Below are positions 1-64,000 of a stretch of DNA of 64,000 nucleotides, one piece after another. How positions within the stretch are numbered: position 1 is the stretch's first letter; each line of letters opens with the position of its first letter. The stretch is from Flavobacteriales bacterium (GTDB taxonomy: Bacteria > Bacteroidota > Bacteroidia > CAIKAF01): positions 186,001-250,000 of the forward strand of contig JANWKT010000001.1 in the NCBI GenBank assembly GCA_025451235.1, in the 5' to 3' direction. The position numbers were made by a program, and so were the translations under genes. The notes beneath the pieces are model-generated. The model was not told where the DNA came from. It made no database searches and saw only the letters and a program-made list of their open reading frames with translations.

Positions 1-636
1 AAAATCTTGCAGGGTTTGTGTATTCCCATCAGGTTGTATAGGCACATTCTCATCCGTTATACTGGCCAGGATCTCCACATCATTGTTGAGCTTCCCCGAT
101 AATTGCAAGTTAAATGCGGATATCACCGAAGCATCCTGCGTGTTCCCAAAAGAAACTCCTCTCGTAAAACTTCCAGATTTGTTGATCCCTTCCCATTTAA
201 AAGTTTCGTTGAGAGGTCCTCCCACTTTATTTAAATTATATATCAGCTTATTGGTTCCACTGGTGTCGGTTTTATTCACCACCAGGGAATGTTTATTCTC
301 ATCGCGGATCTTTTTAGAGAACAAAATGGGAAAAACCTTGTAAGTCGCATGAACATCTCTTTGATTGCCATATGACTTGAACATTTTTACGGGGTCAAAA
401 GAGATCTGTGCTGCTGCAAGGTTCACAGTATAATGATCCTTAGGGATATCAACGCCATTCATTTTCAGTACCAGCGTTCCTGGAATGATACTCAACGTAT
501 CAATGATCACCGTATCCCCAGAAGAAAATATTTGTGTTCTTTGATTGGTAGGCAGCTGAGCATATAAAACGGTTGGGAACATAGTGAGCAATACTATGTA
601 AAACAAGCTCAAGCGTATGATCCTTCCTTGTGGCAT
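1..636 (-). CDS. Large surface protein, N-terminal 212 residues (cut by left edge)
   Basis: An uninterrupted minus-strand reading frame runs from ATG at 636 to the window edge, 212 codons. It begins with a signal peptide (hydrophobic LFYIVLLTMFPTVLYA followed by Q), so the product is exported. Later residues contain the phrases FTRGVSFGNTQD, LQLSGKLNNDVEILASI and NVPIQPDGNTQ. I recognise these from memory as the N-terminal part of a large, uncharacterised outer-membrane-like protein family of Bacteroidota, but I cannot name it. It is divergent from der. The C-terminal part lies outside the window, so any barrel or sorting domain cannot be judged. Confidence 0.75.
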   Translation of the reverse strand, partial: MPQGRIIRLSLFYIVLLTMFPTVLYAQLPTNQRTQIFSSGDTVIIDTLSIIPGTLVLKMNGVDIPKDHYTVNLAAAQISFDPVKMFKSYGNQRDVHATYKVFPILFSKKIRDENKHSLVVNKTDTSGTNKLIYNLNKVGGPLNETFKWEGINKSGSFTRGVSFGNTQDASVISAFNLQLSGKLNNDVEILASITDENVPIQPDGNTQTLQDF

Positions 637-754
637 CCTAAACAGGTAAAGTTACGAAAATAGTTCTAAAGGGTCAAGAGGCTCAGGCAGTTCAGATAAG
701 GCCCTTCCACGCATCCAGAATACCCGGGATGAGTTGATTGATCCTCTAGAACCA

Positions 755-784
755 TTGAACTATTGAACCTTTTGACTACTTTTG
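755..784 (+). promoter_or_regulatory. Bacteroidota-type promoter of der
   Basis: TTG at 755-757, a 19-base spacer, then TACTTTTG at 777-784, matching the Bacteroidota -33/-7 consensus (TTTG or TTG, about 19 bases, TAnnTTTG). The der start codon lies 13 bases downstream, so the leader would be very short. Confidence 0.6.
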
Positions 785-797
785 CAGAAAATTCATC

Positions 798-2105
798 ATG
801 GGGAATATAGTGGCTATAGTGGGAAGACCGAATGTGGGGAAATCTACCTTGTTTAACAGGCTTACGGAAACGCGTAACGCCATTGTGGATGAATTTAGCG
901 GAGTAACCCGGGATCGCCATTATGGAAAAGTAGAATGGAATGGCAGGGAATTCTCTATTATTGATACCGGGGGTTATATCAGCGGGTCTTCGGATGTTTT
1001 TGAAGAAGAGATCAGAAAACAGGTGGTGATCGCCATCGAAGAATCAGATCTTATCTTATTTATCGTGGACAGCCAGGTAGGAATTACCGACCTCGACAAG
1101 GTAGTCGTTGACATGCTTCGCCGAAGTGGTAAAAAAATATTGGTGATCGCCAATAAGGTGGATAATTTCGAAATGATCCATCAAACATACGAGTTCCAGG
1201 GGTTTGGTATAGGAGAAGTTTTTGCCGTTTCCAGTCTAAGTGGTCAGGGAACAGGTGATCTGCTGGACAAGGTATTGGAGATGATCGAAGATAAACCGGT
1301 GGATTACGATGAGAGCTTGCCCAAGATTGCGATAGTTGGAAGGCCCAATGTGGGCAAATCATCTTTGACCAATGCATTGCTGGGTGATGAAAGAAATATT
1401 GTAACTCCACTGGCAGGAACTACCCGGGATTCCATTTATACCCGTTATAAGTCGTTTGGTTTTGATTTTTACCTGATCGATACTGCCGGACTCAGAAAGA
1501 AGGCCAAAGTAAAGGAAGACCTGGAGTTCTATTCGGTTTTGAGGAGTGTACGCACCATTGAAGCAGCAGATGTATGCATTCTTATGATAGATGCCACCGA
1601 AGGGTTCGAAAGCCAGGACATGAATATATTTACCCTCATCCAAAGAAATCATAAAGGCGTAGTTATATTAGTTAATAAATGGGATCTCATAGAAGAAAAG
1701 GGTACACATACGTCCAATGATTATAAAAAACTGATTGAAAAAAAGATTGCGCCCTTTACCGATGTCCCCATCATTTTTACTTCGGTTCCTGAAAAACAAA
1801 GGATCTTTAAGGCGTTGGAAACAGCTGTGGAGGTTTATCAGAACAGAAGCAAAAGGATTCCTACCCATTCCCTCAACGATTTTATACTTCCTATTATAGC
1901 TCAAACTCCGCCTCCTTCCTATAAAGGAAAATATATCAAGATTAAATATGCTACTCAGCTACCCACTCATTTTCCTCAATTCGCTTTGTTTTGCAACTTG
2001 CCTCAATATATAAGAGAGCCCTATAAGCGGTTTTTAGAAAATAAGATCCGCGAAAATTTTCCGCTGACCGGAGTACCGATTGAGATCTATTTCAGACAGA
2101 AATAG
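798..2105 (+). CDS. der: Ribosome biogenesis GTPase Der (EngA)
   Basis: A 435-residue tandem GTPase that helps mature the 50S ribosomal subunit in the cytoplasm. Both G domains are visible. The first has P-loop GRPNVGKST at residues 9-17, DTGG at 56-59 and NKVD at 119-122. The second has P-loop GRPNVGKSS at 181-189, followed by DTAG and NKWD. The KH-like C-terminal domain ends with [11 protein letters not shown], the normal Der ending. The length is normal for the family. ATG at 798 places the first P-loop at the usual distance from the N-terminus. It is monocistronic by appearance, with its own promoter at 755-784, and is divergent from the surface-protein gene at the left edge. Confidence 0.97.
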
Positions 2106-2160
2106 GTGAAAATACCTAGGTATAAACACCTATTTAGATTAAAAAATATTTAAGTTATTG

Positions 2161-2258
2161 GGCTCACAGTGCCGCTTCTCCATAGCTATCAGGACGCTAC
2201 AGTACTCTGTCTAGCGACGACAAGTAGGGCTAGCAGCCACTCCTATCTACGCCAGGTA
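2161..2258. repeat. GC-rich structured intergenic segment
   Basis: This segment is more GC-rich than its AT-rich flanks and has no plausible gene. It contains a hairpin at 2195-2216 (CGCTACAG, loop tact, CTGTctAGCG) and CTATC/GATAG-like words that recur in the other GC-rich gaps of the window. It lies between der and the next promoter and may be a remnant of the same class of hairpin element. Confidence 0.4.
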
Positions 2259-2280
2259 ATAAAAAAAACAGGTTTTATAT

Positions 2281-2288
2281 TATCTTTG
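2281..2288 (+). promoter_or_regulatory. Promoter -7 element (TATCTTTG)
   Basis: TATCTTTG matches TAnnTTTG. It overlaps the possible GTG start at 2288. Transcription would therefore begin near 2295, and translation must start later, at ATG 2315. Confidence 0.5.
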
Positions 2289-2314
2289 TGCACACAATAC
2301 TTATTTTACCATAT

Positions 2315-3898
2315 ATGAAGAAGATCATTTTAGGATTTGTACTGTTAACTGCACTTTGTACACCCATTGTTGCAGGAGGCATTGATATTGAACTCCAGCT
2401 TACACAAACGCCTTATAAATGGGGTGGAAAAAACGGAAATGTATTTGAATATATCATAGGCGAAACTGCTGATGAATACATCGCTTTAAGAGGAACGTAT
2501 GCATTCTTCTCTTACGATTATAAAATTGCCAGATACGATAAATCTACCATGAATTTATTGGAAGTAAAACCGCTCTTCCCAAAGGACTATGTTAAAAAAG
2601 GTGGAATTAAACCTACTTATTCCTGGGGTATCAATCAATACAAAGAGCAGATCTATTTCTTGTTCGGTTATAAGGACCAAATGAAAGACAATATCACAGT
2701 TTATTACCAGAAGCTGGATAATGAAGGCAATGTGGATGGCAATCCTGATAAACTGGTGGAAGCGCCCTTTGTAAAAGGTTCTGCCGGATGGTTTGGAGGA
2801 GTGTATTCCTACGATTCCAGTAAATTCTTATCCGTATATGAAGTGCCTACAAAAAATAAAGAAAATCAACAATATCATTTTCATGTATACAATATTGTTG
2901 ACATGTCATTGATTTTCGAAAGAGAAGTTGAACTTCCATTTATGGATAAGGATGTAAATCTTATCCGCTATGATGTAAGTGATGAAGGGGATGTATATGG
3001 ATTGGTACAAATTCATGAGCAAAGAGAAAAAGGGAGCAAAGAACCTGATAATTATACCTATAAGATCTATGGATTTCAAACTGAAAGTGATGATGTCCTT
3101 GAGTTTGACTTTGATATCGACAGGTATATGAACAGCATTACATTCCAGGTAAAAAACGGAATTATTTATTGCTCCGGCTTTTGGGGAAAGAAAAACTCCA
3201 GCGACATATCCGGCGTATATTCATTAAGATTGGATGCTAACAATGGAGAAGAACTGGTGCAGGATTTATACGAGTTCAGCGATGAATTCATTGAAGAGTT
3301 TTATACCGACAAGCAGGTACAAAAAGCAGATAAAAAGGGTAAAGAGCTGGAAGTGCCAACCATTGTACTTGATCATTTTCTGGTAAAAGACGATGGAAGT
3401 GCCTATGTAGTTGGAGAACAGTTCTACACCTATACGGTTTGCTATACCACTCAAAATGGGACTCGTTGTGTAACTTATTATGTACATAATGATATTATGA
3501 TCACAAAAATTGATGCAAACGGAGAGATCCTGTGGGCCACAAAAATCCCTAAAAAATCCGTTTCAGCTAACTCTACTGGGGCTTTAAGCTATCACCTACA
3601 CCAAAAAGGAGATGATCTTTACTTTGTTTATTATGACCATGTGGATAACTTCGACCTGGTTGATCCTAAAAAATATGACCGGGTTCCTATTTACAACAAG
3701 GATACAGATCTTATCTGTTGTAAGGTAAACGATGATGGAGAAAAAGAAAAAGTGGTTATTTATAATTATGCAGATAAGGCGTGGAACCAGCTCAAATTAA
3801 CTCCGGTTAAAATGCAGACCCTGAATGGATCGGAATTTATCGGTATGGGTTTTGTAAAAGGCAGAAAAGAAATTCTGGGCCGTTTTTCGATACGTTAA
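2315..3898 (+). CDS. Secreted protein of unknown function, propeller-like
   Basis: A 527-residue protein beginning MKKIILGFVLLTALCTPIVA, a clear signal peptide. A longer frame from GTG at 2288 is rejected because the -7 promoter element covers it. The mature part is rich in repeated beta-strand patterns (for example YKIARYDKSTMNLLEV, DIMITKIDANGEILWATKI). These read like blades of a beta-propeller, and the last phrase resembles the SBBP-type blades in the T9SS proteins of this window. No C-terminal sorting domain is visible. I do not recognise a named family or catalytic motif. A strong terminator follows at 3921-3950. Confidence 0.85.
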   Translation: MKKIILGFVLLTALCTPIVAGGIDIELQLTQTPYKWGGKNGNVFEYIIGETADEYIALRGTYAFFSYDYKIARYDKSTMNLLEVKPLFPKDYVKKGGIKPTYSWGINQYKEQIYFLFGYKDQMKDNITVYYQKLDNEGNVDGNPDKLVEAPFVKGSAGWFGGVYSYDSSKFLSVYEVPTKNKENQQYHFHVYNIVDMSLIFEREVELPFMDKDVNLIRYDVSDEGDVYGLVQIHEQREKGSKEPDNYTYKIYGFQTESDDVLEFDFDIDRYMNSITFQVKNGIIYCSGFWGKKNSSDISGVYSLRLDANNGEELVQDLYEFSDEFIEEFYTDKQVQKADKKGKELEVPTIVLDHFLVKDDGSAYVVGEQFYTYTVCYTTQNGTRCVTYYVHNDIMITKIDANGEILWATKIPKKSVSANSTGALSYHLHQKGDDLYFVYYDHVDNFDLVDPKKYDRVPIYNKDTDLICCKVNDDGEKEKVVIYNYADKAWNQLKLTPVKMQTLNGSEFIGMGFVKGRKEILGRFSIR

Positions 3899-3920
3899 AA
3901 ATATAAGTGTTAACATTGAA

Positions 3921-3950
3921 AAGAGCCAGCATATGCTGGCTCTTTTTTTT
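3921..3950. terminator. Bidirectional intrinsic terminator
   Basis: A perfect stem, AAGAGCCAGCAT paired with ATGCTGGCTCTT, followed by T8 on the plus strand and preceded by an A-run on the other side. It sits between the convergent ends of the 2315 gene and the glycosyltransferase gene and can serve both. Confidence 0.85.
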
Positions 3951-4995
3951 ATTCAACAATATGATGTTTTAATATAATGGCATTCATCCTTTCCAATTCC
4001 TTTTTACCTTCTTCATGGTTAAAGGGAAATCCCGGATATTTATTTGCCAGGTCAATATTCGCCTGAATATTCTTTTTTGCATTCATGGCAAATATCATTT
4101 TGGATATTCCTTTCCTAATAAAAGAAGGGGCCAGCTTCTTGATCCTATTGGACCTTTTTCTTTTTCCATAAAATGTTTTAGAGCTTGCACTATTGATATA
4201 GGTCTGGATGACCTGTTTCAAGAATTCACCGGCCTCCTCAACGCTTGTATGGGTCTTCATGGCCAAATGCGCTGAAGTATGCTGTAAAAAAGCATCATAT
4301 TCCCTGGCAAATTTGGGATCAACAGAGATCTCGTTGATCCCGGCTGATTTTCCAGAAGAATTTCGCAACAATTCACGGGATGCATAAAATTCAGGCAATA
4401 CTTGATGCTTGCCATTGATCAAAGTAGCCAATCCTATATAATATTCGATCAGGTTCATGTTGAAAATCTGCCTGTCCATGGTTCGGAAGATCTCCTTAAA
4501 AAATTCAGTCCTATGTACACAATAATACATCTGCACCCCCGATCCAAAATACCTGCTTACCCGTTCTTTTATATCCTTATTATGAATATCCAGTCCAATA
4601 CCGGCCGTATATAAAGGTATATAGTGGATCCGGCCTGATACATAATAATAAGCAATATAGTGGCCCTGGGCTGAACTATAATCCCGATTCGCCTCCAGGA
4701 ATTGGATGCTTTTTTCGATTCCCTGGAGGGTGATAAAATCATCATCGGCGCTCATCAATACATAAGGGGTGGTGATACATTCCGAAGTAGAAGCAATTTT
4801 TTGAGCAAAGGTATTTCCGGGAACATGTAAATATTGAAAATTCTTGGGTAACACATCCGCATTTTCAAACCGATTAGCTGAACTATCACAAATAATAATA
4901 GATATATCTTGAAAAGACGAATAATAATCCACAGCTCTTTTTAAATACTGATGCCTATTTCGCGTGGGGATAATAATGGTAAACATATCCTTCAT
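3949..4995 (-). CDS. Glycosyltransferase, GT-A fold (GT2-like)
   Basis: A 348-residue protein beginning with the GT-A Rossmann pattern FTIIIPTRNRHQYLKRAV. The acidic metal/nucleotide-sugar site is SADDDF near residue 90. The rest is helical with a basic C-terminal half (KRKRSNRIKKLAPSFIRKG), suggesting a membrane-associated cytoplasmic enzyme. It is the last gene of a four-gene minus-strand operon (FAD oxidoreductase, methyltransferase, SDR, this gene). The start ATG at 4995 lies 7 bases after the SDR stop. The donor and acceptor sugars cannot be deduced. A role in surface glycan assembly is inferred from context. Confidence 0.85.
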   Translation of the reverse strand: MKDMFTIIIPTRNRHQYLKRAVDYYSSFQDISIIICDSSANRFENADVLPKNFQYLHVPGNTFAQKIASTSECITTPYVLMSADDDFITLQGIEKSIQFLEANRDYSSAQGHYIAYYYVSGRIHYIPLYTAGIGLDIHNKDIKERVSRYFGSGVQMYYCVHRTEFFKEIFRTMDRQIFNMNLIEYYIGLATLINGKHQVLPEFYASRELLRNSSGKSAGINEISVDPKFAREYDAFLQHTSAHLAMKTHTSVEEAGEFLKQVIQTYINSASSKTFYGKRKRSNRIKKLAPSFIRKGISKMIFAMNAKKNIQANIDLANKYPGFPFNHEEGKKELERMNAIILKHHIVE

Positions 4996-5002
4996 GATGA
5001 AG

Positions 5003-5644
5003 CTAAGGTGTAGTGCCCGTTAACGGTACTATACTTCTATTAATACTTATATTATTTAAAAGCTCCACAACTGCTACTCCAATATCCTCCGTTTGTATGA
5101 ATTTTCCTTCTTTCATATTTTTTCGATGCTTCTCCCTGAAATCCTCTGTCATTTTATTGTAAACCGGAGAATTCTCCACTAAACCCAATGCAATGGCATT
5201 GAACCGAAGGTGAGCAAACTCGTTGGCCAAACTCTGGATCAACCCATATATGGCAGATTTGGCAGCTGCATAGGCAGGATCATAACTTCCTTTGGTAACA
5301 GCCACCGACGAAAAGAAAATAATCGGGGCAGCATTGTTTAATTTAAAATGTAAATGTTTTAAAAGTATAATCGGACCACCGATATTTACCTTCCACATTT
5401 TTTCAATATGGTCCATGGAAGTATCTTTTACATTTTTATCAGGATTAATACCCTGGCAAAAAATAATCCCATCCAACATTAAATTTCCACTCTTCTCCAC
5501 AAATCGAATAATGGAGGTTTCATCTTCCATGTCAAGCTCTGAACGAGGAGCAGCCATACATGCATAACCTGCCGCTTCCAGGTGAAGAACCATGGATTTG
5601 GCAATAAAACTGTTAGCTCCAACGATCAATATTGTTTTCTGCAT
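5003..5644 (-). CDS. Short-chain dehydrogenase/reductase
   Basis: An SDR of about 213 residues. The N-terminal nucleotide-binding strand is ILIVGANSFIA, an atypical glycine motif (GANSFIA instead of TGxxxGIG). The catalytic parts are conventional: a serine in FFSSVAVTKG and the YAAAK motif (YxxxK). ATG at 5644 is preferred to the in-frame TTG at 5650. It lies 6 bases after the methyltransferase stop at 5651. It probably oxidises or reduces a sugar or sugar-linked intermediate in the glycan operon. The exact substrate is unknown. Confidence 0.85.
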   Translation of the reverse strand: MQKTILIVGANSFIAKSMVLHLEAAGYACMAAPRSELDMEDETSIIRFVEKSGNLMLDGIIFCQGINPDKNVKDTSMDHIEKMWKVNIGGPIILLKHLHFKLNNAAPIIFFSSVAVTKGSYDPAYAAAKSAIYGLIQSLANEFAHLRFNAIALGLVENSPVYNKMTEDFREKHRKNMKEGKFIQTEDIGVAVVELLNNISINRSIVPLTGTTP

Positions 5645-5650
5645 GCTCAA

Positions 5651-6187
5651 TTACTTGGTAATGGTTGCCCTGATTGCTCCTGCACCTTTATTCACCAGTT
5701 TGATCACCTCACAATTACTAAAGCCGATCAATTGGGCGATATCTATAAACTTCTGTTTGGTAAATGCATTGTAATGGAATTGTCCTCCTCCATTTTGATT
5801 CCCGAAAAAGTGAGTGGTGATCATTCCCCATCTGTATTCAATGGATTTCCCATGACCATAATAGTGATCAACAGCTCCTACCTTATAAAATTCGGTAAAC
5901 TCATCTTTCGCCTTTAAAAATTGTTCACAAAGCCACTCCATATCCGGCGTTTCAACTACCAGCTTGCCGCCTTTTTTAAGCACACGGAAACATTCCCTGA
6001 AGAGTTGCTCCTCATCTTTAAAAGGAATATGTTCAAACAAATGTTCGGCCAACACCTCATCGGCACTTCCATCGGGATAATCCATATGCAAAATATCCAT
6101 TTTAACGATGTTCTCCCCTTCTACATATCCATCGATATTTACATACCCTTCCTTGATGTTTTTTCCGCAACCTAAATGCAACTTCAT
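5651..6187 (-). CDS. SAM-dependent methyltransferase (type 11)
   Basis: A 178-residue class I methyltransferase. LHLGCGKNIKEGYVNID at the start is SAM-binding motif I. DILHMDYPDGSADEV is the acidic loop region, and HLFEHIPF followed by FRVLKKGGKLVVETPD forms the rest of the methyltransf_11 core. The short C-terminal part contains many aromatic and histidine residues (VDHYYGHGKSIEYRWGM). This architecture is common in O-antigen and capsule loci, where such enzymes methylate sugars. It lies 19 bases after the FAD oxidoreductase gene and 6 bases before the SDR. The substrate is not deducible. Confidence 0.88.
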   Translation of the reverse strand: MKLHLGCGKNIKEGYVNIDGYVEGENIVKMDILHMDYPDGSADEVLAEHLFEHIPFKDEEQLFRECFRVLKKGGKLVVETPDMEWLCEQFLKAKDEFTEFYKVGAVDHYYGHGKSIEYRWGMITTHFFGNQNGGGQFHYNAFTKQKFIDIAQLIGFSNCEVIKLVNKGAGAIRATITK

Positions 6188-6206
6188 AATTGATGTATTT
6201 ATATTT

Positions 6207-7292
6207 TTATATTCTGAATCTTTTATCCGCTTTTCTTCCCTGCAAAATATGTTTTATTTCAAGCGCCACCTGTATACAAGTAGTTATTTTCCCTGATAAA
6301 ACGGCAAAATAATTATTATAATTGGCATAGGTATGCAACTCTGTTAACCTGGCATCATCAGAGTTCCTATGCACTACCCTGATTACCTCATTATGCCTAA
6401 TTTTTTTTATATCTTTTAAAAAAGGCATAAAAAGGGTAGATTGGTGATAGATCTTTTCCACTTCACCCGAAGATTTGGATGAAAATTGAGGCGCAGTAAC
6501 CGATAATTGGTTCTCAAGAACTGAATTTTTGACGTGGTACAGGAGGAAGCTGTTTTTTTCTTTCCCTTTTGGCATGACGGAACAAAAAGGCCCATCCATC
6601 ACAGTTAAACCAAACTGAGGTTGGGCATATTCAAATTCCGGAATAACCACTTGTTCATACAACAGATCCTTTAATGGAATGTTCAATAAAAAATTAATAT
6701 TGTTAAACCCTGCATAGCTGGCATTGATCACCACATCATACATTTTGGTCTTTCCACCATACACAATTTCATAATTGCCTAACTCCATTTTTTTTAACCC
6801 GGTTACCTCCGAATTCAATATTAGATTGGCTCCCGACCTTTTTATATTCTCAGCCACTTGCTTCTTAAGAACAGAATAATCGAAAACAGGTTCAGGCACC
6901 TTGAAGCAGGCCAAGAGCATATTCTTATCCAACAAATGTTCTTCGGGGTACTCATAATCATACCCTATTCCCACTTTTGAACAGAAATCCAAAAATTCTT
7001 CAGGGGTAGTTTTACTTCCTTCTTTAGCAATGGCATAATAATTTGAAAACTGGTTCTCTACTGCATTTCCATAATTGAATAAAAAGGACAACAAGCCTTC
7101 GATGCTTTGTTCGGCAGTTTCAACACTTCTTAAATAATGGTATCCCAGGTGGATCCGGTTATGGTTCACCCTGGATGCATGTAACATGATATCGTCGTCC
7201 TTTTCAACAAGGTCTACCTTAAATCCTGCACGAGATAATTCAATGGCGCAGCAACATCCAAATAAACCAGAACCGATAATTACTATTTCCAT
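6207..7292 (-). CDS. FAD-dependent oxidoreductase (DAO family)
   Basis: A 361-residue protein with an N-terminal FAD-binding dinucleotide fold (IVIIGSGLFGCCCAIELSRAGFKVDLVEKD), which fits the DAO/glycine-oxidase-like family. RVNHNRIHLGYHY follows, a pattern I associate with the FAD-dependent enzymes of polysaccharide clusters. The middle region VVINASYAGFNN is the second FAD contact (NASG-like). It is the first gene of the minus-strand glycan operon and has a good -7 element upstream (7315-7322). It probably oxidises an amino-sugar or related intermediate, but this is inference from position only. Confidence 0.85.
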   Translation of the reverse strand: MEIVIIGSGLFGCCCAIELSRAGFKVDLVEKDDDIMLHASRVNHNRIHLGYHYLRSVETAEQSIEGLLSFLFNYGNAVENQFSNYYAIAKEGSKTTPEEFLDFCSKVGIGYDYEYPEEHLLDKNMLLACFKVPEPVFDYSVLKKQVAENIKRSGANLILNSEVTGLKKMELGNYEIVYGGKTKMYDVVINASYAGFNNINFLLNIPLKDLLYEQVVIPEFEYAQPQFGLTVMDGPFCSVMPKGKEKNSFLLYHVKNSVLENQLSVTAPQFSSKSSGEVEKIYHQSTLFMPFLKDIKKIRHNEVIRVVHRNSDDARLTELHTYANYNNYFAVLSGKITTCIQVALEIKHILQGRKADKRFRI

Positions 7293-7314
7293 GAATCTGT
7301 ATGCGAACTTTTGG

Positions 7315-7322
7315 CAAAGTTA
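7315..7322 (-). promoter_or_regulatory. Promoter -7 element of the 7.3-3.9 kb glycan operon
   Basis: On the minus strand the sequence reads TAACTTTG, matching TAnnTTTG, 22 bases before the ATG at 7292. No clear -33 TTTG is visible at the expected spacing. Confidence 0.45.
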
Positions 7323-7382
7323 ATAACAAAAACCTAATATTAATTTACTATAAATCAGTATTTTACGACGTGATTACCTCGG

Positions 7383-7550
7383 GCAGAGTGATAGCTGGCA
7401 GCCAAGTGTGCTTAGCCTTGCCAATAGCTGCGAGTAGAAGTCATAAATACCTACAACCATTTTACAAGGCTTGGCATACCTGTATGCCACTTAAGCAAAG
7501 CACCGGATGCTGACGTTTCAGCCAGCATGATGACCGGCTTTGCTATGCCA
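7383..7550. repeat. GC-rich intergenic hairpin element (7.4 kb)
   Basis: The 363-base gap between the divergent operons holds this GC-rich segment and no credible gene. Nested hairpins are visible. GGCATAC-ct-GTATGCC lies at 7473-7488. A long one at 7494-7544 has outer arms AGCAAAG..CCGG and CCGGCTTTGCT and inner arms ATGCTG and CAGCcAGCAT. GCCTTG and CAAGGC form a wider pair. Short open frames here are artefacts of the palindromes. Confidence 0.6.
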
Positions 7551-7655
7551 TCAGAAGGTTTTAATAGATTTTTATTCTTTATGTCCCCCATATAGCCATA
7601 CACTCAGTACCTCATATTTTTATTATTTTTACCTCCTCAATGGTAAACAGATATT

Positions 7656-10271
7656 ATGAATCAAATTAATTGGAAAACATTATTACCCCATGGTATTGCG
7701 GTGGTGTTCTTTTTTGCTTTGGCAATTGCCTACAATAGCTCAATTATAGATGGCGGCCGTTTGGTAAGCCATGACGATACCATGTACCGAGGTGCTGCAA
7801 AAGAAATTATTGATTATAGGGAAAAAGAACATGAAGAGGGATTGTGGACCAACAATATGTTTAGTGGAATGCCCGCCTATACCCTTGCATATGCTCCGCA
7901 AAACAATTTGGTAGGAAAAGTATTTACCATTGTAGGAAGTATTCTACCCACACCGGCCATTCAAATGTTCTGGGCCATGTTATGTTTTTATATTTTATTG
8001 GTCACATTTGGATTTAAACCTTATGCCTCCGCCATTGGTGCCATTGCCTATGGCTTCTGCTCCTTCAATATTGAAATTGTAACGGCGGGGCATTACGCAA
8101 AACTCTGGGCCCTGGCATTTTTCCCATTAATCGTAGCGGGGATCAATCTTACTTTTCAAAAGAAATATATATGGGGGGCCTTGATCACAGGAGTTGGCAC
8201 CAGCGTTGAGATCATTGTGAATCACCCACAAATGACCTACTATTATTTTGTGTTTTTCCTTTCTCTGTATATGATCTATTTATTTATAAATGCTATTGTG
8301 AAGAAAGAGGTGAAGCATGCATTTATCGCCAGTGCTATTACTGTGGTGATGATGGTGGTCGGTTTGGGAAGTAATGCCAACCGTTTGTTACCTATCAACG
8401 AATATACAGCCTATAGTACCCGTGGAAAATCAGACCTAAAACAAGTAGCTGCATCCACTGATCAGACAGGTGGATTGGACAAATCTTATATAGTTGGTTA
8501 TAGCAGTGGAAGAGATGATATATTCAGCTTTCTGGTACCCAATTTTAAGGGGTTTAACAGCGGCGTCCAGCTAGTTGAAAATCCTATTGCAAAAGAAACC
8601 CTGGGAAAAGACAAGAATATGGTGATGCAAACCGAACAAATGCTTTATAATAACTACGGCGAAATTATATCTCAATATTGGGGGGGGACCGATCTTGCAG
8701 GCCCCGGTAGATATTGCAGTGTGATCATCTTTGCTTTGTTCCTGCTCGGATTTGTTTTTGTAAAGCATCCGGTTAAATGGCTCATCATTCCTGCATTTCT
8801 GCTAACCATGATGTTGAGCTGGGGGAAAAACTATATGGTCCTTACCGATTTCTTCATTGAGCATTTCCCGATGTACAATAAATTCCGAGCCGTTAATTCC
8901 ATCGTTATTGTCATCACTTTTATGATCCCCTTATTGGCCAGCTTTATGCTGGCCCGGTTAGCCAATGAACCGGCGTTTCTTGAAAAACCAAGTTTCGGAA
9001 AATATAAAAACAAACATATTTTGGTGGCAGGCTTAGGAGGCATCCTGTTGTTGCTTTTAGCCATGTACGCGGTACCAACTGCCTTCCAATCATTCACTAC
9101 ACCATCGCATATGGTTGATAGAGTGGGTAAGTACATGAGTGAAAGAGAAATGATTACAGAAGCACTTAGTTCACAAAATGTTGATCAACCATCTATCAAC
9201 AAGGTTATTGGATCTATTGAACAAGGGAGGATCGCTATTTTTAAGGCAGATGCATTAAGGTCATTTATTTACTTACTATTAGGATCTATTTTCATTGGTT
9301 TATATGCCTTTAAAAAGATCCCCTGGCAGATCATGATCGCGGCCGTTGGTGTATTTGTATTGATAGATATTTGCACCTACGACTATAGATTTTTAAATGA
9401 TAAGAACTTTAAACCCAAAAAGGAAAGTAAGAAAGATTTTGACCCGTCCTATGCAGATCAGGTGATCCTGAATGATAGTTCCATCCATAAACGTGTATTG
9501 AATTTATCATTAAGTCCTTTTAATGACGGAACTACCAGTTATTATCATCAATCCTTAGGTGGTTATAGTGGTGCTAAAATAAAAAGATACCAGGAGTTGA
9601 TCGAAAGAGGAATCTTCCCTGAGCTCAACCGGATTTTTGGGGGTGGCACAGAGAAAGTAGATTCTTTATTAAGTACAGCCCATGTACTCAACATGCTCAA
9701 CACTAAATATTTTATTTTCGATACCAAAGCTGCTCCTTTACCTAACCGGCATGCCAATGGACCTGCCTGGATGGTAACTGATATACGATTTGTAGAGGAT
9801 GCAGATGCCGAAATCGAGTCGCTCAAAACCATCAATACAAAAACAACCGCAGTAATCGACAAGAAATTCGAACCTTTGGTTAAAAAAGAGGGTATTCGAC
9901 CCGACAGCACCGCTACCATTAAAATGATCGTTAAAACACCCCGGTTGTTAGAATATGAATTTACATCCACTTATGATCAATTCGTAGTATTTAGCGAGAT
10001 CTATTATTGGGCCGGATGGAAAGCATATATTGATGGGAACGAAGTGGATATTATAAGAGTGAACTATGTACTACGGGCATTGTCTGTTCCCAAAGGCAAG
10101 CATAAAATCGAGTTCATGTTTGATCCTGCCTCCGTAAGAAAAGGAGAAACCTATTCATTATTAGGCAGCTCGGTAATGGTATTGTTGCTTCTTGCAGGTA
10201 TGTTTGTGGAGTTTAGGAGGATGAACAGAAAAACACCTCCTAAGATCAAGCCATCAGCTGCTAAGAAATAG
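7656..10271 (+). CDS. YfhO-like polytopic membrane protein
   Basis: An 871-residue protein with many hydrophobic segments from residue 10 to about 560, then a soluble region, and one last membrane helix (SLLGSSVMVLLLLAGMFVEF) before a basic tail. The N-terminal extracytoplasmic loop SHDDTMYRGAAKEI carries the paired acidic residues typical of GT-C glycosyltransferases. The overall form fits the Bacteroidota YfhO family, thought to transfer sugars from a lipid carrier outside the membrane. Length is typical. It lies between the glycan operon and the pse operon, so a role in glycan transfer is plausible but not proven. Confidence 0.85.
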   Translation: MNQINWKTLLPHGIAVVFFFALAIAYNSSIIDGGRLVSHDDTMYRGAAKEIIDYREKEHEEGLWTNNMFSGMPAYTLAYAPQNNLVGKVFTIVGSILPTPAIQMFWAMLCFYILLVTFGFKPYASAIGAIAYGFCSFNIEIVTAGHYAKLWALAFFPLIVAGINLTFQKKYIWGALITGVGTSVEIIVNHPQMTYYYFVFFLSLYMIYLFINAIVKKEVKHAFIASAITVVMMVVGLGSNANRLLPINEYTAYSTRGKSDLKQVAASTDQTGGLDKSYIVGYSSGRDDIFSFLVPNFKGFNSGVQLVENPIAKETLGKDKNMVMQTEQMLYNNYGEIISQYWGGTDLAGPGRYCSVIIFALFLLGFVFVKHPVKWLIIPAFLLTMMLSWGKNYMVLTDFFIEHFPMYNKFRAVNSIVIVITFMIPLLASFMLARLANEPAFLEKPSFGKYKNKHILVAGLGGILLLLLAMYAVPTAFQSFTTPSHMVDRVGKYMSEREMITEALSSQNVDQPSINKVIGSIEQGRIAIFKADALRSFIYLLLGSIFIGLYAFKKIPWQIMIAAVGVFVLIDICTYDYRFLNDKNFKPKKESKKDFDPSYADQVILNDSSIHKRVLNLSLSPFNDGTTSYYHQSLGGYSGAKIKRYQELIERGIFPELNRIFGGGTEKVDSLLSTAHVLNMLNTKYFIFDTKAAPLPNRHANGPAWMVTDIRFVEDADAEIESLKTINTKTTAVIDKKFEPLVKKEGIRPDSTATIKMIVKTPRLLEYEFTSTYDQFVVFSEIYYWAGWKAYIDGNEVDIIRVNYVLRALSVPKGKHKIEFMFDPASVRKGETYSLLGSSVMVLLLLAGMFVEFRRMNRKTPPKIKPSAAKK

Positions 10272-10345
10272 GTGTTTTCACAAATTTCTTGTGTTTAGTT
10301 TGTTTACCAAGCAGCCTCTTGATAGTCAAGTGGTCTATTAATGCA

Positions 10346-10353
10346 TATCTTTG
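10346..10353 (+). promoter_or_regulatory. Promoter -7 element (TATCTTTG)
   Basis: TATCTTTG lies 48 bases before the ATG of the FG-GAP protein. A TTG occurs 24 bases upstream, slightly far for the -33 element. Confidence 0.45.
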
Positions 10354-10401
10354 TTGTACCAATCTTCCTACTAATAATATTTTATAACGAATTTCTAGCT
10401 C

Positions 10402-12093
10402 ATGAAAACACTCCAACCCATTTTTACGATTGTGTTCTTCGGTTTATTTCTGCATGTTACAGCACAACCTAATATTACCTCTGTTACACCCTCCACTGGA
10501 CCAGTAGGAACCACTGTAACGATCGGCGGGACCAATTTTAGTGCAACACCTGCCAACAATACGGTATATTTTGGTGCCACCAAAGCCAACATCACGGCCG
10601 CTTCAACCAACAGCTTAACCGTAACCGTACCAGTTGGAGCTACGTATCATTTAATCACGGTTCAAACCAGTGGATTGATCGCTTATTCAGATCAACCATT
10701 TCTGACCACTTATGTTTGTGGCGATCCTTTGAATGTGAGCTCCTTTGCAAATGATGGTTATTTGACTGCTGGCACAAATCCCAGAAGCGTTCCTCTAGGC
10801 GATGTAGATGGAGATGGAAAACCTGATATTGTATCAGCCAACTACCTAGCCAATTCTATTTCTGTTTTTTTAAACACCAGCATTTCAGGAAACATTTCGT
10901 TTGCACCAAAAGTTGATTATTCATCAGCAGGAGATCCTTCGGATACCTGGATTGGTGACCTGGATGGAGACGGCAAGCCTGAGGTAGTAGCCGTGAATAA
11001 CTCAACTCAGAATGCTTCGGTATTTCGAAACACTTGTACGGTAGGAAATGTTTCTTTTGCTGCACCCCAAAATTTTGGTATTGGTAATTATGGTTACAGG
11101 GTATCTGCTTGTGATTTGGATGGAGATGGAAAATCGGATATTGTAGCACTCAACGCCAATTCGAATACCTTTTCAATCTTAAGAAATACCAGCACCGTAG
11201 GCTCATTGTCTTTTGCTGCGAAGGTTGATTATTCCGCCAGCACATATCCTTCAGGTCTTGAAATAATAGATCTTGACGGAGATGGAAAACCGGAGATCAC
11301 GGTCGCCCTTCGAAATTCAAATTTGGTTACCATTTACAGAAATACCTGTACCAGTGGAAATATATCATTTGCTGCCGGAGTTGACCTCACCCCAGGAACC
11401 GCACCTTTTGATGTGGCCTCCGGTGATTTCGATGGCGACGGAAAACCTGATCTTGCTGCAGTCAATCGAACCTCGAATACCGTATCCTTGTTCAGAAACA
11501 CTTGTACGATTGGCACCATTTCATTTGCAACCAAAGTAGATTTTGTTACCGATGTTAACCCACATCACGTTTTAATCGGTGATATGGATGGAGATGGTCA
11601 ACCGGATATTGTAACAGCCAATCATACCCCCAATACACTTTCTATATTGTTAAATGCCAGTTCAGTTGGTAGCTTTCTATTCGCACCTAAAGTTGACTAT
11701 GCTACGGGTGGATCCAACGCAATTGATGCTTCCATAGGTGACCTGGATGGGGATAATAAACCTGACCTGACAGTAACCAACGAAGTTTCTGCCCAAATTG
11801 CAGTATTGAGAAATCAATTAGTTTGCTTGGCAGGGGTGGATGAAAATGATCCGATCCATTCAATGACCTTATATCCCAATCCATTTAACTCTCAAACCAA
11901 GATTTTCTTTGAGTATGAATTAAAAGATGCCACATTAAAAATCGTGAATGTTTTAGGGAAGGAAGTGGAAACGATTGTATTTACTGGTGACCAAATAACA
12001 ATTGAACGGGAAGGGTTAAATGCAGGAACCTATTTTATTCATGTGTTCTCTGAAAATAAAAGAATAGGAACTCAGAAAGTGATCATACAATAA
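10402..12093 (+). CDS. T9SS cargo: IPT domain, seven FG-GAP repeats, type-A CTD
   Basis: A 563-residue secreted protein. In order it has a signal peptide (ending LHVTAQ), an IPT/TIG immunoglobulin-like domain (ITSVTPSTGPVGTTVTIGGTNF, about residues 25-105), and then seven FG-GAP/VCBS blades. Each blade is marked by a calcium loop of the type DxDGDGKPD (GDVDGDGKPDIV, GDLDGDGKPEVV and so on). The number seven fits a closed integrin-like beta-propeller. The last about 75 residues, from LYPNPFNSQTKIFF to TQKVIIQ, are a type-A T9SS sorting domain, so the protein should be exported through the outer membrane and anchored or released. The ligand is unknown. Confidence 0.92.
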   Translation: MKTLQPIFTIVFFGLFLHVTAQPNITSVTPSTGPVGTTVTIGGTNFSATPANNTVYFGATKANITAASTNSLTVTVPVGATYHLITVQTSGLIAYSDQPFLTTYVCGDPLNVSSFANDGYLTAGTNPRSVPLGDVDGDGKPDIVSANYLANSISVFLNTSISGNISFAPKVDYSSAGDPSDTWIGDLDGDGKPEVVAVNNSTQNASVFRNTCTVGNVSFAAPQNFGIGNYGYRVSACDLDGDGKSDIVALNANSNTFSILRNTSTVGSLSFAAKVDYSASTYPSGLEIIDLDGDGKPEITVALRNSNLVTIYRNTCTSGNISFAAGVDLTPGTAPFDVASGDFDGDGKPDLAAVNRTSNTVSLFRNTCTIGTISFATKVDFVTDVNPHHVLIGDMDGDGQPDIVTANHTPNTLSILLNASSVGSFLFAPKVDYATGGSNAIDASIGDLDGDNKPDLTVTNEVSAQIAVLRNQLVCLAGVDENDPIHSMTLYPNPFNSQTKIFFEYELKDATLKIVNVLGKEVETIVFTGDQITIEREGLNAGTYFIHVFSENKRIGTQKVIIQ

Positions 12094-12096
12094 TGG

Positions 12097-13155
12097 TTAA
12101 CTGATATCCTCCATTTTTAATGGAGTACCCTTTGGCAATTTTTTATTGAACTTCTTGCCCAAGACCTCGAAATAATATTTGGGGGCTAGTCCCATCGCAG
12201 GCCTTATCACTCTTATGTTTTGCTCGGTGATGGTGGTTCCTTCTTCCACATTGGCACTTACATAGATCGACCGCTTAAATACAAGACTGTTTTTTTCTTT
12301 TTCTGTAAGATCGTATGATACTTTTCCTCGTGCTAACCACGCTTTTTCCGACTCCTCTACCAACATTTTCATTTCAGCCGGTTCCATAGAGAAAGTGGAA
12401 TCAACTCCACCATCAGCTCTGCTGAGTGTAAAATGTTTTTCCAATACACAAGCTCCCAACGCAACAGCTCCCACCGAAACACCAATGCCCATGGTATGGT
12501 CGGAGAGCCCCACCAGGCAATTGAATTTTTCCCTCATATCCGGAATGGTAGAGATATTTGTATTTTCCGGACTTGCCGGATAGGTACTGGTACATTTCAG
12601 GATCACCAGGTTGGTGCATCCTGCTTTCCTTAATACCTCCACTGATTCTTTGATATCATCAAAACTAGACACGCCGGTTGACATGATCACCGGTTTTCCG
12701 GTGGCCGCTACTTTTTTAAGTAATGGATGGTGTGTATTTTCGAAAGAAGCTATTTTATAGCAAGGTACATTCAATGTTTCCAGAAAATCAACAGAGGATT
12801 CATCAAAAGGTGAACTAAAGCAGAGCAATCCTTTTTCTTTGGCTCTTTGAAAAATAGGTGCATGCCATTCCCATGGAGTATATGCTTCCTTATACAGGGT
12901 ATGAAGGTCTTTCCCCTTCCATAATGAATTTTTATCCTCAATGGTAAAAACATTTTCCATGGTAATGGTATCGGCCGTATAGGTTTGGAGTTTAATGGCC
13001 TGTACACCGGTTGCTGCAGCTGCGTCCACTATCTCCAATGCCCTTTCCAAGGATTGGTTATGGTTCCCACTCATCTCCGCAATAATAAAGGGACGAAAAC
13101 CTTCTCCGATATCATGCATCCCAATTTTAAAACTCGTGTTAAATCCCATAAGCAT
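12097..13155 (-). CDS. pseI: Pseudaminic acid synthase PseI
   Basis: A 352-residue NeuB-family synthase that condenses phosphoenolpyruvate with 2,4-diacetamido-2,4,6-trideoxy-L-altrose to give pseudaminic acid. The TIM-barrel motifs are clear: IIAEMSGNHNQ near the start, AIKLQTYTAD, YKIASFEN, GLSDHTMG and LEKHFTLS. A C-terminal SAF (antifreeze-like) domain follows, from about residue 290 (RSIYVSANVEEGTTITEQNI). It is the last gene of the pse operon. Its ATG overlaps the end of pseH by 17 bases (11 if the second ATG at 13149 is used). Assignment as PseI rather than NeuB rests on the neighbouring PseB, PseC, PseG and PseH. Confidence 0.93.
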   Translation of the reverse strand: MLMGFNTSFKIGMHDIGEGFRPFIIAEMSGNHNQSLERALEIVDAAAATGVQAIKLQTYTADTITMENVFTIEDKNSLWKGKDLHTLYKEAYTPWEWHAPIFQRAKEKGLLCFSSPFDESSVDFLETLNVPCYKIASFENTHHPLLKKVAATGKPVIMSTGVSSFDDIKESVEVLRKAGCTNLVILKCTSTYPASPENTNISTIPDMREKFNCLVGLSDHTMGIGVSVGAVALGACVLEKHFTLSRADGGVDSTFSMEPAEMKMLVEESEKAWLARGKVSYDLTEKEKNSLVFKRSIYVSANVEEGTTITEQNIRVIRPAMGLAPKYYFEVLGKKFNKKLPKGTPLKMEDIS

Positions 13156-13597
13156 ATTTTTTACTTACCTCATCATTGATCATTACTTCATCAAACTCCA
13201 CATAACCTGCTTTTTCAAAAGATTTAATCGAAATAGCATTCTCCCCTTTTATATATGCAATGATCCTTTCCTTTTTTACCTGTTTTACATAATCCTTGGA
13301 AGCCATTTCAATCATCAACGAAGCCAATCCCCTTCCCCGAAAATCTTTGGATACACTTACGCCAATAATGGTTTCATCCTCTCTTTTTTCAATTCTCACC
13401 ATTCCACAAGGGGATTTCTCAAACTTAAATATATAAATTTTACAAAGAGGGTCCTTTAGCTTTTTTTCGAACCAATTGATATGATCCTTCCATTTGATGA
13501 TCCCCGAGTTATAAGAGTTCCTCCTGGTTTCCTCGTCGTTGGCCCAATCGAACAATAACTGTTGGTGATCAATATTTGCGTACTCGTAGGCTAACAT
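13139..13597 (-). CDS. pseH: PseH-like N-acetyltransferase
   Basis: A 152-residue GNAT acetyltransferase. The acetyl-CoA binding loop is SVSKDFRGRGLASLMIEMA, preceded by GMVRIEKRED and followed by the family-typical ENAISIKSFEKAGY. The N-terminal half has WANDEETRRNSYNSG, a pattern found in PseH enzymes. In the pathway it acetylates the 4-amino group of UDP-4-amino-4,6-dideoxy-AltNAc using acetyl-CoA. The start ATG overlaps the pseG stop by 7 bases, and its 3' end overlaps pseI, so translation is probably coupled. Confidence 0.88.
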   Translation of the reverse strand: MLAYEYANIDHQQLLFDWANDEETRRNSYNSGIIKWKDHINWFEKKLKDPLCKIYIFKFEKSPCGMVRIEKREDETIIGVSVSKDFRGRGLASLMIEMASKDYVKQVKKERIIAYIKGENAISIKSFEKAGYVEFDEVMINDEVSKKYAYGI

Positions 13598-14610
13598 AAG
13601 GCTTTAAATATTTCTTTGATCCGGTCATGCGATCTTCCATCCACCAGTTTTTTCTGGTGTTTGATCATTTCATTCACTTGACCCACGGTGATCGACTTTA
13701 CTACAGACTGCATTTTTTTATTGGTAATGTTCATGAATTTGTCCATTCCAATCACTGCCGGCAGTCGGGTAAGTTCCTTATACATATCCTGCTGGTTGTC
13801 GGCCGTTATTCCACAGATAATTCCAATCCCCGCAGCACATGCTTCTATACACAATGTACTGGCCGATAAGATGGCCAGGTCATTGTCATTGAACAGATCG
13901 ATCACTTCCATAGTAGAAAGGTCAATATGAATATTCATTTTATCTTCAGCATTACAAAAATCCACCAAAGGAATAATATTCTTATTGGAAGTGGTGGTCA
14001 ACACATTGATCTGTTCGATTTCCTCAAGATCCAGCAACCAATCGGCCATTTGGGCAGAATATCCATGTACATCTGTGGCGCCCATAGCAATCAATAATTT
14101 TTTGGTATGGCTTCTGGGTCGTCTTACATTGCATGCCTCGATAAACTCATTCTTCAAAATGGCATAATTAAGTCCAAGAAAAAGTTGGGTATAGGGTTCC
14201 CTGGAATAATCCTCTAACTGTGCACCCCCATGATTGATCACCACATCCGAATAGAAATGATGGGCGTGAATATCATCAATACTTACCACTTTGCAATTTT
14301 TCTTTTTTAAATAAGGGGTAAGCCAGCCCCCTGTCAAATGATAACCATCCAATACAACGATGGTACCATCTGTAATACTCTTGTCTATTTCTTCTAAATC
14401 ATCCCCAGGCTGATCTTTTTGGGGCAAGTGGAGCAATTCATATTTTTTTTCCCTGCACAATCCCTGGCAAATTGCATTGTACTGCTGCATGACAAATACC
14501 GGTTGTAGAAAATCCTTCACGATATCTGCTAATCCCATACAACGGCTAAAGTGGCCCATGCCAATCTCTGAGGAGGCATCGGTACGGAAATATACTTTCG
14601 GCCTGTCCAC
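13591..14610 (-). CDS. pseG: PseG, UDP-2,4-diacetamido-2,4,6-trideoxy-altropyranose hydrolase
   Basis: A 339-residue GT-B-like nucleotide-sugar hydrolase that removes UDP before the PseI reaction. The N-terminal catalytic loop is FRTDASSEIGMGHFSRCMGLA, which carries the conserved histidine. VVLDGYHL and the C-terminal half with AILSASTLCIEACAAGI (the nucleotide-binding SGxxxxEA-type region) complete the family pattern. It starts with GTG at 14610, whose first base is the last base of the upstream TAG stop (a one-base overlap). It lies between the NeuB/cytidylyltransferase fusion and pseH. Confidence 0.92.
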   Translation of the reverse strand: MDRPKVYFRTDASSEIGMGHFSRCMGLADIVKDFLQPVFVMQQYNAICQGLCREKKYELLHLPQKDQPGDDLEEIDKSITDGTIVVLDGYHLTGGWLTPYLKKKNCKVVSIDDIHAHHFYSDVVINHGGAQLEDYSREPYTQLFLGLNYAILKNEFIEACNVRRPRSHTKKLLIAMGATDVHGYSAQMADWLLDLEEIEQINVLTTTSNKNIIPLVDFCNAEDKMNIHIDLSTMEVIDLFNDNDLAILSASTLCIEACAAGIGIICGITADNQQDMYKELTRLPAVIGMDKFMNITNKKMQSVVKSITVGQVNEMIKHQKKLVDGRSHDRIKEIFKALC

Positions 14611-16388
14611 TAAATTCTTATTTTGGTTACCTCATTCAATTTATCAATGAGTGATTGGTCGGTCTTGTAGGTTAAACCAATATGTGCATTGATCTTTGCA
14701 ATTTCGGGGTTTTCATCCAAAAATTTAAATAATTCCTGAATGGAATATTCCAATTGGTGTGTCCGGAAATGTTCATCTATCTTTTGAAAGAGCTCTAAAT
14801 CTTCCTGGTGATCCAGGGTAAGCCTGTAGTTGCGTACCAATTCTTTGGGAAGGTCAACAAAGTTCAATTTAAAATGCTCAGGGTTATTCACAAAATACCA
14901 TGACATGTATTCCGAATAATTGGCTTCCGGAAAGAAAGACTTGGCATATCTCAATGCCGAAGTGCTGATGATCTCAATGCCTGTACCCACAGCCGCTTCA
15001 GCAGCCCTGGTAAAATCTGCTCCTTTCTCAAAATGCGATTTCAACAGGATCTTGGTAATGTCATTGGAAACATATTGCATATCGGCGGTAACTCGTACGA
15101 TCACATCGATCTGCATTTTATCGATGATGTCCAGGTACCGTTTGATCACATCCAGGGGATCACCCTTATGAAAAATAACGTCTTTTGAATAGGTATGGTT
15201 TCTCAATTCATCATCCTCCTCGCTTGTGCTCGTGGCCAAAATGGTATGATCTACATTTTCGAAATTGAGACAATGCTTTACACATAATTCAGTAGCACTT
15301 AGGTCGCCAATTTTTAAAACAGCTTTCTTGGGTAACCGGGTAGACTTTAACCTGCAAGCTATAATGGTAGCTATATGTGCTTTTTTTAGATCTGTAGCTT
15401 GGATCGTTTCCTTTTCGTTCTTATCATTGGCCAATAAGTAAAATGAGTTCACCTGCTTTTCAATTTCATGTGCCCTTAATCCTTCCTGGTTCGATCTTTT
15501 AAAATCAAAATCCGATTCGAGGCTGGGGACCTTTCCCTTTCTCATCGGATGTTTGGTAACCGGTATCTGTATAGATCCTGAAAGGTATTTGGCCTCATTG
15601 GCATTTACAAAAGGTTGCTCAAATGTTTCAGCGTATTTTCGTGCCACCTCCAGGAACCGACCATACTGATCCTTGTTCATGCTGGAATAAAAATCGTATT
15701 TAGGTTTTTCACCGGAAAGGCAAATATGTTTTTCGATATAAGTGGCCCCAGCTACATAGGCCATCACAGGCAGCCAGGTAGCATCCTCATCATCCGGAGC
15801 GATATGATCTGCAAAGCTGATCTCATAAGGAAAAGCTTTTTGGATCGCCTGGATCTTCACCAATCCACTATCGATCAACTGGGTTGGATAAGATTGAAAT
15901 CCTATCTGTAAAATAATTTCCTGGGGTCTTAATGTTTCCCTGAAATTAGTTACCACTTCTTTGATTTGCTCCATTTCCAATCCAGAAATATTCAGGATCA
16001 TTTTTTTTGATGAAAGATCGAGTTGAGAAAATAATTTTACCAGGTTTTTATTATATAAGGTAGACGCCTGAAATTTAAATCCATAAACTTTGTCAAAATT
16101 ATCACGGGCTATTTCAAACGAATAATCATCAAAAGTGTCAATCCATATATCCCAATGCTTCGAAGCCTGATCGATCATTGCCTTCCATTTCTCAGGCGTA
16201 AAATAAAGTTCTTTATATACTTCGTACCAGCTAAAGTCTTCCAGCGCGATCTTATCATATTTGAACGGCTGAAATTTTATTCCATTGATCCCTTTTAATG
16301 TGCTAAACTCTTTGAACAGGTCGTACACATACTCCTCCTTACCTGCATGTACATTGGCAATTTCTATGATATGATACATATCTTTCAT
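14610..16388 (-). CDS. NeuB-like synthase fused to SpsF/PseF-type cytidylyltransferase
   Basis: A 592-residue two-domain protein in one continuous frame. Residues 1 to about 260 align along their whole length with PseI encoded four genes downstream. E9, H14, K38 (IKFQ), D194-H195 (ADH), E219-K220-H221 (IEKH) and D232 sit where the NeuB-type synthases have their PEP and metal residues. Residues about 280-335 may be a degenerate SAF-like linker. From about residue 339 (ATIIACRLKSTRLPKKAV) to about 565 is an SpsF/CMP-sugar synthetase-like nucleotidyltransferase. No separate pseF exists in the operon, so this half may make CMP-pseudaminate. The first half looks like a second nonulosonate synthase. 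It begins 5 bases after pseC. Confidence 0.85.
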   Translation of the reverse strand: MKDMYHIIEIANVHAGKEEYVYDLFKEFSTLKGINGIKFQPFKYDKIALEDFSWYEVYKELYFTPEKWKAMIDQASKHWDIWIDTFDDYSFEIARDNFDKVYGFKFQASTLYNKNLVKLFSQLDLSSKKMILNISGLEMEQIKEVVTNFRETLRPQEIILQIGFQSYPTQLIDSGLVKIQAIQKAFPYEISFADHIAPDDEDATWLPVMAYVAGATYIEKHICLSGEKPKYDFYSSMNKDQYGRFLEVARKYAETFEQPFVNANEAKYLSGSIQIPVTKHPMRKGKVPSLESDFDFKRSNQEGLRAHEIEKQVNSFYLLANDKNEKETIQATDLKKAHIATIIACRLKSTRLPKKAVLKIGDLSATELCVKHCLNFENVDHTILATSTSEEDDELRNHTYSKDVIFHKGDPLDVIKRYLDIIDKMQIDVIVRVTADMQYVSNDITKILLKSHFEKGADFTRAAEAAVGTGIEIISTSALRYAKSFFPEANYSEYMSWYFVNNPEHFKLNFVDLPKELVRNYRLTLDHQEDLELFQKIDEHFRTHQLEYSIQELFKFLDENPEIAKINAHIGLTYKTDQSLIDKLNEVTKIRI

Positions 16389-16393
16389 TGTCT

Positions 16394-17554
16394 TTATTTC
16401 AAAAAATCTAATATTTTACTGATCACATAATCCTGCTCCTCGTCTTTTAGCGAAGGATACAATGGCAAACTCAAACATCTTTCATAATAAGCCTCTGACA
16501 CAGGAAAATCTCCCTTTTTCCAGCCGAATTGTTGATAATACGGCATGAGGTGGGTGGGTATATAATGTATTTGTGGAATAATATCCTGGGTGAGTAAATA
16601 ATCGTATAATGCTTTTCGGTTCTCTATTTGTATAATATATAAATGATAGCCGTGGAAAACGGATTGAGGAACAAAAGGTGTTTTTATCTTTGGATGATCG
16701 TTAAATGATTTGTTGTATTTATCCACGAGTTCATGCCTCCTTTTCATTCCAGCTTCTGCCCTGCTAAGCTGACTGGTACCAAGAGCCGCCTGCATATCAG
16801 TTAAGCGGTAATTATATCCCAGGTCAACCATTTCCATATACCAACCACCATGGTTCTCCTTCATGAGTGCAGGATCTTTTGTAATTCCATGGGTACGCAA
16901 TATCATCAGCCGGTCATATAAATCTTTATTGTTTGTTGTGATCATTCCCCCTTCTCCACAGGCAATATGTTTAACCGGGTGAAAAGAAAATATGGCCAGA
17001 TCGGCAAAATTCCCGTTGCCACAACGCTGATTTTTACCTTTGCTATCGGTAAAATAAGCGCCTGGGGCATGACATGCATCTTCAATCATCCACATGCCAT
17101 ATTCATCGGCCAGCGTTCTGAATTTTTCAAGGTCCACTGCATATCCCGCCAGGTCTACCGGTATCATCCCTTTAAAATATCCTTTCGGATGTTTCGCCAA
17201 CAAAGATTTTACTTTGTCGAAATCCAACGTATAGGAGACAGGATCAATGTCAGAAAAAATCACCTCTCCATCACAGTATCGAATGCAGTTGGACGAAGCA
17301 GCAAAAGTAATGGGTGGAACAATTACACGATCTCCCTTCTGCACATTCAATACCATGGCGCATAAATGTAGCGCCGCGGTTCCATTAGCCAATGCAACCG
17401 CATATTTACATCCTATATAATCAGCAAATGCTTTTTCAAATTCGGCCACTTTCGGGCCTTGTGTAAGAAAGTCGGATTGTAATGTTTCAACAACGGCCCT
17501 GATATCTTCATCCGTAATTAACTGACGACCGTATGGAATTTTTTTTTTGATCAT
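16394..17554 (-). CDS. pseC: PseC, UDP-4-amino-4,6-dideoxy-AltNAc aminotransferase
   Basis: A PLP-dependent DegT/DnrJ/EryC1-family aminotransferase of 386 residues. It converts the 4-keto product of PseB to the 4-amino sugar using glutamate. The PLP-lysine motif is FSFHPVKHIACGEGG. Other family marks are ALANGTAALHL, DACHAPGA and NYRLTDMQAALG. The start is set at ATG 17554 (MIKKKIPYGRQ). A longer frame would begin with TTG at 17578, inside pseB. The ATG follows the pseB stop by one base. The next gene starts 5 bases downstream. Confidence 0.94.
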   Translation of the reverse strand: MIKKKIPYGRQLITDEDIRAVVETLQSDFLTQGPKVAEFEKAFADYIGCKYAVALANGTAALHLCAMVLNVQKGDRVIVPPITFAASSNCIRYCDGEVIFSDIDPVSYTLDFDKVKSLLAKHPKGYFKGMIPVDLAGYAVDLEKFRTLADEYGMWMIEDACHAPGAYFTDSKGKNQRCGNGNFADLAIFSFHPVKHIACGEGGMITTNNKDLYDRLMILRTHGITKDPALMKENHGGWYMEMVDLGYNYRLTDMQAALGTSQLSRAEAGMKRRHELVDKYNKSFNDHPKIKTPFVPQSVFHGYHLYIIQIENRKALYDYLLTQDIIPQIHYIPTHLMPYYQQFGWKKGDFPVSEAYYERCLSLPLYPSLKDEEQDYVISKILDFLK

Positions 17555-17555
17555 A

Positions 17556-18569
17556 TTAAACAGTAAAGGTCGGGTCAATAAATTGTTTGATCAAAGAGCG
17601 GATATCCTCTACACTTAGCCATTCTGAATTTTCTCCTGAATTATAACAAAACCCAATGGGTACAGGAGTTGCTTTGTTTTGTTTCAGGTAATCCTCCACG
17701 CTCCATTTAATAGGTGACTGTGGTAAAATAGCAAAATATTTTCCTACATCTACGGTAGTAAACGAATCGGAAGTGGTGATCATTTCTTCATGAATTTTTT
17801 CGCCAGGCCGGATACCCACAAACTCAAGTTTTGCATGGGGAGCAACTGCTTTGGCTACATCCAGGATTCTATAGGAAGGGATCTTGGGTACAAAGATCTC
17901 ACCACCCCAGGCATTTTCCAGGGCATGTAATACCAGGTCTACTCCTTCTTCCAGTGAAATGTTGAATCTTGTCATTCTCTCATCGGTAATAGGTAAGACC
18001 CCCTCTTTTCTTTTGTTCAGGAAAAAAGGTATTACAGACCCCCTGCTTCCCATTACGTTACCATACCTCACCACTGATAGACTCAGGTCCCTGCTTCCAA
18101 CAATGCTATTGGCTGCTATGAATAATTTATCTGAGCAAAGTTTGGTAGCCCCGTATAGGTTAATGGGAGCTGCAGCTTTATCGGTCGACAAGGCAACTAC
18201 CTTTTGCACACCACAATCCAGGGCGGCGTTGATAATACTATTGGCTCCTAATACATTGGTCTTGATAAACTCCATGGGATTGTACTCCGCGGCGGGTACT
18301 TGCTTAAGAGCTGCAGCATGCACAATGATATCCACCCCTTCACAAGCCCTGGTAAAACGGGCTTCATCCCGAATATCTCCCAAAAAATAGCGCATGGCAG
18401 GATATTTACTATGCGGAAACTCATGGGCCATTTCGAATTGCTTGAGTTCATCTCTTGAGAAAACAACTAATCTTTTTACGCCAGGATGTTTTTCGAGGAC
18501 TGTTTTTACGAACATTTTCCCGAAAGAACCTGTTCCACCTGTAACTAATACCGATTTATTATTGAGCAT
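17556..18569 (-). CDS. pseB: PseB, UDP-GlcNAc 4,6-dehydratase (5-inverting)
   Basis: A 337-residue extended SDR that carries out the first step of pseudaminic acid synthesis. The NADP site is VLVTGGTGSFGKMF. The catalytic region STDKAAAPINLYGATK carries the threonine/aspartate/lysine and Tyr-x-x-x-Lys set of inverting 4,6-dehydratases. RYGNVMGSRGSVIPFF and GIRPGEKIHEEMI are family-specific. It is the first gene of a six-gene minus-strand operon, with a good promoter at 18601-18632. Leader length is about 25 bases. Confidence 0.95.
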   Translation of the reverse strand: MLNNKSVLVTGGTGSFGKMFVKTVLEKHPGVKRLVVFSRDELKQFEMAHEFPHSKYPAMRYFLGDIRDEARFTRACEGVDIIVHAAALKQVPAAEYNPMEFIKTNVLGANSIINAALDCGVQKVVALSTDKAAAPINLYGATKLCSDKLFIAANSIVGSRDLSLSVVRYGNVMGSRGSVIPFFLNKRKEGVLPITDERMTRFNISLEEGVDLVLHALENAWGGEIFVPKIPSYRILDVAKAVAPHAKLEFVGIRPGEKIHEEMITTSDSFTTVDVGKYFAILPQSPIKWSVEDYLKQNKATPVPIGFCYNSGENSEWLSVEDIRSLIKQFIDPTFTV

Positions 18570-18600
18570 TTACGAACGCCTTAGTTAAATTTTTGACCTA

Positions 18601-18632
18601 CAAATCTAATTAAATCGTGCAAATCGAACAAA
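18601..18632 (-). promoter_or_regulatory. Promoter of the pse operon
   Basis: On the minus strand, TTTG (18632-18629), a 20-base spacer, then TAGATTTG (18608-18601). Both elements match the Bacteroidota consensus, and the ATG of pseB lies about 30 bases downstream. Confidence 0.6.
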
Positions 18633-18636
18633 TCAC

Positions 18637-18834
18637 TGATCAGGGCCCTTTGGGGTACGTTTGGTACCATTCCCAGGATACAGCCTGGGCAGGCTTAAGA
18701 GTAAGCTCCCCGATAGCTGCGGTGTTATGGCTGCTTTTCAGCCCAGCCCGGACAAAATGTATGAACCCCGTGGCCGCAGGCCATGGGGCCTACCCTCGGC
18801 AGAAGCGGCGAACCTGGTAAGCGACCAGGCAGGC
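18637..18834. repeat. GC-rich intergenic hairpin cluster (18.7 kb)
   Basis: A GC-rich block between the divergent pse operon and the Maf-like gene. Several hairpins follow one another. CCCAGG-CCTGGG is at 18672-18689. CCCCgTGGCC-gca-GGCCAtGGGG is at 18766-18788. CCTGGT-aagcg-ACCAGG is at 18813-18829. A GGTAC pair lies near 18655. The block ends just before the TATATTTG promoter. Short frames reading through it have no protein-like features. Confidence 0.6.
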
Positions 18835-18844
18835 AAAAAACTAG

Positions 18845-18852
18845 TATATTTG
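18845..18852 (+). promoter_or_regulatory. Promoter -7 element (TATATTTG)
   Basis: TATATTTG lies 7 bases before the ATG at 18860, so the mRNA would be nearly leaderless. Confidence 0.5.
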
Positions 18853-18859
18853 AACCATT

Positions 18860-19729
18860 ATGGCAAAGGAATCAGCGATTTCAACTTTCATTAGCAACAC
18901 CCTTCAAACCCAGCTGTCTATTGCAAAGATCCTGATCCAGTCGAAGTTTTTTACCAGGAAACTCTCTTTTGCCCCCCTTGAAAAATGTGTGGTATTGGGT
19001 AACGGGCCTTCGCTTTCGAAAGAAATTGAAAACCATCCCGATTGGTTTAGATCAACCCCGAAGCTGGCCGTTAATTTATTTGTAAAATCTGATTATTATA
19101 CCCAATTAAAGCCGGAGTTTTACGTTATCAATGCACCTGAACATTGGTTCGAATCAGTGAATGATTTGGGCAGAAAGGCCACTGTTGAATTATATGAACT
19201 GATGGCAGAAAAAACTACCTGGGATATGACATTATTGATCCCCTATGGGGCAAAGAAAAATAATGAATGGAAAAAATATATCGCCAACAATAAGCATATC
19301 AAGATCCATTATTATAACAAAACCCCGGTTGAAGGTTATGGATGGTTTTGCAATATTGTTTTTAAAAAAAGGTGGGGCATGCCCCGGCCCCACAATGTGG
19401 TCATCCCGGCATTGATGCATGCCATTGATATTGGCTTTAACGAAATATACTTGGCAGGGGTTGATCATTCATGGTTAACAGGTTTGCGTGTAGAACAAGA
19501 CAATACAGTCACCATGGAACATACCCATGTTTATGGAGAAGTAGTTCGTTATCCTATTTTTGCCTACCTTGATGAAAAGCGTCATTTGCATGATATGCTG
19601 ATGAAATTTGTACATACTTTTAAGAGTTATTTTTTTATCAGGGATTATGCCACCCACCAACATAAAAAGATCTATAACATTACCGAAGGTTCGTTTATTG
19701 ATGCTTTCGAAAAAAGAAAAATCAGCTAG
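18860..19729 (+). CDS. DUF115/Maf-like Rossmann protein, candidate nonulosonate transferase
   Basis: A 289-residue cytoplasmic protein. CVVLGNGPSLSKEIENHP (about residues 43-60) and EIYLAGVDHSW (about 192-202) match the GxGPSL and GxD motifs of the DUF115/MptE-like fold. Motility-associated factor (Maf) glycosyltransferases use this fold to put pseudaminic or legionaminic acid onto flagellins. There is no membrane segment or signal peptide. It is divergent from the pse operon and abuts the flippase gene, whose ATG follows its stop directly. Transfer of pseudaminic acid to a glycan or protein is an inference from fold and context. A simple sugar-modifying role is possible. Confidence 0.7.
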   Translation: MAKESAISTFISNTLQTQLSIAKILIQSKFFTRKLSFAPLEKCVVLGNGPSLSKEIENHPDWFRSTPKLAVNLFVKSDYYTQLKPEFYVINAPEHWFESVNDLGRKATVELYELMAEKTTWDMTLLIPYGAKKNNEWKKYIANNKHIKIHYYNKTPVEGYGWFCNIVFKKRWGMPRPHNVVIPALMHAIDIGFNEIYLAGVDHSWLTGLRVEQDNTVTMEHTHVYGEVVRYPIFAYLDEKRHLHDMLMKFVHTFKSYFFIRDYATHQHKKIYNITEGSFIDAFEKRKIS

Positions 19730-21214
19730 ATGGGGGTAGTAAAAAGGCAAACCATTAAATCGGTTATTTACACCTATGCCGGTACTATTCTTGGGTTTAT
19801 TACAGTTGGTATTTTGTTCCCCATTTATTTAACTACCTCCGAAATTGGGGTTTTGAACCTGGTGAACCGTTGGAGTGTAATGATCATGCAGATAGGCACA
19901 TTGGGATTTCCAGTAGCGATGATCAAGTATTTCCCTTATTTCAGGAACAAAGAAAAAAAATACCATGGCTTTCTGTTTGTCTCCTTATTGATAGGATTAA
20001 TAGGTTTTGCCATCACGGCAGGCATCCTTTTTTTATTTAACGATGCTATCGTAGAAAATGAAAAATTAAAGTCTCCTCTTTTTAGCCAGTATTTTAATTA
20101 TATATACATGGTTACCTTTTTTTACTTGTTCTTCTATATACTGGATGTGTACTCAAGGGCCATTTATCAATCATCTGCATCCGTGCTACTCAGAGAATTT
20201 GTACAAAGGGTGATCATCATTACATTAACCGGAGCCTTTATCGCCAAACTCATTGGATTCGGCGATTTTGCCATCTTTTATTATATTACCCTTTGTCTGC
20301 CCACTATTTTTCTGTTTCTTTTTTTAGCCGTTAAAAAAGAGATCCATTTAACTCCCAATTTCGAAATTTTTAGGACTGAGCACCGAAGCTCGATCATCAA
20401 GAGAAGCGCATTCGGTTTGATCTCCGGTATGGGGATCAGCGGCTTACTAAGTATTGATGTGATCATGCTGAATGAATACCTGGGTGAAGCATCAACAGGT
20501 GTATATATTACAGTATTTTATTTTGCTTCGCTGATATTGATCCCGTTCCGCTCCTTTGGTCGCCTGGGTGGCAACCTGATTGCCGAAGCCATTAAGGAAG
20601 AAGATCATGTAAGGTTGAAAAAAGTGTATTACGATAGTTGCCTAACACAGTATATCATTGGAATTATTCTTCTGGCCTCCATGCTAGTAAATGTGGACAA
20701 TATTTTTACATTTTTAAAACCAGAATACAGAGAGGCCTATTATGTAATTCTCATCGTAGGCATTGGAAACCTATTTGAAATGGCCACCGGACTTAATCAT
20801 AGTATCATCGATAATTCTACCCATTATAGGTTTGGAACTTATTTTGTAGGGTTGCTTATTCTTTGCACCATCGGATTCAACATGATCTTTATCCCGTTGA
20901 TGGGGATCAATGGGGCTGCTATTGGTACTGCATTATCCATCATTGTATTCAACCTGGTAAAAACCATATTTGTATATAGTAAATATAAATTATGGCCTTT
21001 CAATCTGAATTTTGTTTGGGTACTTTTATTGGCAGCTGTATTGGTAACGGTGGTATGGATGGTTCCCAATTTATCCAACGTTTATATCAATACTATTTTC
21101 AAATCTTCTCTCTTGTTTTTTCCTTTGTTCACTATTATTTATTTAGGGAAATTCTCCGCTGAATTTAACGGGCATATCCATAGTTTTTTGAATCTTTTGA
21201 AGAAGAAAAGATAA
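19730..21214 (+). CDS. Wzx-type oligosaccharide flippase
   Basis: A 494-residue polytopic membrane protein with about 12-14 hydrophobic segments spread evenly from residue 10 to the end. It fits the MATE/MOP polysaccharide exporter family (family pattern YTYAGTILGFITVGILFPIYLT near the start, SEIGVLNLV shortly after). Flippases of this type move lipid-linked oligosaccharides across the inner membrane. Its ATG follows the stop of the Maf-like gene with no gap, so they form one transcript. It converges on pyk with only 11 bases between the stops. Together with the pse operon it suggests an exported glycan containing nonulosonic acid. Confidence 0.88.
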   Translation: MGVVKRQTIKSVIYTYAGTILGFITVGILFPIYLTTSEIGVLNLVNRWSVMIMQIGTLGFPVAMIKYFPYFRNKEKKYHGFLFVSLLIGLIGFAITAGILFLFNDAIVENEKLKSPLFSQYFNYIYMVTFFYLFFYILDVYSRAIYQSSASVLLREFVQRVIIITLTGAFIAKLIGFGDFAIFYYITLCLPTIFLFLFLAVKKEIHLTPNFEIFRTEHRSSIIKRSAFGLISGMGISGLLSIDVIMLNEYLGEASTGVYITVFYFASLILIPFRSFGRLGGNLIAEAIKEEDHVRLKKVYYDSCLTQYIIGIILLASMLVNVDNIFTFLKPEYREAYYVILIVGIGNLFEMATGLNHSIIDNSTHYRFGTYFVGLLILCTIGFNMIFIPLMGINGAAIGTALSIIVFNLVKTIFVYSKYKLWPFNLNFVWVLLLAAVLVTVVWMVPNLSNVYINTIFKSSLLFFPLFTIIYLGKFSAEFNGHIHSFLNLLKKKR

Positions 21215-21225
21215 GGAATAGTATC

Positions 21226-22650
21226 TTACTTGATCTTATGTAGCTTCACCATATTGGTCTGACCTCTTTCGTCCATAGGCACACTGGCAGTATGCACCAC
21301 CAGATCACCATCTTTTACAAATCCCGTGCTCTTGAGCAATTTACTGCTCTCTGAGATGCTATCATCGGTGCTGATAAATTTATCGAAATAGAAACCACGT
21401 ACACCCCATAATAAACTCAGCTGGTTTAGAATTTTTCGGTTCCCGGTAAATACAAAAATATCAGCCCTTGGGCGGTAACTGGATATTTCAAAAGCGGTAT
21501 AACCGGTAAAGGTCATGGTAATGATACCGATGGCTTTTGTTTTTTTGGCCAGCTCAACGGCAGTATAGCAAATAGCATCGGTAATAAATCTTTCTTCGTT
21601 GATGTGCAAGTAGTCATTGTCGTAGATCCCTTCGTATTCTTCTACATTCTTAATGATCTTTTGTACACTTTCAATTACCCTCACAGGGAATTTTCCTACG
21701 GAAGTCTCTCCACTCAGCATCACTGCATCAGCTCCGTCCATAATGGCATTGGCCACATCATTCACCTCAGCCCTAGTAGGATTATAATTCGTGATCATAC
21801 TTTCCATCATTTGAGTGGCAATGATAATGGGTTTCGAAGCCATTTTACATTTTCTTACGAGTTCTTTTTGGATCAGCGGTACTTCCTGCATCGGCACTTC
21901 CACTCCCAAGTCACCACGTGCCACCATAATGGCATCTGATTCCCTCAAAATATTCGCAAAGTCGGCAATGGCTTCCGGTTTTTCTATTTTAGCAACCACC
22001 TTGGTCCGCTTTTTCCTTTTGGAGATCAGTTCCTTGAGTTGTACAACATCTGCAGCATTCCTCACAAATGAAAGCCCCACCCATTCCACATCATGGTCTA
22101 ACGCAAATTCCAGGTCTTCTATGTCCTTCGGTGTAAGACAGGGCAATGAAATTTTTGTATTCGGCAGGTTCACCCCTTTTTTCGAGGATAAGATCCCACC
22201 GCTGATCACTTTTACGGTTGCTTCATTTTTTTTGTTGGTGCTTACTACCTCCAGTACGATCTTCCCATCATCCACCAATACCCGTTCTCCCGGATTCACA
22301 TCTATGGCAAAATTCTCATACTGAATAAATATTTTCCCTTTGGTTCCAACGCCTTTATCCGTCGAAATAATAAATTCTTCATCATCATCGAGCATGATCT
22401 CGTTATTCTCCACATCCCTTATCCTCATCTTCGGACCTTGTAAATCAGCCAGAATGGCCAGGTTATAGCCTTTTTCATCATTTTGCCGCCGAACATTTGC
22501 AATAATGGTTTTCTGAAATTCCCGGTCGCCATGTGAAAAATTCAACCGACAAACATCCACGCCGGCTTCAATCAGCTTATCAAATACATTCCAATCCAAG
22601 GTGGCGGGTCCTAATGTTGCAACAACTTTTGTTTTACTTTGAACTTTCAT
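21226..22650 (-). CDS. pyk: Pyruvate kinase
   Basis: A 474-residue glycolytic enzyme making pyruvate and ATP from PEP and ADP. The N-terminal KTKVVATLGPATLDW, the active-site region RLNFSHGDREFQ, MVARGDLGVEVPM, IIIATQMMESM and the SGETSVGKFP loop are all present. The allosteric C-terminal domain is complete and slightly short. It is preceded by the IPExxxVDY gene 8 bases upstream, an arrangement I recall as common in Bacteroidota. No terminator is visible before the convergent flippase gene. Confidence 0.96.
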   Translation of the reverse strand: MKVQSKTKVVATLGPATLDWNVFDKLIEAGVDVCRLNFSHGDREFQKTIIANVRRQNDEKGYNLAILADLQGPKMRIRDVENNEIMLDDDEEFIISTDKGVGTKGKIFIQYENFAIDVNPGERVLVDDGKIVLEVVSTNKKNEATVKVISGGILSSKKGVNLPNTKISLPCLTPKDIEDLEFALDHDVEWVGLSFVRNAADVVQLKELISKRKKRTKVVAKIEKPEAIADFANILRESDAIMVARGDLGVEVPMQEVPLIQKELVRKCKMASKPIIIATQMMESMITNYNPTRAEVNDVANAIMDGADAVMLSGETSVGKFPVRVIESVQKIIKNVEEYEGIYDNDYLHINEERFITDAICYTAVELAKKTKAIGIITMTFTGYTAFEISSYRPRADIFVFTGNRKILNQLSLLWGVRGFYFDKFISTDDSISESSKLLKSTGFVKDGDLVVHTASVPMDERGQTNMVKLHKIK

Positions 22651-22658
22651 ATAATATT

Positions 22659-23078
22659 CTATTCATCTAAGTATAAAAGATCTTTTTCTTTAAGTTTGCT
22701 GATATCGATCTCAGTGGCCAGAAAAACAAATTCTATGCTTCCTAGCTTTGTGGTAATTTCATGCAAGTTAGCATCTTCTCCCTGCATTAAAAACAAATAA
22801 TCGATGGTTTTTAATTCCTTCATCAGTGTTTTATTTTCGAATCTATTGGCCAAAAGCCTGTAAACACTGCCTTTTTCGTCATCTACGTATTCAAAAAAGG
22901 GAAAGTCAAGTAAATGCGATCGGGAGGCGATCCCTTCATTAGACATTCTCACCAGGTCAAGACCCATGGTTTGATTAATAGCCCAGCAAAGCCGATAATC
23001 TTTCTCACTGCAGGAAATGCCAATCAGTTTAAAATCGAAGAAATCGTCGAAAGAGATATGAAGCTTTTCGGTCTTCAT
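22659..23078 (-). CDS. IPExxxVDY family protein
   Basis: A 139-residue protein I recognise as the IPExxxVDY family, found beside pyruvate kinase in Bacteroidota. FKLIGISCSEKDYRLCWAINQTMGLDL and FFEYVDDEKGSVYRLLAN match the family layout. No catalytic motif, signal peptide or membrane segment is seen, so it is probably cytoplasmic. The function is not known. It begins an operon with pyk (gap of 8 bases). A TATTTTTG -7 element lies at 23092-23099. Confidence 0.85.
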   Translation of the reverse strand: MKTEKLHISFDDFFDFKLIGISCSEKDYRLCWAINQTMGLDLVRMSNEGIASRSHLLDFPFFEYVDDEKGSVYRLLANRFENKTLMKELKTIDYLFLMQGEDANLHEITTKLGSIEFVFLATEIDISKLKEKDLLYLDE

Positions 23079-23091
23079 GTTGAATTGATAC

Positions 23092-23099
23092 CAAAAATA
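23092..23099 (-). promoter_or_regulatory. Promoter -7 element of the IPExxxVDY-pyk operon
   Basis: The minus strand reads TATTTTTG, 13 bases before the ATG at 23078. Confidence 0.4.
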
Positions 23100-23169
23100 C
23101 TCAAAAAATGAATGGGAATAGAAAGTATTTACGGAAAGTTAAACAAGTATTATCAATAGGATAATGTCC

Positions 23170-23733
23170 CTATTTATTCTCTTCTTTCCACTCATTGTAT
23201 TTTTTAACTACAACGTCGAGCTCCTCCAATTTATATTTTCCTTTCCACACTTCATCCGCCAGCTCCTCATAGTCATCAATAAATTCAGGTAGATGTTTTT
23301 TCCAATAGGCCAGGTCCAATTCGGTAAACTCCTTTTTGCCCCCTTTCCTGAGATAAGGAATGTATTCGATTTTGGATCCACCGCTGATCTCTCCTGGCAC
23401 CTGCCATTCGTATAGTTCTAGATAAGCACCTATCACGAGTATTTTTATAAAGTAATGACCTTCCTCTCCATCCGGCTGGAAAGTGGTATACTCATCCTTG
23501 CCACTTCTGAAATATTTGATCTCTGAAGCTTTCAACGATACCTTTAAGGTATCGTTTACTTTGATGCTAAGCTTGGTTTTAATATCACCCTCGCCCGATA
23601 AGTATTTGAATTTACCGAATACGGTATCTCCGTTTGTTTTTATTACAAAATCCCCCAACTCAGGAGCATCTTCGGTTTGAGCATAAACCGCAACACCGAA
23701 TGTAATTAGAAAAAGTAGAAATAGTTTTTTCAT
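23170..23733 (-). CDS. Secreted protein of unknown function
   Basis: A 187-residue protein with a signal peptide (MKKLFLLFLITFGVAVYA followed by Q). The mature start GDFVIKTNGDTVFGKFKY resembles an opening often seen in small secreted Bacteroidota proteins. The C-terminal third is acidic and lysine-rich and probably helical. I do not recognise a named family. ATG at 23733 is preferred to the ATG two codons upstream because it begins the signal peptide directly. It lies 11 bases after the M28 peptidase gene and is probably co-transcribed with it and cysS. Confidence 0.8.
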   Translation of the reverse strand: MKKLFLLFLITFGVAVYAQTEDAPELGDFVIKTNGDTVFGKFKYLSGEGDIKTKLSIKVNDTLKVSLKASEIKYFRSGKDEYTTFQPDGEEGHYFIKILVIGAYLELYEWQVPGEISGGSKIEYIPYLRKGGKKEFTELDLAYWKKHLPEFIDDYEELADEVWKGKYKLEELDVVVKKYNEWKEENK

Positions 23734-23744
23734 AATCATGTGTT

Positions 23745-24743
23745 TTATTGTTCTGTATAAATTAAATTCATCAAAGTTTGTCCAACCGCTTTTAATACGG
23801 ATTTATCAATGATATCCATATTATCCGCAGGTGTATGCCAATGGTTTCCAAAACCCGAACTGCTTTTATTGATAATATCAATGGTAGGAATTTTCGCCAA
23901 AGTATTTACAAAATAATGATCATCCGTTACTGGTTCACCGTCTGCATTAATAAAATAGGCACCATACCCACTGCCAATGGCAGTGTTCCACACCTTATCC
24001 ACAATATTAGCCGCATATTGCCGGCTAAATCCTTCCTTTAAAAATGAAGCATTTCTTGCCCCTACCATATCCAATAGTATGCCATATTTAGGTCCATAGG
24101 CTGGGATAGGTGGATTTTTTGCCCAATACTGAGATCCGAGGCAATAGGATTCTGGCCTGCCGGCGGCGTCTCCATAATCTTCACAATCAAATAAAATAAT
24201 ATCCACCCCAATTTTGGCCGGGCTCGCTTTTAGTTGACGGGCAATTTCAAGTAAAATCCCCACTCCACTGCCTCCATCATCTGCTCCGGGTACTGGTTGG
24301 CTCTTGGTAGCTTCTGTCCTGTCGGCAAATGGGCGGGTATCCCAATGGGCGAATAATACGATCCTGTTGGGATTTTTCTCGTCAAACCGGGCAATAATAT
24401 TTCTTCCTTTTAAAACGGTACCCGTATATGCAGTGGCATTGAACGACTGAACAATTACTTTGTCGGTATATTTTTTAAAAGTAGAGATCAGGTAATCCCC
24501 ACAGTTTTTATGCCCGGTGCTATTGGGTATCCGTGGGCCAAACGACATTTGTTTGCTAATAAAAGCATAAGCACTATCGGCATTAAACTGTGTTCCAGAA
24601 GTATGGGTGATATTGGTATCTGCTGTATCAACAACGTTCACCTTGTTGGTATCCAATATCGGATCTTTGACCTTTACTTTCCCTTTTCCACAAGAGATGA
24701 TGACCAAAACAAATAATACCGATACAAATATCCTGTTCTTCAT
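23745..24743 (-). CDS. M28-family zinc peptidase / glutaminyl-cyclase-like lipoprotein
   Basis: A 332-residue lipoprotein. The signal peptide ends in VLVIISC, a lipobox-like sequence, so it is likely anchored to a membrane facing the periplasm or surface. Zinc ligands of the M28 fold are visible: LFAHWDTRPFAD, PGADDGGSGVG, ILFDCEDYGD and the final HWHTPADNMDII. The pattern is closest to glutaminyl cyclase-like members, which form N-terminal pyroglutamate, or to aminopeptidases. Sequence alone does not separate these. ATG at 24743 is chosen. A longer frame would need TTG at 24773, inside cysS. It follows cysS by 11 bases. Confidence 0.9.
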   Translation of the reverse strand: MKNRIFVSVLFVLVIISCGKGKVKVKDPILDTNKVNVVDTADTNITHTSGTQFNADSAYAFISKQMSFGPRIPNSTGHKNCGDYLISTFKKYTDKVIVQSFNATAYTGTVLKGRNIIARFDEKNPNRIVLFAHWDTRPFADRTEATKSQPVPGADDGGSGVGILLEIARQLKASPAKIGVDIILFDCEDYGDAAGRPESYCLGSQYWAKNPPIPAYGPKYGILLDMVGARNASFLKEGFSRQYAANIVDKVWNTAIGSGYGAYFINADGEPVTDDHYFVNTLAKIPTIDIINKSSSGFGNHWHTPADNMDIIDKSVLKAVGQTLMNLIYTEQ

Positions 24744-24754
24744 TGATTGATTGA

Positions 24755-26233
24755 TTAATTTAAAAATTCCCAACTGCTTCCTTCCTTTCCGTCCTTCACA
24801 ACAATTTTCAATTCATTTAAACGGTCCCTGATGAGATCGCTGGTAGCAAAATCTTTTTTTGTCCTGGCATTCATCCGCATTTCCAGCACCATATTCATTA
24901 ATCCTCCCACCGTATTATTGTCCTGGTTGCCTCCAACTGATTCAACATTCAGTCCCAATATATCAAAGTAAAAAACCCTCATGGTTTCTCCAAGCAAGGC
25001 TATATCATCTTTGGTAAGCTGAATATTTCCTTCTTTGGTTCCGTTAATAATTCTGGTTGCCTCAAAAAGTTGGGCTATTAATACTGGGCAATTAAAATCA
25101 TCATTCATGGCATCGTAGCAACTTTGTTTCCATTCAGCAATGTTCACTGAACTGGAGCCAGAAGCGGGTAAATTGCTCCATTCTTTCCATGCAGCTTGTA
25201 TCCTCCTCAATCCTTTTTCAGCAGCCTGCAGGCCTTCCATGGTAATATCCAAGGTGCTTCCATAATGCGCCTGTAAAAAAAAGAACCGAACTGCAGAAGG
25301 AGTATAAGGTTTATCAATTAAAGGATGTTCACCGCTTAAAAGATCCTGCGGAAGGAAAAAATTTCCCTGTGACTTACTCATCTTTTTTCCGTTCAGGGTT
25401 AGCATATTCCCATGCATCCAATATTTAACCGGAGTATCATGCATATGCGCTGCACAATTTTGTGCAATTTCACATTCATGATGAGGGAATTTAAGGTCCA
25501 TTCCTCCTCCATGTATATCGAATTGTAATCCCAGGTATTTGCTGCTCATCACACTACATTCAATATGCCAGCCAGGGAAACCTTCTCCCCATGGGCTTGG
25601 CCAACGCATGATATGTTCAGGTTGGGCTTTTTTCCATAATGCAAAGTCCAATACATTTCTTTTTTCATCTTGTCCGTCAAGATCACGGGTGCCTGAAAGC
25701 AATTCATCAATATTCCGTCCACTTAAAATCCCATATTGAAATTTCTCATTGTATTTCTTTACATCAAAATAAACAGAACCATTCACTACATAAGCAAAAC
25801 CATTGTCAATAATTGTTTTTGTCATTTCGATCTGTTCAACAATATGCCCGGTGGCGGTAGGCTCAATAGATGGGGGAATTAAATTAAATTCACGCACCAC
25901 ATCGTGGAATCCATTGGTGTATTTTTGTACGATCTCCATAGGTTCAAGTTGCTCGAGTCTGGCTCTTTTGGCAATCTTATCCTCCCCTTCATCGGCATCG
26001 TCTACCAGGTGACCCACGTCGGTAATATTTCTTATATATCTTACTTTATATCCTAAATGTGTTAAATACCGGTAAACAATATCAAACGAAGTAAAGCTCC
26101 TTAAGTTTCCAATATGCACATCGTTATAAACCGTTGGTCCGCAAACATACAAACCAACAAAAGGAGGATTCAGTGGTTCAAATTTCTCTTTTTTCCTAGT
26201 CAACGAATTGTTGACGTACAATTCCTGCTTCAT
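24755..26233 (-). CDS. cysS: Cysteinyl-tRNA synthetase
   Basis: A 492-residue class I aminoacyl-tRNA synthetase charging tRNA-Cys. Visible marks are the zinc and HIGH region ([20 protein letters not shown]), [11 protein letters not shown] with the second zinc cysteine, [10 protein letters not shown], and KKMSKSQGN. The start is set at ATG 26233 ([20 protein letters not shown]), which gives the standard N-terminus. The frame extends about 29 codons further upstream without family similarity. It begins a minus-strand operon with the M28 peptidase and a small secreted protein. Confidence 0.96.
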
Positions 26234-26371
26234 ACATGGCGAATATAATAAAAATAGAGGTGATCTTAAAGAGGCCATTGGCTCGATAACAGGTTTTTTA
26301 TATTCCCGTTTGATGATCATGTTCGGAGGTGATCCATCCCGTCGAGCAGTCCCACCAGGCCATTCAATAAA

Positions 26372-26400
26372 AAAAAGCTACCTTTTGGGGTAGCTTTTAT
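26372..26400 (-). terminator. Intrinsic terminator of the small membrane peptide gene
   Basis: On the minus strand, AAAAGCTACC, loop, GGTAGCTTTT, then a run of T. It lies 13 bases after the stop of the 24-residue reading frame and ahead of cysS. Confidence 0.8.
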
Positions 26401-26412
26401 TCTTTTTCTTGG

Positions 26413-26487
26413 TCAGGCCAGTAGGTTTGCAACAAGGCCGAGTATTGCAAATGCAATAAAGAGCGGCAGTAGGATTTTAACCTTCAT
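26413..26487 (-). CDS. 24-residue single-span membrane peptide (candidate)
   Basis: A short frame, MKVKILLPLF followed by IAFAILGLVANLLA and TGA. The peptide has two lysines and then one continuous hydrophobic helix, so it would insert in the inner membrane. Expression is supported by position: a TATATTTG -7 element lies at 26521-26514 on the same strand, a purine-rich stretch (AAAAAAAAGG) precedes the ATG, and a strong terminator follows at once. The layout is that of a tiny independent gene. It could be a small regulatory membrane protein or a type I toxin-like peptide. No antisense RNA was identified. Confidence 0.55.
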   Translation of the reverse strand: MKVKILLPLFIAFAILGLVANLLA

Positions 26488-26513
26488 ACCTTTTTTTTGA
26501 TTTTTGAGGAGAG

Positions 26514-26521
26514 CAAATATA
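26514..26521 (-). promoter_or_regulatory. Promoter -7 element (TATATTTG)
   Basis: The minus strand reads TATATTTG, 27 bases before the ATG of the 24-residue peptide gene. Confidence 0.5.
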
Positions 26522-26650
26522 GTTGTTCTGTTCTCTAAGTAAACGCTAAAATTTTGAAATAGGTAAGATTTTATAAAATCTTAATCTTTTATATTGGTTT
26601 TGTATTGTGCGTTAAACACTTAATAAAAAACGTTCATATCTAAAAAGTCA

Positions 26651-26677
26651 AACAGCATACCTAAATGGGTATGCTGT
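26651..26677 (-). terminator. Intrinsic terminator
   Basis: AACAGCATACC and GGGTATGCTGTT form an 11-bp stem with a short loop. On the minus strand it is followed by TTTGACTTTTTAG. It lies 29 bases after the stop of the 26.7-28.5 kb T9SS protein. Confidence 0.7.
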
Positions 26678-26705
26678 TATCAAATTTTTAATAAATAGGT
26701 TCCTA

Positions 26706-28463
26706 TTATTGCTTGATCAGCTTCCAGGTTTTCGATGCATTTCCCGACTGAACTTTTAGCATGTAAACCCCAGCGGCAAACCCTCTAAAATCAACTACTG
26801 CCTGATCATTGCTGATGGTGGTAGTTTTTTGTATAAGTTGGCCAAGTTCATTGTATATTTCAATTTCAGCAGGTCCAGTTAGTTCATCCAGAAAATCAAT
26901 GGTGATCATATCACTCACCGGATTAGGATAAATATTTACTTGGATACTTCCTTGTTCATCCTCCAGCCCTAATCCTGGTAAATACCTTAATCTTTGAACG
27001 AATAATTCCCCAAGACTGCCCGGTCCGGTAAGGTTGATGGTGGTAGGGTCTGGTTCAAAATCTATAGTACCCCAAAAATGTCCGGTGAGGTAAATTTTAT
27101 CAAGAGCATCTGCAGTCACAGCCCAGGCATAGGAAGTACCCGCTCCTGGATCATTGGCCGCCCAGTAAAAATTTCCTGCTGAGTCAAGCACCGAAAGAAA
27201 TGCGCTGGTATTGGTTGAAGTGAGTTCAATGATCCCTGCTCCTGGATCGAAATCTACCGTACCTCTCATAAATCCGCTTGTATAGACCAATCCAGCACCA
27301 TCAGAATAAACCCCTGTTGCTTCGTCGGCAGAGTTCCTTCCAAACCTGGCAGCCCATTTATATTTACCATTGTAATCCTGCTTCAAAACATATGCATCGG
27401 TACTTCCACTGGATGTTAAATTGGCCACTCCCGGTCCTGGATCAAAATCCGCTGTAGCTACAAACTGGTATGCTGAATAAACATTCCCATTGTTATCTAC
27501 AGATAGATCAGGATAGTCCTGTAAAGGGTTACTTAAATCCCCTTCTACATGGTTGGCCCACATAAAACTTCCTGCATTATCCAATTTACATACAAAGCGG
27601 CTGCCTGTGGTTGTTTGGTTATTGGTTCCAGCCCCCGGATCAAAGTCAGCCGTACCATAAAAAATCCCACCAATATATACTTTTCCCGTTGGGTCAGTAT
27701 CAATGCTGGTGCCTATTACATTTAGGTCACAATAAAAGTTTTTGGCCCATACATAATTCCCGGCCGAAGTCAATTTTACTATATAAGTATTCTTATTCGG
27801 GGAAGAAGTTAAGTTAGCCACTCCGGGTCCTGGATCGAAATCCATGGTAGCTCCGAAATTCCCTGTAAAAAATACATGGTCACTGTCACTCACAGTTATT
27901 GAAAAACCATAATCATCATAGGGGCCAACAAATTCTTTTACCCATACCAGGTTCCCATTAGGATCATATTTGGCCACATAAGGGTCCATAAACCCGATGA
28001 GATTACTCACTCCAGGCCCTGGATCAAAATCGGTAGTATCATCGTGCATACCTGTTATATAACAATTTCCTGCATTGTCCAATGCGATATCGTGACCTTC
28101 GTTATAGCCAGAACCACCCATGTTAATAGCCCATAAAAAATTACCTGAAGAATCTATTTTTGAAACAAAGATATCCTTCCCTCCACCAGCTGTAGTAGCC
28201 GTTAAATTGCTCACGCCAGCACCCGGATCAAAATCCACGGTGCCTTCAAATTCCCCTACGGTATATACATTGTAATTTACATCTACCACAACGGATCTGC
28301 TCCAGTTCCCATAATTGGTAGGCCCAGATTTTGCAAATTGGCGGACCCAATGCAAATTTTGGGCTTGTAATAATTGAGTACTAAAACATAAAATAAAAAT
28401 GGATCCTAAAAAAAGGGGAACGATCTTTTTGCCGGTTAATTTCTGAGGTATTTGTTTCTCCAT
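26706..28463 (-). CDS. T9SS cargo: seven DFDPGPG propeller blades with type-A CTD
   Basis: A 585-residue secreted protein. A long signal peptide (IVPLFLGSIFILCFSTQLLQAQ) is followed by seven SBBP-like blades of about 60 residues. Each contains a DFDPGxG-type turn and a phrase such as SKIDSSGNFLWA. Seven blades suggest a closed beta-propeller, and the acidic turn may bind calcium. The C-terminal 80 residues (NIYPNPVSDMITIDF to KTWKLIKQ) are a type-A T9SS sorting domain. ATG at 28463 is chosen because a TAAATTTG promoter element at 28499-28506 would start the mRNA after the upstream ATG at 28520. The protein at 51.8 kb has the same blades. Confidence 0.88.
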   Translation of the reverse strand: MEKQIPQKLTGKKIVPLFLGSIFILCFSTQLLQAQNLHWVRQFAKSGPTNYGNWSRSVVVDVNYNVYTVGEFEGTVDFDPGAGVSNLTATTAGGGKDIFVSKIDSSGNFLWAINMGGSGYNEGHDIALDNAGNCYITGMHDDTTDFDPGPGVSNLIGFMDPYVAKYDPNGNLVWVKEFVGPYDDYGFSITVSDSDHVFFTGNFGATMDFDPGPGVANLTSSPNKNTYIVKLTSAGNYVWAKNFYCDLNVIGTSIDTDPTGKVYIGGIFYGTADFDPGAGTNNQTTTGSRFVCKLDNAGSFMWANHVEGDLSNPLQDYPDLSVDNNGNVYSAYQFVATADFDPGPGVANLTSSGSTDAYVLKQDYNGKYKWAARFGRNSADEATGVYSDGAGLVYTSGFMRGTVDFDPGAGIIELTSTNTSAFLSVLDSAGNFYWAANDPGAGTSYAWAVTADALDKIYLTGHFWGTIDFEPDPTTINLTGPGSLGELFVQRLRYLPGLGLEDEQGSIQVNIYPNPVSDMITIDFLDELTGPAEIEIYNELGQLIQKTTTISNDQAVVDFRGFAAGVYMLKVQSGNASKTWKLIKQ

Positions 28464-28498
28464 ATCTCGAGGGAATGTTTTTAAATTCATAAGCTCTA

Positions 28499-28532
28499 CA
28501 AATTTAGCAATCTTCATCAAAGTTGAACAAAT
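28499..28532 (-). promoter_or_regulatory. Candidate promoter of the 28.5-26.7 kb T9SS gene
   Basis: On the minus strand, TTTG (28532-28529), a 22-base spacer, then TAAATTTG (28506-28499). This favours translation from ATG 28463 over the upstream in-frame ATG at 28520. Confidence 0.45.
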
Positions 28533-28545
28533 TCTTGTTAAACAA

Positions 28546-28574
28546 AAAGGGCGGAAAAAATTTCCGCCCTTTTC
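28546..28574 (-). terminator. Intrinsic terminator
   Basis: AAAAGGGCGGAAA and TTTCCGCCCTTTT form a 13-bp stem with a 3-base loop. On the minus strand the T-run continues to TTTTTG. It follows the stop of the 28.6-31.0 kb gene by 20 bases. Confidence 0.85.
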
Positions 28575-28593
28575 AATATGTTGATTAAAATGA

Positions 28594-31035
28594 TTATCTT
28601 ATTAAAGATACATGTCCAAAGTAGGTAAAATCATCCCCTTTTTCATTTTTGAAGTATACGCGATATACATAGACATCCTGTGGACAGTCGTTATTCGTTC
28701 CTGATACTTTTCCTATCCAAGGCTTATCGCTTGTATTGCTTTTGAACACCGAAATCCCCCATCTGTCGAACACCTCTACATCAATAGTAATGATCGTTTT
28801 ATTGAGGTTTCTACCTACCGGGAACCAAATATCATTCAATCCATCCTGGTTTCCTGGAGTAAAGCTGTTGGGTATCCATATTTCACTTACATCCTGAACA
28901 ATGATAGGATGCTGCACCGTATCGGCGCAGCCATAAATAGTACTTACATATAAGGTCACCATAAATGTATCGGCATATGAAAACTGGAACGAAGGACTGC
29001 TTGCCACAGATGATCCCAATCCATCAAAATCCCATAGGAAGTTCACCGCATCCAAACTGGATGTATTGGTAAACGAAACCACTGTATTTAGATCCGCCGG
29101 TTGTGGTGTTGCAAAAAAGTCAGCCGTAGGTACACTGTATATATTTATATAATCTACAATCGACAGAGAATCTATACAACCCATATCGGAAATAGCTACC
29201 AAAGTTACATCATAGGCTCCTGGAGTATTGAAAGTAAAGGATGGATTTTGTGCTCCTGAAGATCCTTGTCCTTCCACGAACCAGTTATAAATGGTGATCG
29301 TTCCACTGGCAATATTTGAATTGTTTTGGAGATTAACCGTTACAGGCGCACAGCCATTCACTATAGGTGCTGAAAATGCAACTACCGGTTCGTCGTACAA
29401 CAATACGGTTACATTGTCAGTAGCAGTACATCCATTTGCATCCGTTGCATTTACTGTATAAGTAGTAGTAGCAACAGGATATGCTGCAGATGAAGCGGCA
29501 TTTGGTGTGGATACAGTCGCTGCAGGACTCCATACATAGTTTACAGAACCAACTGCATTCAATGTGGTTCCATAACCTGGACATACCCCAGGATCCGTTG
29601 CCGTAGCGGTTACGCTAGGTGCAGGGAAAACAGTAACTGTATTCGTGGTGCTATCTACACATCCGTTCACATCTGTTCCTACAATTGAATAGGTAATGGT
29701 GCTGGCTGGATTTGCATTTACAACATTTGAATTAGGATTGTCCAAACCTGTTGCGGGGGTCCATACATAAGTTTGAGCTCCATTTGCGGTCATTTGAACA
29801 GAACCACCTGGGCATATTCCTGGATTTACAGGTAAAACGGTAACATTAGGAGCTGGCCACATATTTAAAACGGCGTTGGCAGTTCCAGTACATCCATTGG
29901 CATCAATTACATCAACAGAGATAGGACCAGGTGTTCCACTAGTATAAGTTGGACCCGTGCTACCGTCAGACCATAGATAGGTTGAATAGGGTTGGTCGGT
30001 CCCTACTGTAATGGTTTGGCCAGGACAAAAATCATAAGGACCAGGAATTGATGGGAAAATATTGGGTGGTCCTGGAATTACAGTGATCGTATCCGGGCCG
30101 TTGGCTCCAACAAATCCCATACAGGTCATGTAACCATTGTAGCACGCTCCATAATCCACATGACAAGTATAAGAAGCTCCACCTGCAGGAGGTGTAACGT
30201 TGATGGTTAAACCGGTTCCAATCGGAACTGGATTACCTACTTGATACCAATTATAAGTTGGAGCAACAGGCGCACCTGAAGGGGTCCATCGGTATGCATT
30301 GTTAGTGGTGGTCCAAGCCGAAGCATTTCTGCCCGGTACGGTAATAGCCACTGAGCCCGCTAAATTATGAAGTCCTTCGGTTCCAGCACCTGAATTCCAT
30401 CCAGGGCAATTATTTTTGTTGGTGATATGACATTCAATGATATTGGTACTTTCATAAATAACTATCTGGATATTATTGGCACCACCACAAGAATAAGAAG
30501 GCACATTCACCCAGCTCACTACCAATTTTCTGCAAGGAGCAACTCCTTGAGTCTGATACCTGATCTGTCCTCCGGCACCTGGGTTAAAGTCAAAATAAGG
30601 ACCCATGATACAGTTTTTAGGAACACAAGCATTCACACTTGGAATAGGAATAGTAGAACAGTTCCATGAAGCTGATTGGCCAGCTGAAAAGGAAATCCAA
30701 CCATTGGACCCACAATAAAAGTTAGTATATGTATTTCCAAAAAAGCAGAATGAAAATCCTATTGGGTAAGCCCCGGAAACCTGATCATCTCCCAAAGGAA
30801 TTACTGTACCCGCATTAGGTGAGGGGGCAAAAGTTATATTGGTCAAACCATAACTGGTTGTATTCAATGGATTTGGGCCTCCTGGAGGACAGTTGGTAAA
30901 ATCAGCCGTTAAGGTAGTGGTATTGGTACCACATGGCAACTGAATGTCCGGTCCTATATAAGGACAAAGTCCTTGAGCTGAAACTTGTACAACCAGCGCT
31001 GCGCCGATAATTAATAGCCCGTATAATTTTTTCAT
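28594..31035 (-). CDS. T9SS cargo: multi-domain PKD/Ig-like protein with type-B (gliding) CTD
   Basis: An 813-residue cell-surface protein. A signal peptide (MKKLYGLLIIGAALVVQVSA) is followed by a cysteine-rich N-terminal region with FSFCFFGNTYTNFYCGSNGWISF (a nidogen/GEVED-like pattern, about residues 90-115). Then come several Ig/PKD-like repeats with the phrase CPGGSVQMTANG...YVWTPATGL and a PKD domain (VSFTNTSSLDAVNFLWDFDG). The last about 90 residues (IWIPNSFTPGNQDGLNDIWFP, VFDRWGISVF, FTYFGHVSLIR) are the gliding motility-associated C-terminal domain, a type-B T9SS signal. Such proteins are usually large adhesins. No enzyme motif is seen. Confidence 0.9.
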   Translation of the reverse strand: MKKLYGLLIIGAALVVQVSAQGLCPYIGPDIQLPCGTNTTTLTADFTNCPPGGPNPLNTTSYGLTNITFAPSPNAGTVIPLGDDQVSGAYPIGFSFCFFGNTYTNFYCGSNGWISFSAGQSASWNCSTIPIPSVNACVPKNCIMGPYFDFNPGAGGQIRYQTQGVAPCRKLVVSWVNVPSYSCGGANNIQIVIYESTNIIECHITNKNNCPGWNSGAGTEGLHNLAGSVAITVPGRNASAWTTTNNAYRWTPSGAPVAPTYNWYQVGNPVPIGTGLTINVTPPAGGASYTCHVDYGACYNGYMTCMGFVGANGPDTITVIPGPPNIFPSIPGPYDFCPGQTITVGTDQPYSTYLWSDGSTGPTYTSGTPGPISVDVIDANGCTGTANAVLNMWPAPNVTVLPVNPGICPGGSVQMTANGAQTYVWTPATGLDNPNSNVVNANPASTITYSIVGTDVNGCVDSTTNTVTVFPAPSVTATATDPGVCPGYGTTLNAVGSVNYVWSPAATVSTPNAASSAAYPVATTTYTVNATDANGCTATDNVTVLLYDEPVVAFSAPIVNGCAPVTVNLQNNSNIASGTITIYNWFVEGQGSSGAQNPSFTFNTPGAYDVTLVAISDMGCIDSLSIVDYINIYSVPTADFFATPQPADLNTVVSFTNTSSLDAVNFLWDFDGLGSSVASSPSFQFSYADTFMVTLYVSTIYGCADTVQHPIIVQDVSEIWIPNSFTPGNQDGLNDIWFPVGRNLNKTIITIDVEVFDRWGISVFKSNTSDKPWIGKVSGTNNDCPQDVYVYRVYFKNEKGDDFTYFGHVSLIR

Positions 31036-31267
31036 CGTGAGTAATGATTTTTTGTTAGTGTTAGTCGTCTTGTATAAACCATTAATGATAAATGAAGCCT
31101 AATGGTTGCAAGGCCCTCAAAATATTTTTGCAAAAGGTTAACAATAAAACTGAAACATTTTAGCAAAGGTACGGAAATTCAGGCAAATGCTACGTTTACA
31201 GATGTTAAGGATATGTTTTTACATTTTTTTTAATATTTTTTTAAGACGAGGGGAAAGTATACAAAAA

Positions 31268-31290
31268 AGGCTCCCTTAACACGGGAGCCT
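31268..31290 (-). terminator. Terminator after tRNA-Leu
   Basis: AGGCTCCC and GGGAGCCT form an 8-bp stem directly after the tRNA CCA end, followed on the minus strand by TTTTTTGT. Confidence 0.85.
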
Positions 31291-31377
31291 TGGTGCCCAG
31301 AACAGGAATCGAACCTGCACATCCTTGCGAATACAAGATTTTGAGTCTAGCGCGTCTACCAATTCCGCCATCTGGGC
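31291..31377 (-). tRNA. tRNA-Leu (anticodon CAA)
   Basis: An 87-base class II tRNA with encoded CCA. The acceptor arms GCCCAGA and TCTGGGC pair perfectly. The D-arm contains AATTGGTAGAC. The anticodon loop CTCAAAA gives anticodon CAA, so it reads UUG. The variable arm is long (TATTCGCAAGGATGT), as expected for leucine, and the T-arm is GCAGG-TTCGATT-CCTGT. One T-T mismatch appears in the anticodon stem (CTAGA/TCTTG). Confidence 0.95.
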
Positions 31378-31386
31378 TCTTAATGT

Positions 31387-31504
31387 GCAACTCTAAAATC
31401 TTTGAATTTCGGCGTTGGACTTCAACCTCAAAATGCTCATTTACTTATGTAAACTGCGCTTTTTCGGTCTCGTCCGCCTTGAAATTCTTTGCTTTTAGAG
31501 CTGC
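31387..31504. repeat. Inverted-repeat intergenic element, copy A (118 bp)
   Basis: The ends are inverted repeats: GCAaCTCTAAAAtctTTGAATTTC at the left and GAAATTCTTTGCTTTTAGAGCTGC at the right. Inside are GTTGGACTTCAACCTCAAAA and a hairpin built on TTTACttatGTAAA. Copy B at 55130-55309 shares the internal words and the architecture, but its stem bases differ in a compensated way. No gene is present. The element lies between tRNA-Leu and prs. Confidence 0.75.
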
Positions 31505-31536
31505 CTACCTAAGCTATTAAAGAACTTTATTCTTAG

Positions 31537-31571
31537 CCCCTAAATAAGGGCTTAGCGCCCTTATTTAGGGG
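31537..31571. repeat. Perfect 15-bp stem hairpin upstream of prs
   Basis: CCCCTAAATAAGGGC (31537-31551) pairs perfectly with GCCCTTATTTAGGGG (31557-31571) around a 5-base loop. It lies about 40 bases before the prs -33 element. No T-run follows on the plus strand. It may insulate prs or be a mobile hairpin unit. Confidence 0.7.
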
Positions 31572-31608
31572 TACAAAAGTATAAATTTCCCCTTGTTCCA
31601 CAATTATT

Positions 31609-31639
31609 TTTGATTAAAAACTATATTTTCATAGCTTTG
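31609..31639 (+). promoter_or_regulatory. Promoter of prs-rplY
   Basis: TTTG at 31609-31612, a 19-base spacer, then TAGCTTTG at 31632-31639. Both elements and the spacing are a full match to the Bacteroidota consensus. Confidence 0.7.
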
Positions 31640-31671
31640 CACTCCTTTTACAAAAAGGATTTGAGCTAAAA

Positions 31672-32604
31672 ATGTCATCAACTCCAAAAATATTTTCTGG
31701 CGAAGGATCGCAGGTGCTGGCAGCAAAAATTGCCAAGGCCTATGGCTGCGAACTGGGAAAAATGAAAATTCAGCATTTCAGCGATGGTGAGTTCCAGCCT
31801 GTATTTGAAGAAACCGTAAGGGGTTGTGATGTATTCTTAATTCAAAGCACCTTCCCTCCTGCGGACCATTTATTGGAATTGTTATTAATGGTAGATGCTG
31901 CTAAAAGGGCATCCGCCAGGAATATCATTGCAGTGATGCCTTATTTTGGTTATGCCCGTCAGGACAGGAAGGATAAACCCCGTGTAGCCATCGGATCTAA
32001 GCTGGTAGCCAATCTGCTTACGGCAGCCGGTGTTACCCGTATCATGACCATGGACCTGCATGCGGACCAGATTCAGGGGTTCTTTGATGTTCCGGTTGAC
32101 CATTTATATGCCTCTGCTTTATTTGCAGGTCATATCAAAAACAACGCTACCGATAATATGATCGTGGTAGCTCCGGATATCGGAGGTTCGAAAAGAGCCA
32201 ACGCCTATTCAAAATATTTAGGGCTCGAAATGGCCATGATCTATAAACAACGCGCCGCCGCCAATCAGGTGGAAGGAATGACATTGATAGGAGATGTAAA
32301 GGGAAAAGATGTGATCATGATTGATGACATGGTGGATACTGCAGGTACCCTTTGCAAAGCAGCAGACCTGTTGATCGATAACGGCGCAAAATCAGTTACG
32401 GCTTACTGCACACATCCCATCCTTTCGGGAAGTGCTTATGATAAAATAGAAAAATCAAAACTTTCAAAATTGGTGGTTACCGATACGATTCCTCTGAAGC
32501 AATCCTCGTCCAGGATAGAGGTTATTTCGGTGGCAGACCTTTTTGGCGATGTAATTAAAAAGTTGTTAGTGGACGAATCTATCAGCTCATCATTCATTTT
32601 TTAA
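31672..32604 (+). CDS. prs: Ribose-phosphate pyrophosphokinase
   Basis: A 310-residue enzyme making PRPP from ribose 5-phosphate and ATP for nucleotide, histidine and NAD synthesis. The ATP/ribose loops are conserved: FSDGEFQPVFEETVRG, PYFGYARQDRKDKPRV, MTMDLHADQIQGFF and the PRPP loop VIMIDDMVDTAGTL. The length is typical. ATG at 31672 gives the expected N-terminus (PKIFSGEGSQVLA). A full consensus promoter lies upstream, and rplY follows after 27 bases, so the two are probably co-transcribed. Confidence 0.97.
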   Translation: MSSTPKIFSGEGSQVLAAKIAKAYGCELGKMKIQHFSDGEFQPVFEETVRGCDVFLIQSTFPPADHLLELLLMVDAAKRASARNIIAVMPYFGYARQDRKDKPRVAIGSKLVANLLTAAGVTRIMTMDLHADQIQGFFDVPVDHLYASALFAGHIKNNATDNMIVVAPDIGGSKRANAYSKYLGLEMAMIYKQRAAANQVEGMTLIGDVKGKDVIMIDDMVDTAGTLCKAADLLIDNGAKSVTAYCTHPILSGSAYDKIEKSKLSKLVVTDTIPLKQSSSRIEVISVADLFGDVIKKLLVDESISSSFIF

Positions 32605-32631
32605 ATTTAAATGAACTAAAAAAAACAAGCG

Positions 32632-33276
32632 ATGAAAACGCTAGAATTAAAAGGACAAAAAAGAGAAACCATTGGAAAAAGAGGATCAAAGGATCTTCGC
32701 ATTGCCGAAATGATTCCATGTGTGATTTATGGTGGCGCTGGTACAGTGCACTTTTCAGCTGAACTGGCTGAATTAAAAAAATTCATTTATTCTCCTGAAG
32801 TTTATTTCGCCAGCATTACTGTTGACGGAACTTCTTATAAAGGTGTAATGAAGGAAGTTCAATATCACCCGGTAACGGATGATCTTCATCATGTTGACTT
32901 CTATGAAGTAAAAGAAGATAAAAAAGTAAAGATCTCTCTTCCTGTGAAAGTGGTTGGAAATTCTGCCGGTGTAAGAGCTGGAGGTAGATTGGCCATCAAC
33001 GTTCGTAAACTTCAGGTGGAAGCTTTACCAAAAGACCTTCCTGATTTTATTGAGATCGATATTACCAATATGGAAATCGGTGATAAATTAAGGATCTCCG
33101 AAATGAAATTAAAAGGAGTTACTTTCCTGGATGCACAAAATGTAGTGGTAGCTGCTGTAACAGTTACCCGTAACATTAAATCTGCCGAATCGGAAGAAGC
33201 CAAAGCTAAAACAGATGCTCCTGCAGCTGAAGCCAAAGCTCCTGCTGAAGAAGAGAAAAAGGAGAAGAAAAAATAA
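32632..33276 (+). CDS. rplY: 50S ribosomal protein L25/general stress protein Ctc
   Basis: A 214-residue L25/Ctc-type protein that binds 5S rRNA. The L25 domain covers about residues 1-95 (ELKGQKRETIGKRGSKDLR, VIYGGAGTVHFS, VMKEVQYHPVTDDLHHVDFYEV). The TL5/Ctc beta domain follows (LPVKVVGNSAGVRAGGRLAINVRKLQVEAL). The tail of about 30 residues is a low-complexity Ala/Glu/Lys stretch, common in this family in Bacteroidota. It is second in the prs operon and is followed by a terminator. Confidence 0.95.
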   Translation: MKTLELKGQKRETIGKRGSKDLRIAEMIPCVIYGGAGTVHFSAELAELKKFIYSPEVYFASITVDGTSYKGVMKEVQYHPVTDDLHHVDFYEVKEDKKVKISLPVKVVGNSAGVRAGGRLAINVRKLQVEALPKDLPDFIEIDITNMEIGDKLRISEMKLKGVTFLDAQNVVVAAVTVTRNIKSAESEEAKAKTDAPAAEAKAPAEEEKKEKKK

Positions 33277-33307
33277 GCACCTTATTAACTATCTATACGA
33301 AAAGAGG

Positions 33308-33330
33308 CCCTTCTATGAAGGGCTTTTTTG
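33308..33330. terminator. Intrinsic terminator of prs-rplY
   Basis: GCCCTTC, loop tat, GAAGGGC, then T6. It lies between the convergent rplY and P460-like genes and may serve both. Confidence 0.8.
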
Positions 33331-33333
33331 TTT

Positions 33334-34230
33334 TTAATTGTATGGCCCAAATATTCGATCGTACTTGGTCTCTGCATGACATTTGACACACTTATTGATC
33401 GGACCGAACTGGATCACTTTTCCTTTGTCCAATCCCTCTGAAATATCCATGGTACCATATACCCAGCCCAGGTCATTGGTTTCTGAAGGAGTGGTTTTGT
33501 ACATAATAAAAAGTTCTATTTTCCTTTTGGGTGTATAAAATTGCCATTTGTCATTTCTCACTACTTTCTGGTAATAATAATATTCCTGGTCATCAGGAAG
33601 GGTTTTCGCTGCAGCTTTGATACTGTCCTGAGCAACTGGTGATCTCTTTGATATTGTTGTATCCCCAAATATAGGTGCCATGGAGAGTATAGGAAAGGAT
33701 ACATGCTCCTGTTGAGTTCCGATTACTTCTTTCACCTCCCATACTTCCTTTACCAACACCTGACCTATAGGTTGGGGACTTAGCTTTTGGGAATAGGCAT
33801 TAAAGTCCTTGACAAATAATCTATACAATTTATCCCCATGTGGGCTTGCATAAAAAGGTGCATGGCTGAACTGCATGGTATCACAATCGCCGGAAGGTGG
33901 GGTATAGTCCCCATTGCAATCCATAATCGCAGTTCCCCATACAGCCATTTGGCTCCAATCACTCAATGTTAATGGACGATAATAATAAGTATTGGTATCT
34001 CCGGTTACTTTTCTCATGGAATCATTATAATGCTTGTAGTCGTCTTGTAGTTTTTTATTTACAATGGCCATTGAATCCCGATACTTTTCCTTCTTATCAT
34101 AGAGATGATAGGTTTCATATTCAAGGGATATTTTTTTGAGTTCCTTTTCAATCGGGTCGATCTCACTGGCAATAAACGCCAGGAAAATAAAAGCAAGCAG
34201 AGAAATGCTGAGAATGGTTTTACGTTCCAT
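33334..34230 (-). CDS. Cytochrome P460-like c-type haem protein
   Basis: A 298-residue exported protein with an N-terminal membrane anchor or signal (TILSISLLAFIFLAFIA). A single haem-binding motif, CVKCH, lies at residues 281-285, just before the C-terminus. The preceding region (NDLGWVYGTMDISEGLDKGKVIQFGPINKC) matches the end of the cytochrome P460 fold, where the haem lies near the C-terminus. Residues before this (FKDFNAYSQKLSPQP, KRKIELFIMYK) fit a P460-like beta domain. It could bind or oxidise small molecules or act as a haem sensor. A TATATTTG promoter element lies at 34252-34259. Confidence 0.75.
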   Translation of the reverse strand: MERKTILSISLLAFIFLAFIASEIDPIEKELKKISLEYETYHLYDKKEKYRDSMAIVNKKLQDDYKHYNDSMRKVTGDTNTYYYRPLTLSDWSQMAVWGTAIMDCNGDYTPPSGDCDTMQFSHAPFYASPHGDKLYRLFVKDFNAYSQKLSPQPIGQVLVKEVWEVKEVIGTQQEHVSFPILSMAPIFGDTTISKRSPVAQDSIKAAAKTLPDDQEYYYYQKVVRNDKWQFYTPKRKIELFIMYKTTPSETNDLGWVYGTMDISEGLDKGKVIQFGPINKCVKCHAETKYDRIFGPYN

Positions 34231-34251
34231 ACAATTGGGTGTTCATGAAAA

Positions 34252-34259
34252 CAAATATA
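34252..34259 (-). promoter_or_regulatory. Promoter -7 element of the P460-like gene
   Basis: The minus strand reads TATATTTG, 21 bases before the ATG at 34230. Confidence 0.5.
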
Positions 34260-34302
34260 CACCCTCTTCATGGGTTGGTTTCCTAACGATATGTTAATGA
34301 AA

Positions 34303-34337
34303 AGTCCTACGTCCTAAATCCTGAGTCCTACCCTCCT
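34303..34337. repeat. Degenerate heptanucleotide tandem repeat
   Basis: Five heptamers in phase: AGTCCTA, CGTCCTA, AATCCTG, AGTCCTA, CCCTCCT. It lies between the leuS stop and the P460-like gene start. A similar heptamer series is seen at 48202-48245. Confidence 0.6.
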
Positions 34338-34340
34338 TAC

Positions 34341-37184
34341 TTACACCACCACATTCACGATCTTTCCCGGTACAATGATCACCTTCTTGGGTGCTTTCCC
34401 TTCCAGCCACTTGATGGCATCCGCATGGTTCAATACCGTTTCCTGGATCTGCTCATTGGGAATTCCCAGGGGCATTTCTAAATTAAATCTCACTTTTCCA
34501 TTAAAGGAAACAGGATAAGAAAAAGAATTTTCTATCAATAGTTCAGGACGGAATTCCGGGAATTTCTCCTCCGCAATAGAGGTGGTATGGCCCAACTTCC
34601 ACCAGATCTCCTCGGCAATATGCGGCGCAAAAGGAGATAAAATGATGAGCAAAGGCTCATAGATCTTTTTCTTATTACATTTCAGGTCGTACAATTCATT
34701 CAGGCAGATCATAAAAGCCGAGACAGAAGTATTCAAACTCAACCCTTCAATATCTTCCTTAATTTTTTTAATGGTCTTATGTAAGGTTTTTAATTCTTTG
34801 TCGGTCGGCTCCTCATTGGTCAATGCAATGTTTCCATCCGCACCGATACAGATCCGCCATAGTTTTTTCAAAAATCCGTATACCCCTGTAATTCCATTGG
34901 TATTCCAGGGTTTGCTTTGTTCAATGGGACCGAGGAACATTTCGTACATTCTCAATGTATCGGCTCCGTAATCTGAACAGATCTGGTCGGGGTTAACAAC
35001 GTTGAGTTTTGATTTGGACATTTTGTCATTGACGGTATATGCTAAAAAATGACCATCCTTCAATTGACTCTCTGGAAAATCAAAATCCAAAAAATTCTTA
35101 TCTAATAATTTATACCTTTCGAAATTTTCGAAACTTATTTTGTAATAATCTTTATTATTAAAACTAACCAACTCTGCATAATTTACGTCCCAGAACAAAC
35201 TATACTCATTTGCTATTTGCACTTCAGCTTCACCAGGAATAATTACCCTACCTTTCTCTCCATTCGCAATTCTTACATTAGCACTCAAATTACCAATCAT
35301 CCCCTGGTTCACCAATTTCTTAAAAGGCTCAATAGTGGGTACAAAACCCAGGTCATATAAAAACTTATGCCAGAAACGGCTGTATAATAAATGCCCAACC
35401 GCATGTTCAGTACCTCCAATATAAAAATCCACATCCTGCCAGTATTTCAAAGCATCCTTACTGCAAAAAACCGTTTCATTGTTTGCATCCATATAACGTA
35501 AGAAATACCAGCTGCTTCCTGCAAAACCAGGCATGGTATCTGTTTCCAGTTGATAACCTTTGTATTTCCAATCCGTCAATTTCGCCAGCGGACCTTCAGG
35601 ATTTCCAGTTGGTTTAAAATCTTCCATTTCCGGAAGTTTTAAGGGAAGTTCAGAAAAATCCAATGGGGTGGCAATCCCGTCTTTGTAGTATATTGGGAAT
35701 GGTTCTCCCCAATATCTTTGGCGCGAAAAGTTGGCATCCCGTAAACGGTAGTTTACTTGTCGTACCCCAATGCCCATTTTCTCCACTTGCTGGATCACCG
35801 CTTGGATGGCATCCTTCACCTTCATTCCATTCAATATATCCGAATTCATCAGAATTCCCTCCTTGGCTTCATAGGCATCATCCACCAATTCGCTTTGGTC
35901 ACCATTCTCACCTGCAATCACTCTCGGAACAGGTAAACCAAAATGTTTGGCAAAACGGAAGTCACGGCTATCATGGGCCGGTACGGCCATTACAGCTCCG
36001 GTTCCATAACCTGCTAATACATATTCGCTGGTCCAGATAGGGATCTCTTTTCCGGTAAACGGGTGGATACAATACGATCCTGTAAACTCCCCGCTGATCC
36101 TTTTTACATCTGCCTGCCGCTCTCTTTCACTTCTATTTTTCGCTTCATTTACATATTTCTCCACCACCGTTTTACGATCCGGTGTGGTCAATACCTGGAT
36201 CCATTCACTCTCCGGGGCCAATACCATAAAGGTGGCTCCATAGATCGTATCGGGTCTGGTTGTAAAAATATCAATGAATTCCTGAGTATCCTTTACCTGG
36301 AATTTGATCAGGGCTCCTTCACTCTTACCAATCCAATGCCGCTGCATTTCTTTCATGCTATCACTCCAGTCGAGTGTATTCAGGTCGTTGTATAAGCGTT
36401 CTGCATAAGCAGTGATCCTTAAAAACCATTGACGCATTTGGCGGCGCTCTACAGGATGCCCCCCTCTTTCACTTACCCCATCCTTTACTTCATCGTTGGC
36501 TAGTACCGTCCCCAATGCTTCGCACCAGTTCACATAAGCAAAAGATTGGTAGCCCAAACGATAACACATTAAAATATCACTCTTGGTTTTTTCACTAAAA
36601 CCTTTCCACTCCTCCGCAGTAAAAGTTTGTTCCACTGCTTCTACATTTCCACTGATCATTTGCTTATCATACCCCTTATTCCCATTTTTTTCGAAAATAG
36701 AGATCAGTTGATCGATATGCTTTGCTTTTTGTTCCTGTTCATCATACCAATGGTGGAACAATTGTAAAAATATCCATTGGGTCCATTTATAATATTCCGG
36801 TTCGCTGGTATTTACCTGCCGGTCCCAATCGTAGGCAAAACCAATATTTTTTAATTGATCAATATAACGGTTAATATTTTCTTCGGTGGTATCGGCCGGG
36901 TGCTTACCGGTTTGGATGGCATATTGTTCGGCAGGTAATCCAAAAGCATCAAAACCCATGGGATGTAAAACATTATAACCACATAATTTTTTATAACGGG
37001 CAACAATATCGCTTGCAATATAACCAAGAGGATGCCCCACATGTAAACCTGCTCCCGAAGGATAGGGAAACATATCCAATACATAATATTTTGGATCTTT
37101 TGAATTGTTCTTTGCCCTGAAAGTTTTGTTCTTCTCCCAAAAATCTCTCCAATGCTTTTCTATTTCCTTATGATTGTATTCCAT
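34341..37184 (-). CDS. leuS: Leucyl-tRNA synthetase
   Basis: A 947-residue class I synthetase charging tRNA-Leu. The HIGH-type motif is PYPSGAGLHVGHPLGY. The editing domain includes FTTRPDTIYGATFMVLAPE and GTGAVMAVPAHDSRDF, and the KMSKS motif is NDKMSKSKLNVVNPDQ. An insertion of about 60 residues after WIFLQLFHHWYDEQEQKAKH and before AYVNWCEALGTVL looks normal for Bacteroidota LeuS. The ATG at 37184 gives the standard start. A TATCTTTG element lies at 37208-37215. The gene is followed by heptamer repeats rather than a clear terminator. Confidence 0.97.
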   Translation of the reverse strand: MEYNHKEIEKHWRDFWEKNKTFRAKNNSKDPKYYVLDMFPYPSGAGLHVGHPLGYIASDIVARYKKLCGYNVLHPMGFDAFGLPAEQYAIQTGKHPADTTEENINRYIDQLKNIGFAYDWDRQVNTSEPEYYKWTQWIFLQLFHHWYDEQEQKAKHIDQLISIFEKNGNKGYDKQMISGNVEAVEQTFTAEEWKGFSEKTKSDILMCYRLGYQSFAYVNWCEALGTVLANDEVKDGVSERGGHPVERRQMRQWFLRITAYAERLYNDLNTLDWSDSMKEMQRHWIGKSEGALIKFQVKDTQEFIDIFTTRPDTIYGATFMVLAPESEWIQVLTTPDRKTVVEKYVNEAKNRSERERQADVKRISGEFTGSYCIHPFTGKEIPIWTSEYVLAGYGTGAVMAVPAHDSRDFRFAKHFGLPVPRVIAGENGDQSELVDDAYEAKEGILMNSDILNGMKVKDAIQAVIQQVEKMGIGVRQVNYRLRDANFSRQRYWGEPFPIYYKDGIATPLDFSELPLKLPEMEDFKPTGNPEGPLAKLTDWKYKGYQLETDTMPGFAGSSWYFLRYMDANNETVFCSKDALKYWQDVDFYIGGTEHAVGHLLYSRFWHKFLYDLGFVPTIEPFKKLVNQGMIGNLSANVRIANGEKGRVIIPGEAEVQIANEYSLFWDVNYAELVSFNNKDYYKISFENFERYKLLDKNFLDFDFPESQLKDGHFLAYTVNDKMSKSKLNVVNPDQICSDYGADTLRMYEMFLGPIEQSKPWNTNGITGVYGFLKKLWRICIGADGNIALTNEEPTDKELKTLHKTIKKIKEDIEGLSLNTSVSAFMICLNELYDLKCNKKKIYEPLLIILSPFAPHIAEEIWWKLGHTTSIAEEKFPEFRPELLIENSFSYPVSFNGKVRFNLEMPLGIPNEQIQETVLNHADAIKWLEGKAPKKVIIVPGKIVNVVV

Positions 37185-37207
37185 TTTAATGAGGCATCCT
37201 TATGCTG

Positions 37208-37215
37208 CAAAGATA
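37208..37215 (-). promoter_or_regulatory. Promoter -7 element of leuS
   Basis: The minus strand reads TATCTTTG, 23 bases before the leuS ATG. A -33 TTTG is not obvious. Confidence 0.45.
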
Positions 37216-37235
37216 GAATTTTACTTGTTTTTTGG

Positions 37236-37380
37236 CCACCTGGGCTGCTATTCGCTATAGCCCCACCTTTGCAGCAGCGGCCATGCAGGGGTTGCCTGGT
37301 AATCCTGCTGTTTACTCGGCAACCCTCTTATGGCCATGCTGCCACAAAGGTGGGGGCTGTCGCTTCTATCAGCGGTGGAA
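37236..37380. repeat. GC-rich intergenic hairpin element (37.3 kb)
   Basis: The gap between leuS and the CuA gene is filled by a long imperfect palindrome. AGCCCCACCTTTG (37259-37271) pairs with CAAAGGTGGGGGCT (37345-37358). GGCCAT pairs with ATGGCC. GGGTTGCC (37289-37296) pairs with GGCAACCC (37318-37325). The arms are far more GC-rich than the surroundings. No gene is present. Confidence 0.75.
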
Positions 37381-37426
37381 TATGAAGTAAAGGGTGGTTA
37401 AACTTGGTCTGGCTATCCCACGAAGT

Positions 37427-38161
37427 TTAAAAATGGGTGGAGGCAAATACCGGTTGCCCCATCTCCCATTTCCTATACTCTTCCATTTCCACCACGGTAA
37501 TTTTCATTTTCATTTGTGAATGAGCAGGTCCACAGATGTTATTGCAAAACAGATAATAATCGAAAATAGGTAGACCCAGTTCCTTGCGCATTTCTGCGGT
37601 GGTTTTTCCGGTGGCAAATTTGAAGGTTGTTGTTATGCCTGGAACACATTTGGCACTTAGCTTGAATTGAGGAATATAAGCGCCATGGATCACATCTCCT
37701 GACCTGAACCTGGCATTAATTTCAGTGTTGGCAGGCAAGTAAATTTCCTTTACAACGATCATGTCATCATAGGATGCCGAACAATCCATGGTATCTACAC
37801 CTGCATTTTTCATCAGGGTGAAGAGTTTAGATAACTTTCTATACACTTGCAGCAGGGTATAATCACCAGGACTTTGAGCAACCACCTTTTGCAGCGAGTC
37901 TTCTTCGATCTGAATTTTTTTGAATAGAGCATCGAATTTTTCGGGGGTCAGCAGTCCTATCGGATTGTCGGGTCCCACCATCCAGGGTTTGGAAGGTCCA
38001 AGTATATGGTCCTTGCCAGGAAAATGGGCCGTCCAAACTGATCGCCTGGCGTAAAATTCAACCGTGATATTTTCTAAAGCCGCCCTCTTACTAGCCGGGT
38101 TCCAGTTACACCCATAGAGAAAAAACAGAAAAGCAGAAAGGGAATAGAAAATTAATTTCAT
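37427..38161 (-). CDS. Stand-alone CuA-domain lipoprotein (COX2-like)
   Basis: A 244-residue lipoprotein with a signal sequence ending LYGC (cysteine 18). The mature part resembles the cupredoxin domain of cytochrome oxidase subunit II. H159 lies in GDVIHGAYIPQFKL, and the CuA loop has C206, C210, H214 and M217 (CNNICGPAHSQM), so every CuA ligand is present. The N-terminal half has VWTAHFPGKDHILGPSKP, comparable to the COX2 WxxxYPGxDGxxG segment. The two transmembrane helices of COX2 are absent, and no oxidase subunit or haem-copper assembly gene lies nearby. It may be an electron carrier or copper-handling protein, not a normal oxidase subunit. Confidence 0.8.
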   Translation of the reverse strand: MKLIFYSLSAFLFFLYGCNWNPASKRAALENITVEFYARRSVWTAHFPGKDHILGPSKPWMVGPDNPIGLLTPEKFDALFKKIQIEEDSLQKVVAQSPGDYTLLQVYRKLSKLFTLMKNAGVDTMDCSASYDDMIVVKEIYLPANTEINARFRSGDVIHGAYIPQFKLSAKCVPGITTTFKFATGKTTAEMRKELGLPIFDYYLFCNNICGPAHSQMKMKITVVEMEEYRKWEMGQPVFASTHF

Positions 38162-38278
38162 CAGAATGGAATCTATTATAAACTTACGATTTTCTATTTC
38201 TATTGCACGGGATCATTAAAATTTTATCTAATTCACCAATTGTTTGCATTTAACATTTGGCCTACCTACATTAGTTAT

Positions 38279-39283
38279 ATGAAAGCCCTACACCTCTTCA
38301 TCAAACCAATGATGGCCGTTATTTTATTGGCCTGCTTTCAATACACCTATTCCCAATCAGATTCTTTATCGAGCGATTCCATCGGACCTTTTCACCGTAA
38401 AAAAGGAGATGTGCTCAACTATTTTTTAGTAGATAACATCAACAATCCTGCCTTGGCTGGTTCTTTAAAATCCTATCAGGCCCAGGCCGTTTATGGACAT
38501 ACATTACCAGGCAGTCTCATGCAATATCATTACGGGAATATTATGCTCGATATGTTTTTCGGGAATAAACAGGGAAGACATGGATTGGCCTATCGCATGG
38601 CCATGAAACGTTATGGTTTTACCACAGCAATCCGCCAACGGTTCGATTATTCATTCCAATGCATCAACAAAAAAAATGTAAGCCTTCGATTTGGAGTGGG
38701 CCTCGGTTTCCAGATGGAACAATATGGAAAACCAGTCCTCACCTATTACGACCAGATCGATGATCGCTACGGATTTGTATATAGTTCACAGGAACTCCCC
38801 GATCCCATGTTCGATGTAGCTGCTTTTCGTGTAACCAGCTTCAACTGGAACGCAGGCGTTCAGTTAAGGATCTATGATGGCTACATCAATTTTTACAATG
38901 TCAATGATCTTCGAACCAATTTGCCGGATACCGGAACCTATCGAACCTATTTTCCCAGTTTCGGATTGAACGCTTTGTACAATGTCGACTTGAAGGTCAT
39001 GCAAATGATCCCCAGTTTCCAGTTCAATCATTGGGGCCCTCAAACCTATTTGATCCAGGGAGGAATACTGTTGGCAAGTAATACTTCAAAAGGAGGAGGG
39101 GGTGGTGTCTATTTTAACAATAACCATATTTTTACCCTAAGTGGATTATTTGCCTGGAATGATTTTTTGCGGGTCTATGCACAGGTACAATTTCCTTTTT
39201 CCGATATCCGGTATTCTTATCCGGTAAGCAATTTTCAAATTACCGTGAGTTATAAGATCAACGATTTTGAAAAATATGAATAA
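38279..39283 (+). CDS. PorP/SprF-like type IX secretion outer-membrane protein
   Basis: A 334-residue protein with a signal peptide (PMMAVILLACFQYTYSQ) and a mature region rich in alternating beta strands, consistent with an outer-membrane barrel. NYFLVDNINNPALAGSLKSYQA matches the NPAxxG start of PorP/SprF proteins. FTLSGLFAWNDFLRVYAQVQFPFSDIRYSYP and the ending ITVSYKIND fit a barrel end. PorP/SprF proteins attach or export type-B CTD cargo. ATG at 38279 is preferred to the frame start at 38240 because it begins the signal peptide. Its stop overlaps the next gene, a minimal CTD protein. Confidence 0.75.
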   Translation: MKALHLFIKPMMAVILLACFQYTYSQSDSLSSDSIGPFHRKKGDVLNYFLVDNINNPALAGSLKSYQAQAVYGHTLPGSLMQYHYGNIMLDMFFGNKQGRHGLAYRMAMKRYGFTTAIRQRFDYSFQCINKKNVSLRFGVGLGFQMEQYGKPVLTYYDQIDDRYGFVYSSQELPDPMFDVAAFRVTSFNWNAGVQLRIYDGYINFYNVNDLRTNLPDTGTYRTYFPSFGLNALYNVDLKVMQMIPSFQFNHWGPQTYLIQGGILLASNTSKGGGGGVYFNNNHIFTLSGLFAWNDFLRVYAQVQFPFSDIRYSYPVSNFQITVSYKINDFEKYE

Positions 39284-39656
39284 ACTCAAAAAATATATAG
39301 GTCTTTCTCTGCTGCTATTGTTCTTCAATAGCTGCGCTGAAGAAACCAGGGTACCCATGGGCACACATTTTTGGGTGTACACCACTTTTTCACCCAATGG
39401 AGATGGATTAAATGATCGATTCCAACCGATGGTGATATACGGAGTGTTGATCTCTGAATATCATATCAGCATCTACAATCCAAATCTTCAGCTCATGTTT
39501 CAAAGTGATGATATCAATAATGGCTGGGACCCTGGACCTGATCCAGCGGTTGTGCCAGATGGGAGTTACGAATACCAGATGATCTATGTAGCATCCACTG
39601 ATAGTATTACCTATCACTCCTATATTTCAAATTCAACCATACAGGTATTGCGGTAA
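39276..39656 (+). CDS. Minimal lipoprotein made of a type-B (gliding) CTD only
   Basis: A 126-residue protein: an N-terminal lipoprotein signal (YIGLSLLLLFFNSC), a few residues, then directly YTTFSPNGDGLNDRFQP and ISIYNPNLQLMFQS, the hallmark of the gliding motility-associated C-terminal domain. No adhesin or enzyme domain precedes it. ATG at 39276 overlaps the stop of the PorP/SprF-like gene by 8 bases (TTG at 39267 is the longer alternative), so the two are translationally coupled. It may be a dedicated partner or plug of that barrel and not a normal cargo. Confidence 0.8.
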   Translation: MNKLKKYIGLSLLLLFFNSCAEETRVPMGTHFWVYTTFSPNGDGLNDRFQPMVIYGVLISEYHISIYNPNLQLMFQSDDINNGWDPGPDPAVVPDGSYEYQMIYVASTDSITYHSYISNSTIQVLR

Positions 39657-39657
39657 G

Positions 39658-41697
39658 TTATTGTCCGCGGGCTTCTTTTAAGGAGGCCACCCCTTGCAAG
39701 GTTAATTGATGGTTGGGATTGATCTGAAGAGCCCGGGTAAAATATACTTGTGCTGAGTCTAGGTTTTTGGCCACACTTAAATAAGCCCCTCCTAAATTAT
39801 AATGTACATCCGCACTTAAGGGATCAATCGATTTGGCTTTATATAAAAAATAAAAACAAGAATCGGGTTTTCCTTGCTGGTACTTTTCAAACCCCAGGTT
39901 GATATAATCCATCGACACCATGTTCTTCAGGGCGGGGATCTGCGGATGCCTCGGAAAAATTTTTGCCACTTGCCCTACTGCAAACTCCGAACTTTGAAAG
40001 TTTTTCAGTTTATGTTCAATCACTGCCAGGCTCATCCATGAATTCACCATGGTAGGGTGGACTTCCAATGCTTTCACAATATATCCGCGGGCTTCTAAAC
40101 ACATTTCTTTTTCTTTGCTCTTGTTCTCGAACAGGTCGGTACGGTTCAATATATACGTACCCGCATTGGCATTGAGCAACGCCGAGTTCGGATTTGTTTT
40201 TACATCCGTTGTAGCCAACGTATAATCATTTTTCCAGGCTGCACACCGTTTGCTTACGATCATAAAAAATGGAATAGCCACCAAAGCTGTAAGAACCCCA
40301 CCGGCAGACAATGCAATTTTGGGATCCTTGATTTTTTTAGTGAGTACATATATTCCATAAAAAACCGCGATGATCAATCCCATGGATGAATGATAGACCA
40401 AACGTTCACCCATACTGGCACCGATATTAAAAACAATATTGCTAACAAGTAGGAGATTAAGAATATAGAACAATAAAGCAAAGGAAAGGATCAAATGTTT
40501 TTTTACAATACTATAAATAGTAGCTATCAGCAATCCCAGATGAAATAAGAGAGAAAAAATGACTTCAGGAGAAGAAAAATGCCTGAATGGAATGGTCTTA
40601 AAAGAATAATCACTTGCCAAAGGATATGGATAGATCTGCAGTAAAAAATATTTGAGGAGGATATAGATCTGGGTAGCATCCTGTTCATCCCCTTTTGCAA
40701 ACAGGTAATAATCATTCAATACGTCCCTTTTTGCATTCGGATCTTCCATCACCGCATTGATCCTCAAAAAATAATAAGGTATAAAAGCCACTGCCAAAGG
40801 CACCAATGCCATGATGATCTGGAGCATATCCACCTTCTTTTGTTCTACATAGGTCCACACGGGAATAATGAATACCAATACTACAGCATATTCTTTCGAT
40901 AACATGGCCAGGAAAAATAAAATCCCTACTAATATCCCATGCAGAAAATTGGTTTTCTGCAAGTATCGGTTAAATTGGAGAAGGGTAAGCAGAATAAACA
41001 AAAGTGATAAGATCTCATCCCGGCTTTTTATATTGGCCACCACTTCTGAATGGATGGGATGCATAGCAAAAACCAGGGTAACAAACAAGGCCCAATATTC
41101 ACGGTAATTAAGTTTTTTAAATAACACTTGGTATAAAAAAATAAACAGGACCACCATTGAAATAGAGTAGAGCAAAACATTGTTGAAATGCTGAATATGG
41201 GCCAATCTTTTAAACTCATGCACCGCAGTTAATATAGCGAGCCCATCTCCATATTCTTTGGTGGTATAGGTTACCTCTCCCTTGGGAGATATTTTCTTGA
41301 ACCTGCCCTGGTATACTTTTCCATCTGTTCCGGTAACTGATACCTTATCCCCTTTTTGAAATCCGAACAATTCATATTCTACCGCGAATGTTACAATGGA
41401 TAAAGGGCGGTAACGACCGCCGGATAATTGTCCTTTGGATCCTAATTGAGTAAAAAAACTGGCATAGGCATCCTTTGTCAGGATATCACTGATCCCTGAA
41501 ACCCCTTTGTGGACAAATTCATTTTTCTCCATAGTGATCCCATCATCCAGGGCATATTCATTGCTGATGGAGCGGGCATAGAAAATAAAGCTCACCAGAA
41601 AAACAATGGCTGCCATGATCCAGAATTTCATATTCAATTTTGGAGCTGGTGGTTGTTCTACAGTTTTGGGTTTCTGCTTTTGTATATTTTTTGCCAT
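39658..41697 (-). CDS. TMTC-like membrane protein with C-terminal TPRs
   Basis: A 679-residue protein. After a basic cytoplasmic start there are about 11-12 membrane segments (residues about 25-480), and then a soluble TPR region to the end (for example PLSADVHYNLGGAYLSVAKNLDSAQVYFTRALQINP). The first extracytoplasmic loop has NEYALDDGITM with the paired aspartates of GT-C enzymes. HPIHSEVVANIKSRDEILS is typical of the DUF1736/TMTC O-mannosyltransferase family. It probably transfers a lipid-linked sugar to exported proteins, but this is by family. It converges with the CTD lipoprotein gene. The stops are adjacent. Confidence 0.82.
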   Translation of the reverse strand: MAKNIQKQKPKTVEQPPAPKLNMKFWIMAAIVFLVSFIFYARSISNEYALDDGITMEKNEFVHKGVSGISDILTKDAYASFFTQLGSKGQLSGGRYRPLSIVTFAVEYELFGFQKGDKVSVTGTDGKVYQGRFKKISPKGEVTYTTKEYGDGLAILTAVHEFKRLAHIQHFNNVLLYSISMVVLFIFLYQVLFKKLNYREYWALFVTLVFAMHPIHSEVVANIKSRDEILSLLFILLTLLQFNRYLQKTNFLHGILVGILFFLAMLSKEYAVVLVFIIPVWTYVEQKKVDMLQIIMALVPLAVAFIPYYFLRINAVMEDPNAKRDVLNDYYLFAKGDEQDATQIYILLKYFLLQIYPYPLASDYSFKTIPFRHFSSPEVIFSLLFHLGLLIATIYSIVKKHLILSFALLFYILNLLLVSNIVFNIGASMGERLVYHSSMGLIIAVFYGIYVLTKKIKDPKIALSAGGVLTALVAIPFFMIVSKRCAAWKNDYTLATTDVKTNPNSALLNANAGTYILNRTDLFENKSKEKEMCLEARGYIVKALEVHPTMVNSWMSLAVIEHKLKNFQSSEFAVGQVAKIFPRHPQIPALKNMVSMDYINLGFEKYQQGKPDSCFYFLYKAKSIDPLSADVHYNLGGAYLSVAKNLDSAQVYFTRALQINPNHQLTLQGVASLKEARGQ

Positions 41698-41747
41698 AGC
41701 GAAGAATAAAAATAGGAAATTTTCTTAGAAACGCCACTCATGAAAAC

Positions 41748-42308
41748 CTATTTGATCCTTCCTGGATTTTGGTTCACAAAAGCCTTCCAACCTGTAACTG
41801 ATTTTTTGGTTTTGGCTCCTGCTCCGGGTTTATTGAACTGAAAATGATGGCAAACGGCTATCGCCAAGGCATCCGTTTGATCGAAATAAGGGGGAAGTTC
41901 TTTCAGGTCCAACAATCTTTGCAGCATATATGCCACCTGTTCCTTGGTACCACTTCCTTTGCCGGTGATGGATTGCTTGATCTTTCGAGGTGAATATTCA
42001 GTCACCGGCATATTGGCATGCAAGGCAGCAGCGATGGCCACTCCCTGCGCCCTGCCCAGTTTGAGCATGGATTGAATGTTCTTTCCAAAAAAAGGAGCTT
42101 CAATAGCTACCTCATCTACGCTATGTTCTTCGATGAGCGAATGAATGGTTCTGAAAACCATTTTCATTTTTTCAAATCCATCATCCATCTTGGTCATATT
42201 GATCACATCTGTAGCCACCAGGCTTAGCTTGTTGGCCTGGATGCAAATAATGCCATAACCCATGATATTGGTGCCGGGATCTATGCCAAGTATGATACGT
42301 GAAGTCAT
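41748..42308 (-). CDS. ruvC: Holliday junction resolvase RuvC
   Basis: A 186-residue endonuclease that resolves Holliday junctions with RuvAB. GIDPGTNIMGYGII carries the first catalytic aspartate. AIEAPFFGKNIQSMLKLGRAQGVAIAAA carries the glutamate and the family signature. YSPRKIKQSITGKGSGTKEQVAYML and DQTDALAIAVCH hold the remaining acidic residues. The C-terminus is slightly longer than in many homologues and basic. It is divergent from the flippase-like gene, with 32 bases between the start codons. Confidence 0.96.
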   Translation of the reverse strand: MTSRIILGIDPGTNIMGYGIICIQANKLSLVATDVINMTKMDDGFEKMKMVFRTIHSLIEEHSVDEVAIEAPFFGKNIQSMLKLGRAQGVAIAAALHANMPVTEYSPRKIKQSITGKGSGTKEQVAYMLQRLLDLKELPPYFDQTDALAIAVCHHFQFNKPGAGAKTKKSVTGWKAFVNQNPGRIK

Positions 42309-42317
42309 GGAAATTAA

Positions 42318-42333
42318 TATCTTTACAAAGGTA
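42318..42333. promoter_or_regulatory. Divergent promoters between ruvC and the flippase-like gene
   Basis: In a 32-base gap, the minus strand reads TACCTTTG (42333-42326) toward ruvC and the plus strand reads TATCTTTA (42318-42325) toward 42341. The two -7 elements abut, so the promoters must share or compete for DNA. Confidence 0.5.
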
Positions 42334-42340
42334 GAAGTAC

Positions 42341-43312
42341 ATGGATAAGAAAAAAATTTCTTTTTGGAGAATTACCATTGCCGTTGTTATCTCATTGGTG
42401 TCGGTGGTATTTATTGTGTACAGGCTCACCTTGATACCTCAAGAAAAAATCACTGGGATCGTAGATGCTTTTTCCACTACCCCTCATATACTGATATTGT
42501 TAGCTGTGGTGCTCCTGATGATCTGTAACTGGACCATGGAAGTATTCAAATGGAAGCTGTTACTTAAACCACGGATCAAGATCTCGGGAAAAAGAGCAAC
42601 CGCCTCGGTGATATCGGGAATCTCCTTAGGAGCGGTTACTCCTAGCAGGATAGGTGAATTTGCCGGCAGGATATTTTTTCTACCCGACCAGGATAAGATT
42701 TTTGGCACCGTAGCTTCGTTTACCGGAGGACTTGCACAAAACATCGTTACCATTTTTACTGGATTGATCTGCATGATATTTTATATCATGATATTTGAAC
42801 ATAAGATCATCGTGGAGGAACCCATCTTCTTTTACCTAGTATTTATCGTGAGTATCATTGTGATCATTTTGTTGATGCTGGTGTACCTGAACTTGTCTTA
42901 TTTCATTGATAAGATATCACATTGGAAAATTGTGAGACGTTTTGAAGATTATTTACCCCATACGGCTGACTGGACCTCAAAAGACCTGGGCATTGTTTTC
43001 CTCTATAGTTTTATCCGCTATTCCATTTTTTCAAGTCAATACTTATTACTCCTCTATATTTTTGGCATAGATATTCCCTTCCAGGAACAAATGATAAAAA
43101 TAGGTTTGATCTTTATGCTTACTTCTTTTATTCCTTCTTATTCAGTAAGTGATATTGCGAATAGAGGCAGCGTAAGCATGGCGGTGTTCAATAACCCGAG
43201 TATGGACCTGGCGGTGGCTGCGGCTTCCATTACCTTGTGGGTGATCAACCTGGCTATTCCCGGATTATTGGGAAATATTTTTTTAATCAGAGAAAGTAGG
43301 CGCAATAGATGA
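42341..43312 (+). CDS. Lysylphosphatidylglycerol synthase TM-region (UPF0104, flippase-like) protein
   Basis: A 323-residue inner-membrane protein with about 8 hydrophobic segments. GAVTPSRIGEFAGRIFFL is the conserved signature of the UPF0104/AglD-like (LPG synthase TM) family, seen in MprF and in many lipid- or polysaccharide-handling membrane proteins. No soluble synthase domain is attached. It starts a three-gene operon with a GT2 glycosyltransferase (ATGA overlap) and an ABC permease, so it may help move the lipid-linked product. Confidence 0.85.
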   Translation: MDKKKISFWRITIAVVISLVSVVFIVYRLTLIPQEKITGIVDAFSTTPHILILLAVVLLMICNWTMEVFKWKLLLKPRIKISGKRATASVISGISLGAVTPSRIGEFAGRIFFLPDQDKIFGTVASFTGGLAQNIVTIFTGLICMIFYIMIFEHKIIVEEPIFFYLVFIVSIIVIILLMLVYLNLSYFIDKISHWKIVRRFEDYLPHTADWTSKDLGIVFLYSFIRYSIFSSQYLLLLYIFGIDIPFQEQMIKIGLIFMLTSFIPSYSVSDIANRGSVSMAVFNNPSMDLAVAAASITLWVINLAIPGLLGNIFLIRESRRNR

Positions 43313-44406
43313 TGGAAATGATCCTGATATATATTTCAATGGCAATCCTATTGATCTATGCCGCTTTTGGATTATTTATATTTATGGGATTTTATGTTCC
43401 CGCGAATAAGAAAAAAAATCGCACAGGTTCGTTGTTTATTTCTATGGTCATTCCGTTTAGGAATGAGGAAAAAAATCTACCTGCTTTAATTGAGTCCATT
43501 AAAAATTTAAATTATCCGGCCGATCAATTTGAAGTTATTTTTGTGAATGACCATTCAACAGATCAAGGTCCAGCGGTCATCCAACAATCCGGATTGAGCA
43601 ATTTCTATCTGTTCCATTCTACCGGTGAAGGAAAGAAAGCAGCCATCGCCCAAGCGGTTGAACATGCGAAAGGAGAATTGATCGCCGCCACCGATGCAGA
43701 TTGCCTCCTTCCTCAGGAATGGCTGAAGGAGATCCACCAGGCCGGCAATGATTCTTTCATTTTAGGTCCGGTACAATTAGGGCCGATCAAAAGTTTTTTG
43801 CACCAGTTCCAGGAAATTGAATTGGCGGCGTTACAATCCATCAGCGCATCGGCCGTAAATTGGAAAATGCCCATGATGAGCAACGGAGCTAACATGGCTT
43901 ATAAAAAAGGAGATTTTAAGGAAGTGGGATTAAAAAAAGAAACCGCCTCCGGTGATGATATATTTTTATTGGAAGATTTTAAAAAAAGGAAATTGCCCAT
44001 TCATTTTTTATGGAATCCTACCAGTATTGTAAAAACCCTCCCGGTTAACTCTTTAAAAGAACTGGTGCAGCAAAAAGTGAGATGGGCATCAAAATCGAAA
44101 TACTATAAGAACTATTCAACCACCGGTTTAGGGATTTTAATCGCTTTGATTAACCTGGTAATGCTGGCAAACTATATTCATTTTGTTTTACCCGGCTCAG
44201 TGCAGAATTATGCCCTCATGGTGATCATTACAAAAGCAATTATAGATCTCATCATCATTTTACCCTATATCATCCTGATCAAAAAACCTCATTTGATCTT
44301 TATGGTACCTGCCTTTGCATTACTGTATCCATTTTATTTTTTTTATGTGCTGGTCTTGTCCATAAGAGGGAAATTTACCTGGAAAGAAAGGAATTACCAT
44401 GCTTAA
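43309..44406 (+). CDS. Membrane-anchored GT2 glycosyltransferase
   Basis: A 365-residue processive-type GT2. One N-terminal membrane helix (MAILLIYAAFGLFIFMGFYV) is followed by the GT-A domain: SMVIPFRNEEKNLPALIESI, FVNDHSTDQGP, ATDADCLLP (DxD) and QQKVRW (QxxRW type). Two or three C-terminal helices follow. The layout fits enzymes that build polysaccharides or glycosylate lipids at the inner membrane. The start overlaps the upstream stop by 4 bases (ATGA), and its end overlaps the permease gene by 8. The donor is unknown. Confidence 0.87.
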   Translation: MMEMILIYISMAILLIYAAFGLFIFMGFYVPANKKKNRTGSLFISMVIPFRNEEKNLPALIESIKNLNYPADQFEVIFVNDHSTDQGPAVIQQSGLSNFYLFHSTGEGKKAAIAQAVEHAKGELIAATDADCLLPQEWLKEIHQAGNDSFILGPVQLGPIKSFLHQFQEIELAALQSISASAVNWKMPMMSNGANMAYKKGDFKEVGLKKETASGDDIFLLEDFKKRKLPIHFLWNPTSIVKTLPVNSLKELVQQKVRWASKSKYYKNYSTTGLGILIALINLVMLANYIHFVLPGSVQNYALMVIITKAIIDLIIILPYIILIKKPHLIFMVPAFALLYPFYFFYVLVLSIRGKFTWKERNYHA

Positions 44407-45490
44407 ACCCAGGGAGGCCATATCGCCCGGTAAGATTGCATGGAAAAGATTCCGCAGAGATAAATGGGGAATGGGAGGTTTGATCTTTATTATGCTGTGT
44501 TTGGTGATCTCTTTACTCGGCTATAGCATTACACCTGATCCAACGCCCAATGCCGACAGGCAATGCTTAGAGATTTCTTTAGCAAAACCATTTACCCGAC
44601 TCGAATTTATTAAGCAGGAAAAAACATCCAAAACATCCACTGGATTTTTAAAAAAGATCATCTCCGGTGCTCCCTCTGATTTTATTTATATTCCTGTAAA
44701 ATCCATTCAGTTGAAAGGAGATTCTTTAATTGCAGAGCAATATATCAATTATAGGAAAGGGATCGTGGATGAACAATCCTATTTATATCAGCAGGAAAAA
44801 ATAAGCACTTCTTCCATGAGTAGAACTTTTATTCTCGGTACCGACCGATTTGGAAGAGATGTACTCAGCCGTATGATGATTGGTACCCGGATCACCATGA
44901 TGGTGGGTTTTATTGCCATGGGTATTTCATTGCTGTTAGGTTTACTTTTGGGCGCCCTGGCTGGATATTTCAGGGGATGGGTAGATACCACCATTTCATG
45001 GCTGATGAATGTGATCTGGAGCATCCCTACTTTGTTGTTGGTGCTTACCATTACCATTAGCATGGGGAAAGGATTGCTGCCTGTTTTTGTAGCGGTGGGT
45101 TTAACCATGTGGGTAGATGTCGCCAGGATTGTAAGAGGAGAAATATTCTCCATCCGCGAAAAAGATTTTGTAACCGCCGGAAAAGCATTAGGGTTTAGAT
45201 CTCCCAGGATCATTTTCAAACATATAGTCCCCAATGTAATGGCTTCCGTTCTGGTGATCGCCTCTTCTAATTTCGCAGCCGCTATTCTTATTGAAAGTGG
45301 ACTTAGTTTTTTAGGATTAGGGGCACAGCCACCCACCCCTACCTGGGGAAATATGATAGAAACACATCGGAATTTTATCATTACCGAGCATGCCCATTTA
45401 GCGTTGATCCCAGGGTTTGCCATTATGTTCCTGGTATTGGCCTTTACCATGGTAAGCAATGGGCTAAAGAATGCGATGGATAAAAGATAA
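44399..45490 (+). CDS. ABC transporter permease, OppC/DppC type
   Basis: A 363-residue inner-membrane permease. The OppC N-terminal segment (AWKRFRRDKWGMGGLIFIML) is present, then a long loop, and then ILGTDRFGRDVLSRMMIGTRITMMVGF, the region typical of this family. The EAA loop (ITAGKALGFRSPRIIFKHIVPN-like, here VTAGKALGFRSPRIIF) contacts the ATPase. GLSFLGLGAQPPTPTWGNMI is also characteristic. No matching OppA, OppB, OppD or OppF gene is near, so the partners are elsewhere. A loop of about 100 residues between the first helix and the core is longer than usual, as I recall also for other Bacteroidota homologues. Confidence 0.9.
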   Translation: MLKPREAISPGKIAWKRFRRDKWGMGGLIFIMLCLVISLLGYSITPDPTPNADRQCLEISLAKPFTRLEFIKQEKTSKTSTGFLKKIISGAPSDFIYIPVKSIQLKGDSLIAEQYINYRKGIVDEQSYLYQQEKISTSSMSRTFILGTDRFGRDVLSRMMIGTRITMMVGFIAMGISLLLGLLLGALAGYFRGWVDTTISWLMNVIWSIPTLLLVLTITISMGKGLLPVFVAVGLTMWVDVARIVRGEIFSIREKDFVTAGKALGFRSPRIIFKHIVPNVMASVLVIASSNFAAAILIESGLSFLGLGAQPPTPTWGNMIETHRNFIITEHAHLALIPGFAIMFLVLAFTMVSNGLKNAMDKR

Positions 45491-45631
45491 TTGTCGTCTC
45501 CAAGTAAAATGAATGGGCAACCTGAAAATTTGCCGGCAGAAATATTCATTTCTCCGGGTTAACCCTTAGGAGAATTTTCTTTTCTGGCACCAAATTAGCT
45601 AAAGTTATTTTAAAACAAACCCAGGAATTTT

Positions 45632-46315
45632 ATGAAAAATTTCACGTCATTTTTATTTACGCTTAGGAGCGTAAATCACCTCAGATCATTCAAGATCCTT
45701 ATGGTATTCATGAGTGTACTCACGTTGCAGTCATGTGCCAAAATCTATTATAGCCCGGATGCATATTCGGTAGGAAGAAAGGAAAAGACCATTGCGATTA
45801 TACCTCCCACCGTTTCGATCAAGCCTACAAAAAATGCCAATTTAACAGCGCTGAAAGAGGAAGAAAAAAAAGAATCCATCAACTTCCAAAAAGAAATGTA
45901 TGCCTGGCTATTGAAAAGAAAAAAACAAAGAAAAATAAAACCTAAGATCCAGGATATTGAATTAACGAACGCAGCACTTGTAAAACTCAATTATCCGGAA
46001 AAATCGCTTTCTTCGGACGAACTTTGTAAAGTGCTTGGAGTAGATGCAGTGATCACTTCCAGCTTTAATTTATCCAAGCCACTATCAGAAGCGGCGGCTA
46101 TAGCACTTGGATATTTTATGTGGGGTTGGAGATGGGGACCCGAAGTATATGCATCCATGAGCATTTACGATGCCAAAGAAGACAAGATGATTTGGAATTA
46201 TGATCATAAATACAAAGGAGGGCTTGGTAGTACACCCACCAGACTGGTGGATAGGTTAATGAGGCATGCCAGCAGTAAAATGCCGTATGAAAAGAAAAAT
46301 ACCAAGCAAAAGTAG
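45632..46315 (+). CDS. Lipoprotein of unknown function
   Basis: A 227-residue lipoprotein. The hydrophobic stretch ILMVFMSVLTLQSC ends in a lipobox cysteine at about residue 35. This is a long N-terminus, and an internal start at ATG 45701 would give a normal signal peptide. Mature motifs include TIAIIPPTVSIKPTKN, LCKVLGVDAVITSSFNLS and YASMSIYDAKEDKMIWNYDHKY, as in the GNA1162-like lipoproteins that form periplasmic tetramer-like scaffolds. I am not sure of the family. A hairpin in the coding start (45655-45676, ATTTACGCT/AGCGTAAAT) overlaps the region between the two possible starts. Confidence 0.75.
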   Translation: MKNFTSFLFTLRSVNHLRSFKILMVFMSVLTLQSCAKIYYSPDAYSVGRKEKTIAIIPPTVSIKPTKNANLTALKEEEKKESINFQKEMYAWLLKRKKQRKIKPKIQDIELTNAALVKLNYPEKSLSSDELCKVLGVDAVITSSFNLSKPLSEAAAIALGYFMWGWRWGPEVYASMSIYDAKEDKMIWNYDHKYKGGLGSTPTRLVDRLMRHASSKMPYEKKNTKQK

Positions 46316-46321
46316 GGCTAT

Positions 46322-46951
46322 TTAATCGAGCTTATAGATCTCCATAATATCCTCCAGCACTTTTCTGAAATTGATTTTTAGATCAATGAGCTCACCGGTA
46401 TGTACATCAAATACCCAGCCATGCACGGTAATGCCCCGTTCCTTATAAGCTTGCTGTACAGCTGCTGTTTTAATGAGGTTAATGCATTGCTCCTGCACGT
46501 TTAGTTCAATAAGCCGGTTATATCTCTTCTCCTCATCTTCGATGGCATTTAATTCGTCCTTATGTAACCTATATACGTCTCTTACATTTCTTAACCATGG
46601 ATTCAGTATTCCAAGATCTGCCGGGACCATGGCTGCTTTTACCCCGCCACAATGATAATGTCCGCAAACAATGATATGATTTACTTTTAAATGCCGTACC
46701 GCATAGTTGATCACCGCTGCTGCACTCAGGTCAACCGTATTCACCAAATTGGCGATGTTACGGTGTATAAAAACTTCGCCTGGATGTAAGCCCATCATCT
46801 CCTCAGCCGTTACCCTGCTATCCGAACAGCCTATGTATAAAAATTCAGGATGCTGGCCTTTCGACAAATTTTCGAAATAATTCGGATCAATAGAGAGCTT
46901 TTCGGTCACCCACTTTTTATTGTTCTCAAAGATCTTTTCTATCATGCTCAT
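46322..46951 (-). CDS. Beta-class carbonic anhydrase
   Basis: A 209-residue enzyme for CO2/bicarbonate exchange. Zinc ligands are C42, H98 and C101 (YIGCSDSRVTAEE and CGHYHCGGVKA), with the catalytic pair D44/R46 in CSDSR. It is cytoplasmic, with no signal. HRNIANLVNTVDLS and INYAVRHLKVNHIIV complete the family pattern. Its ATG overlaps the stop of the bestrophin-like gene by 4 bases (ATGA), so the two are translated together, which suggests a bicarbonate-linked function. Confidence 0.95.
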   Translation of the reverse strand: MSMIEKIFENNKKWVTEKLSIDPNYFENLSKGQHPEFLYIGCSDSRVTAEEMMGLHPGEVFIHRNIANLVNTVDLSAAAVINYAVRHLKVNHIIVCGHYHCGGVKAAMVPADLGILNPWLRNVRDVYRLHKDELNAIEDEEKRYNRLIELNVQEQCINLIKTAAVQQAYKERGITVHGWVFDVHTGELIDLKINFRKVLEDIMEIYKLD

Positions 46952-47976
46952 AAAAGTATTTTGAATTTGTTAGGGACCAAAGGTTCTGGAATATTTCCTT
47001 CGCCAAACATTTCCTTCAGGTCAATCTCAATACTCCTGCTCAGTTGGGTAATGGGGATATCGTTGGCGCTTCCCTCAAATGGATTTTCGGAAGCTTCCCC
47101 TACTTTTTCCATGGTAGTAAAGATCCAGGCTGACAAAGCAGAGAATGGAATAGACAACCATACCAGGTTCTCGCCTAAGGCCGCAAATTCCTTGAGCATG
47201 CCCAAGGGAATAAGCAAAACAAACATTTTTACAAAATATAAATTGACCGTTGCGTATTGACGTGGATAGGGGAAATTCTTGATCCTTTCCGACACTCCTT
47301 GTTGGCTATAAAATTCCACCAGCATTTTTTCCAGTTCCATATGCCTATAATCTTCTATGAGCCCCTGGTGTAAAATATCCTTAATAGCAGCTGATTGCAT
47401 GGAGATAATATAAGCCGCCTTATTTGATTTTGACATGATTAGTTTTACCTCATCAGCTGGTAAATATTGTAATAAAGCTTCTTCCATACTCATCCCCTCC
47501 TGTTCTTCTACACGGAAATATTTCTTCCTGTATTCAGCATTATGTTTTTTAACGATGGCCTCCCAGGGTCGGCTTTCTCTTAGCTGGTAGCGCAAAGCTG
47601 TTAACCAGGCCAAATGCCGGTAAATGAATTTTTGCTTGATCGCTTTTAATTCTTCATCAGATAAGGGACTAATGGCATGACGATTGGAAATATAATCCTG
47701 GATCATGATACCCCAACCTCTGCTCCCATTCACAATGCTCCCCCATGCCTTCCTGGCCTCCCAGGTTCTTTCGTAGGATGCATTGTTTTTAAACCCCACT
47801 ACGAATGCAACTGCAGTACCCAATAAGGCGACAGGTAGCCAAGGCAAGGCCAGCCATTTACAACCTAAAACCTCATAACAAAAAGTGGGAATGGTAGCAA
47901 TGATCAACAAGGCCACTACATCCCGCCAGGTCCATACGAGCACCTCGGGAATCGAAAAATTTCTACCTGAATGCAT
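46948..47976 (-). CDS. Bestrophin-family anion channel
   Basis: A 342-residue inner-membrane protein of the bestrophin/UPF0187 (YneE) family. Marks are the membrane segment DVVALLIIATIPTFCYEVLG, the family phrase LLGTAVAFVVGFKNNASYERTWEARKAWGSIVNGSRGWG, and two later hydrophobic segments. The frame stays open to 48192, but the first 72 codons run through the 48-kb hairpin element. ATG at 47976 (MHSGRNFSIPE) gives the standard bestrophin N-terminus. It is coupled to the carbonic anhydrase by an ATGA overlap and may conduct chloride or bicarbonate. Confidence 0.9.
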   Translation of the reverse strand: MHSGRNFSIPEVLVWTWRDVVALLIIATIPTFCYEVLGCKWLALPWLPVALLGTAVAFVVGFKNNASYERTWEARKAWGSIVNGSRGWGIMIQDYISNRHAISPLSDEELKAIKQKFIYRHLAWLTALRYQLRESRPWEAIVKKHNAEYRKKYFRVEEQEGMSMEEALLQYLPADEVKLIMSKSNKAAYIISMQSAAIKDILHQGLIEDYRHMELEKMLVEFYSQQGVSERIKNFPYPRQYATVNLYFVKMFVLLIPLGMLKEFAALGENLVWLSIPFSALSAWIFTTMEKVGEASENPFEGSANDIPITQLSRSIEIDLKEMFGEGNIPEPLVPNKFKILL

Positions 47977-48040
47977 ACATGAAGAATTTAATGCAAAATA
48001 ATAAAAAGGAAGGAACCTAGCCCCGATTGTAGCAACCCAG

Positions 48041-48135
48041 CCCGGAGTATGTATGCTTAGCCAGCCGTGGAGCGAGGAGGCGGAGGAACAAAGCCCCCGC
48101 AGCCCCGGCTGGCTAAGCATATATACGAGGACTGG
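48041..48135. repeat. GC-rich intergenic hairpin element (48.1 kb)
   Basis: A 21-bp arm at 48047-48067 (GTATGTATGCTTAGCCAGCCG) pairs with 48106-48126, with one G-T pair. The 38-base loop is GC-rich (GGAGCGAGGAGGCGGAGG and AAAGCCCCCGCAGCCCC are partly complementary). It lies in the divergent gap between bestrophin and pruA. Confidence 0.75.
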
Positions 48136-48201
48136 TGCACAAAGCGGGAAATAGCTGCCATAAAAAGACTTTAGACACCCAACTACAGACATTCGACAAA
48201 A

Positions 48202-48245
48202 AGTCTTACGTCCTAAGTCTTAAAGCGCAGCGGTCTTAAGTCTTA
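48202..48245. repeat. Degenerate heptanucleotide repeats (GTCYTAA type)
   Basis: AGTCTTA, CGTCCTA, AGTCTTA, AAGCGCA follow in phase, then GGTCTTA, AGTCTTA with a two-base shift. Just upstream, AGACTTT, AGACACC and CAACTAC AGAC are in the opposite sense. The pruA promoter follows at once. Confidence 0.5.
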
Positions 48246-48249
48246 TTCT

Positions 48250-48257
48250 TACATTTG
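48250..48257 (+). promoter_or_regulatory. Promoter -7 element of pruA
   Basis: TACATTTG lies 20 bases before ATG 48277. The frame could be opened at TTG 48268, but the promoter position favours the ATG. Confidence 0.45.
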
Positions 48258-48276
48258 TGACCCAAAATTGAGCGTT

Positions 48277-49908
48277 ATGTCGAATGCATTTTATAAAGTG
48301 CCAGCCCCTAAAAATGAACCGGTAAAAGAATACCGCCCTGGTTCGCCCGAAAAATTAGCTTTGAAAGAAGCACTTAAACAAGCCAGAGCTACTACCATTG
48401 ATGCACCCATGTATATTGGTGGTAAAAAAATATTTACAGATAATAAACAGCGCATGTTCCCCCCCCATGATCACCAACATACATTGGGAACTTTTAGCCA
48501 GGGCGATGCCAGCCATGTAAGAATGGCCATTGATGCGGCCATGAAAGCAAAAGAAAACTGGCAAAACATGCCATGGGAACATAGGGCCGCCATTTTTTTA
48601 AAAGCTGCTGACCTACTCGCTGGACCTTACCGTGCTAAAATGAACGCTGCTACCATGCTGGCTCAAAGTAAATCTGCCTATCAGGCTGAAATTGATTCTG
48701 CCTGTGAGCTGATTGATTTCTTACGGTACAATGTTCATTTTATGACGGAGATCTACCAATATCAACCTGAATCATCTGCCGGTATATGGAACAGAAGTGA
48801 ATGGAGACCTCTGGAAGGATTTATATTTGCATTGACCCCTTTCAACTTTACAGCCATTGCAGGTAATTTACCTACAGCTCCGGCCATGATGGGCAATACA
48901 GTGGTTTGGAAACCTGCCAACACACAAATCTATTCTGCTCAGGTGATCATGGAAATTTTGATCGAAGCAGGTTTACCTGATGGTGTGATCAACCTGGTGT
49001 ATGTAAGCGGACCCGTGATCGGAAAAGAAGTCACTTCTCATAGAGATTTTGGAGGGATCCATTTTACCGGAAGCTCCAGCACTTTTAATGAAATATGGAA
49101 TAGCATTGGCGCCAACATTGGTAATTATAAATCATACCCTAGAATTGTTGGTGAAACCGGTGGTAAAGATTTTGTTTTTGCACATAAAAGTGCCGATGCA
49201 AAAGCAGTGGCTGTAGGATTAAGTAGGGGTGCCTTTGAATATCAAGGACAAAAATGTTCAGCTGCCAGCCGTGCCTATATCCCGGATAATTTATGGCCGG
49301 ATGTAAAAAAATATTTGCTAGAGGACTTATCGTCCTTTAAAATGGGACCTACGGAAGATTTCCGAAATTTCATCAATGCAGTGATCGATGAAAAATCGTT
49401 CGATAAAATTGCGCAGTATATTGAAGATGCCAAGAAAAACAAGAATGCCGAAATTATTGCCGGTGGGAAATATGATAAATCCAAAGGTTGGTTCATTGAG
49501 CCCACAGTAATCTTAACGAAAGATCCTAACTATGTTACCATGTGTGAAGAGATCTTCGGACCGGTATTGACCATTTATGTTTATGATGGTGCCAAGTATG
49601 AAGAGGCATTACGTTTATGTGATAGCACATCAGAATATGCATTGACCGGGGCCATTTTTGCACAAGACAGAGAAGCTATTGTTACGGCCAGTAAGATTTT
49701 ACAAAATGCTGCCGGTAATTTCTATATCAACGATAAACCAACCGGAGCAGTGGTGGGCCAGCAACCCTTTGGTGGTGCCCGTGCCAGCGGAACCAACGAC
49801 AAGGCTGGTTCGCATATAAACCTGATGCGTTGGGTAAGCCCGAGAAGCATTAAAGAAACATTTGTGAGTCCTGTGGATTACAGATATCCGTTTTTGACGG
49901 AGGAGTAG
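48277..49908 (+). CDS. pruA: L-glutamate gamma-semialdehyde dehydrogenase
   Basis: A 543-residue NAD-dependent dehydrogenase, the second step of proline breakdown (glutamate semialdehyde to glutamate). VGETGGKDFVFAHKSAD contains the catalytic glutamate region, and YQGQKCSAASRAYI carries the catalytic cysteine. FALTPFNFTAIAGNLPTAPAMMGN and QPFGGARASGTNDKAG are typical of the PruA (P5CDH) branch. There is no fused proline dehydrogenase domain, and no putA-like gene is nearby. The start is set at ATG 48277; the in-frame TTG at 48268 adds three residues. The 50-bp palindrome at 49937 follows. Confidence 0.95.
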   Translation: MSNAFYKVPAPKNEPVKEYRPGSPEKLALKEALKQARATTIDAPMYIGGKKIFTDNKQRMFPPHDHQHTLGTFSQGDASHVRMAIDAAMKAKENWQNMPWEHRAAIFLKAADLLAGPYRAKMNAATMLAQSKSAYQAEIDSACELIDFLRYNVHFMTEIYQYQPESSAGIWNRSEWRPLEGFIFALTPFNFTAIAGNLPTAPAMMGNTVVWKPANTQIYSAQVIMEILIEAGLPDGVINLVYVSGPVIGKEVTSHRDFGGIHFTGSSSTFNEIWNSIGANIGNYKSYPRIVGETGGKDFVFAHKSADAKAVAVGLSRGAFEYQGQKCSAASRAYIPDNLWPDVKKYLLEDLSSFKMGPTEDFRNFINAVIDEKSFDKIAQYIEDAKKNKNAEIIAGGKYDKSKGWFIEPTVILTKDPNYVTMCEEIFGPVLTIYVYDGAKYEEALRLCDSTSEYALTGAIFAQDREAIVTASKILQNAAGNFYINDKPTGAVVGQQPFGGARASGTNDKAGSHINLMRWVSPRSIKETFVSPVDYRYPFLTEE

Positions 49909-49936
49909 AAAAAAATCTTTTTTCTATATATTTGAT

Positions 49937-49986
49937 CATGACATTTCATAACCCATGACTTAAGTCATGAGTTATGAAATGTCATG
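49937..49986. repeat. 50-bp near-perfect palindrome at the transposase left end
   Basis: CATGACATTTCATAAC(C)CATGACTTAAGTCATG(A)GTTATGAAATGTCATG. Only one opposed pair fails to match. The centre is CTTAAG. It lies 30 bases before the TnpA ATG, where IS200/IS605-family elements carry the subterminal hairpin recognised by TnpA. It could also end the pruA transcript. Confidence 0.85.
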
Positions 49987-50016
49987 AATACGCATTGTAC
50001 TTTAAAAAAAGAATAT

Positions 50017-50463
50017 ATGCCACACTCCTTTATAAGAATTTGGGTCCATGCTGTTTGGGGAACAAAAGAAAGACGAGGCTATATTAAGCCGGCAATAGAA
50101 AAACAAGTTCACGAATACATCAAGGGTCAGTTACAGGACATAGGTTCACCTGTGACTATTATTAATGGAACAGAGGATCATATTCATGTACTGTTTCTCC
50201 TCAATCGGCAACGTTCGATCGGCGAAACTATTAAACAGGTAAAAGGCAGTACATCTCGTTGGATCAATGAACAAAAATTAACTGACAAAAAATTCTCCTG
50301 GCAGGTAGGATATGGAGCTTTTGGAGTCGATGAGGATTCTTTCGAACGTGTCTTTCATTATATCCGAACTCAAAAGTATCACCATAAACAACAAGATTTT
50401 AAGGAGGAATTCGAAGAATTAGTTCGAGAAAATGGGATTGATTTGAAGGTACCTGGTAGTTAA
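50017..50463 (+). mobile_element. tnpA: IS200/IS605-type single-strand transposase (TnpA)
   Basis: A 148-residue Y1 HUH transposase. The HUH motif is EDHIHVLFLL, and the catalytic tyrosine is in FHYIRTQKYHHKQQDF, followed by the normal family ending. ATG at 50017 (MPHSFIRIWVHAVWG) is preferred to an ATG at 49984 inside the palindrome. A 50-bp palindrome lies at the left, and a shorter AGTATG-CATACT pair at about 50482-50511 is a candidate right end. No TnpB partner is present. The reading frame is intact, so the element may be active, or it may be a RAYT-like domesticated transposase. Confidence 0.9.
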
Positions 50464-50601
50464 ACCGGCTGCCACCCATAAGTATGATAGTACCCCAATA
50501 TACATACTAAATAAATCTAACATCCGTTTTCCATGCAAACGGACCAAAATGATGTAACAAAGGGGTTGGGGCATTCGTTCAATCATTCAGAAAAATTTTC
50601 T

Positions 50602-51435
50602 ATGGATCCAAAGAAGTTAGTTTATCTCGCCTGCATGATGCTATGTTCTTGTGATATAGTGGTACACAATGATGCCGAAAGAACGTTTACAGATCAGGAG
50701 AATTTCTGGATGAGAACAAGCCGTCAGGAAGTTGAAGTTGAATTTGTGCATGATAGCCTGGAATTTGTAAAATACATAGGGAAATTCAACGAAGAGCCGG
50801 TTAATAATTTCGTTGTTGTAGAAGATAGTTTTGTGAATAATGGCTCCATTCCTTATTTAGTGGTGAGAGGTCATTCCTCCATCACTGCCATGGGACATTA
50901 TGAACTAAACAAAGTGGAGGTGCATTATAAAAATTTAAGGCGAATGATCTTTCCACATTATCTCCCCATTTCTTTGGGGGTTGATATAGGCAGTATTGTT
51001 TATACAAATGAACCTATTACCAACGATACCATTGATCTATTTTTCGATATGTACCAGGATTCATTGGTGGAAGTAAATGCAAACGTATTGAATATGGGAG
51101 GAATGCTTATATCCAACATGCATGTAGGTGGATGGGCACAGAAAGCCGAAGGCAGCTTCGAAGTGGCCGATTATCATGGGCGGGGTTTACATTTCAATTT
51201 TGGGAATCTCCAAACCGATTCGATCGATCTTGTTTTTTTTACCAATCAACTTCCTTTTCCCTATTGTCGTGTTGATCTATATGCCAATGACCATATTGAT
51301 TTCCATGCAGGCAATATTATTGGGAATGCAGCCAATTATCCAGGCAGTCTTTTTGAAGTATACTATAAAGGAAATCCCACCATTGTTAACCATGATAGTC
51401 TGGATACAAGAGTGGTTTTTATAGATAATAATTAA
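50602..51435 (+). CDS. Lipoprotein, possible GIN-domain (DUF2807-like) protein
   Basis: A 277-residue lipoprotein starting MDPKKLVYLACMMLCSC, with the lipobox cysteine near residue 17. The frame is open for 23 more codons upstream, without a signal. The mature part is rich in valine and in repeated Asx/Gly turns (VEVNANVLNMGGMLISNMHVGGWAQKAEG, VDLYANDHIDFHAGN), like a right-handed beta-helix of the auto-transporter adhesin head (GIN, DUF2807) type. This match is by pattern, not by an exact motif. It lies downstream of the transposase and shows no operon partner. Confidence 0.6.
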   Translation: MDPKKLVYLACMMLCSCDIVVHNDAERTFTDQENFWMRTSRQEVEVEFVHDSLEFVKYIGKFNEEPVNNFVVVEDSFVNNGSIPYLVVRGHSSITAMGHYELNKVEVHYKNLRRMIFPHYLPISLGVDIGSIVYTNEPITNDTIDLFFDMYQDSLVEVNANVLNMGGMLISNMHVGGWAQKAEGSFEVADYHGRGLHFNFGNLQTDSIDLVFFTNQLPFPYCRVDLYANDHIDFHAGNIIGNAANYPGSLFEVYYKGNPTIVNHDSLDTRVVFIDNN

Positions 51436-51469
51436 GGATGCAGGTCTGATAGCTATTGGACCTAGGTTT

Positions 51470-51650
51470 TTTTTAGGCCACCATTATTGACGCTGCGGCC
51501 AGCATGTTTCCAGCCGGTCTTCCGCTAAAGTGTTGCCGTATTTGGCTTGCAAGCCTAAACAAAGGCTGGTATTCCTCTGTCTACTCGCCTTTGCCAAGTC
51601 TTGCTAGGCCTCATCCGGCAACCGCTATCACTTCAGCCCGGGGTGGGGGG
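51470..51650. repeat. GC-rich intergenic hairpin element (51.5 kb)
   Basis: This lies in a 327-base gap with no gene. GCTAAAGTG (51524-51532) pairs with CACTTCAGC (51629-51637). GTTGCCG (51532-51538) pairs with CGGCAAC (51616-51622). GGCTTGCAAGCC (51544-51555) is self-complementary. The open frame running through it has no protein-like character. Confidence 0.6.
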
Positions 51651-51737
51651 AAATCCATTCATCGAATGAGAAAGGTAGTTCATGGCATAAGAAAGGCCGT
51701 TGGTGGAATGGAATTAGGAGGCTATATGCAGATACAG

Positions 51738-51745
51738 TATCTTTG
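51738..51745 (+). promoter_or_regulatory. Promoter -7 element (TATCTTTG)
   Basis: TATCTTTG lies 17 bases before ATG 51763 of the large T9SS protein. Confidence 0.5.
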
Positions 51746-51762
51746 CTCCTCATTATTGGATA

Positions 51763-54513
51763 ATGAAAAAACTGTTTCAATTATTTATTGTAGGGATAAT
51801 CCTGCCCACATTACATGCTCAAAATTTTGAATGGGGATATTCGACCGGTTCAACCGCAACCATTTATGCCAGCTCCATAGTTGCGGATGAAAACAATAAC
51901 ACAGTTCTGGTTGGTTATTTTAGCGATACAGTTGATTTTGACCCAGGACCGGGTGTGTTTAATTTAATAGGCAATAACGATGTTTTTATTCTAAAACTTG
52001 ATTCATCCGGTGGACTTGTTTGGGCAAAACGCATTAGCACAGGAAGCGCAATAGAGATGAAGGATGTAGCTCTGGATTCAAATGGAAACATATATGCCAC
52101 TGGCATTTTTCAGAATTTTGTTGACTTTGATCCGGATACAAGTACTTATGTATTAACCGCACCGGGTTCATTTGAGTATGAGGTATTTATTCTTAAGTTG
52201 GATGATGCCGGAAACTTTATCTGGGCAAAGAATATGGGAGGAAGTAATGGGGATTATGTAACCCAAATATTTATTGATGACTCCATGAATGTTTATACAA
52301 CAGGTTCTTTTAGACAAAGTGCAGATTTTGATCCAGGACCAGGCGTTAGTTCTTTATTTTCTCCGGGTCTAAGCGTTGGCAATGCGTTTTTATCGAAACT
52401 TGATAGCAGTGGTAATTATGTATGGGCTGTTGGCATTGGTAATACTGGTGACGAATATGGCAACGATATAAATGTTGATCATAGTGGAAACGTATATTGG
52501 ACAGGTACCTTCACTACGCCAATCCTGGATGCTGATCCCGGGCCCGGGAGTTTTAACTTAACCTGTGCCGGATCTTCTGATGGTTTTTTTGTGCATTTAG
52601 ACCAGAACGGAAATTTTATTGATGTCAAACATTTTACCGGAACGTCTTTCGAAAACCTAACAAGGAGTGAGATAACACCGGATGGAAGCTTTTATATTTC
52701 TGGTCAATTCACCGGTACGGCTGACTTTGATCCGGGACCAGCTGTTTCTAATTTGACCGCATCTGGTATAGATGCATTTGTTGTAAAATTGGATACAGGT
52801 GGAAACTTTAGCTGGGCAAAACAAATAATGTTTTATGGTGTTATGGTTGACCCACCTACAATGACTTCGGACGTTTTCTCCAATGTTTATTTAAATGGAA
52901 GCTTCGAGGACACTATTGATTTTGATCCGGGTCTCGGAGTTTTTAACATGTCAACTACTCCTGGTTACCATGAAGCCTATACTGTAAAATTAGACTCCGC
53001 AGGCAATTTTGTTTGGGCAGGAAGTATTGAGGGAAATAATCATGTAGATGGCCATTGCATAGATGTAAGTAATTCGGGGAATATTTTTGCAAGCGGAAGG
53101 ATGTATGGTTCATCCGATCTTGATCCGGGACCTCTTACAAACAACGTAACTGTTATTCCAGGAACCATAGATATGTATGTAACGAATCTTAGTCAGGATT
53201 TTTGTTCAAACCTTACATGCATCTTCGATTCTGCTTCCAATTTAAGTTGTAGTAATCAAGGCTTAGCATACATTCATGCATCAGGTGGAATTGCTCCCTA
53301 CACATATACATGGAACACCATTCCTGCAACCCTCGACTCTGTTGCCGCCTTTGATTCCACAGGCATTTATACTATTACAATTACGGATTTTCTTGGGTGT
53401 GCCGAATCCAGAAATTTATTGATCAATGGCCCTGCCAGTACTATTTATTCAGATCTTGAAGTTAATTTTGTAACTACATCCTTTCGTCCTGGTGTTGATA
53501 CCTATCATTGGTTAGACGGATTTAATGATGGTTGTATTTCTCAAAGCGGATCACTTTTTCTAATTCTTGATACACTGGTAACTTTTGTTAATTCAACACC
53601 CATGCCAGATTATATAAATGCCGATACACTTCGATGGGATTTTAGTAGCATAAATTATTCAAACCCGCATTTGGCTCCGGCAATTTTATTGCATACTTCA
53701 GCCACTGCAGTAATTGGTGATTCCATTTATGTTCAAACCTTCATCTTACCTACTGTGGGAGATATAGATACTACGAATAATGTAAAAAACTATCTATTCC
53801 CTGTTGTCAATGGTTATGATCCAAATGATAAAAAAGTTTATCCGGAAGGTGTATGTCCTGAAGCATACGTTTTCTCGAATGAACTTTTAACCTATACCAT
53901 CCGATTCCAGAATACAGGTAATGCCGAGGCGATTAATATTTTCATTATGGATACCCTCAGCGCCAACTTTGATCTGAATTCATTGAGGGTCGTTAGTCAT
54001 AGTCATTCATTAATAACTGAAATTCTTCCATCAAACGTAGTTAATTTCCGGTTTGATAACATCATGCTTCCGGATAGCAACACCAATGAACAAGCCAGTC
54101 ATGGTTATGTTATTTTTGAAATTATGCCTGATTCAAATATAAGTTCAGGAACACAGGTGAGCAATACAGCTCATATTTTCTTTGATTTTAATCCTGCTAT
54201 CATTACAAATACGGTTAGTAATACTTTAGTTAATTCTATTCCGAACTGTACGGTAAATTCGATAGAAGAAATTGAAAACTGGGCAACTGCTTTTCCCAAT
54301 CCTTTTTCCACCTATATCCATATATCAACGTTTCAAGAATTGAAAGATGCAAACATTCAGGTGATCAACTTCCATGGTCAAACCCTTCTCCAAAAAAGTC
54401 ATATCGATGGTAATCACTTTACTTTCGACTTAAGCACACTGAGTTCAGGAATGTATTTCATCCATCTTTACTCGGAAGGTAAGAGGGCTATGATGAAGGT
54501 TATAAAGAATTAA
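51763..54513 (+). CDS. T9SS cargo: DFDPGPG propeller, SprB-like and DUF11-like domains, type-A CTD
   Basis: A 916-residue secreted protein: signal peptide (IVGIILPTLHAQ), then about residues 20-480 with seven blades marked by DFDPGPG-type turns and phrases like FILKLDSSGGLVWAK. Next comes a SprB-like repeat (NLSCSNQGLAYIHASGGIAPYTYTW), then a DUF11-like immunoglobulin region (ELLTYTIRFQNTGNAEAINIFI...DTLSANFDLNSL). The end is a type-A CTD (AFPNPFSTYIHI to KVIKN). The blades are clearly related to those of the 26.7 kb gene. The function is likely adhesion or ligand binding at the surface. Confidence 0.88.
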   Translation: MKKLFQLFIVGIILPTLHAQNFEWGYSTGSTATIYASSIVADENNNTVLVGYFSDTVDFDPGPGVFNLIGNNDVFILKLDSSGGLVWAKRISTGSAIEMKDVALDSNGNIYATGIFQNFVDFDPDTSTYVLTAPGSFEYEVFILKLDDAGNFIWAKNMGGSNGDYVTQIFIDDSMNVYTTGSFRQSADFDPGPGVSSLFSPGLSVGNAFLSKLDSSGNYVWAVGIGNTGDEYGNDINVDHSGNVYWTGTFTTPILDADPGPGSFNLTCAGSSDGFFVHLDQNGNFIDVKHFTGTSFENLTRSEITPDGSFYISGQFTGTADFDPGPAVSNLTASGIDAFVVKLDTGGNFSWAKQIMFYGVMVDPPTMTSDVFSNVYLNGSFEDTIDFDPGLGVFNMSTTPGYHEAYTVKLDSAGNFVWAGSIEGNNHVDGHCIDVSNSGNIFASGRMYGSSDLDPGPLTNNVTVIPGTIDMYVTNLSQDFCSNLTCIFDSASNLSCSNQGLAYIHASGGIAPYTYTWNTIPATLDSVAAFDSTGIYTITITDFLGCAESRNLLINGPASTIYSDLEVNFVTTSFRPGVDTYHWLDGFNDGCISQSGSLFLILDTLVTFVNSTPMPDYINADTLRWDFSSINYSNPHLAPAILLHTSATAVIGDSIYVQTFILPTVGDIDTTNNVKNYLFPVVNGYDPNDKKVYPEGVCPEAYVFSNELLTYTIRFQNTGNAEAINIFIMDTLSANFDLNSLRVVSHSHSLITEILPSNVVNFRFDNIMLPDSNTNEQASHGYVIFEIMPDSNISSGTQVSNTAHIFFDFNPAIITNTVSNTLVNSIPNCTVNSIEEIENWATAFPNPFSTYIHISTFQELKDANIQVINFHGQTLLQKSHIDGNHFTFDLSTLSSGMYFIHLYSEGKRAMMKVIKN

Positions 54514-54625
54514 TGGAGAAGGCTTAAGAACCTTAACAATAAAATAATTCCCTTTCCACTTTAATACTTCGTTCCAATTCTCTACATTGGCCCTTCAATA
54601 TTTATAAACTCAAATCAAAACTAGT

Positions 54626-55120
54626 ATGATGACGATTGAACAATATGCAGAATTATGTGCCCTGATGAAAGATACAGGGGGTGATGTGAGCAAAGAAGCA
54701 GCCATTGCTGCACAACAAAATGTTTCATTGGATGAATGGAACGTAGCCAAGACCAGTTTTACGGCTAAAATGAGTGATCCGGCAGATATGGGAAAAACAG
54801 CCATGGCATTTATGCCTTTATACCAGGCAGCCCTTGATAAAATGGCGGGAGGTAAAGAACCTTGTACCCTGGAGCTTTTTGCCAAGATCCATGCTGAAAT
54901 GGGCCTTCGAAAAGATCCGAATGACCCCACCAAAAAGATCGATTATAATATTATCCTGGCCGAAAATGGTATTTCTCATGCCAGTTGGTTGGAATACAAT
55001 AGTTATTGGTCACCTAGGGTAGCCTCTGAAACCGATCCGAAATTTGATATGGAGCTGCATAAAAAATTTGCTGCGCTTAATCAACAGGAAAGCGATAGGG
55101 TTTTAGGCATCGTAAGATAA
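54626..55120 (+). CDS. Helical two-repeat protein (DUF6620-like)
   Basis: A 164-residue cytoplasmic protein made of two similar halves. Each begins with a helix of the type (E)YAELCALM / LFAKIHAEM, then GVS- or GIS-like turns ahead of a tryptophan (SLDEWNVAKTSFTAKM and SHASWLEYNSYWSPRV). I associate this with the DUF6620 family, but from memory only. No signal, membrane segment or catalytic motif is visible. It may start at the first or second ATG (54626 or 54629). It has no close operon partner, and the inverted-repeat element B follows it. Confidence 0.65.
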   Translation: MMTIEQYAELCALMKDTGGDVSKEAAIAAQQNVSLDEWNVAKTSFTAKMSDPADMGKTAMAFMPLYQAALDKMAGGKEPCTLELFAKIHAEMGLRKDPNDPTKKIDYNIILAENGISHASWLEYNSYWSPRVASETDPKFDMELHKKFAALNQQESDRVLGIVR

Positions 55121-55129
55121 ATTTTTGCA

Positions 55130-55309
55130 TTGCGTCTCCAAAACCTTTGAATTTACTCGTTTCACTTTCTATTTTCAAAAGTACTCGTGAACTCGCCTTT
55201 GGCTCGGTTCTTCGTTGGACTTCAACCTCAAAAAGCTCATTTACTTCAGTAAACTCGCTTTTTTCGGCCTTGTCCGCCTAGAAATTCTTTGTTTTTGGAA
55301 ACGCAGCAA
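55130..55309. repeat. Inverted-repeat intergenic element, copy B (180 bp)
   Basis: The outer arms TTGCGTCTCCAAAACCTTTGAATTT (55130-55154) and GAAATTCTTTGTTTTTGGAAACGCAGCAA (55281-55309) pair. The inner word GTTGGACTTCAACCTCAAAA and the TTTACTTCAGTAAA hairpin are shared with copy A. B holds an extra segment of about 60 bases (55155-55213) with its own TTCAC-GTGAA pair. The outer stem is TCCAAAA/TTTTGGA here and CTCTAAAA/TTTTAGAG in A, so the pairing is kept by changes on both sides. Confidence 0.75.
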
Positions 55310-55351
55310 TTAACTTTCCTTTGTTGATTAGTCCGTAAGAGTACATTAATT

Positions 55352-55756
55352 ATGGATAGTTTTCCGTTTTACTTTTATCCCGTGGAAAACGAAGAAGAAA
55401 TACCTTTTGACTCAGCTCAGGGTGAAAAACAATCCCTGGGTAAGAAGATCAAAGGCAATGTTTGGTACCGCATTGGAAAGAATAAATACATCCTTGTGGT
55501 GACTTTTTTTTTGGTATGGATGATGTTTTTTGATAACAACAACTGGTTCTACCTGAGCAAGCTTACCGATGAGGCCCATTTAAAACAAAGCGAAAAAGCC
55601 TGGTATAAGCATGAGATCAAAGAGTCTGAAAGAGAATTGACCGAGCTTACTACCGACTTAAAAGCATTGGCTAAATTTGGAAGGGAAAAATACTATATGA
55701 AGAAGAGCAATGAAGACGTTTTTGTCTTCTTCCCTGTAGCCGAGAAAAAACCATAA
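55352..55756 (+). CDS. DivIC/FtsB-like septum formation initiator
   Basis: A 134-residue bitopic membrane protein. The core from about residue 33 is normal: basic start, one membrane helix (YILVVTFFLVWMMFFD), a coiled-coil region (TDEAHLKQSEKAWYKHEIKESERELTELTTDLKAL) and the family ending REKYYMKKSNEDVFVFF. Such proteins link FtsL and FtsQ in the divisome. The first 32 residues are extra and contain FDSAQGEKQ, which looks like a translated intergenic repeat. No in-frame ATG lies between 55352 and the core. A terminator follows. Confidence 0.85.
   Translation: MDSFPFYFYPVENEEEIPFDSAQGEKQSLGKKIKGNVWYRIGKNKYILVVTFFLVWMMFFDNNNWFYLSKLTDEAHLKQSEKAWYKHEIKESERELTELTTDLKALAKFGREKYYMKKSNEDVFVFFPVAEKKP
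55404..55425 (+). repeat. Intergenic-type repeat word read as FDSAQGE inside the DivIC-like gene
   Basis: The sequence from 55404 to 55425 (core GACTCAGCTCAGGGTGA) resembles the common bacterial repeat core GACTCCGCTCAGGGTGA. In this frame such repeats read FDSAQG. It is in frame with the DivIC-like gene, so it adds residues to the N-terminus instead of breaking it. Confidence 0.5.
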
Positions 55757-55760
55757 ACAA

Positions 55761-55789
55761 AAAAGCCATCAAAGTATGATGGCTTTTTT
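55761..55789. terminator. Intrinsic terminator of the DivIC-like gene
   Basis: AAAAGCCATCA, loop AAGTA, TGATGGCTTTTTT. It follows the stop at 55756 by 4 bases. Confidence 0.85.
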
Positions 55790-55834
55790 ACATTTGGTGA
55801 ACCTAATGAAACAATGTTTTCTTTTTAAAAAACC

Positions 55835-55963
55835 CCTGCTTGAGCAGGACTGTAACCTGCTTTTGCAGGACTGTAACCTGCTTTTGCAGGACTTTCAGAT
55901 CCCTGCTTTCGCAGGGATAAGTTCGACTATGTGATTTCAGAAAGCGGAGCTTTCTAAAATCAC
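55835..55963. repeat. Tandem hairpin array between convergent genes
   Basis: Three hairpins repeat with a 21-base period: CCTGCTTgAGCAGG at 55835-55848, CCTGCTTTTGCAGG at 55856-55869 and 55877-55890, each followed by ACTGTAA or a near variant. A stronger CCCTGCTTTCGCAGGG is at 55901-55916. A fifth, unrelated hairpin at 55931-55963 (GTGATTTcAGAAAGC, gga, GCTTTCTaaAATCAC) completes the array. It lies just downstream of the recombinase stop at 55972. Units are too short for CRISPR. Confidence 0.8.
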
Positions 55964-55971
55964 AGTCTCAC

Positions 55972-57030
55972 TTAATTATATAATATATCCAATGGCCATT
56001 TTTTACCACCTGCTTTAAAATCTAATTTCGCTTCTACTTTTCCATGACCCAGCATCTGGCGAATTACATTCAGGTCAGCTCCTTGTTCTTTCAAATGCTC
56101 TTCAAAGGATTTGCTTAATCCCGGAGTGTTGATCTTTTTACGGATCCTGGCTGATTGTAACGATGATTTTAATGCATGTTGGATTGATCGAATGCTATAT
56201 GCACCTCCATCAGCTCCTTCAAATAAATATTTTTCAGGTTTAAATTCTTTCATGTATTTCGCAAGGATGGCAGCATCCGACTTAGAGATCATAAATGATT
56301 TCTCTTTTCCTGAAGCTGTTTTGCGGATGATCACTTTATTCCCTTTCAGGTCAACATCCCCTACCCGAATGGTAGAAATGTCGCTTACCCGAATACCACA
56401 TCCATAGGCCAAACTGACGATGGCTTTGTATTTGGTGTTATCTACTGCTTCAAATATCTTACTTAAATCACTATCATTAAGAGACTTAACTTCAGATTTA
56501 TTCCTTGGACGAGAGAACCCTACCGGCAATATATCCTTATGGGCCACTTCCTGGAAATAAAACTTGATCGCATTGACTCTCAGGTGCATCTGGTGATCTT
56601 TCACCCCTAATTCCTCAATACAATAGAGTAAATAAGAGCTTACTTGCTTAGTCGTTAATTTATTGATCTGATTCTGGCCCAATAAATACATTAATTGAAG
56701 CAATTCCATTCTATAAATACGAATAGTATTGTCGCTGTATTTTTTTCTTCTCATGGCCTTCACCATATCGTCCAAAGCCTTGTTATTAGCGTCGTTCACA
56801 AACCATTCCTTCTTCTTTTGTGATACATGCTGTGGTGGCTCTGTAACCGGAAGGCCACATTTTCTGCGGTTTTCAGCAGTATCAGGAATATGCCATCCTT
56901 TCAATTGCTTGCTGAATTGCGCACCCTCAACAGCTTTCATGTATTTATCCCATTCCGAATTGGATGGGAATTTTACCATGATTCTGCTCTGTCCACGGTT
57001 ATCGATTACTTTAAAATTTATTGCCGCCAT
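55972..57030 (-). CDS. Tyrosine-recombinase homologue lacking catalytic residues
   Basis: A 352-residue protein. Residues 1-60 form an unusual basic N-terminal domain. About 80-165 is the SAM-like core-binding domain (KYSDNTIRIYRMELLQLMYLLG). About 180-340 is the catalytic domain. R214 (GCGIRVSD), K242 (TASGKEK) and H329 (LGHG) fit the catalytic set. The HxLR box is PGLS (residues 303-306), so its histidine and arginine are gone, and the nucleophile tyrosine position is F338 (KLDF). The frame is intact, so this looks like a maintained DNA-binding protein, not a decayed pseudogene. A TACTTTTG promoter element lies at 57066-57073. The hairpin array follows the stop. Confidence 0.85.
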   Translation of the reverse strand: MAAINFKVIDNRGQSRIMVKFPSNSEWDKYMKAVEGAQFSKQLKGWHIPDTAENRRKCGLPVTEPPQHVSQKKKEWFVNDANNKALDDMVKAMRRKKYSDNTIRIYRMELLQLMYLLGQNQINKLTTKQVSSYLLYCIEELGVKDHQMHLRVNAIKFYFQEVAHKDILPVGFSRPRNKSEVKSLNDSDLSKIFEAVDNTKYKAIVSLAYGCGIRVSDISTIRVGDVDLKGNKVIIRKTASGKEKSFMISKSDAAILAKYMKEFKPEKYLFEGADGGAYSIRSIQHALKSSLQSARIRKKINTPGLSKSFEEHLKEQGADLNVIRQMLGHGKVEAKLDFKAGGKKWPLDILYN

Positions 57031-57065
57031 ATGCTACTTGGTTTAGTTAAAATCAAACGGTTGTT

Positions 57066-57073
57066 CAAAAGTA
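57066..57073 (-). promoter_or_regulatory. Promoter -7 element of the recombinase-like gene
   Basis: The minus strand reads TACTTTTG, 36 bases before the ATG at 57030. The rest of the AT-rich gap (57074-57220) shows no gene. Confidence 0.45.
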
Positions 57074-57220
57074 GTATAAAATCGACATTATTAACAAATA
57101 AATTGTGAAAAACTTTCTTCCGACTAACCAATTAGCGTATTTCATATTTGGATTAGTTAGCCTCAATTTATACGTAATATGCTGATTATATGATATTTAA
57201 TAATAAAAAAGACTAATAAA

Positions 57221-57250
57221 AAAAGGCTGCCATTTTCCGGCAGCCTTTTT
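57221..57250 (-). terminator. Intrinsic terminator of the DUF2723 gene
   Basis: AAAAGGCTGCC and GGCAGCCTTTTT form an 11-bp stem. On the minus strand a T-run (TTTTTTTATTAG) follows. It lies 27 bases after the stop at 57277. Confidence 0.85.
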
Positions 57251-57276
57251 AAGCTCAATGCGTAAATCTATTATCT

Positions 57277-60200
57277 TTAATCGTGGCTATCCACTCGTAG
57301 GGAGTCAACTGCTCTCTCCTGATTGGTAGGCATTTCAGGCGAAGTATTGGTACCCAACCCTATTTTGGCTAACAGCTGGTCGCAAAGGGCCAGGATCTGT
57401 TTAGCCCGGTTATAATCTTCATCCACCACGCTTTTATTCTTCACCGAGGCGTAGTAATCCACATCGATCTGGGTCCTTTCCCTTAAGGTTTGCGTTATCT
57501 GGGTAGCCTTCTCTTTCTTACCTAATTGGTAATACAATTCCGCAATCAATAAGTTAAAGTAATTATAGGCGACAACATTGTCGGGCATGAGCTCTTCGGT
57601 TTTATCTAAACATTTCAGTGCCTTGTCATTTTTACCTTCCATCATTAAAGCGGTAGCCAACCTCAGGAAGTTATTCCTTAGGTTCATGGTCATCCTTAAG
57701 TTGGTTTCATCCAGGTAAACTCCCTTGCCATTCATATTACCCCATTTAAACTTGTTCACCATATTATCGTACATGGCATCCGTGTTTACCTCACCCAACT
57801 GCCCATCATGGCTTTTTACCTTATAAGGAACCAATCTATAGGCCAATCCTTCCACTTCAAAATAATCCTGTAAGCCCAAATAATTGCTTTCGCCTACGGT
57901 AATGGCAAAATAGATAGGTCTATCCCAATTAAAATGAGCCAATAGATCCAGGATCATTACATCAGCCTTCAACACATAACTGCGGTTGATCACCAACGGT
58001 AATGCCTTCACCATTCGGCCCTGGGTTCCTTTTCTAAAGGTGGTATCATTTGCCACTTTTGCACTATCTACTGGAATAATGAATTTATTGGATTTGAAGA
58101 AGTATAACTCTTCTCCTGAATCCGGGATCTTATAAAGATTGCTTTTATCGGTTGCTCTCAAGAACTTGATCTGATCCTGGATCGTATAGAATTCCTCATT
58201 GCTTCTATCCAATAATACCTGGTCTCTGATCCCTTGCCTATATTCCGGTTCTATCATACCAAATGGAACGGCCTTGCCATCATAGGCGGCCCTCTTCATT
58301 TGGGTTATATACCAATCCGTATTGAGCAGGCTGAGGTTTACTACCCTTACATCTGTCCGAACACCTTCTACTTCCTGCAAATACCATAGTGGGAAGGTAT
58401 CATTGTCGCCATTTGTAAATAAAATAGCATTGGGGGCACACGAGTTGAGGTAATTATAGGCAAAATCCCGGGCAGTATATCTATTGGCACGGGTATGGTC
58501 GTCCCAATTCTCTTTGGCCAGGATGGTAGGCACTAATAAGAAAGAAAGCGGAACCACAGCGATGGACATACTGTCCTTGAGACCACCGAATTTTTTAAGC
58601 AATTCAACAATTCCAAGCACTCCCAAGCCTATCCAAATGGCAAAGACGTAGAACGATCCGGCAAATACATAATCCCTTTCGCGGGGTTGGATCGGAGGGG
58701 CATTGTTATGAAAAACGATGAGGAGTCCGGTGAACACAAACAAGGTTAAAACAGCCCAAAAACCCTTCCGGTCTCTGAAGAAGTGGAAGACCATTCCTAT
58801 GACACCAAAAATAAAGGGTAACATATAGTATTTATTCCTTCCTTTGTTCTCTGCTATTTCTTTTGGTAGATTTTTTTGAGGGTAGCCTAAAAATAATTCA
58901 TCAAGGAACCCAATACCGGTGATGCAATGCCCATTTAGGGGTTGTCCGTGACCTTGAATATCACTTTCACGACCAACGAAATTCCAGCCGAAATATCGCA
59001 AATACATCCACTTGATCTGGTAATTAAATGCGAATTGAACATTGTTGCCGAAACCGGGTTTTCCACCCTTGGGCACATTACCCCAATACTCATTTTGTTC
59101 CTTATGTTCGGGACTCCATATCCGAGGGAAGAGAGTCATCCTTTCCGGCTCATATTTGGGCTCGATCTTATGGTCGGCCACTATATATTTCCGTTGAATA
59201 GAAAGGCTCGCTTTGTTAGGGTTATTTGCAATAAATTCCTTGGCTTCCCGCTCGATCTGGAAGGACATGATAGGTTTTTTGCTCCCTTTTTTCACTACCT
59301 GGTAAGCAGGAATATAAATGGGAGAAGTCTTTTCATACTTGATCACCTTGGCATCATAAAAAGGTCCATAAATCAATGGACGGCTGCCATATTGCTCACG
59401 ATTCAAATAGGATTTCAACGCAAAAATATTCTCCGGGTTGTTCTCATCCATAGGAGTATTGGCTTTGGATCTAATACCAATTGCACCGTAAGAGGAATAG
59501 CCTATAAGGATGACCAATAATGACCATAGGCCCATCGTGGCAAAGTATTTTTTTCGTTTTTGCAAGAAGAATATACCTGCGCAAATCCCCCCCAGCAGCA
59601 ACACCAGATATACCAGCATCCCGGTGCCAAAATTAGCTCCGAACCCATTGGTGAATATCCGTTCATTTACCCCCGCCAAACTAATGGTACCTGGTATAAC
59701 TCCATAGGTAATGAAGAGGAAAATGGCCATCGAAATGATCAAAGTATAGAATGATCCCAATGCATCTCCCTTGTACTTGCGGTAATAATATACCAAGGCC
59801 ATGGCAGGAATGGTTAAGAGGTTCAATAAATGGACCCCTATAGATAATCCCATTAAATACATGATCAGAATGATCCAACGGTCTGCATAGGGCTTGTCAG
59901 CCGAAGAATCCCACCTGAGCATGGCCCAGAACACAATGGCTGTGAACCAGGAAGAGATAGCATATACCTCCCCTTCCACTGCACTGAACCAAAACGTATC
60001 GGTAAAGGTATAGGCCATAGCGCCGGTAAAAGCGGCTCCAAAGGCACCCAATGCCGACATGGCATCCCATTCAAATATTTTACCTCCGTTATTGAGTGTT
60101 TTTATTCTCTTAATGATGGCCATAATGGTCCAGAATAAAAATCCAATGGTAAATGCTGAAGAGGTAACTGAAACCAGGTTGACCATCATGGCTACCTTGG

Positions 60201-60423
60201 TAACATCCCCACCGGCCATCATTGAAAATACCCTGGCGATCATAGCAAACAAAGGTGCACCAGGAGGGTGACCTACCTGCATTTTATACGCAGAGGCAAT
60301 GAACTCCCCACAATCCCAAAAGCTGGTAGTGGGTTCCATAGTAAGTGCATAAACCGTAAATGAAATAACAATGGCAAGCCATCCTAAAGCTAGATCTATG
60401 ATCCTGAACTGTTTTTGATTCAT
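57277..60423 (-). CDS. DUF2723 membrane protein, GT-C/GT117-type
   Basis: A 1048-residue protein with about 12 membrane segments in the N-terminal 600 residues, a long extracytoplasmic soluble part, and a C-terminal helical region with TPR-like repeats (about residues 935-1020). The first loop TMEPTTSFWDCGEFIASAYKMQVGHPPGAPLFAM is the DUF2723 signature, with the catalytic-type acidic residues D and E. Proteins of this family are grouped with O-glycosyltransferases of Bacteroidota (GT117) that act outside the inner membrane. Substrates here are not deducible. The 5' leader carries a hairpin (60440-60457). Confidence 0.9.
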   Translation of the reverse strand: MNQKQFRIIDLALGWLAIVISFTVYALTMEPTTSFWDCGEFIASAYKMQVGHPPGAPLFAMIARVFSMMAGGDVTKVAMMVNLVSVTSSAFTIGFLFWTIMAIIKRIKTLNNGGKIFEWDAMSALGAFGAAFTGAMAYTFTDTFWFSAVEGEVYAISSWFTAIVFWAMLRWDSSADKPYADRWIILIMYLMGLSIGVHLLNLLTIPAMALVYYYRKYKGDALGSFYTLIISMAIFLFITYGVIPGTISLAGVNERIFTNGFGANFGTGMLVYLVLLLGGICAGIFFLQKRKKYFATMGLWSLLVILIGYSSYGAIGIRSKANTPMDENNPENIFALKSYLNREQYGSRPLIYGPFYDAKVIKYEKTSPIYIPAYQVVKKGSKKPIMSFQIEREAKEFIANNPNKASLSIQRKYIVADHKIEPKYEPERMTLFPRIWSPEHKEQNEYWGNVPKGGKPGFGNNVQFAFNYQIKWMYLRYFGWNFVGRESDIQGHGQPLNGHCITGIGFLDELFLGYPQKNLPKEIAENKGRNKYYMLPFIFGVIGMVFHFFRDRKGFWAVLTLFVFTGLLIVFHNNAPPIQPRERDYVFAGSFYVFAIWIGLGVLGIVELLKKFGGLKDSMSIAVVPLSFLLVPTILAKENWDDHTRANRYTARDFAYNYLNSCAPNAILFTNGDNDTFPLWYLQEVEGVRTDVRVVNLSLLNTDWYITQMKRAAYDGKAVPFGMIEPEYRQGIRDQVLLDRSNEEFYTIQDQIKFLRATDKSNLYKIPDSGEELYFFKSNKFIIPVDSAKVANDTTFRKGTQGRMVKALPLVINRSYVLKADVMILDLLAHFNWDRPIYFAITVGESNYLGLQDYFEVEGLAYRLVPYKVKSHDGQLGEVNTDAMYDNMVNKFKWGNMNGKGVYLDETNLRMTMNLRNNFLRLATALMMEGKNDKALKCLDKTEELMPDNVVAYNYFNLLIAELYYQLGKKEKATQITQTLRERTQIDVDYYASVKNKSVVDEDYNRAKQILALCDQLLAKIGLGTNTSPEMPTNQERAVDSLRVDSHD

Positions 60424-60439
60424 CCCTGTAGAATATAAA

Positions 60440-60457
60440 AGCCGCTTTTTTGCGGCT
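60440..60457. promoter_or_regulatory. Leader hairpin of the DUF2723 gene
   Basis: AGCCGC, loop T6 (A6 on the minus strand), GCGGCT. On the minus strand TTTTATATTC follows, and the gene's ATG is 17 bases downstream. The hairpin lies between the -7 element and the start codon and could act as an attenuator or stabiliser. Confidence 0.45.
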
Positions 60458-60470
60458 AATGATTAGCTGT

Positions 60471-60478
60471 CAAAAATA
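60471..60478 (-). promoter_or_regulatory. Promoter -7 element of the DUF2723 gene
   Basis: The minus strand reads TATTTTTG, 47 bases before the ATG at 60423. The leader hairpin lies between them. Confidence 0.4.
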
Positions 60479-60534
60479 TAAATTTTTAGCAGAAACGGGT
60501 TGAAAACAACATTATTATACCTCCCTACCCTCAT

Positions 60535-60665
60535 CCTTTCCGAGAGCTATTGGGGAGGGTTCCGAGCAGTTCAAGCACAATGGAACGCGTTACCTGCCGG
60601 TCCAGATGCATGTCCTACACTCCTTTAGGCTGTTGGAAACATACTGACTGCAGCGTTGGTGCAGC
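60535..60665. repeat. GC-rich intergenic segment (60.6 kb), weak hairpin element
   Basis: Lying between the convergent T9SS gene end and the DUF2723 leader, it is GC-rich compared with its flanks and holds no gene. ACCCTC and GAGGGT pair across about 22 bases, and CTGCAGCG/TGCAGCG words repeat. The pairing is weaker than in the other GC-rich elements of the window. Confidence 0.4.
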
Positions 60666-60674
60666 GAGCAAAAA

Positions 60675-63167
60675 TTATGGCTTAAATAATTGTAAAAAAC
60701 CTTTTTCTATTAAAGGTTCAGCCGAACAATCGGAAGTAATTTCGCAGATCCAATAGTAAATCCCTTCATTGGCCGAAGAATTATCAATGCTGCCATTCCA
60801 GCCTATATCCTGGCTAGATGAAAATACCAATACGCCCCAACGATCAAAAATATCCAGCCTAAAATGCCCACTTGCAGGAACAATGGGCTGATATACATCA
60901 TTCTGATTATCCGAGTTGGGTGTAAAAACATTTGGAAATATAACCGAAGAAAGGGGTATGCTGTTAGCCACAAGAATCGAAATGGTATCCGCATTCGGGC
61001 AGTTTCCTGAAAATACATAGTAGATGTTATGAGTTCCTAAACCTGCCAGCATCGGATCAAATGAACCCAGCTGAGAATCCACCACGCCATTGCCGAACCA
61101 GGCACCTCCGGCAGGGCTGGCAGATAAAACCTGGGCTGGATCAGAATCGCAGAATGGGCCTGCAGCACTAATAACAGGATTTGGATAGCTAATCACCGCC
61201 ACCGCTAACGTATCCTGGGTAGGCGGACAAGAAGGATAGCTAACTGTTAAAATATACAATCCGGAGTTCATGGAAGTGGATTGCGTAATTGTATTATTAT
61301 TATTCGCAGAAGAATAACTATTGGGGCCTATCCAGCCAATGGTTGCACCTGCACCTGAAGTAGATTGTAAAAGAATATTCTGCCCTTCACAAACCGTATC
61401 AGATCCTGAAATGGTATAGCCTCCATCCACGTTCACTGTAACTAAAAACGTAGAAGTATCCGGACAATATCCCCCCAATATACAAGTAATGGTATGGCTG
61501 CCGCCTCCGGCAGCACCTGGGCTAAAAGTTCCCAAATTTACATTCATGATGCCTGTACCTGACCATTGTACAGGAGCATTATTGGCAATGAATGTATCTA
61601 GAGGCTCACTTGAGCAATAGGGACCTGAAGGACTAATAATCAAAGGTGGATTGTCAATCACATCAATTTGGATGGTATCAACAATGGCCGGACATCCAGG
61701 ATAATTAATGGTATAAATATAGGGGCCGGCATGAAGCACACTGGTATTGATTATATAATTTAAACTATCGATAGATGTAAAACCGTTTGGTCCTGACCAA
61801 CTATAGGTGGCATTTGAATTGGCGGTCAGCCATAAGGTAAGGGTGGATCCGGCGCATAATGTATCAGGGCCTGAACTAAGATAGCCCAGGTCATCGGTAA
61901 CCACTATCCATGAGGTGGCAGTATCCGGACAATATCCGCCTGAAATGCAAGTGATGAGATGGTTCCCTCCACCGGCTATTGCAGGATCAAAAATTCCAAC
62001 AGATGGGTTGGTGATTCCAACTCCTGACCATTGAACCCCAGCTATACTTGCCACCAACGTATCAAATGAAAAAGAGGTACAATAAGGTCCGGCAGGAGTA
62101 ATGGTGAATGCTGGATTCGTTATAATTTCGATCTCAATAGTATCTGAAATGGAAGGGCACCCTGGAAAACTAACAGTATAAATATATTCCCCGGCATTAA
62201 GCGCAGATGCATTAGTTATCCATGCGATACTATCAGTAGAAAAAAAGCCGTTGGGCCCTGACCAACTGTAGGAAGACCCAGCCGCCGAAGACAATTGAAG
62301 GTTAATGATTTCACCAGCACAAAGAGTATCCGGGGCACTATAGGTATAAGTAATGCTATCTAAGTCTACCTGAATTGTATTGCTATAACAACTGGTAAGG
62401 GTATCAATTCCACTTATCCGCTGGCACCTGAGTCGATAATAAAAAGTACTCCACGGTGGCAAAGAGCTAAGGGTTTGGGACAACGAATTCCCCACATTAT
62501 AGTCATGATAAATAGAATAAAAGGTACCAAAGTTCGGATCGTCCGACACATCCAGCAAATATAAATTAGCTGTGGGAACCGAATCCCAATTCGCCATAAA
62601 AGATGAACAGGTAACATTGGTGGCAGCCGTAGCAACCGGTGTATTCAATGGGTTGGTAACAAAAAGAGTTGTATTTAAGGAGGCTCCGTATGGGCCGCCC
62701 CAATTAGCTGCATTGATAGCAATTACATTTTGAACACAACCTTGTAATACAGGACTTATATTGAAAACATAAGGACCACCCATCCAATTATTGTAAAAAC
62801 CCTGAGAGACCCCATTGAAATAGAGTTCAAATTCATTGTCCGCATTAATGCTGATACTACCACTGTAGGAATCACCAACAGGGACTACAAATGTTTTGCG
62901 CATTTTTGCCGTATCGCTATAAGGTAAAACCCAAATGGATTGGCTTCCAGCTACCACAGGAATTGTATTGCCTACATTGGGAGCTTCCACCGCAGGCCAG
63001 GCGCTGTCATCATATCCTTGGAAAAGCCAAGCCGTTCCATTGGATTGGATGCTATTGCCCACTCCCTTCCAACTTCCATCGGTAATAATGGTTTGAGCCA
63101 GGAGTCTTTTAGTGGCTATTACTGATATTGCCATCAGCAGGCAAATAATGACTTTTCTAAAATTCAT
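60675..63167 (-). CDS. T9SS cargo: multi-Ig protein with type-B (gliding) CTD
   Basis: An 830-residue secreted protein. The signal peptide (VIICLLMAISVIATKRLLAQ) is followed by a sugar-binding-like beta domain of about 150 residues (YDDSAWPAVEAPN, SGSISINADNEFELYFNG), as in glycosidase N-terminal domains. Then come a fibronectin-like segment and several repeated Ig-like units with the phrases CPDTATSWIVVT and YSWSGPNGF...SIDSL. The CTD (VIFPNVFTPNSDNQNDVYQP, IFDRWGVLVF) is type B. The CTD glycines and the FDRWG signature are intact. It follows the gene at the right edge by 42 bases and is probably its operon partner. Confidence 0.88.
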   Translation of the reverse strand: MNFRKVIICLLMAISVIATKRLLAQTIITDGSWKGVGNSIQSNGTAWLFQGYDDSAWPAVEAPNVGNTIPVVAGSQSIWVLPYSDTAKMRKTFVVPVGDSYSGSISINADNEFELYFNGVSQGFYNNWMGGPYVFNISPVLQGCVQNVIAINAANWGGPYGASLNTTLFVTNPLNTPVATAATNVTCSSFMANWDSVPTANLYLLDVSDDPNFGTFYSIYHDYNVGNSLSQTLSSLPPWSTFYYRLRCQRISGIDTLTSCYSNTIQVDLDSITYTYSAPDTLCAGEIINLQLSSAAGSSYSWSGPNGFFSTDSIAWITNASALNAGEYIYTVSFPGCPSISDTIEIEIITNPAFTITPAGPYCTSFSFDTLVASIAGVQWSGVGITNPSVGIFDPAIAGGGNHLITCISGGYCPDTATSWIVVTDDLGYLSSGPDTLCAGSTLTLWLTANSNATYSWSGPNGFTSIDSLNYIINTSVLHAGPYIYTINYPGCPAIVDTIQIDVIDNPPLIISPSGPYCSSEPLDTFIANNAPVQWSGTGIMNVNLGTFSPGAAGGGSHTITCILGGYCPDTSTFLVTVNVDGGYTISGSDTVCEGQNILLQSTSGAGATIGWIGPNSYSSANNNNTITQSTSMNSGLYILTVSYPSCPPTQDTLAVAVISYPNPVISAAGPFCDSDPAQVLSASPAGGAWFGNGVVDSQLGSFDPMLAGLGTHNIYYVFSGNCPNADTISILVANSIPLSSVIFPNVFTPNSDNQNDVYQPIVPASGHFRLDIFDRWGVLVFSSSQDIGWNGSIDNSSANEGIYYWICEITSDCSAEPLIEKGFLQLFKP

Positions 63168-63209
63168 TTTTTATGAAGATCGATCGCTGTATATAAATCA
63201 CCACCTCGA

Positions 63210-64000
63210 TCATCGGATCAGGTTGACCATTCCAATATACCCATGTTCTTTATTAAATACATCTACCACATCTACCTTATACACATAGGTGGCCTGAGGA
63301 CAAAAAGCACCACTAGTGGTAAGTCCGCCCCAGCCTCCTTTAATGTCGCTATAGGCATAGATCTCTTCTCCCCAACGGTCAAATATAGATACATGGATGG
63401 TTTTGATCCCGTTGCCGTATACTCTGAAGATCTGATTCATTTCATCTTCGTTAGGAGTAAAACTATTCGGGATGTATAAAGTAAAGAAAGGATGCACAAT
63501 GAGGCAATGTGTAACCGTATCAGAACAGCCAATGGCATTAGATGCTAACAGAGTTACGCAATAGGTTCCTGTATCAGTATAGGTATGCTGAACATTCATT
63601 GATGAAGAGGTGCCTCCATCACCCAAATCCCAACTATAGATAGTGGCGGCGAATGAAGTATTGGTAAAACTTACCTGTGGATCGGTCTCTGAGATAGCCT
63701 GAGGAGCATAGGTAAAGTCCGCCACAGGAGTAGCCACCGCATTGATCATATTGGGTATTGCCAGGGTAGATGTACAGCCTTCGGCTGATGCAACAGTAAG
63801 AGAGACATCATAGGATCCAGGATCGTTGAAACAAACAGAAGTGTTGGGTCCCGACATTGGGTTTTGAGATTCGAGGGTCCAAGTCCAGCTTACAATGGTC
63901 GATCCGGTAATATTGCTATTGTCAGTAAAATTAACACAAAGAGGGGTACAGCCGGAAGTAAGATCCGAGGTAAATCCTGCCACGGGTGATGGATTGACCA
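63210..64000 (-). CDS. T9SS cargo, C-terminal 263 residues (cut by right edge)
   Basis: The frame stays open to the right edge, so the start lies outside. Two PKD-like domains are visible (CTPLCVNFTDNSNITGSTIVSWTW and PQVSFTNTSFAATIYSWDLGDGG), followed by LYIPNSFTPNEDEMNQIFRV, IFDRWGEEIYAYSDIKGGWGG and a final IGMVNLIR, a type-B gliding CTD. This is the end of a probably large surface adhesin. It is transcribed toward 60.7 kb, with only 42 bases before the next gene, so the two form a T9SS cargo pair. Confidence 0.88.
   Translation of the reverse strand, partial: VNPSPVAGFTSDLTSGCTPLCVNFTDNSNITGSTIVSWTWTLESQNPMSGPNTSVCFNDPGSYDVSLTVASAEGCTSTLAIPNMINAVATPVADFTYAPQAISETDPQVSFTNTSFAATIYSWDLGDGGTSSSMNVQHTYTDTGTYCVTLLASNAIGCSDTVTHCLIVHPFFTLYIPNSFTPNEDEMNQIFRVYGNGIKTIHVSIFDRWGEEIYAYSDIKGGWGGLTTSGAFCPQATYVYKVDVVDVFNKEHGYIGMVNLIR

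Follow-up and report, generated by a model that had tools for sequence, protein, structure and literature searches.

A protein of 289 amino acids (aa), encoded opposite a pseudaminic acid (Pse) operon in a Flavobacteriales bacterium, is probably best explained as a stand-alone CMP-nonulosonate transferase that acts on a lipid-linked glycan, which the Wzx-type flippase encoded by the next gene would export. The genes lie in a stretch of 64,000 nucleotides (contig JANWKT010000001.1, positions 186,001 to 250,000), here called the window. A preliminary description of the window had called the protein Maf-like; it fits a stand-alone family within the Maf/GT42-like superfamily better than it fits Maf.

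Gene arrangement

The features discussed below are listed in Table 1. The open reading frames, the length of 289 residues and the motifs GNGPSL (residues 47–52) and AGVDHSW (residues 199–205) are all as the preliminary description gave them. The same applies to the gapless coupling with the flippase gene, whose ATG at 19730 is directly abutted by the TAG stop codon of the 289-aa gene (19727–19729), and to the divergence of both genes from pseB. The flippase matches Polysacc_synt (PF01943) with E = 6.7e-5 and 22.9 bits, under the curated cut-off of 28.2, and is termed Wzx-type despite this score because of its tblastn similarity to the flippases of other loci. The arrangement is kept in a genome of the same genus at 78% identity and, as 115 stretches in genome_contigs also encode a relative of the 289-aa protein, it is not a product of chance.

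The divergent intergenic region contains three copies of TAnnTTTG, which we take to be the Bacteroidota −7 element, compared with 0.37 expected from the density of the motif in the window. Within window positions 18845–18860, a TATATTTG motif stops 7 bases upstream of the start codon of the 289-aa gene, so that the transcript may be nearly leaderless, or the true start codon may lie further in. No repeat copies of the intergenic region were found in the bacterium's own genome.

Table 1. Positions of the features discussed in the text, numbered from the first letter of the window.
Feature	Position	Strand	Evidence
YfhO-like GT-C protein, 871 aa; candidate transferase outside the membrane	7656..10271	+	PF09586 58.9 bits, cut-off 28.5; GT-C fold
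pseI, pseudaminic acid synthase	12097..13155	-	TIGR03586 491.7 bits, cut-off 340.25
pseH-like acetyltransferase	13139..13597	-	TIGR03585 50.9 bits, under cut-off 93.1
pseG hydrolase	13591..14610	-	TIGR03590 169.1 bits, cut-off 153.55
NeuB-like domain (no SAF match) + cytidylyltransferase fusion	14610..16388	-	PF03102 E 2.7e-17, PF02348 E 1.6e-13
pseC aminotransferase	16394..17578	-	TIGR03588 453 bits, cut-off 423.5
pseB, UDP-GlcNAc 4,6-dehydratase (inverting)	17556..18569	-	TIGR03589 510.6 bits, cut-off 407.75
Divergent intergenic region, three TAnnTTTG motifs (18656 +, 18845 +, 18608 -)	18570..18859	.	3 found, 0.37 expected from window density
DUF115/MptE-like protein, 289 aa; proposed stand-alone CMP-pseudaminate glycosyltransferase	18860..19729	+	ORF; PF01973 below cut-off; fold; neighbourhood
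Wzx-type flippase, 494 aa; start codon adjoins stop of 289-aa gene	19730..21214	+	ORF; Polysacc_synt below cut-off; homologues in other loci
PMT_2-type GT-C protein with C-terminal TPR repeats	39658..41697	-	
Tyrosine recombinase adjoining the TMEM260-like gene	55972..57030	-	Phage_integrase E 1.5e-19
TMEM260-like protein O-mannosyltransferase homologue with TPR repeats	57277..60423	-	PF11028 E 2.9e-71

The pse operon on the minus strand runs in the order pseB, pseC, NeuB-like/cytidylyltransferase fusion, pseG, pseH-like, pseI. It is a genuine one, as the scores of PseB, PseC, PseG and PseI are above their NCBIfam cut-offs, unlike that of PseH. The fusion protein (592 aa) is probably the CMP-Pse synthetase. 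The operon encodes a complete PseI besides this fusion, homologues of which were seen in seven other loci (L021, L070, L074, L076, L077, L078 and L085). The setting is non-flagellar, as had been claimed: a search for flagellin (PF00669) gave no match in the whole genome, which is 98% complete (control positive in 4 of 14). Six of the scanned window proteins carry a T9SS sorting domain of type A or B, in agreement with the earlier mention of many T9SS cargos.

Predicted fold and family assignment

PF01973 (MptE-like), of which DUF115 is the older name, is the sole Pfam family matched by the 289-aa protein at E ≤ 1. The score (E 2.9e-6, 27.6 bits) does not reach the curated cut-off of 34.6. The gene is the single PF01973-type match in its 4.28-Mb genome. 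There was no match for the protein in NCBIfam, and none when the single sequence was compared with the PDB by phmmer. An amphipathic N-terminal membrane helix appears unconvincing (moment ≤ 0.35).

Relatives of the protein were aligned (alignment A2, 79 rows, with the broken L081 and L089 excluded), and 78 of the 79 rows match PF01973 at E ≤ 0.1. Residues N48, P50, N72, W121, N153, G159, G173, N179, G200, H203, S204, N215, H223, N273, S278, D281 and A282 are invariant, so that two histidines that may correspond to the catalytic one of CstI/CstII, H203 and H223, occur in 79 of 79 rows; a third such candidate, H178, occurs in 77. The AlphaFold2 model obtained with A2 has a pLDDT of 92.3 and a pTM of 0.91. 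Among 1000 PDB chains aligned with it, the top fold match is Maf 5MU5 (Z 13.9, rmsd 3.7, 199 residues), in which chain residues 262–507, the central catalytic domain of Maf, align with model residues 31–289. The sialyltransferases CstI and CstII match with Z 10.7–11.7 over 173–196 residues, and further matches include SteA (Z 11.0), a Pasteurella sialyltransferase (10.8) and human ST8SiaIII (8.9). The HPPK of M. jannaschii (8sd5) reaches Z 10.6 over 171 residues, and thiamine pyrophosphokinases, which have part of the fold, reach Z 7–10; given these similar scores, the fold alone is compatible with another nucleotide enzyme. When the A2 profile was compared with PDB sequences (E ≤ 10), all seven distinct matches were to CstI/CstII (E 0.0021–0.013), with which the 289-aa protein has the GNGPSL nucleotide-site region in common. 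The closest folds are those of Maf and CstI/CstII; a best match to some unrelated Rossmann family lacking a nucleotide-sugar pocket, which would have counted against the preliminary description, did not emerge.

What stands of the Maf-like label is the Maf/DUF115-type fold and the sialyltransferase-like nucleotide site. Identity with Maf itself was rejected, as the two other Maf domains are missing, the PF01973 cut-off is not reached and there is no flagellin acceptor. A GT42 identity was rejected because the protein has no match to PF06002 (GT42) at E ≤ 1, and identity with the MptE 6-hydroxymethylpterin diphosphokinase was rejected on the PF01973 score, the lower fold score and neighbours of another kind. 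A search for GT42 in 80 genomes of the phylum gave no match, but its control was negative throughout, so that absence does not follow.

Distribution and genomic neighbourhoods of the family

The 289-aa protein is present in 9 of 16 genomes of its taxonomic family, its own included. The best 80 of the 115 genome_contigs relatives, which were analysed, come from Bacteroidota groups, Ignavibacteria/Melioribacteraceae, one member of Chlorobiota and a few unclassified bacteria; a scan of viral_contigs yielded no relative. Two of these 80 relatives (L036 and L087) are fused in frame to a cytidylyltransferase. Both fusions are from Bacteroidales (L036:10001–11629 and L087:2417–4039) and would lend themselves to enzyme assays. 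Cultivated relatives with the cassette seen in the window include Reichenbachiella versicolor (L066) and Marivirga atlantica (L042). When the 79 aligned rows were labelled by partner pathway (27 Pse, 2 legionaminic acid (Leg), 36 other nonulosonate and 14 none), the labels required 20 changes on the tree compared with 35.3 after shuffling, none of 200 shuffles giving so low a value, and a Pse and a Leg partner, L026 and L058, are sisters with support of 97/91. This pattern indicates that the family tracks nonulosonate synthesis generally and is not tied to a single sugar. A separate long branch carries the window copy together with L021.

The neighbourhoods of these 80 loci (1.30 Mb in total, chosen by similarity) were searched by tblastn at E ≤ 1e-5 with references from the window and its relatives. 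A NeuB-family gene, a NeuB-CTP fusion or a PseB homologue was found in 65 loci, a cytidylyltransferase in 55, a family-2 glycosyltransferase in 56, a YfhO homologue in 34 and Wzx in 31. The immediate downstream gene on the same strand belongs to nonulosonate synthesis in 46 of the 80, often with a 4-base overlap, and the preceding one is a family-2 glycosyltransferase in 42, contig ends and two broken frames being kept in both denominators. The latter glycosyltransferase is not adjacent in the window; the genome has its nearest homologue on a different contig (C13:49195–50076, 38%, E 2.4e-65).

Since the 80 loci are the best-scoring matches, the count was repeated on genomes drawn by taxonomy alone. 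Of 395 genomes of the class, 36 contain the family at E ≤ 1e-15, in 37 loci. Nonulosonic-acid synthesis genes were found by a strict rule in 26 of the 37 and weaker signs in four (L018, L137, L143 and L144), while the remaining seven (L020, L123, L126, L130, L132, L138 and L140) have no nonulosonate gene or hint in reach. Partner operons of legionaminic type occur in L019, L104, L128, L136, L142 and L147. Wzx is present in 21 of the 37 loci, YfhO in five (own genome included) and a family-2 glycosyltransferase in five, so that the nonulosonate link seen in the window is family-wide and the flippase partner recurs in other loci. In a sample of 296 genomes of the phylum, a NeuB-family gene lies within about 8 kb of five out of five strong family matches. 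A PseI-family match of any strength occurs in 204 of these genomes, one to five times each, from which we estimate that fewer than 1–2 of the 37 loci would show the association by chance. The nonulosonate linkage of the family exceeds chance.

One of the loci with weaker signs, the second copy in genome G005 (L018:251–4330), is preceded by genes for a PseA-like amidotransferase (read by eye) and for HisH- and HisF-like proteins and is followed by a flippase; judged from these neighbours it is possibly a modified nonulosonate pathway.

PseI exceeds its cut-off in 41 of the 296 genomes, whereas a strong family member was found in only five, with at most eight candidates per genome scored in the first search, so other Pse transferases must exist. 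Three related operons (G034, G050 and G097) have the order YfhO, Wzx, GT4-like protein, a protein of 460–470 aa and then pseB, which in G097 lies in a masked stretch. The 460–470-aa protein matches PF05159 Capsule_synth in both copies scanned (G034 and G050), and the occupant of the slot in G097 is probably Capsule_synth/KpsS-like too, KpsS proteins being members of the Capsule_synth family. That a different, KpsS-like type of nonulosonate transferase can occupy this slot is support for an equivalent function of the DUF115-type protein: KpsS1 (GT118), which is of another Pfam family than the 289-aa protein, is reported in the cited part of PMC12887879 as an experimentally defined pseudaminic acid transferase. 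The operons L119, L120 and L121 contain pse genes and immediately adjacent YfhO and Wzx genes, separated by 1 base in L120, and have no DUF115-type gene.

Candidate attaching enzymes

The preliminary description had proposed that GT-C enzymes, among them a YfhO-like protein, attach the exported glycan to T9SS substrates; no observation in the analysis links the glycan to such cargo. The YfhO-like gene is the sole YfhO match in its genome and lies 8.6 kb from the 289-aa gene. The model of its product (pLDDT 82) has an oligosaccharyltransferase-like GT-C fold, with matches to AftD (Z 20.4), STT3 of the OST complex (20.1), Pmt4 (18.8) and PglB (17.0). The YfhO profile has no match among PDB sequences at E ≤ 1. 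A published network, as presented in the part of PMC10584680 cited here, ties a YfhO-like family to STT3/PglB. YfhO-like proteins are present in 114 of 118 genomes of the phylum, mostly as one match. Of the 16 genomes in this sample with PseI over its cut-off, four (own included; read by eye) have YfhO and pseI no more than about 10 kb apart, and the three others all come from a single taxonomic family (f17). The linkage, strong in the similarity-chosen loci (34/80), is weak in the unselected ones (5/37) and is seen in some lineages. Because the protein is near-universal, has nonulosonate genes as neighbours only in a minority of the lineages and could do another job, we regard it, from its predicted structure, as no more than a fair candidate for the attaching enzyme.

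Further protein glycosyltransferases are possibly represented by the TMEM260-like protein, of which a second copy lies just beyond the window (C1:254596), and by the PMT_2-type protein with TPR repeats, which we take to resemble TMTC proteins. A tyrosine recombinase gene adjoins the TMEM260-like gene. A 2025 review, in the part cited here (PMC12871550), suggests homologues of eukaryotic O-mannosylation enzymes for the O-glycan core, describes the general O-glycosylation locus of Bacteroidota (LFG type) as having a metG-wzx start and two conserved terminal glycosyltransferases, and states that the OTase and ligase of Bacteroidota O-glycosylation are undiscovered.

Proposed pathway and alternative explanations

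The 289-aa protein is very likely a nonulosonate transferase. As a stand-alone cytoplasmic glycosyltransferase it would use CMP-Pse made by the divergent pse operon as donor and would add pseudaminic acid to a glycan. The acceptor is probably lipid-linked and exported by Wzx, in which case the flippase would move the Pse-bearing lipid-linked glycan to the periplasm. There the glycan would be transferred to its final carrier by an oligosaccharyltransferase or a ligase in the membrane, for which the YfhO-like GT-C protein is a possible candidate; that YfhO performs this transfer seems doubtful to us. Several observations weigh against the proposal: the PF01973 and Polysacc_synt scores under their cut-offs, the seven unselected loci devoid of a nonulosonate partner, the fold partly shared by thiamine pyrophosphokinases and HPPK, the many PseI-bearing genomes without a strong family member, and the long branch of the window copy and L021.

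It is quite possible that the enzyme acts as proposed and that the destination of the glycan is LPS O-antigen, capsule or exopolysaccharide, never protein. Loci for surface polysaccharides typically contain Wzx and nonulosonate genes, and the alternative occupant of the transferase slot is of the Capsule_synth family; however, neither a polymerase nor an O-antigen ligase was recognized next to the genes in the locus, and the YfhO-like OST-fold protein is frequent in the similarity-chosen cassettes. This possibility alters the last step of the proposal only. A larger departure would be direct protein glycosylation as in Maf, with Pse transferred to Ser/Thr of a non-flagellar cytoplasmic protein and the flippase serving another step or pathway. 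The closest solved fold is indeed that of Maf, described in the cited part of PMC4065374 as a cytoplasmic flagellin glycosylator, and 16 of the 37 unselected loci have no Wzx in reach. We nevertheless consider direct transfer distinctly unlikely, given that the N- and C-terminal domains of Maf are missing (289 aa compared with 632 in 5MU5), that the genome lacks flagellin and that Wzx is coupled to the gene here and accompanies it in 21 of the 37 loci.

The protein could also be a nucleotide or pterin kinase, that is, an MptE-type diphosphokinase or other small-molecule enzyme fortuitously located beside the pse operon, as the Pfam name MptE-like and the fold match to HPPK 8sd5 would allow. 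This is very improbable in view of the better match to Maf, the larger number of residues aligned with CstI/CstII (173–196 compared with 171), the restriction of the profile's PDB sequence matches to sialyltransferases, the operon linkage and the cytidylyltransferase fusions.

The preferred reading, a transferase coupled to a Wzx flippase, has partial counterparts in known systems. Maf of M. magneticum (5MU5) has the same PF01973-type central domain and works with Pse or Leg synthesis genes, but Maf is defined by three domains, according to the cited part of PMC11339370, whereas the present protein has one, is coupled to a flippase and occurs in a genome without flagellin. CstI/CstII of GT42 have the GNGPSL region and the fold in common with it, and a CMP-nonulosonate donor is likewise expected for the 289-aa protein, whose family accompanies Pse/Leg genes instead of sialic acid loci of the host type. 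In the O-glycosylation locus of Tannerella forsythia, also a member of Bacteroidota, Wzx adjoins pse genes and a nonulosonate transferase, GtfS, is known (PMC6120980); in the cited parts of PMC6120980 and PMC6388019, however, GtfS is a 445-aa GT-B protein, in contrast to the 289-aa DUF115-type protein. The CsbB/GtcA/YfhO lipoteichoic acid glycosylation of Bacillus and Listeria, as outlined in the cited part of PMC5836110, similarly combines a cytoplasmic transferase, a flippase and an outside YfhO-family GT-C protein; the system proposed here differs in its Wzx-type flippase, in a nonulosonate that would replace C55-P-GlcNAc and in belonging to a Gram-negative phylum.

Significance

Few Pse/Leg transferases that act outside flagellin are known; a 2020 paper stated, in the part cited here, that no non-flagellin legionaminic acid transferase had been reported at that time (PMC7439481). 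The titles and abstract openings covered by our literature search did not assign nonulosonate transfer in Bacteroidota to the DUF115-type family. The family spans Bacteroidota and neighbouring lineages and accompanies both pse and leg operons, and its short single-domain protein suits assay. It is unlikely as a whole that the new transferase family, Wzx and the YfhO-like GT-C protein form a minimal system for export and attachment of nonulosonate glycans, with the last serving as the ligase or OTase of Bacteroidota O-glycosylation. The neighbouring Wzx and, in some lineages, YfhO-like GT-C genes offer a concrete candidate for that OTase or ligase.

Follow-up and report, generated by a model that had tools for sequence, protein, structure and literature searches.

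What becomes of a tyrosine recombinase that has lost the residues with which it would cut DNA? The question is raised by an open reading frame on the minus strand (positions 55972–57030) of the window – the whole stretch of 64,000 nucleotides from a Flavobacteriales bacterium analysed here – which encodes a protein of 352 residues, its frame intact and with zero internal stops. A first, sequence-only reading had described the product as a complete but non-cleaving, DNA-binding derivative of the tyrosine recombinases, with three of the six catalytic residues gone.

Homology and predicted fold place the protein in the tyrosine recombinase superfamily: it matches the Phage_integrase family (Pfam PF00589) at 70.9 bits against a cut-off of 27.1, and carries a SAM-like core-binding domain that scores 36.5 bits. 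Its AF2 model has a mean pLDDT of 84.5 and a pTM of 0.54, and confidence drops in the linkers and at residues 331–340; the relative placement of the two domains in the model is uncertain, and the low confidence of the C-terminal segment (331–340) limits what the model can say about the DNA-binding geometry. When this model was used in a fold search, archaeal Xer/XerA structures came top and IntI4 next (Z scores of 17–21), with both the core-binding and the catalytic domain fold recovered; SroF and MrpR/YopR – repressors with a recombinase fold – were also among the matches. Judged by profile scores, the protein is not a XerC or XerD, reaching 85 and 88 bits with the equivalogs TIGR02224 and TIGR02225 (cut-offs 335 and 330), and the host genome encodes a separate XerD above its cut-off as well as a XerC-like protein. 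Nor is it, by score and context, an integron integrase (IntI): the TIGR02249 match stands at 101.4 bits against a cut-off of 265, and a search with an attC covariance model found no attC sites in the window or in the orthologous locus (L048) described below. As far as its residues tell, it is not an active tyrosine recombinase either, the R-K-H-R-H/W set plus Tyr being incomplete.

Four of the six catalytic residues are replaced, lysine by A239, histidine by P303, arginine by S306 and the nucleophilic tyrosine by F338. The features first reported – PGLS at the HxLR box (residues 303–306), F338 at the nucleophile position, the retained catalytic residues R214 and H329, and the open frame – are all seen in the reading frame and the alignment. 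The loss itself is thus real, although the count of three must be raised, since the catalytic lysine aligns to A239: the column of this β-hairpin lysine – which we take to correspond to XerD K172, the first lysine of GKGxKxR – falls on A239 free of gaps both in a 35-row alignment and in an alignment to archaeal Xer (4a8e). K242, previously thought to be the remaining catalytic lysine, is the neighbouring second, non-catalytic one. The alignment check suggested at the outset came out in favour of the loss, with no substitute tyrosine or HxxR in the active-site columns. With these four residues gone, DNA cleavage by the chemistry of the family is no longer possible.

The rest of the protein has fared differently, the changes being concentrated in the catalytic parts beyond what chance would give. 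Taking the columns conserved across 33 active relatives, 14 of the 26 in the lysine hairpin and box II are altered (1/5 kept in the hairpin and 11/21 in box II), as against one of ten in the core-binding domain, where 9/10 are kept; the mid catalytic domain keeps 12/15. The C-terminal PLD motif is retained, and the net charge of the protein is +23, that of the listed active relatives ranging from +20 to +32. The kept core-binding columns and this charge lend indirect support to the earlier suggestion of DNA binding; the claim that its N-terminal domain is unusual finds no support, as the closest active relatives align from query residue 1–17 onward.

The same losses recur in a second genome of the genus, the MAG Flavobacteriales bacterium CRAIB_MAG97 (G001; contig JANWKQ010000252.1, loci L009/L048). 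Its orthologue (L048:4772–5830), also of 352 residues, is 91% identical and has PGLS and Phe likewise, so that the proposed search for orthologues with the same loss succeeded and a local mutation or assembly error is ruled out. In both genomes the flanking genes are the same, one of the DUF2723 type and one DivIC-like. Two orthologues are known – a single species pair, from which the selection values are estimated – and their genes differ at 17% of nucleotides. Whole-gene dN and dS are 0.058 and 1.19 by NG86, and 0.064 and 0.94 by YN00, giving a dN/dS of about 0.05 with dS near saturation. Three of the four losses fall in the last 57 codons, for which dN drops to 0.026. The dN of the gene is the lowest among seven neighbouring orthologous pairs, below even those of genes named by eye from sequence as aldehyde-dehydrogenase-like and carbonic-anhydrase-like. 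An orthologue with the same loss, purifying selection and a common chromosomal site strongly support a complete, non-cleaving derivative, as first proposed.

The gene is narrowly distributed. The 14 other family genomes compared lack it, and their matches are other recombinases, 25–29% identical at E <1e-25 (the order-level comparison covers the same 16 genomes as the family); in the remaining genera, neither the DivIC-like gene nor the recombinase homologue is found beside the DUF2723-type gene. Among 395 genomes of the class, a subset of a larger group, no further copy with the loss was found, and the next-best relative, at 35% identity, is active. One scan of genome contigs gave no orthologue besides the L048 copy, viral contigs gave none, and plasmid matches were all below 60% identity, the best row being at 32%.

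The closest other relatives are 17 Bacteroidota recombinases of 30–35% identity, which keep HxLR in 17/17 cases and the tyrosine in all but L060, where it is Asn. Four of their loci contain attC-like sites of 132–133 nt with complementary 7-nt ends, long inner arms and folding energies of -44 to -54 kcal/mol; a covariance model built from the sites of these four loci yielded seven matches at L102 (one truncated), four at L107 and three at L097, matches outside the model reaching E-values down to 1e-16. A further attC-like site lies at L062, and others at some more distant relatives. Since at least 8 of the 17 relatives thus lie near attC sites of the 133-nt type, the ancestor was probably an integron-type integrase. 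Two trees group the inactive pair with the clade of these relatives (support 100/99 and 100/100), either inside that clade or beside it. They also give the pair a stem of 2.3–4 changes per column and tips of 0.01–0.09 – a shape that a burst of change followed by constraint would leave, as is expected of domestication.

Several observations concern these relatives and the host genome in their own right. A 6.4-kb segment with the same integrase (L097:8276–14649 and L098:5605–11966) is 98.8% identical in genomes of two families, which, on sequence grounds, is a recent transfer; it starts close to the attI-like junction that lies upstream of the integrase. L060 (1438–2535; G277) is an integron-type integrase with HxLR intact and Tyr changed to Asn, possibly an independent loss, and an attC-like site lies in its region (L104). 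L097, L102, L107, L040 and others are Bacteroidota integrases near homogeneous 133-nt attC arrays that do not reach the TIGR02249 cut-off and seem to be missing much of the IntI-specific insertion; where IntI4 has about 74 residues, L010, the active relative compared, has about 30. The TIGR02249 match of the inactive protein itself is split into two stretches. The host genome carries a solo attC-like site of 49.5 bits far from any integrase (G000:C14:345275–345408; L108:7276–7409) and, at G000:C40:17767–23107, three tyrosine-recombinase genes close together, possibly a recombinase-trio element.

Conservation extends beyond the coding sequence. The 130 bp upstream of the gene (57031–57160, minus strand) are 87.7% identical to the orthologous locus, the top value among seven neighbouring genes; the six others have 47.7–76.9%, the 76.9% belonging to a gene whose upstream region is the coding sequence of its neighbour, and shuffled sequences give about 54% under the same aligner. 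Within this block lies a promoter-like TTTG-N21-TACTTTTG (57066–57098, minus strand), placed from sequence and alignment, in which CTTG replaces TTTG in the orthologue and which presumably represents the -33/-7 promoter type of Bacteroidota. An imperfect inverted repeat, TTTTTCACAA-5-TTGTTAATAA (57088–57112, minus strand), overlaps the -33 element and is a candidate operator; the genome holds no other exact copy of it, and near-matches are not commoner than those of a reversed control. A second conserved element, AACTAATYCAAAT..GAAATACGCTAATTGGTTAGTCG (57115–57159, minus strand), with ACTAAnCCAA-like half sites in both orientations, is a candidate binding site. A search for the upstream element at other genes of the genome gave nothing, so that no regulon emerges. 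Two further candidates were rejected: a regulon via GCTAATTGGTTAG, which has one other exact match only, adjoining an unrelated hairpin repeat; and a relic attI site, for which TAACTAATCCAAATATG resembled the TAACTC..AAATATACGC junction of the relatives, as 31 of 300 shuffles scored equally in a PWM scan. The block also includes TTTTTCACA (57104–57112, minus strand), which fits what we take to be the loose DnaA-box consensus, TTWTNCACA, and may be there by chance.

On either side, the gene is bounded by terminator-like structures, neither assigned to a strand: a hairpin at 57220–57250, between the DUF2723-type gene and the recombinase homologue, which is present in both species, and an inverted repeat at 55750–55798, between the recombinase homologue and the DivIC-like gene, with a similar one in L048. 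Between the latter and the gene, positions 55835–55917 hold three 21-bp hairpin units (CCTGCTTTTGCAGGACTGTAA type) and a fourth hairpin, REP-like in character, whose core CCTGCTTTNGCAGG has seven copies in the genome versus zero for a reversed control. This array, which the sequence-only reading had put forward as a binding partner, is missing from L048 and is thereby ruled out as a conserved target.

We favour, with a probability of about 0.5, the reading that the protein is a domesticated, non-cleaving, DNA-binding transcriptional regulator, whose likeliest site – binding being something we infer – is its own promoter. An integron-type integrase of Bacteroidota would have become fixed on the chromosome of the genus, with no cassette array beside it, and would have lost its catalytic Lys, His, Arg and Tyr, retaining its fold, core-binding domain and positive charge as well as the C-terminal PLD motif. 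Such a protein would be expected to serve as a transcriptional regulator, its dimers or oligomers binding inverted-repeat sites in double-stranded DNA; at its own promoter, binding to the conserved inverted repeat that overlaps the -33 element would bring about autorepression, and it may act at other genomic sites too. Autoregulation of the kind seen in IntS, exerted by a protein of the MrpR kind, would be the simplest reading of the upstream block, whose conservation could also stem from control by another factor in its place. Autoregulation of IntI1 was not found in the review searched.

A different role, which we consider unlikely, is accessory or architectural: the protein would be a subunit that serves an active recombinase of the same cell – XerC/XerD or another integrase – sitting as an inactive protomer on one arm of the recombination site and bending the DNA or blocking cleavage. 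Partners are at hand in the XerD- and XerC-like proteins and further recombinases of the cell, R214, H329 and the PLD motif are kept, and TnsF is a precedent for an inactive recombinase serving a mobile-DNA machine (PMC10293859). Yet neither species has a recombinase gene or recognisable recombination site adjoining this one, which stands alone under a promoter-like sequence of its own and, within the family, is limited to the genus, though all family genomes have such recombinases. The directionality-factor role once suggested finds no positive support: no mobile element or second recombinase was found adjoining the gene.

Still less probable is that the protein, in the manner of integron integrases, binds folded single-stranded hairpins (attC or REP-like) so as to protect or silence them: its relatives are integron-type, host contig 14 has one solo attC-like site and hairpin repeats adjoin the gene in the window, but the repeats are specific to one of the two loci, neither species has an attC close to the gene, and a single solo site would be a thin target for so constrained a protein. 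We think it just as improbable that the protein has left DNA altogether, its fold now a scaffold, for instance for protein–protein interaction; the very long stem branch and the many replacements in box II, among which A310E and T311E add acidic residues, would suit this, whereas the charge and the core-binding columns resemble those of active relatives. As for a decaying integrase gene at an early pseudogene stage, almost one third of intI genes were pseudogenes in one survey (PMC2426708), but these have stops or frameshifts, the frame here is open in both species, and the low dN/dS together with the strongly conserved upstream region contradicts decay so plainly that we regard a pseudogene as ruled out in practice.

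If the regulator reading holds, an integron-type integrase may have been domesticated in a genus of Bacteroidota, ending up as a DNA-binding regulator that is catalytically dead and encoded on the chromosome – a bacterial counterpart of DUF3504 and, going by the papers searched, the first from the integron lineage – a proposal that we put forward tentatively, a little below even odds. Tyrosine recombinases that have lost activity but are retained to bind DNA already have examples in a prophage (MrpR), in a transposon (TnsF) and in animals (DUF3504); the open-access literature searched gave no report of an integron integrase that persists, inactive, as a regulator. A case that is fixed in the host and comes from the integron lineage, its active relatives still near cassette arrays, would offer a before-and-after pair for the passage from recombinase to regulator, and 'integrase' annotations made without an active-site check can hide regulators.

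One functional parallel is MrpR/YopR of the Bacillus prophage SPbeta, a repressor of recombinase fold that has lost catalysis and whose DNA binding was shown by experiment (PMC10516654; PDB 8a0a, 8bpz, 8bj6). The two proteins have in common the fold and the loss of most catalytic residues, but repression is experimental for MrpR and inferred here; MrpR keeps Lys and Tyr and has lost Arg-I, His, Arg-II and His, whereas the present protein keeps Arg-I and the last His, and MrpR is prophage-borne where the present protein is chromosomal. MrpR gave no phmmer match at E 0.001, and its fold match (Z 13.3, 13% identity) is no better than those of other recombinases. The integrase IntS of prophage KplE1, which represses the promoter of its own gene by binding to it (PMC2951348), is the model for the autoregulation proposed here, but IntS is active and its promoter overlaps attL. 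With IntI, the protein shares a fold (IntI4, 2a3v: Z 17.4, rmsd 5.2 over 250 residues), and attC cassette sites occur close to its nearest active relatives; here, catalysis is lost and no attI or attC adjoins the gene. TnsF of Tn6022-like Tn7 transposons, an inactivated tyrosine recombinase co-opted for DNA recognition as a target selector (PMC10293859), likewise has an inactivated recombinase domain with active relatives, but belongs to a transposon and has zinc fingers, whereas the gene described here occupies a fixed chromosomal site with no transposon seen. Finally, the Crypton-derived DUF3504 proteins of animals, which have lost Tyr, Arg-II and mostly His (PMC3212892), differ in being eukaryotic, in their Crypton origin and in their usual fusion to other domains; yet their pattern of loss is close to the one found here, and both would be domesticated recombinase domains.
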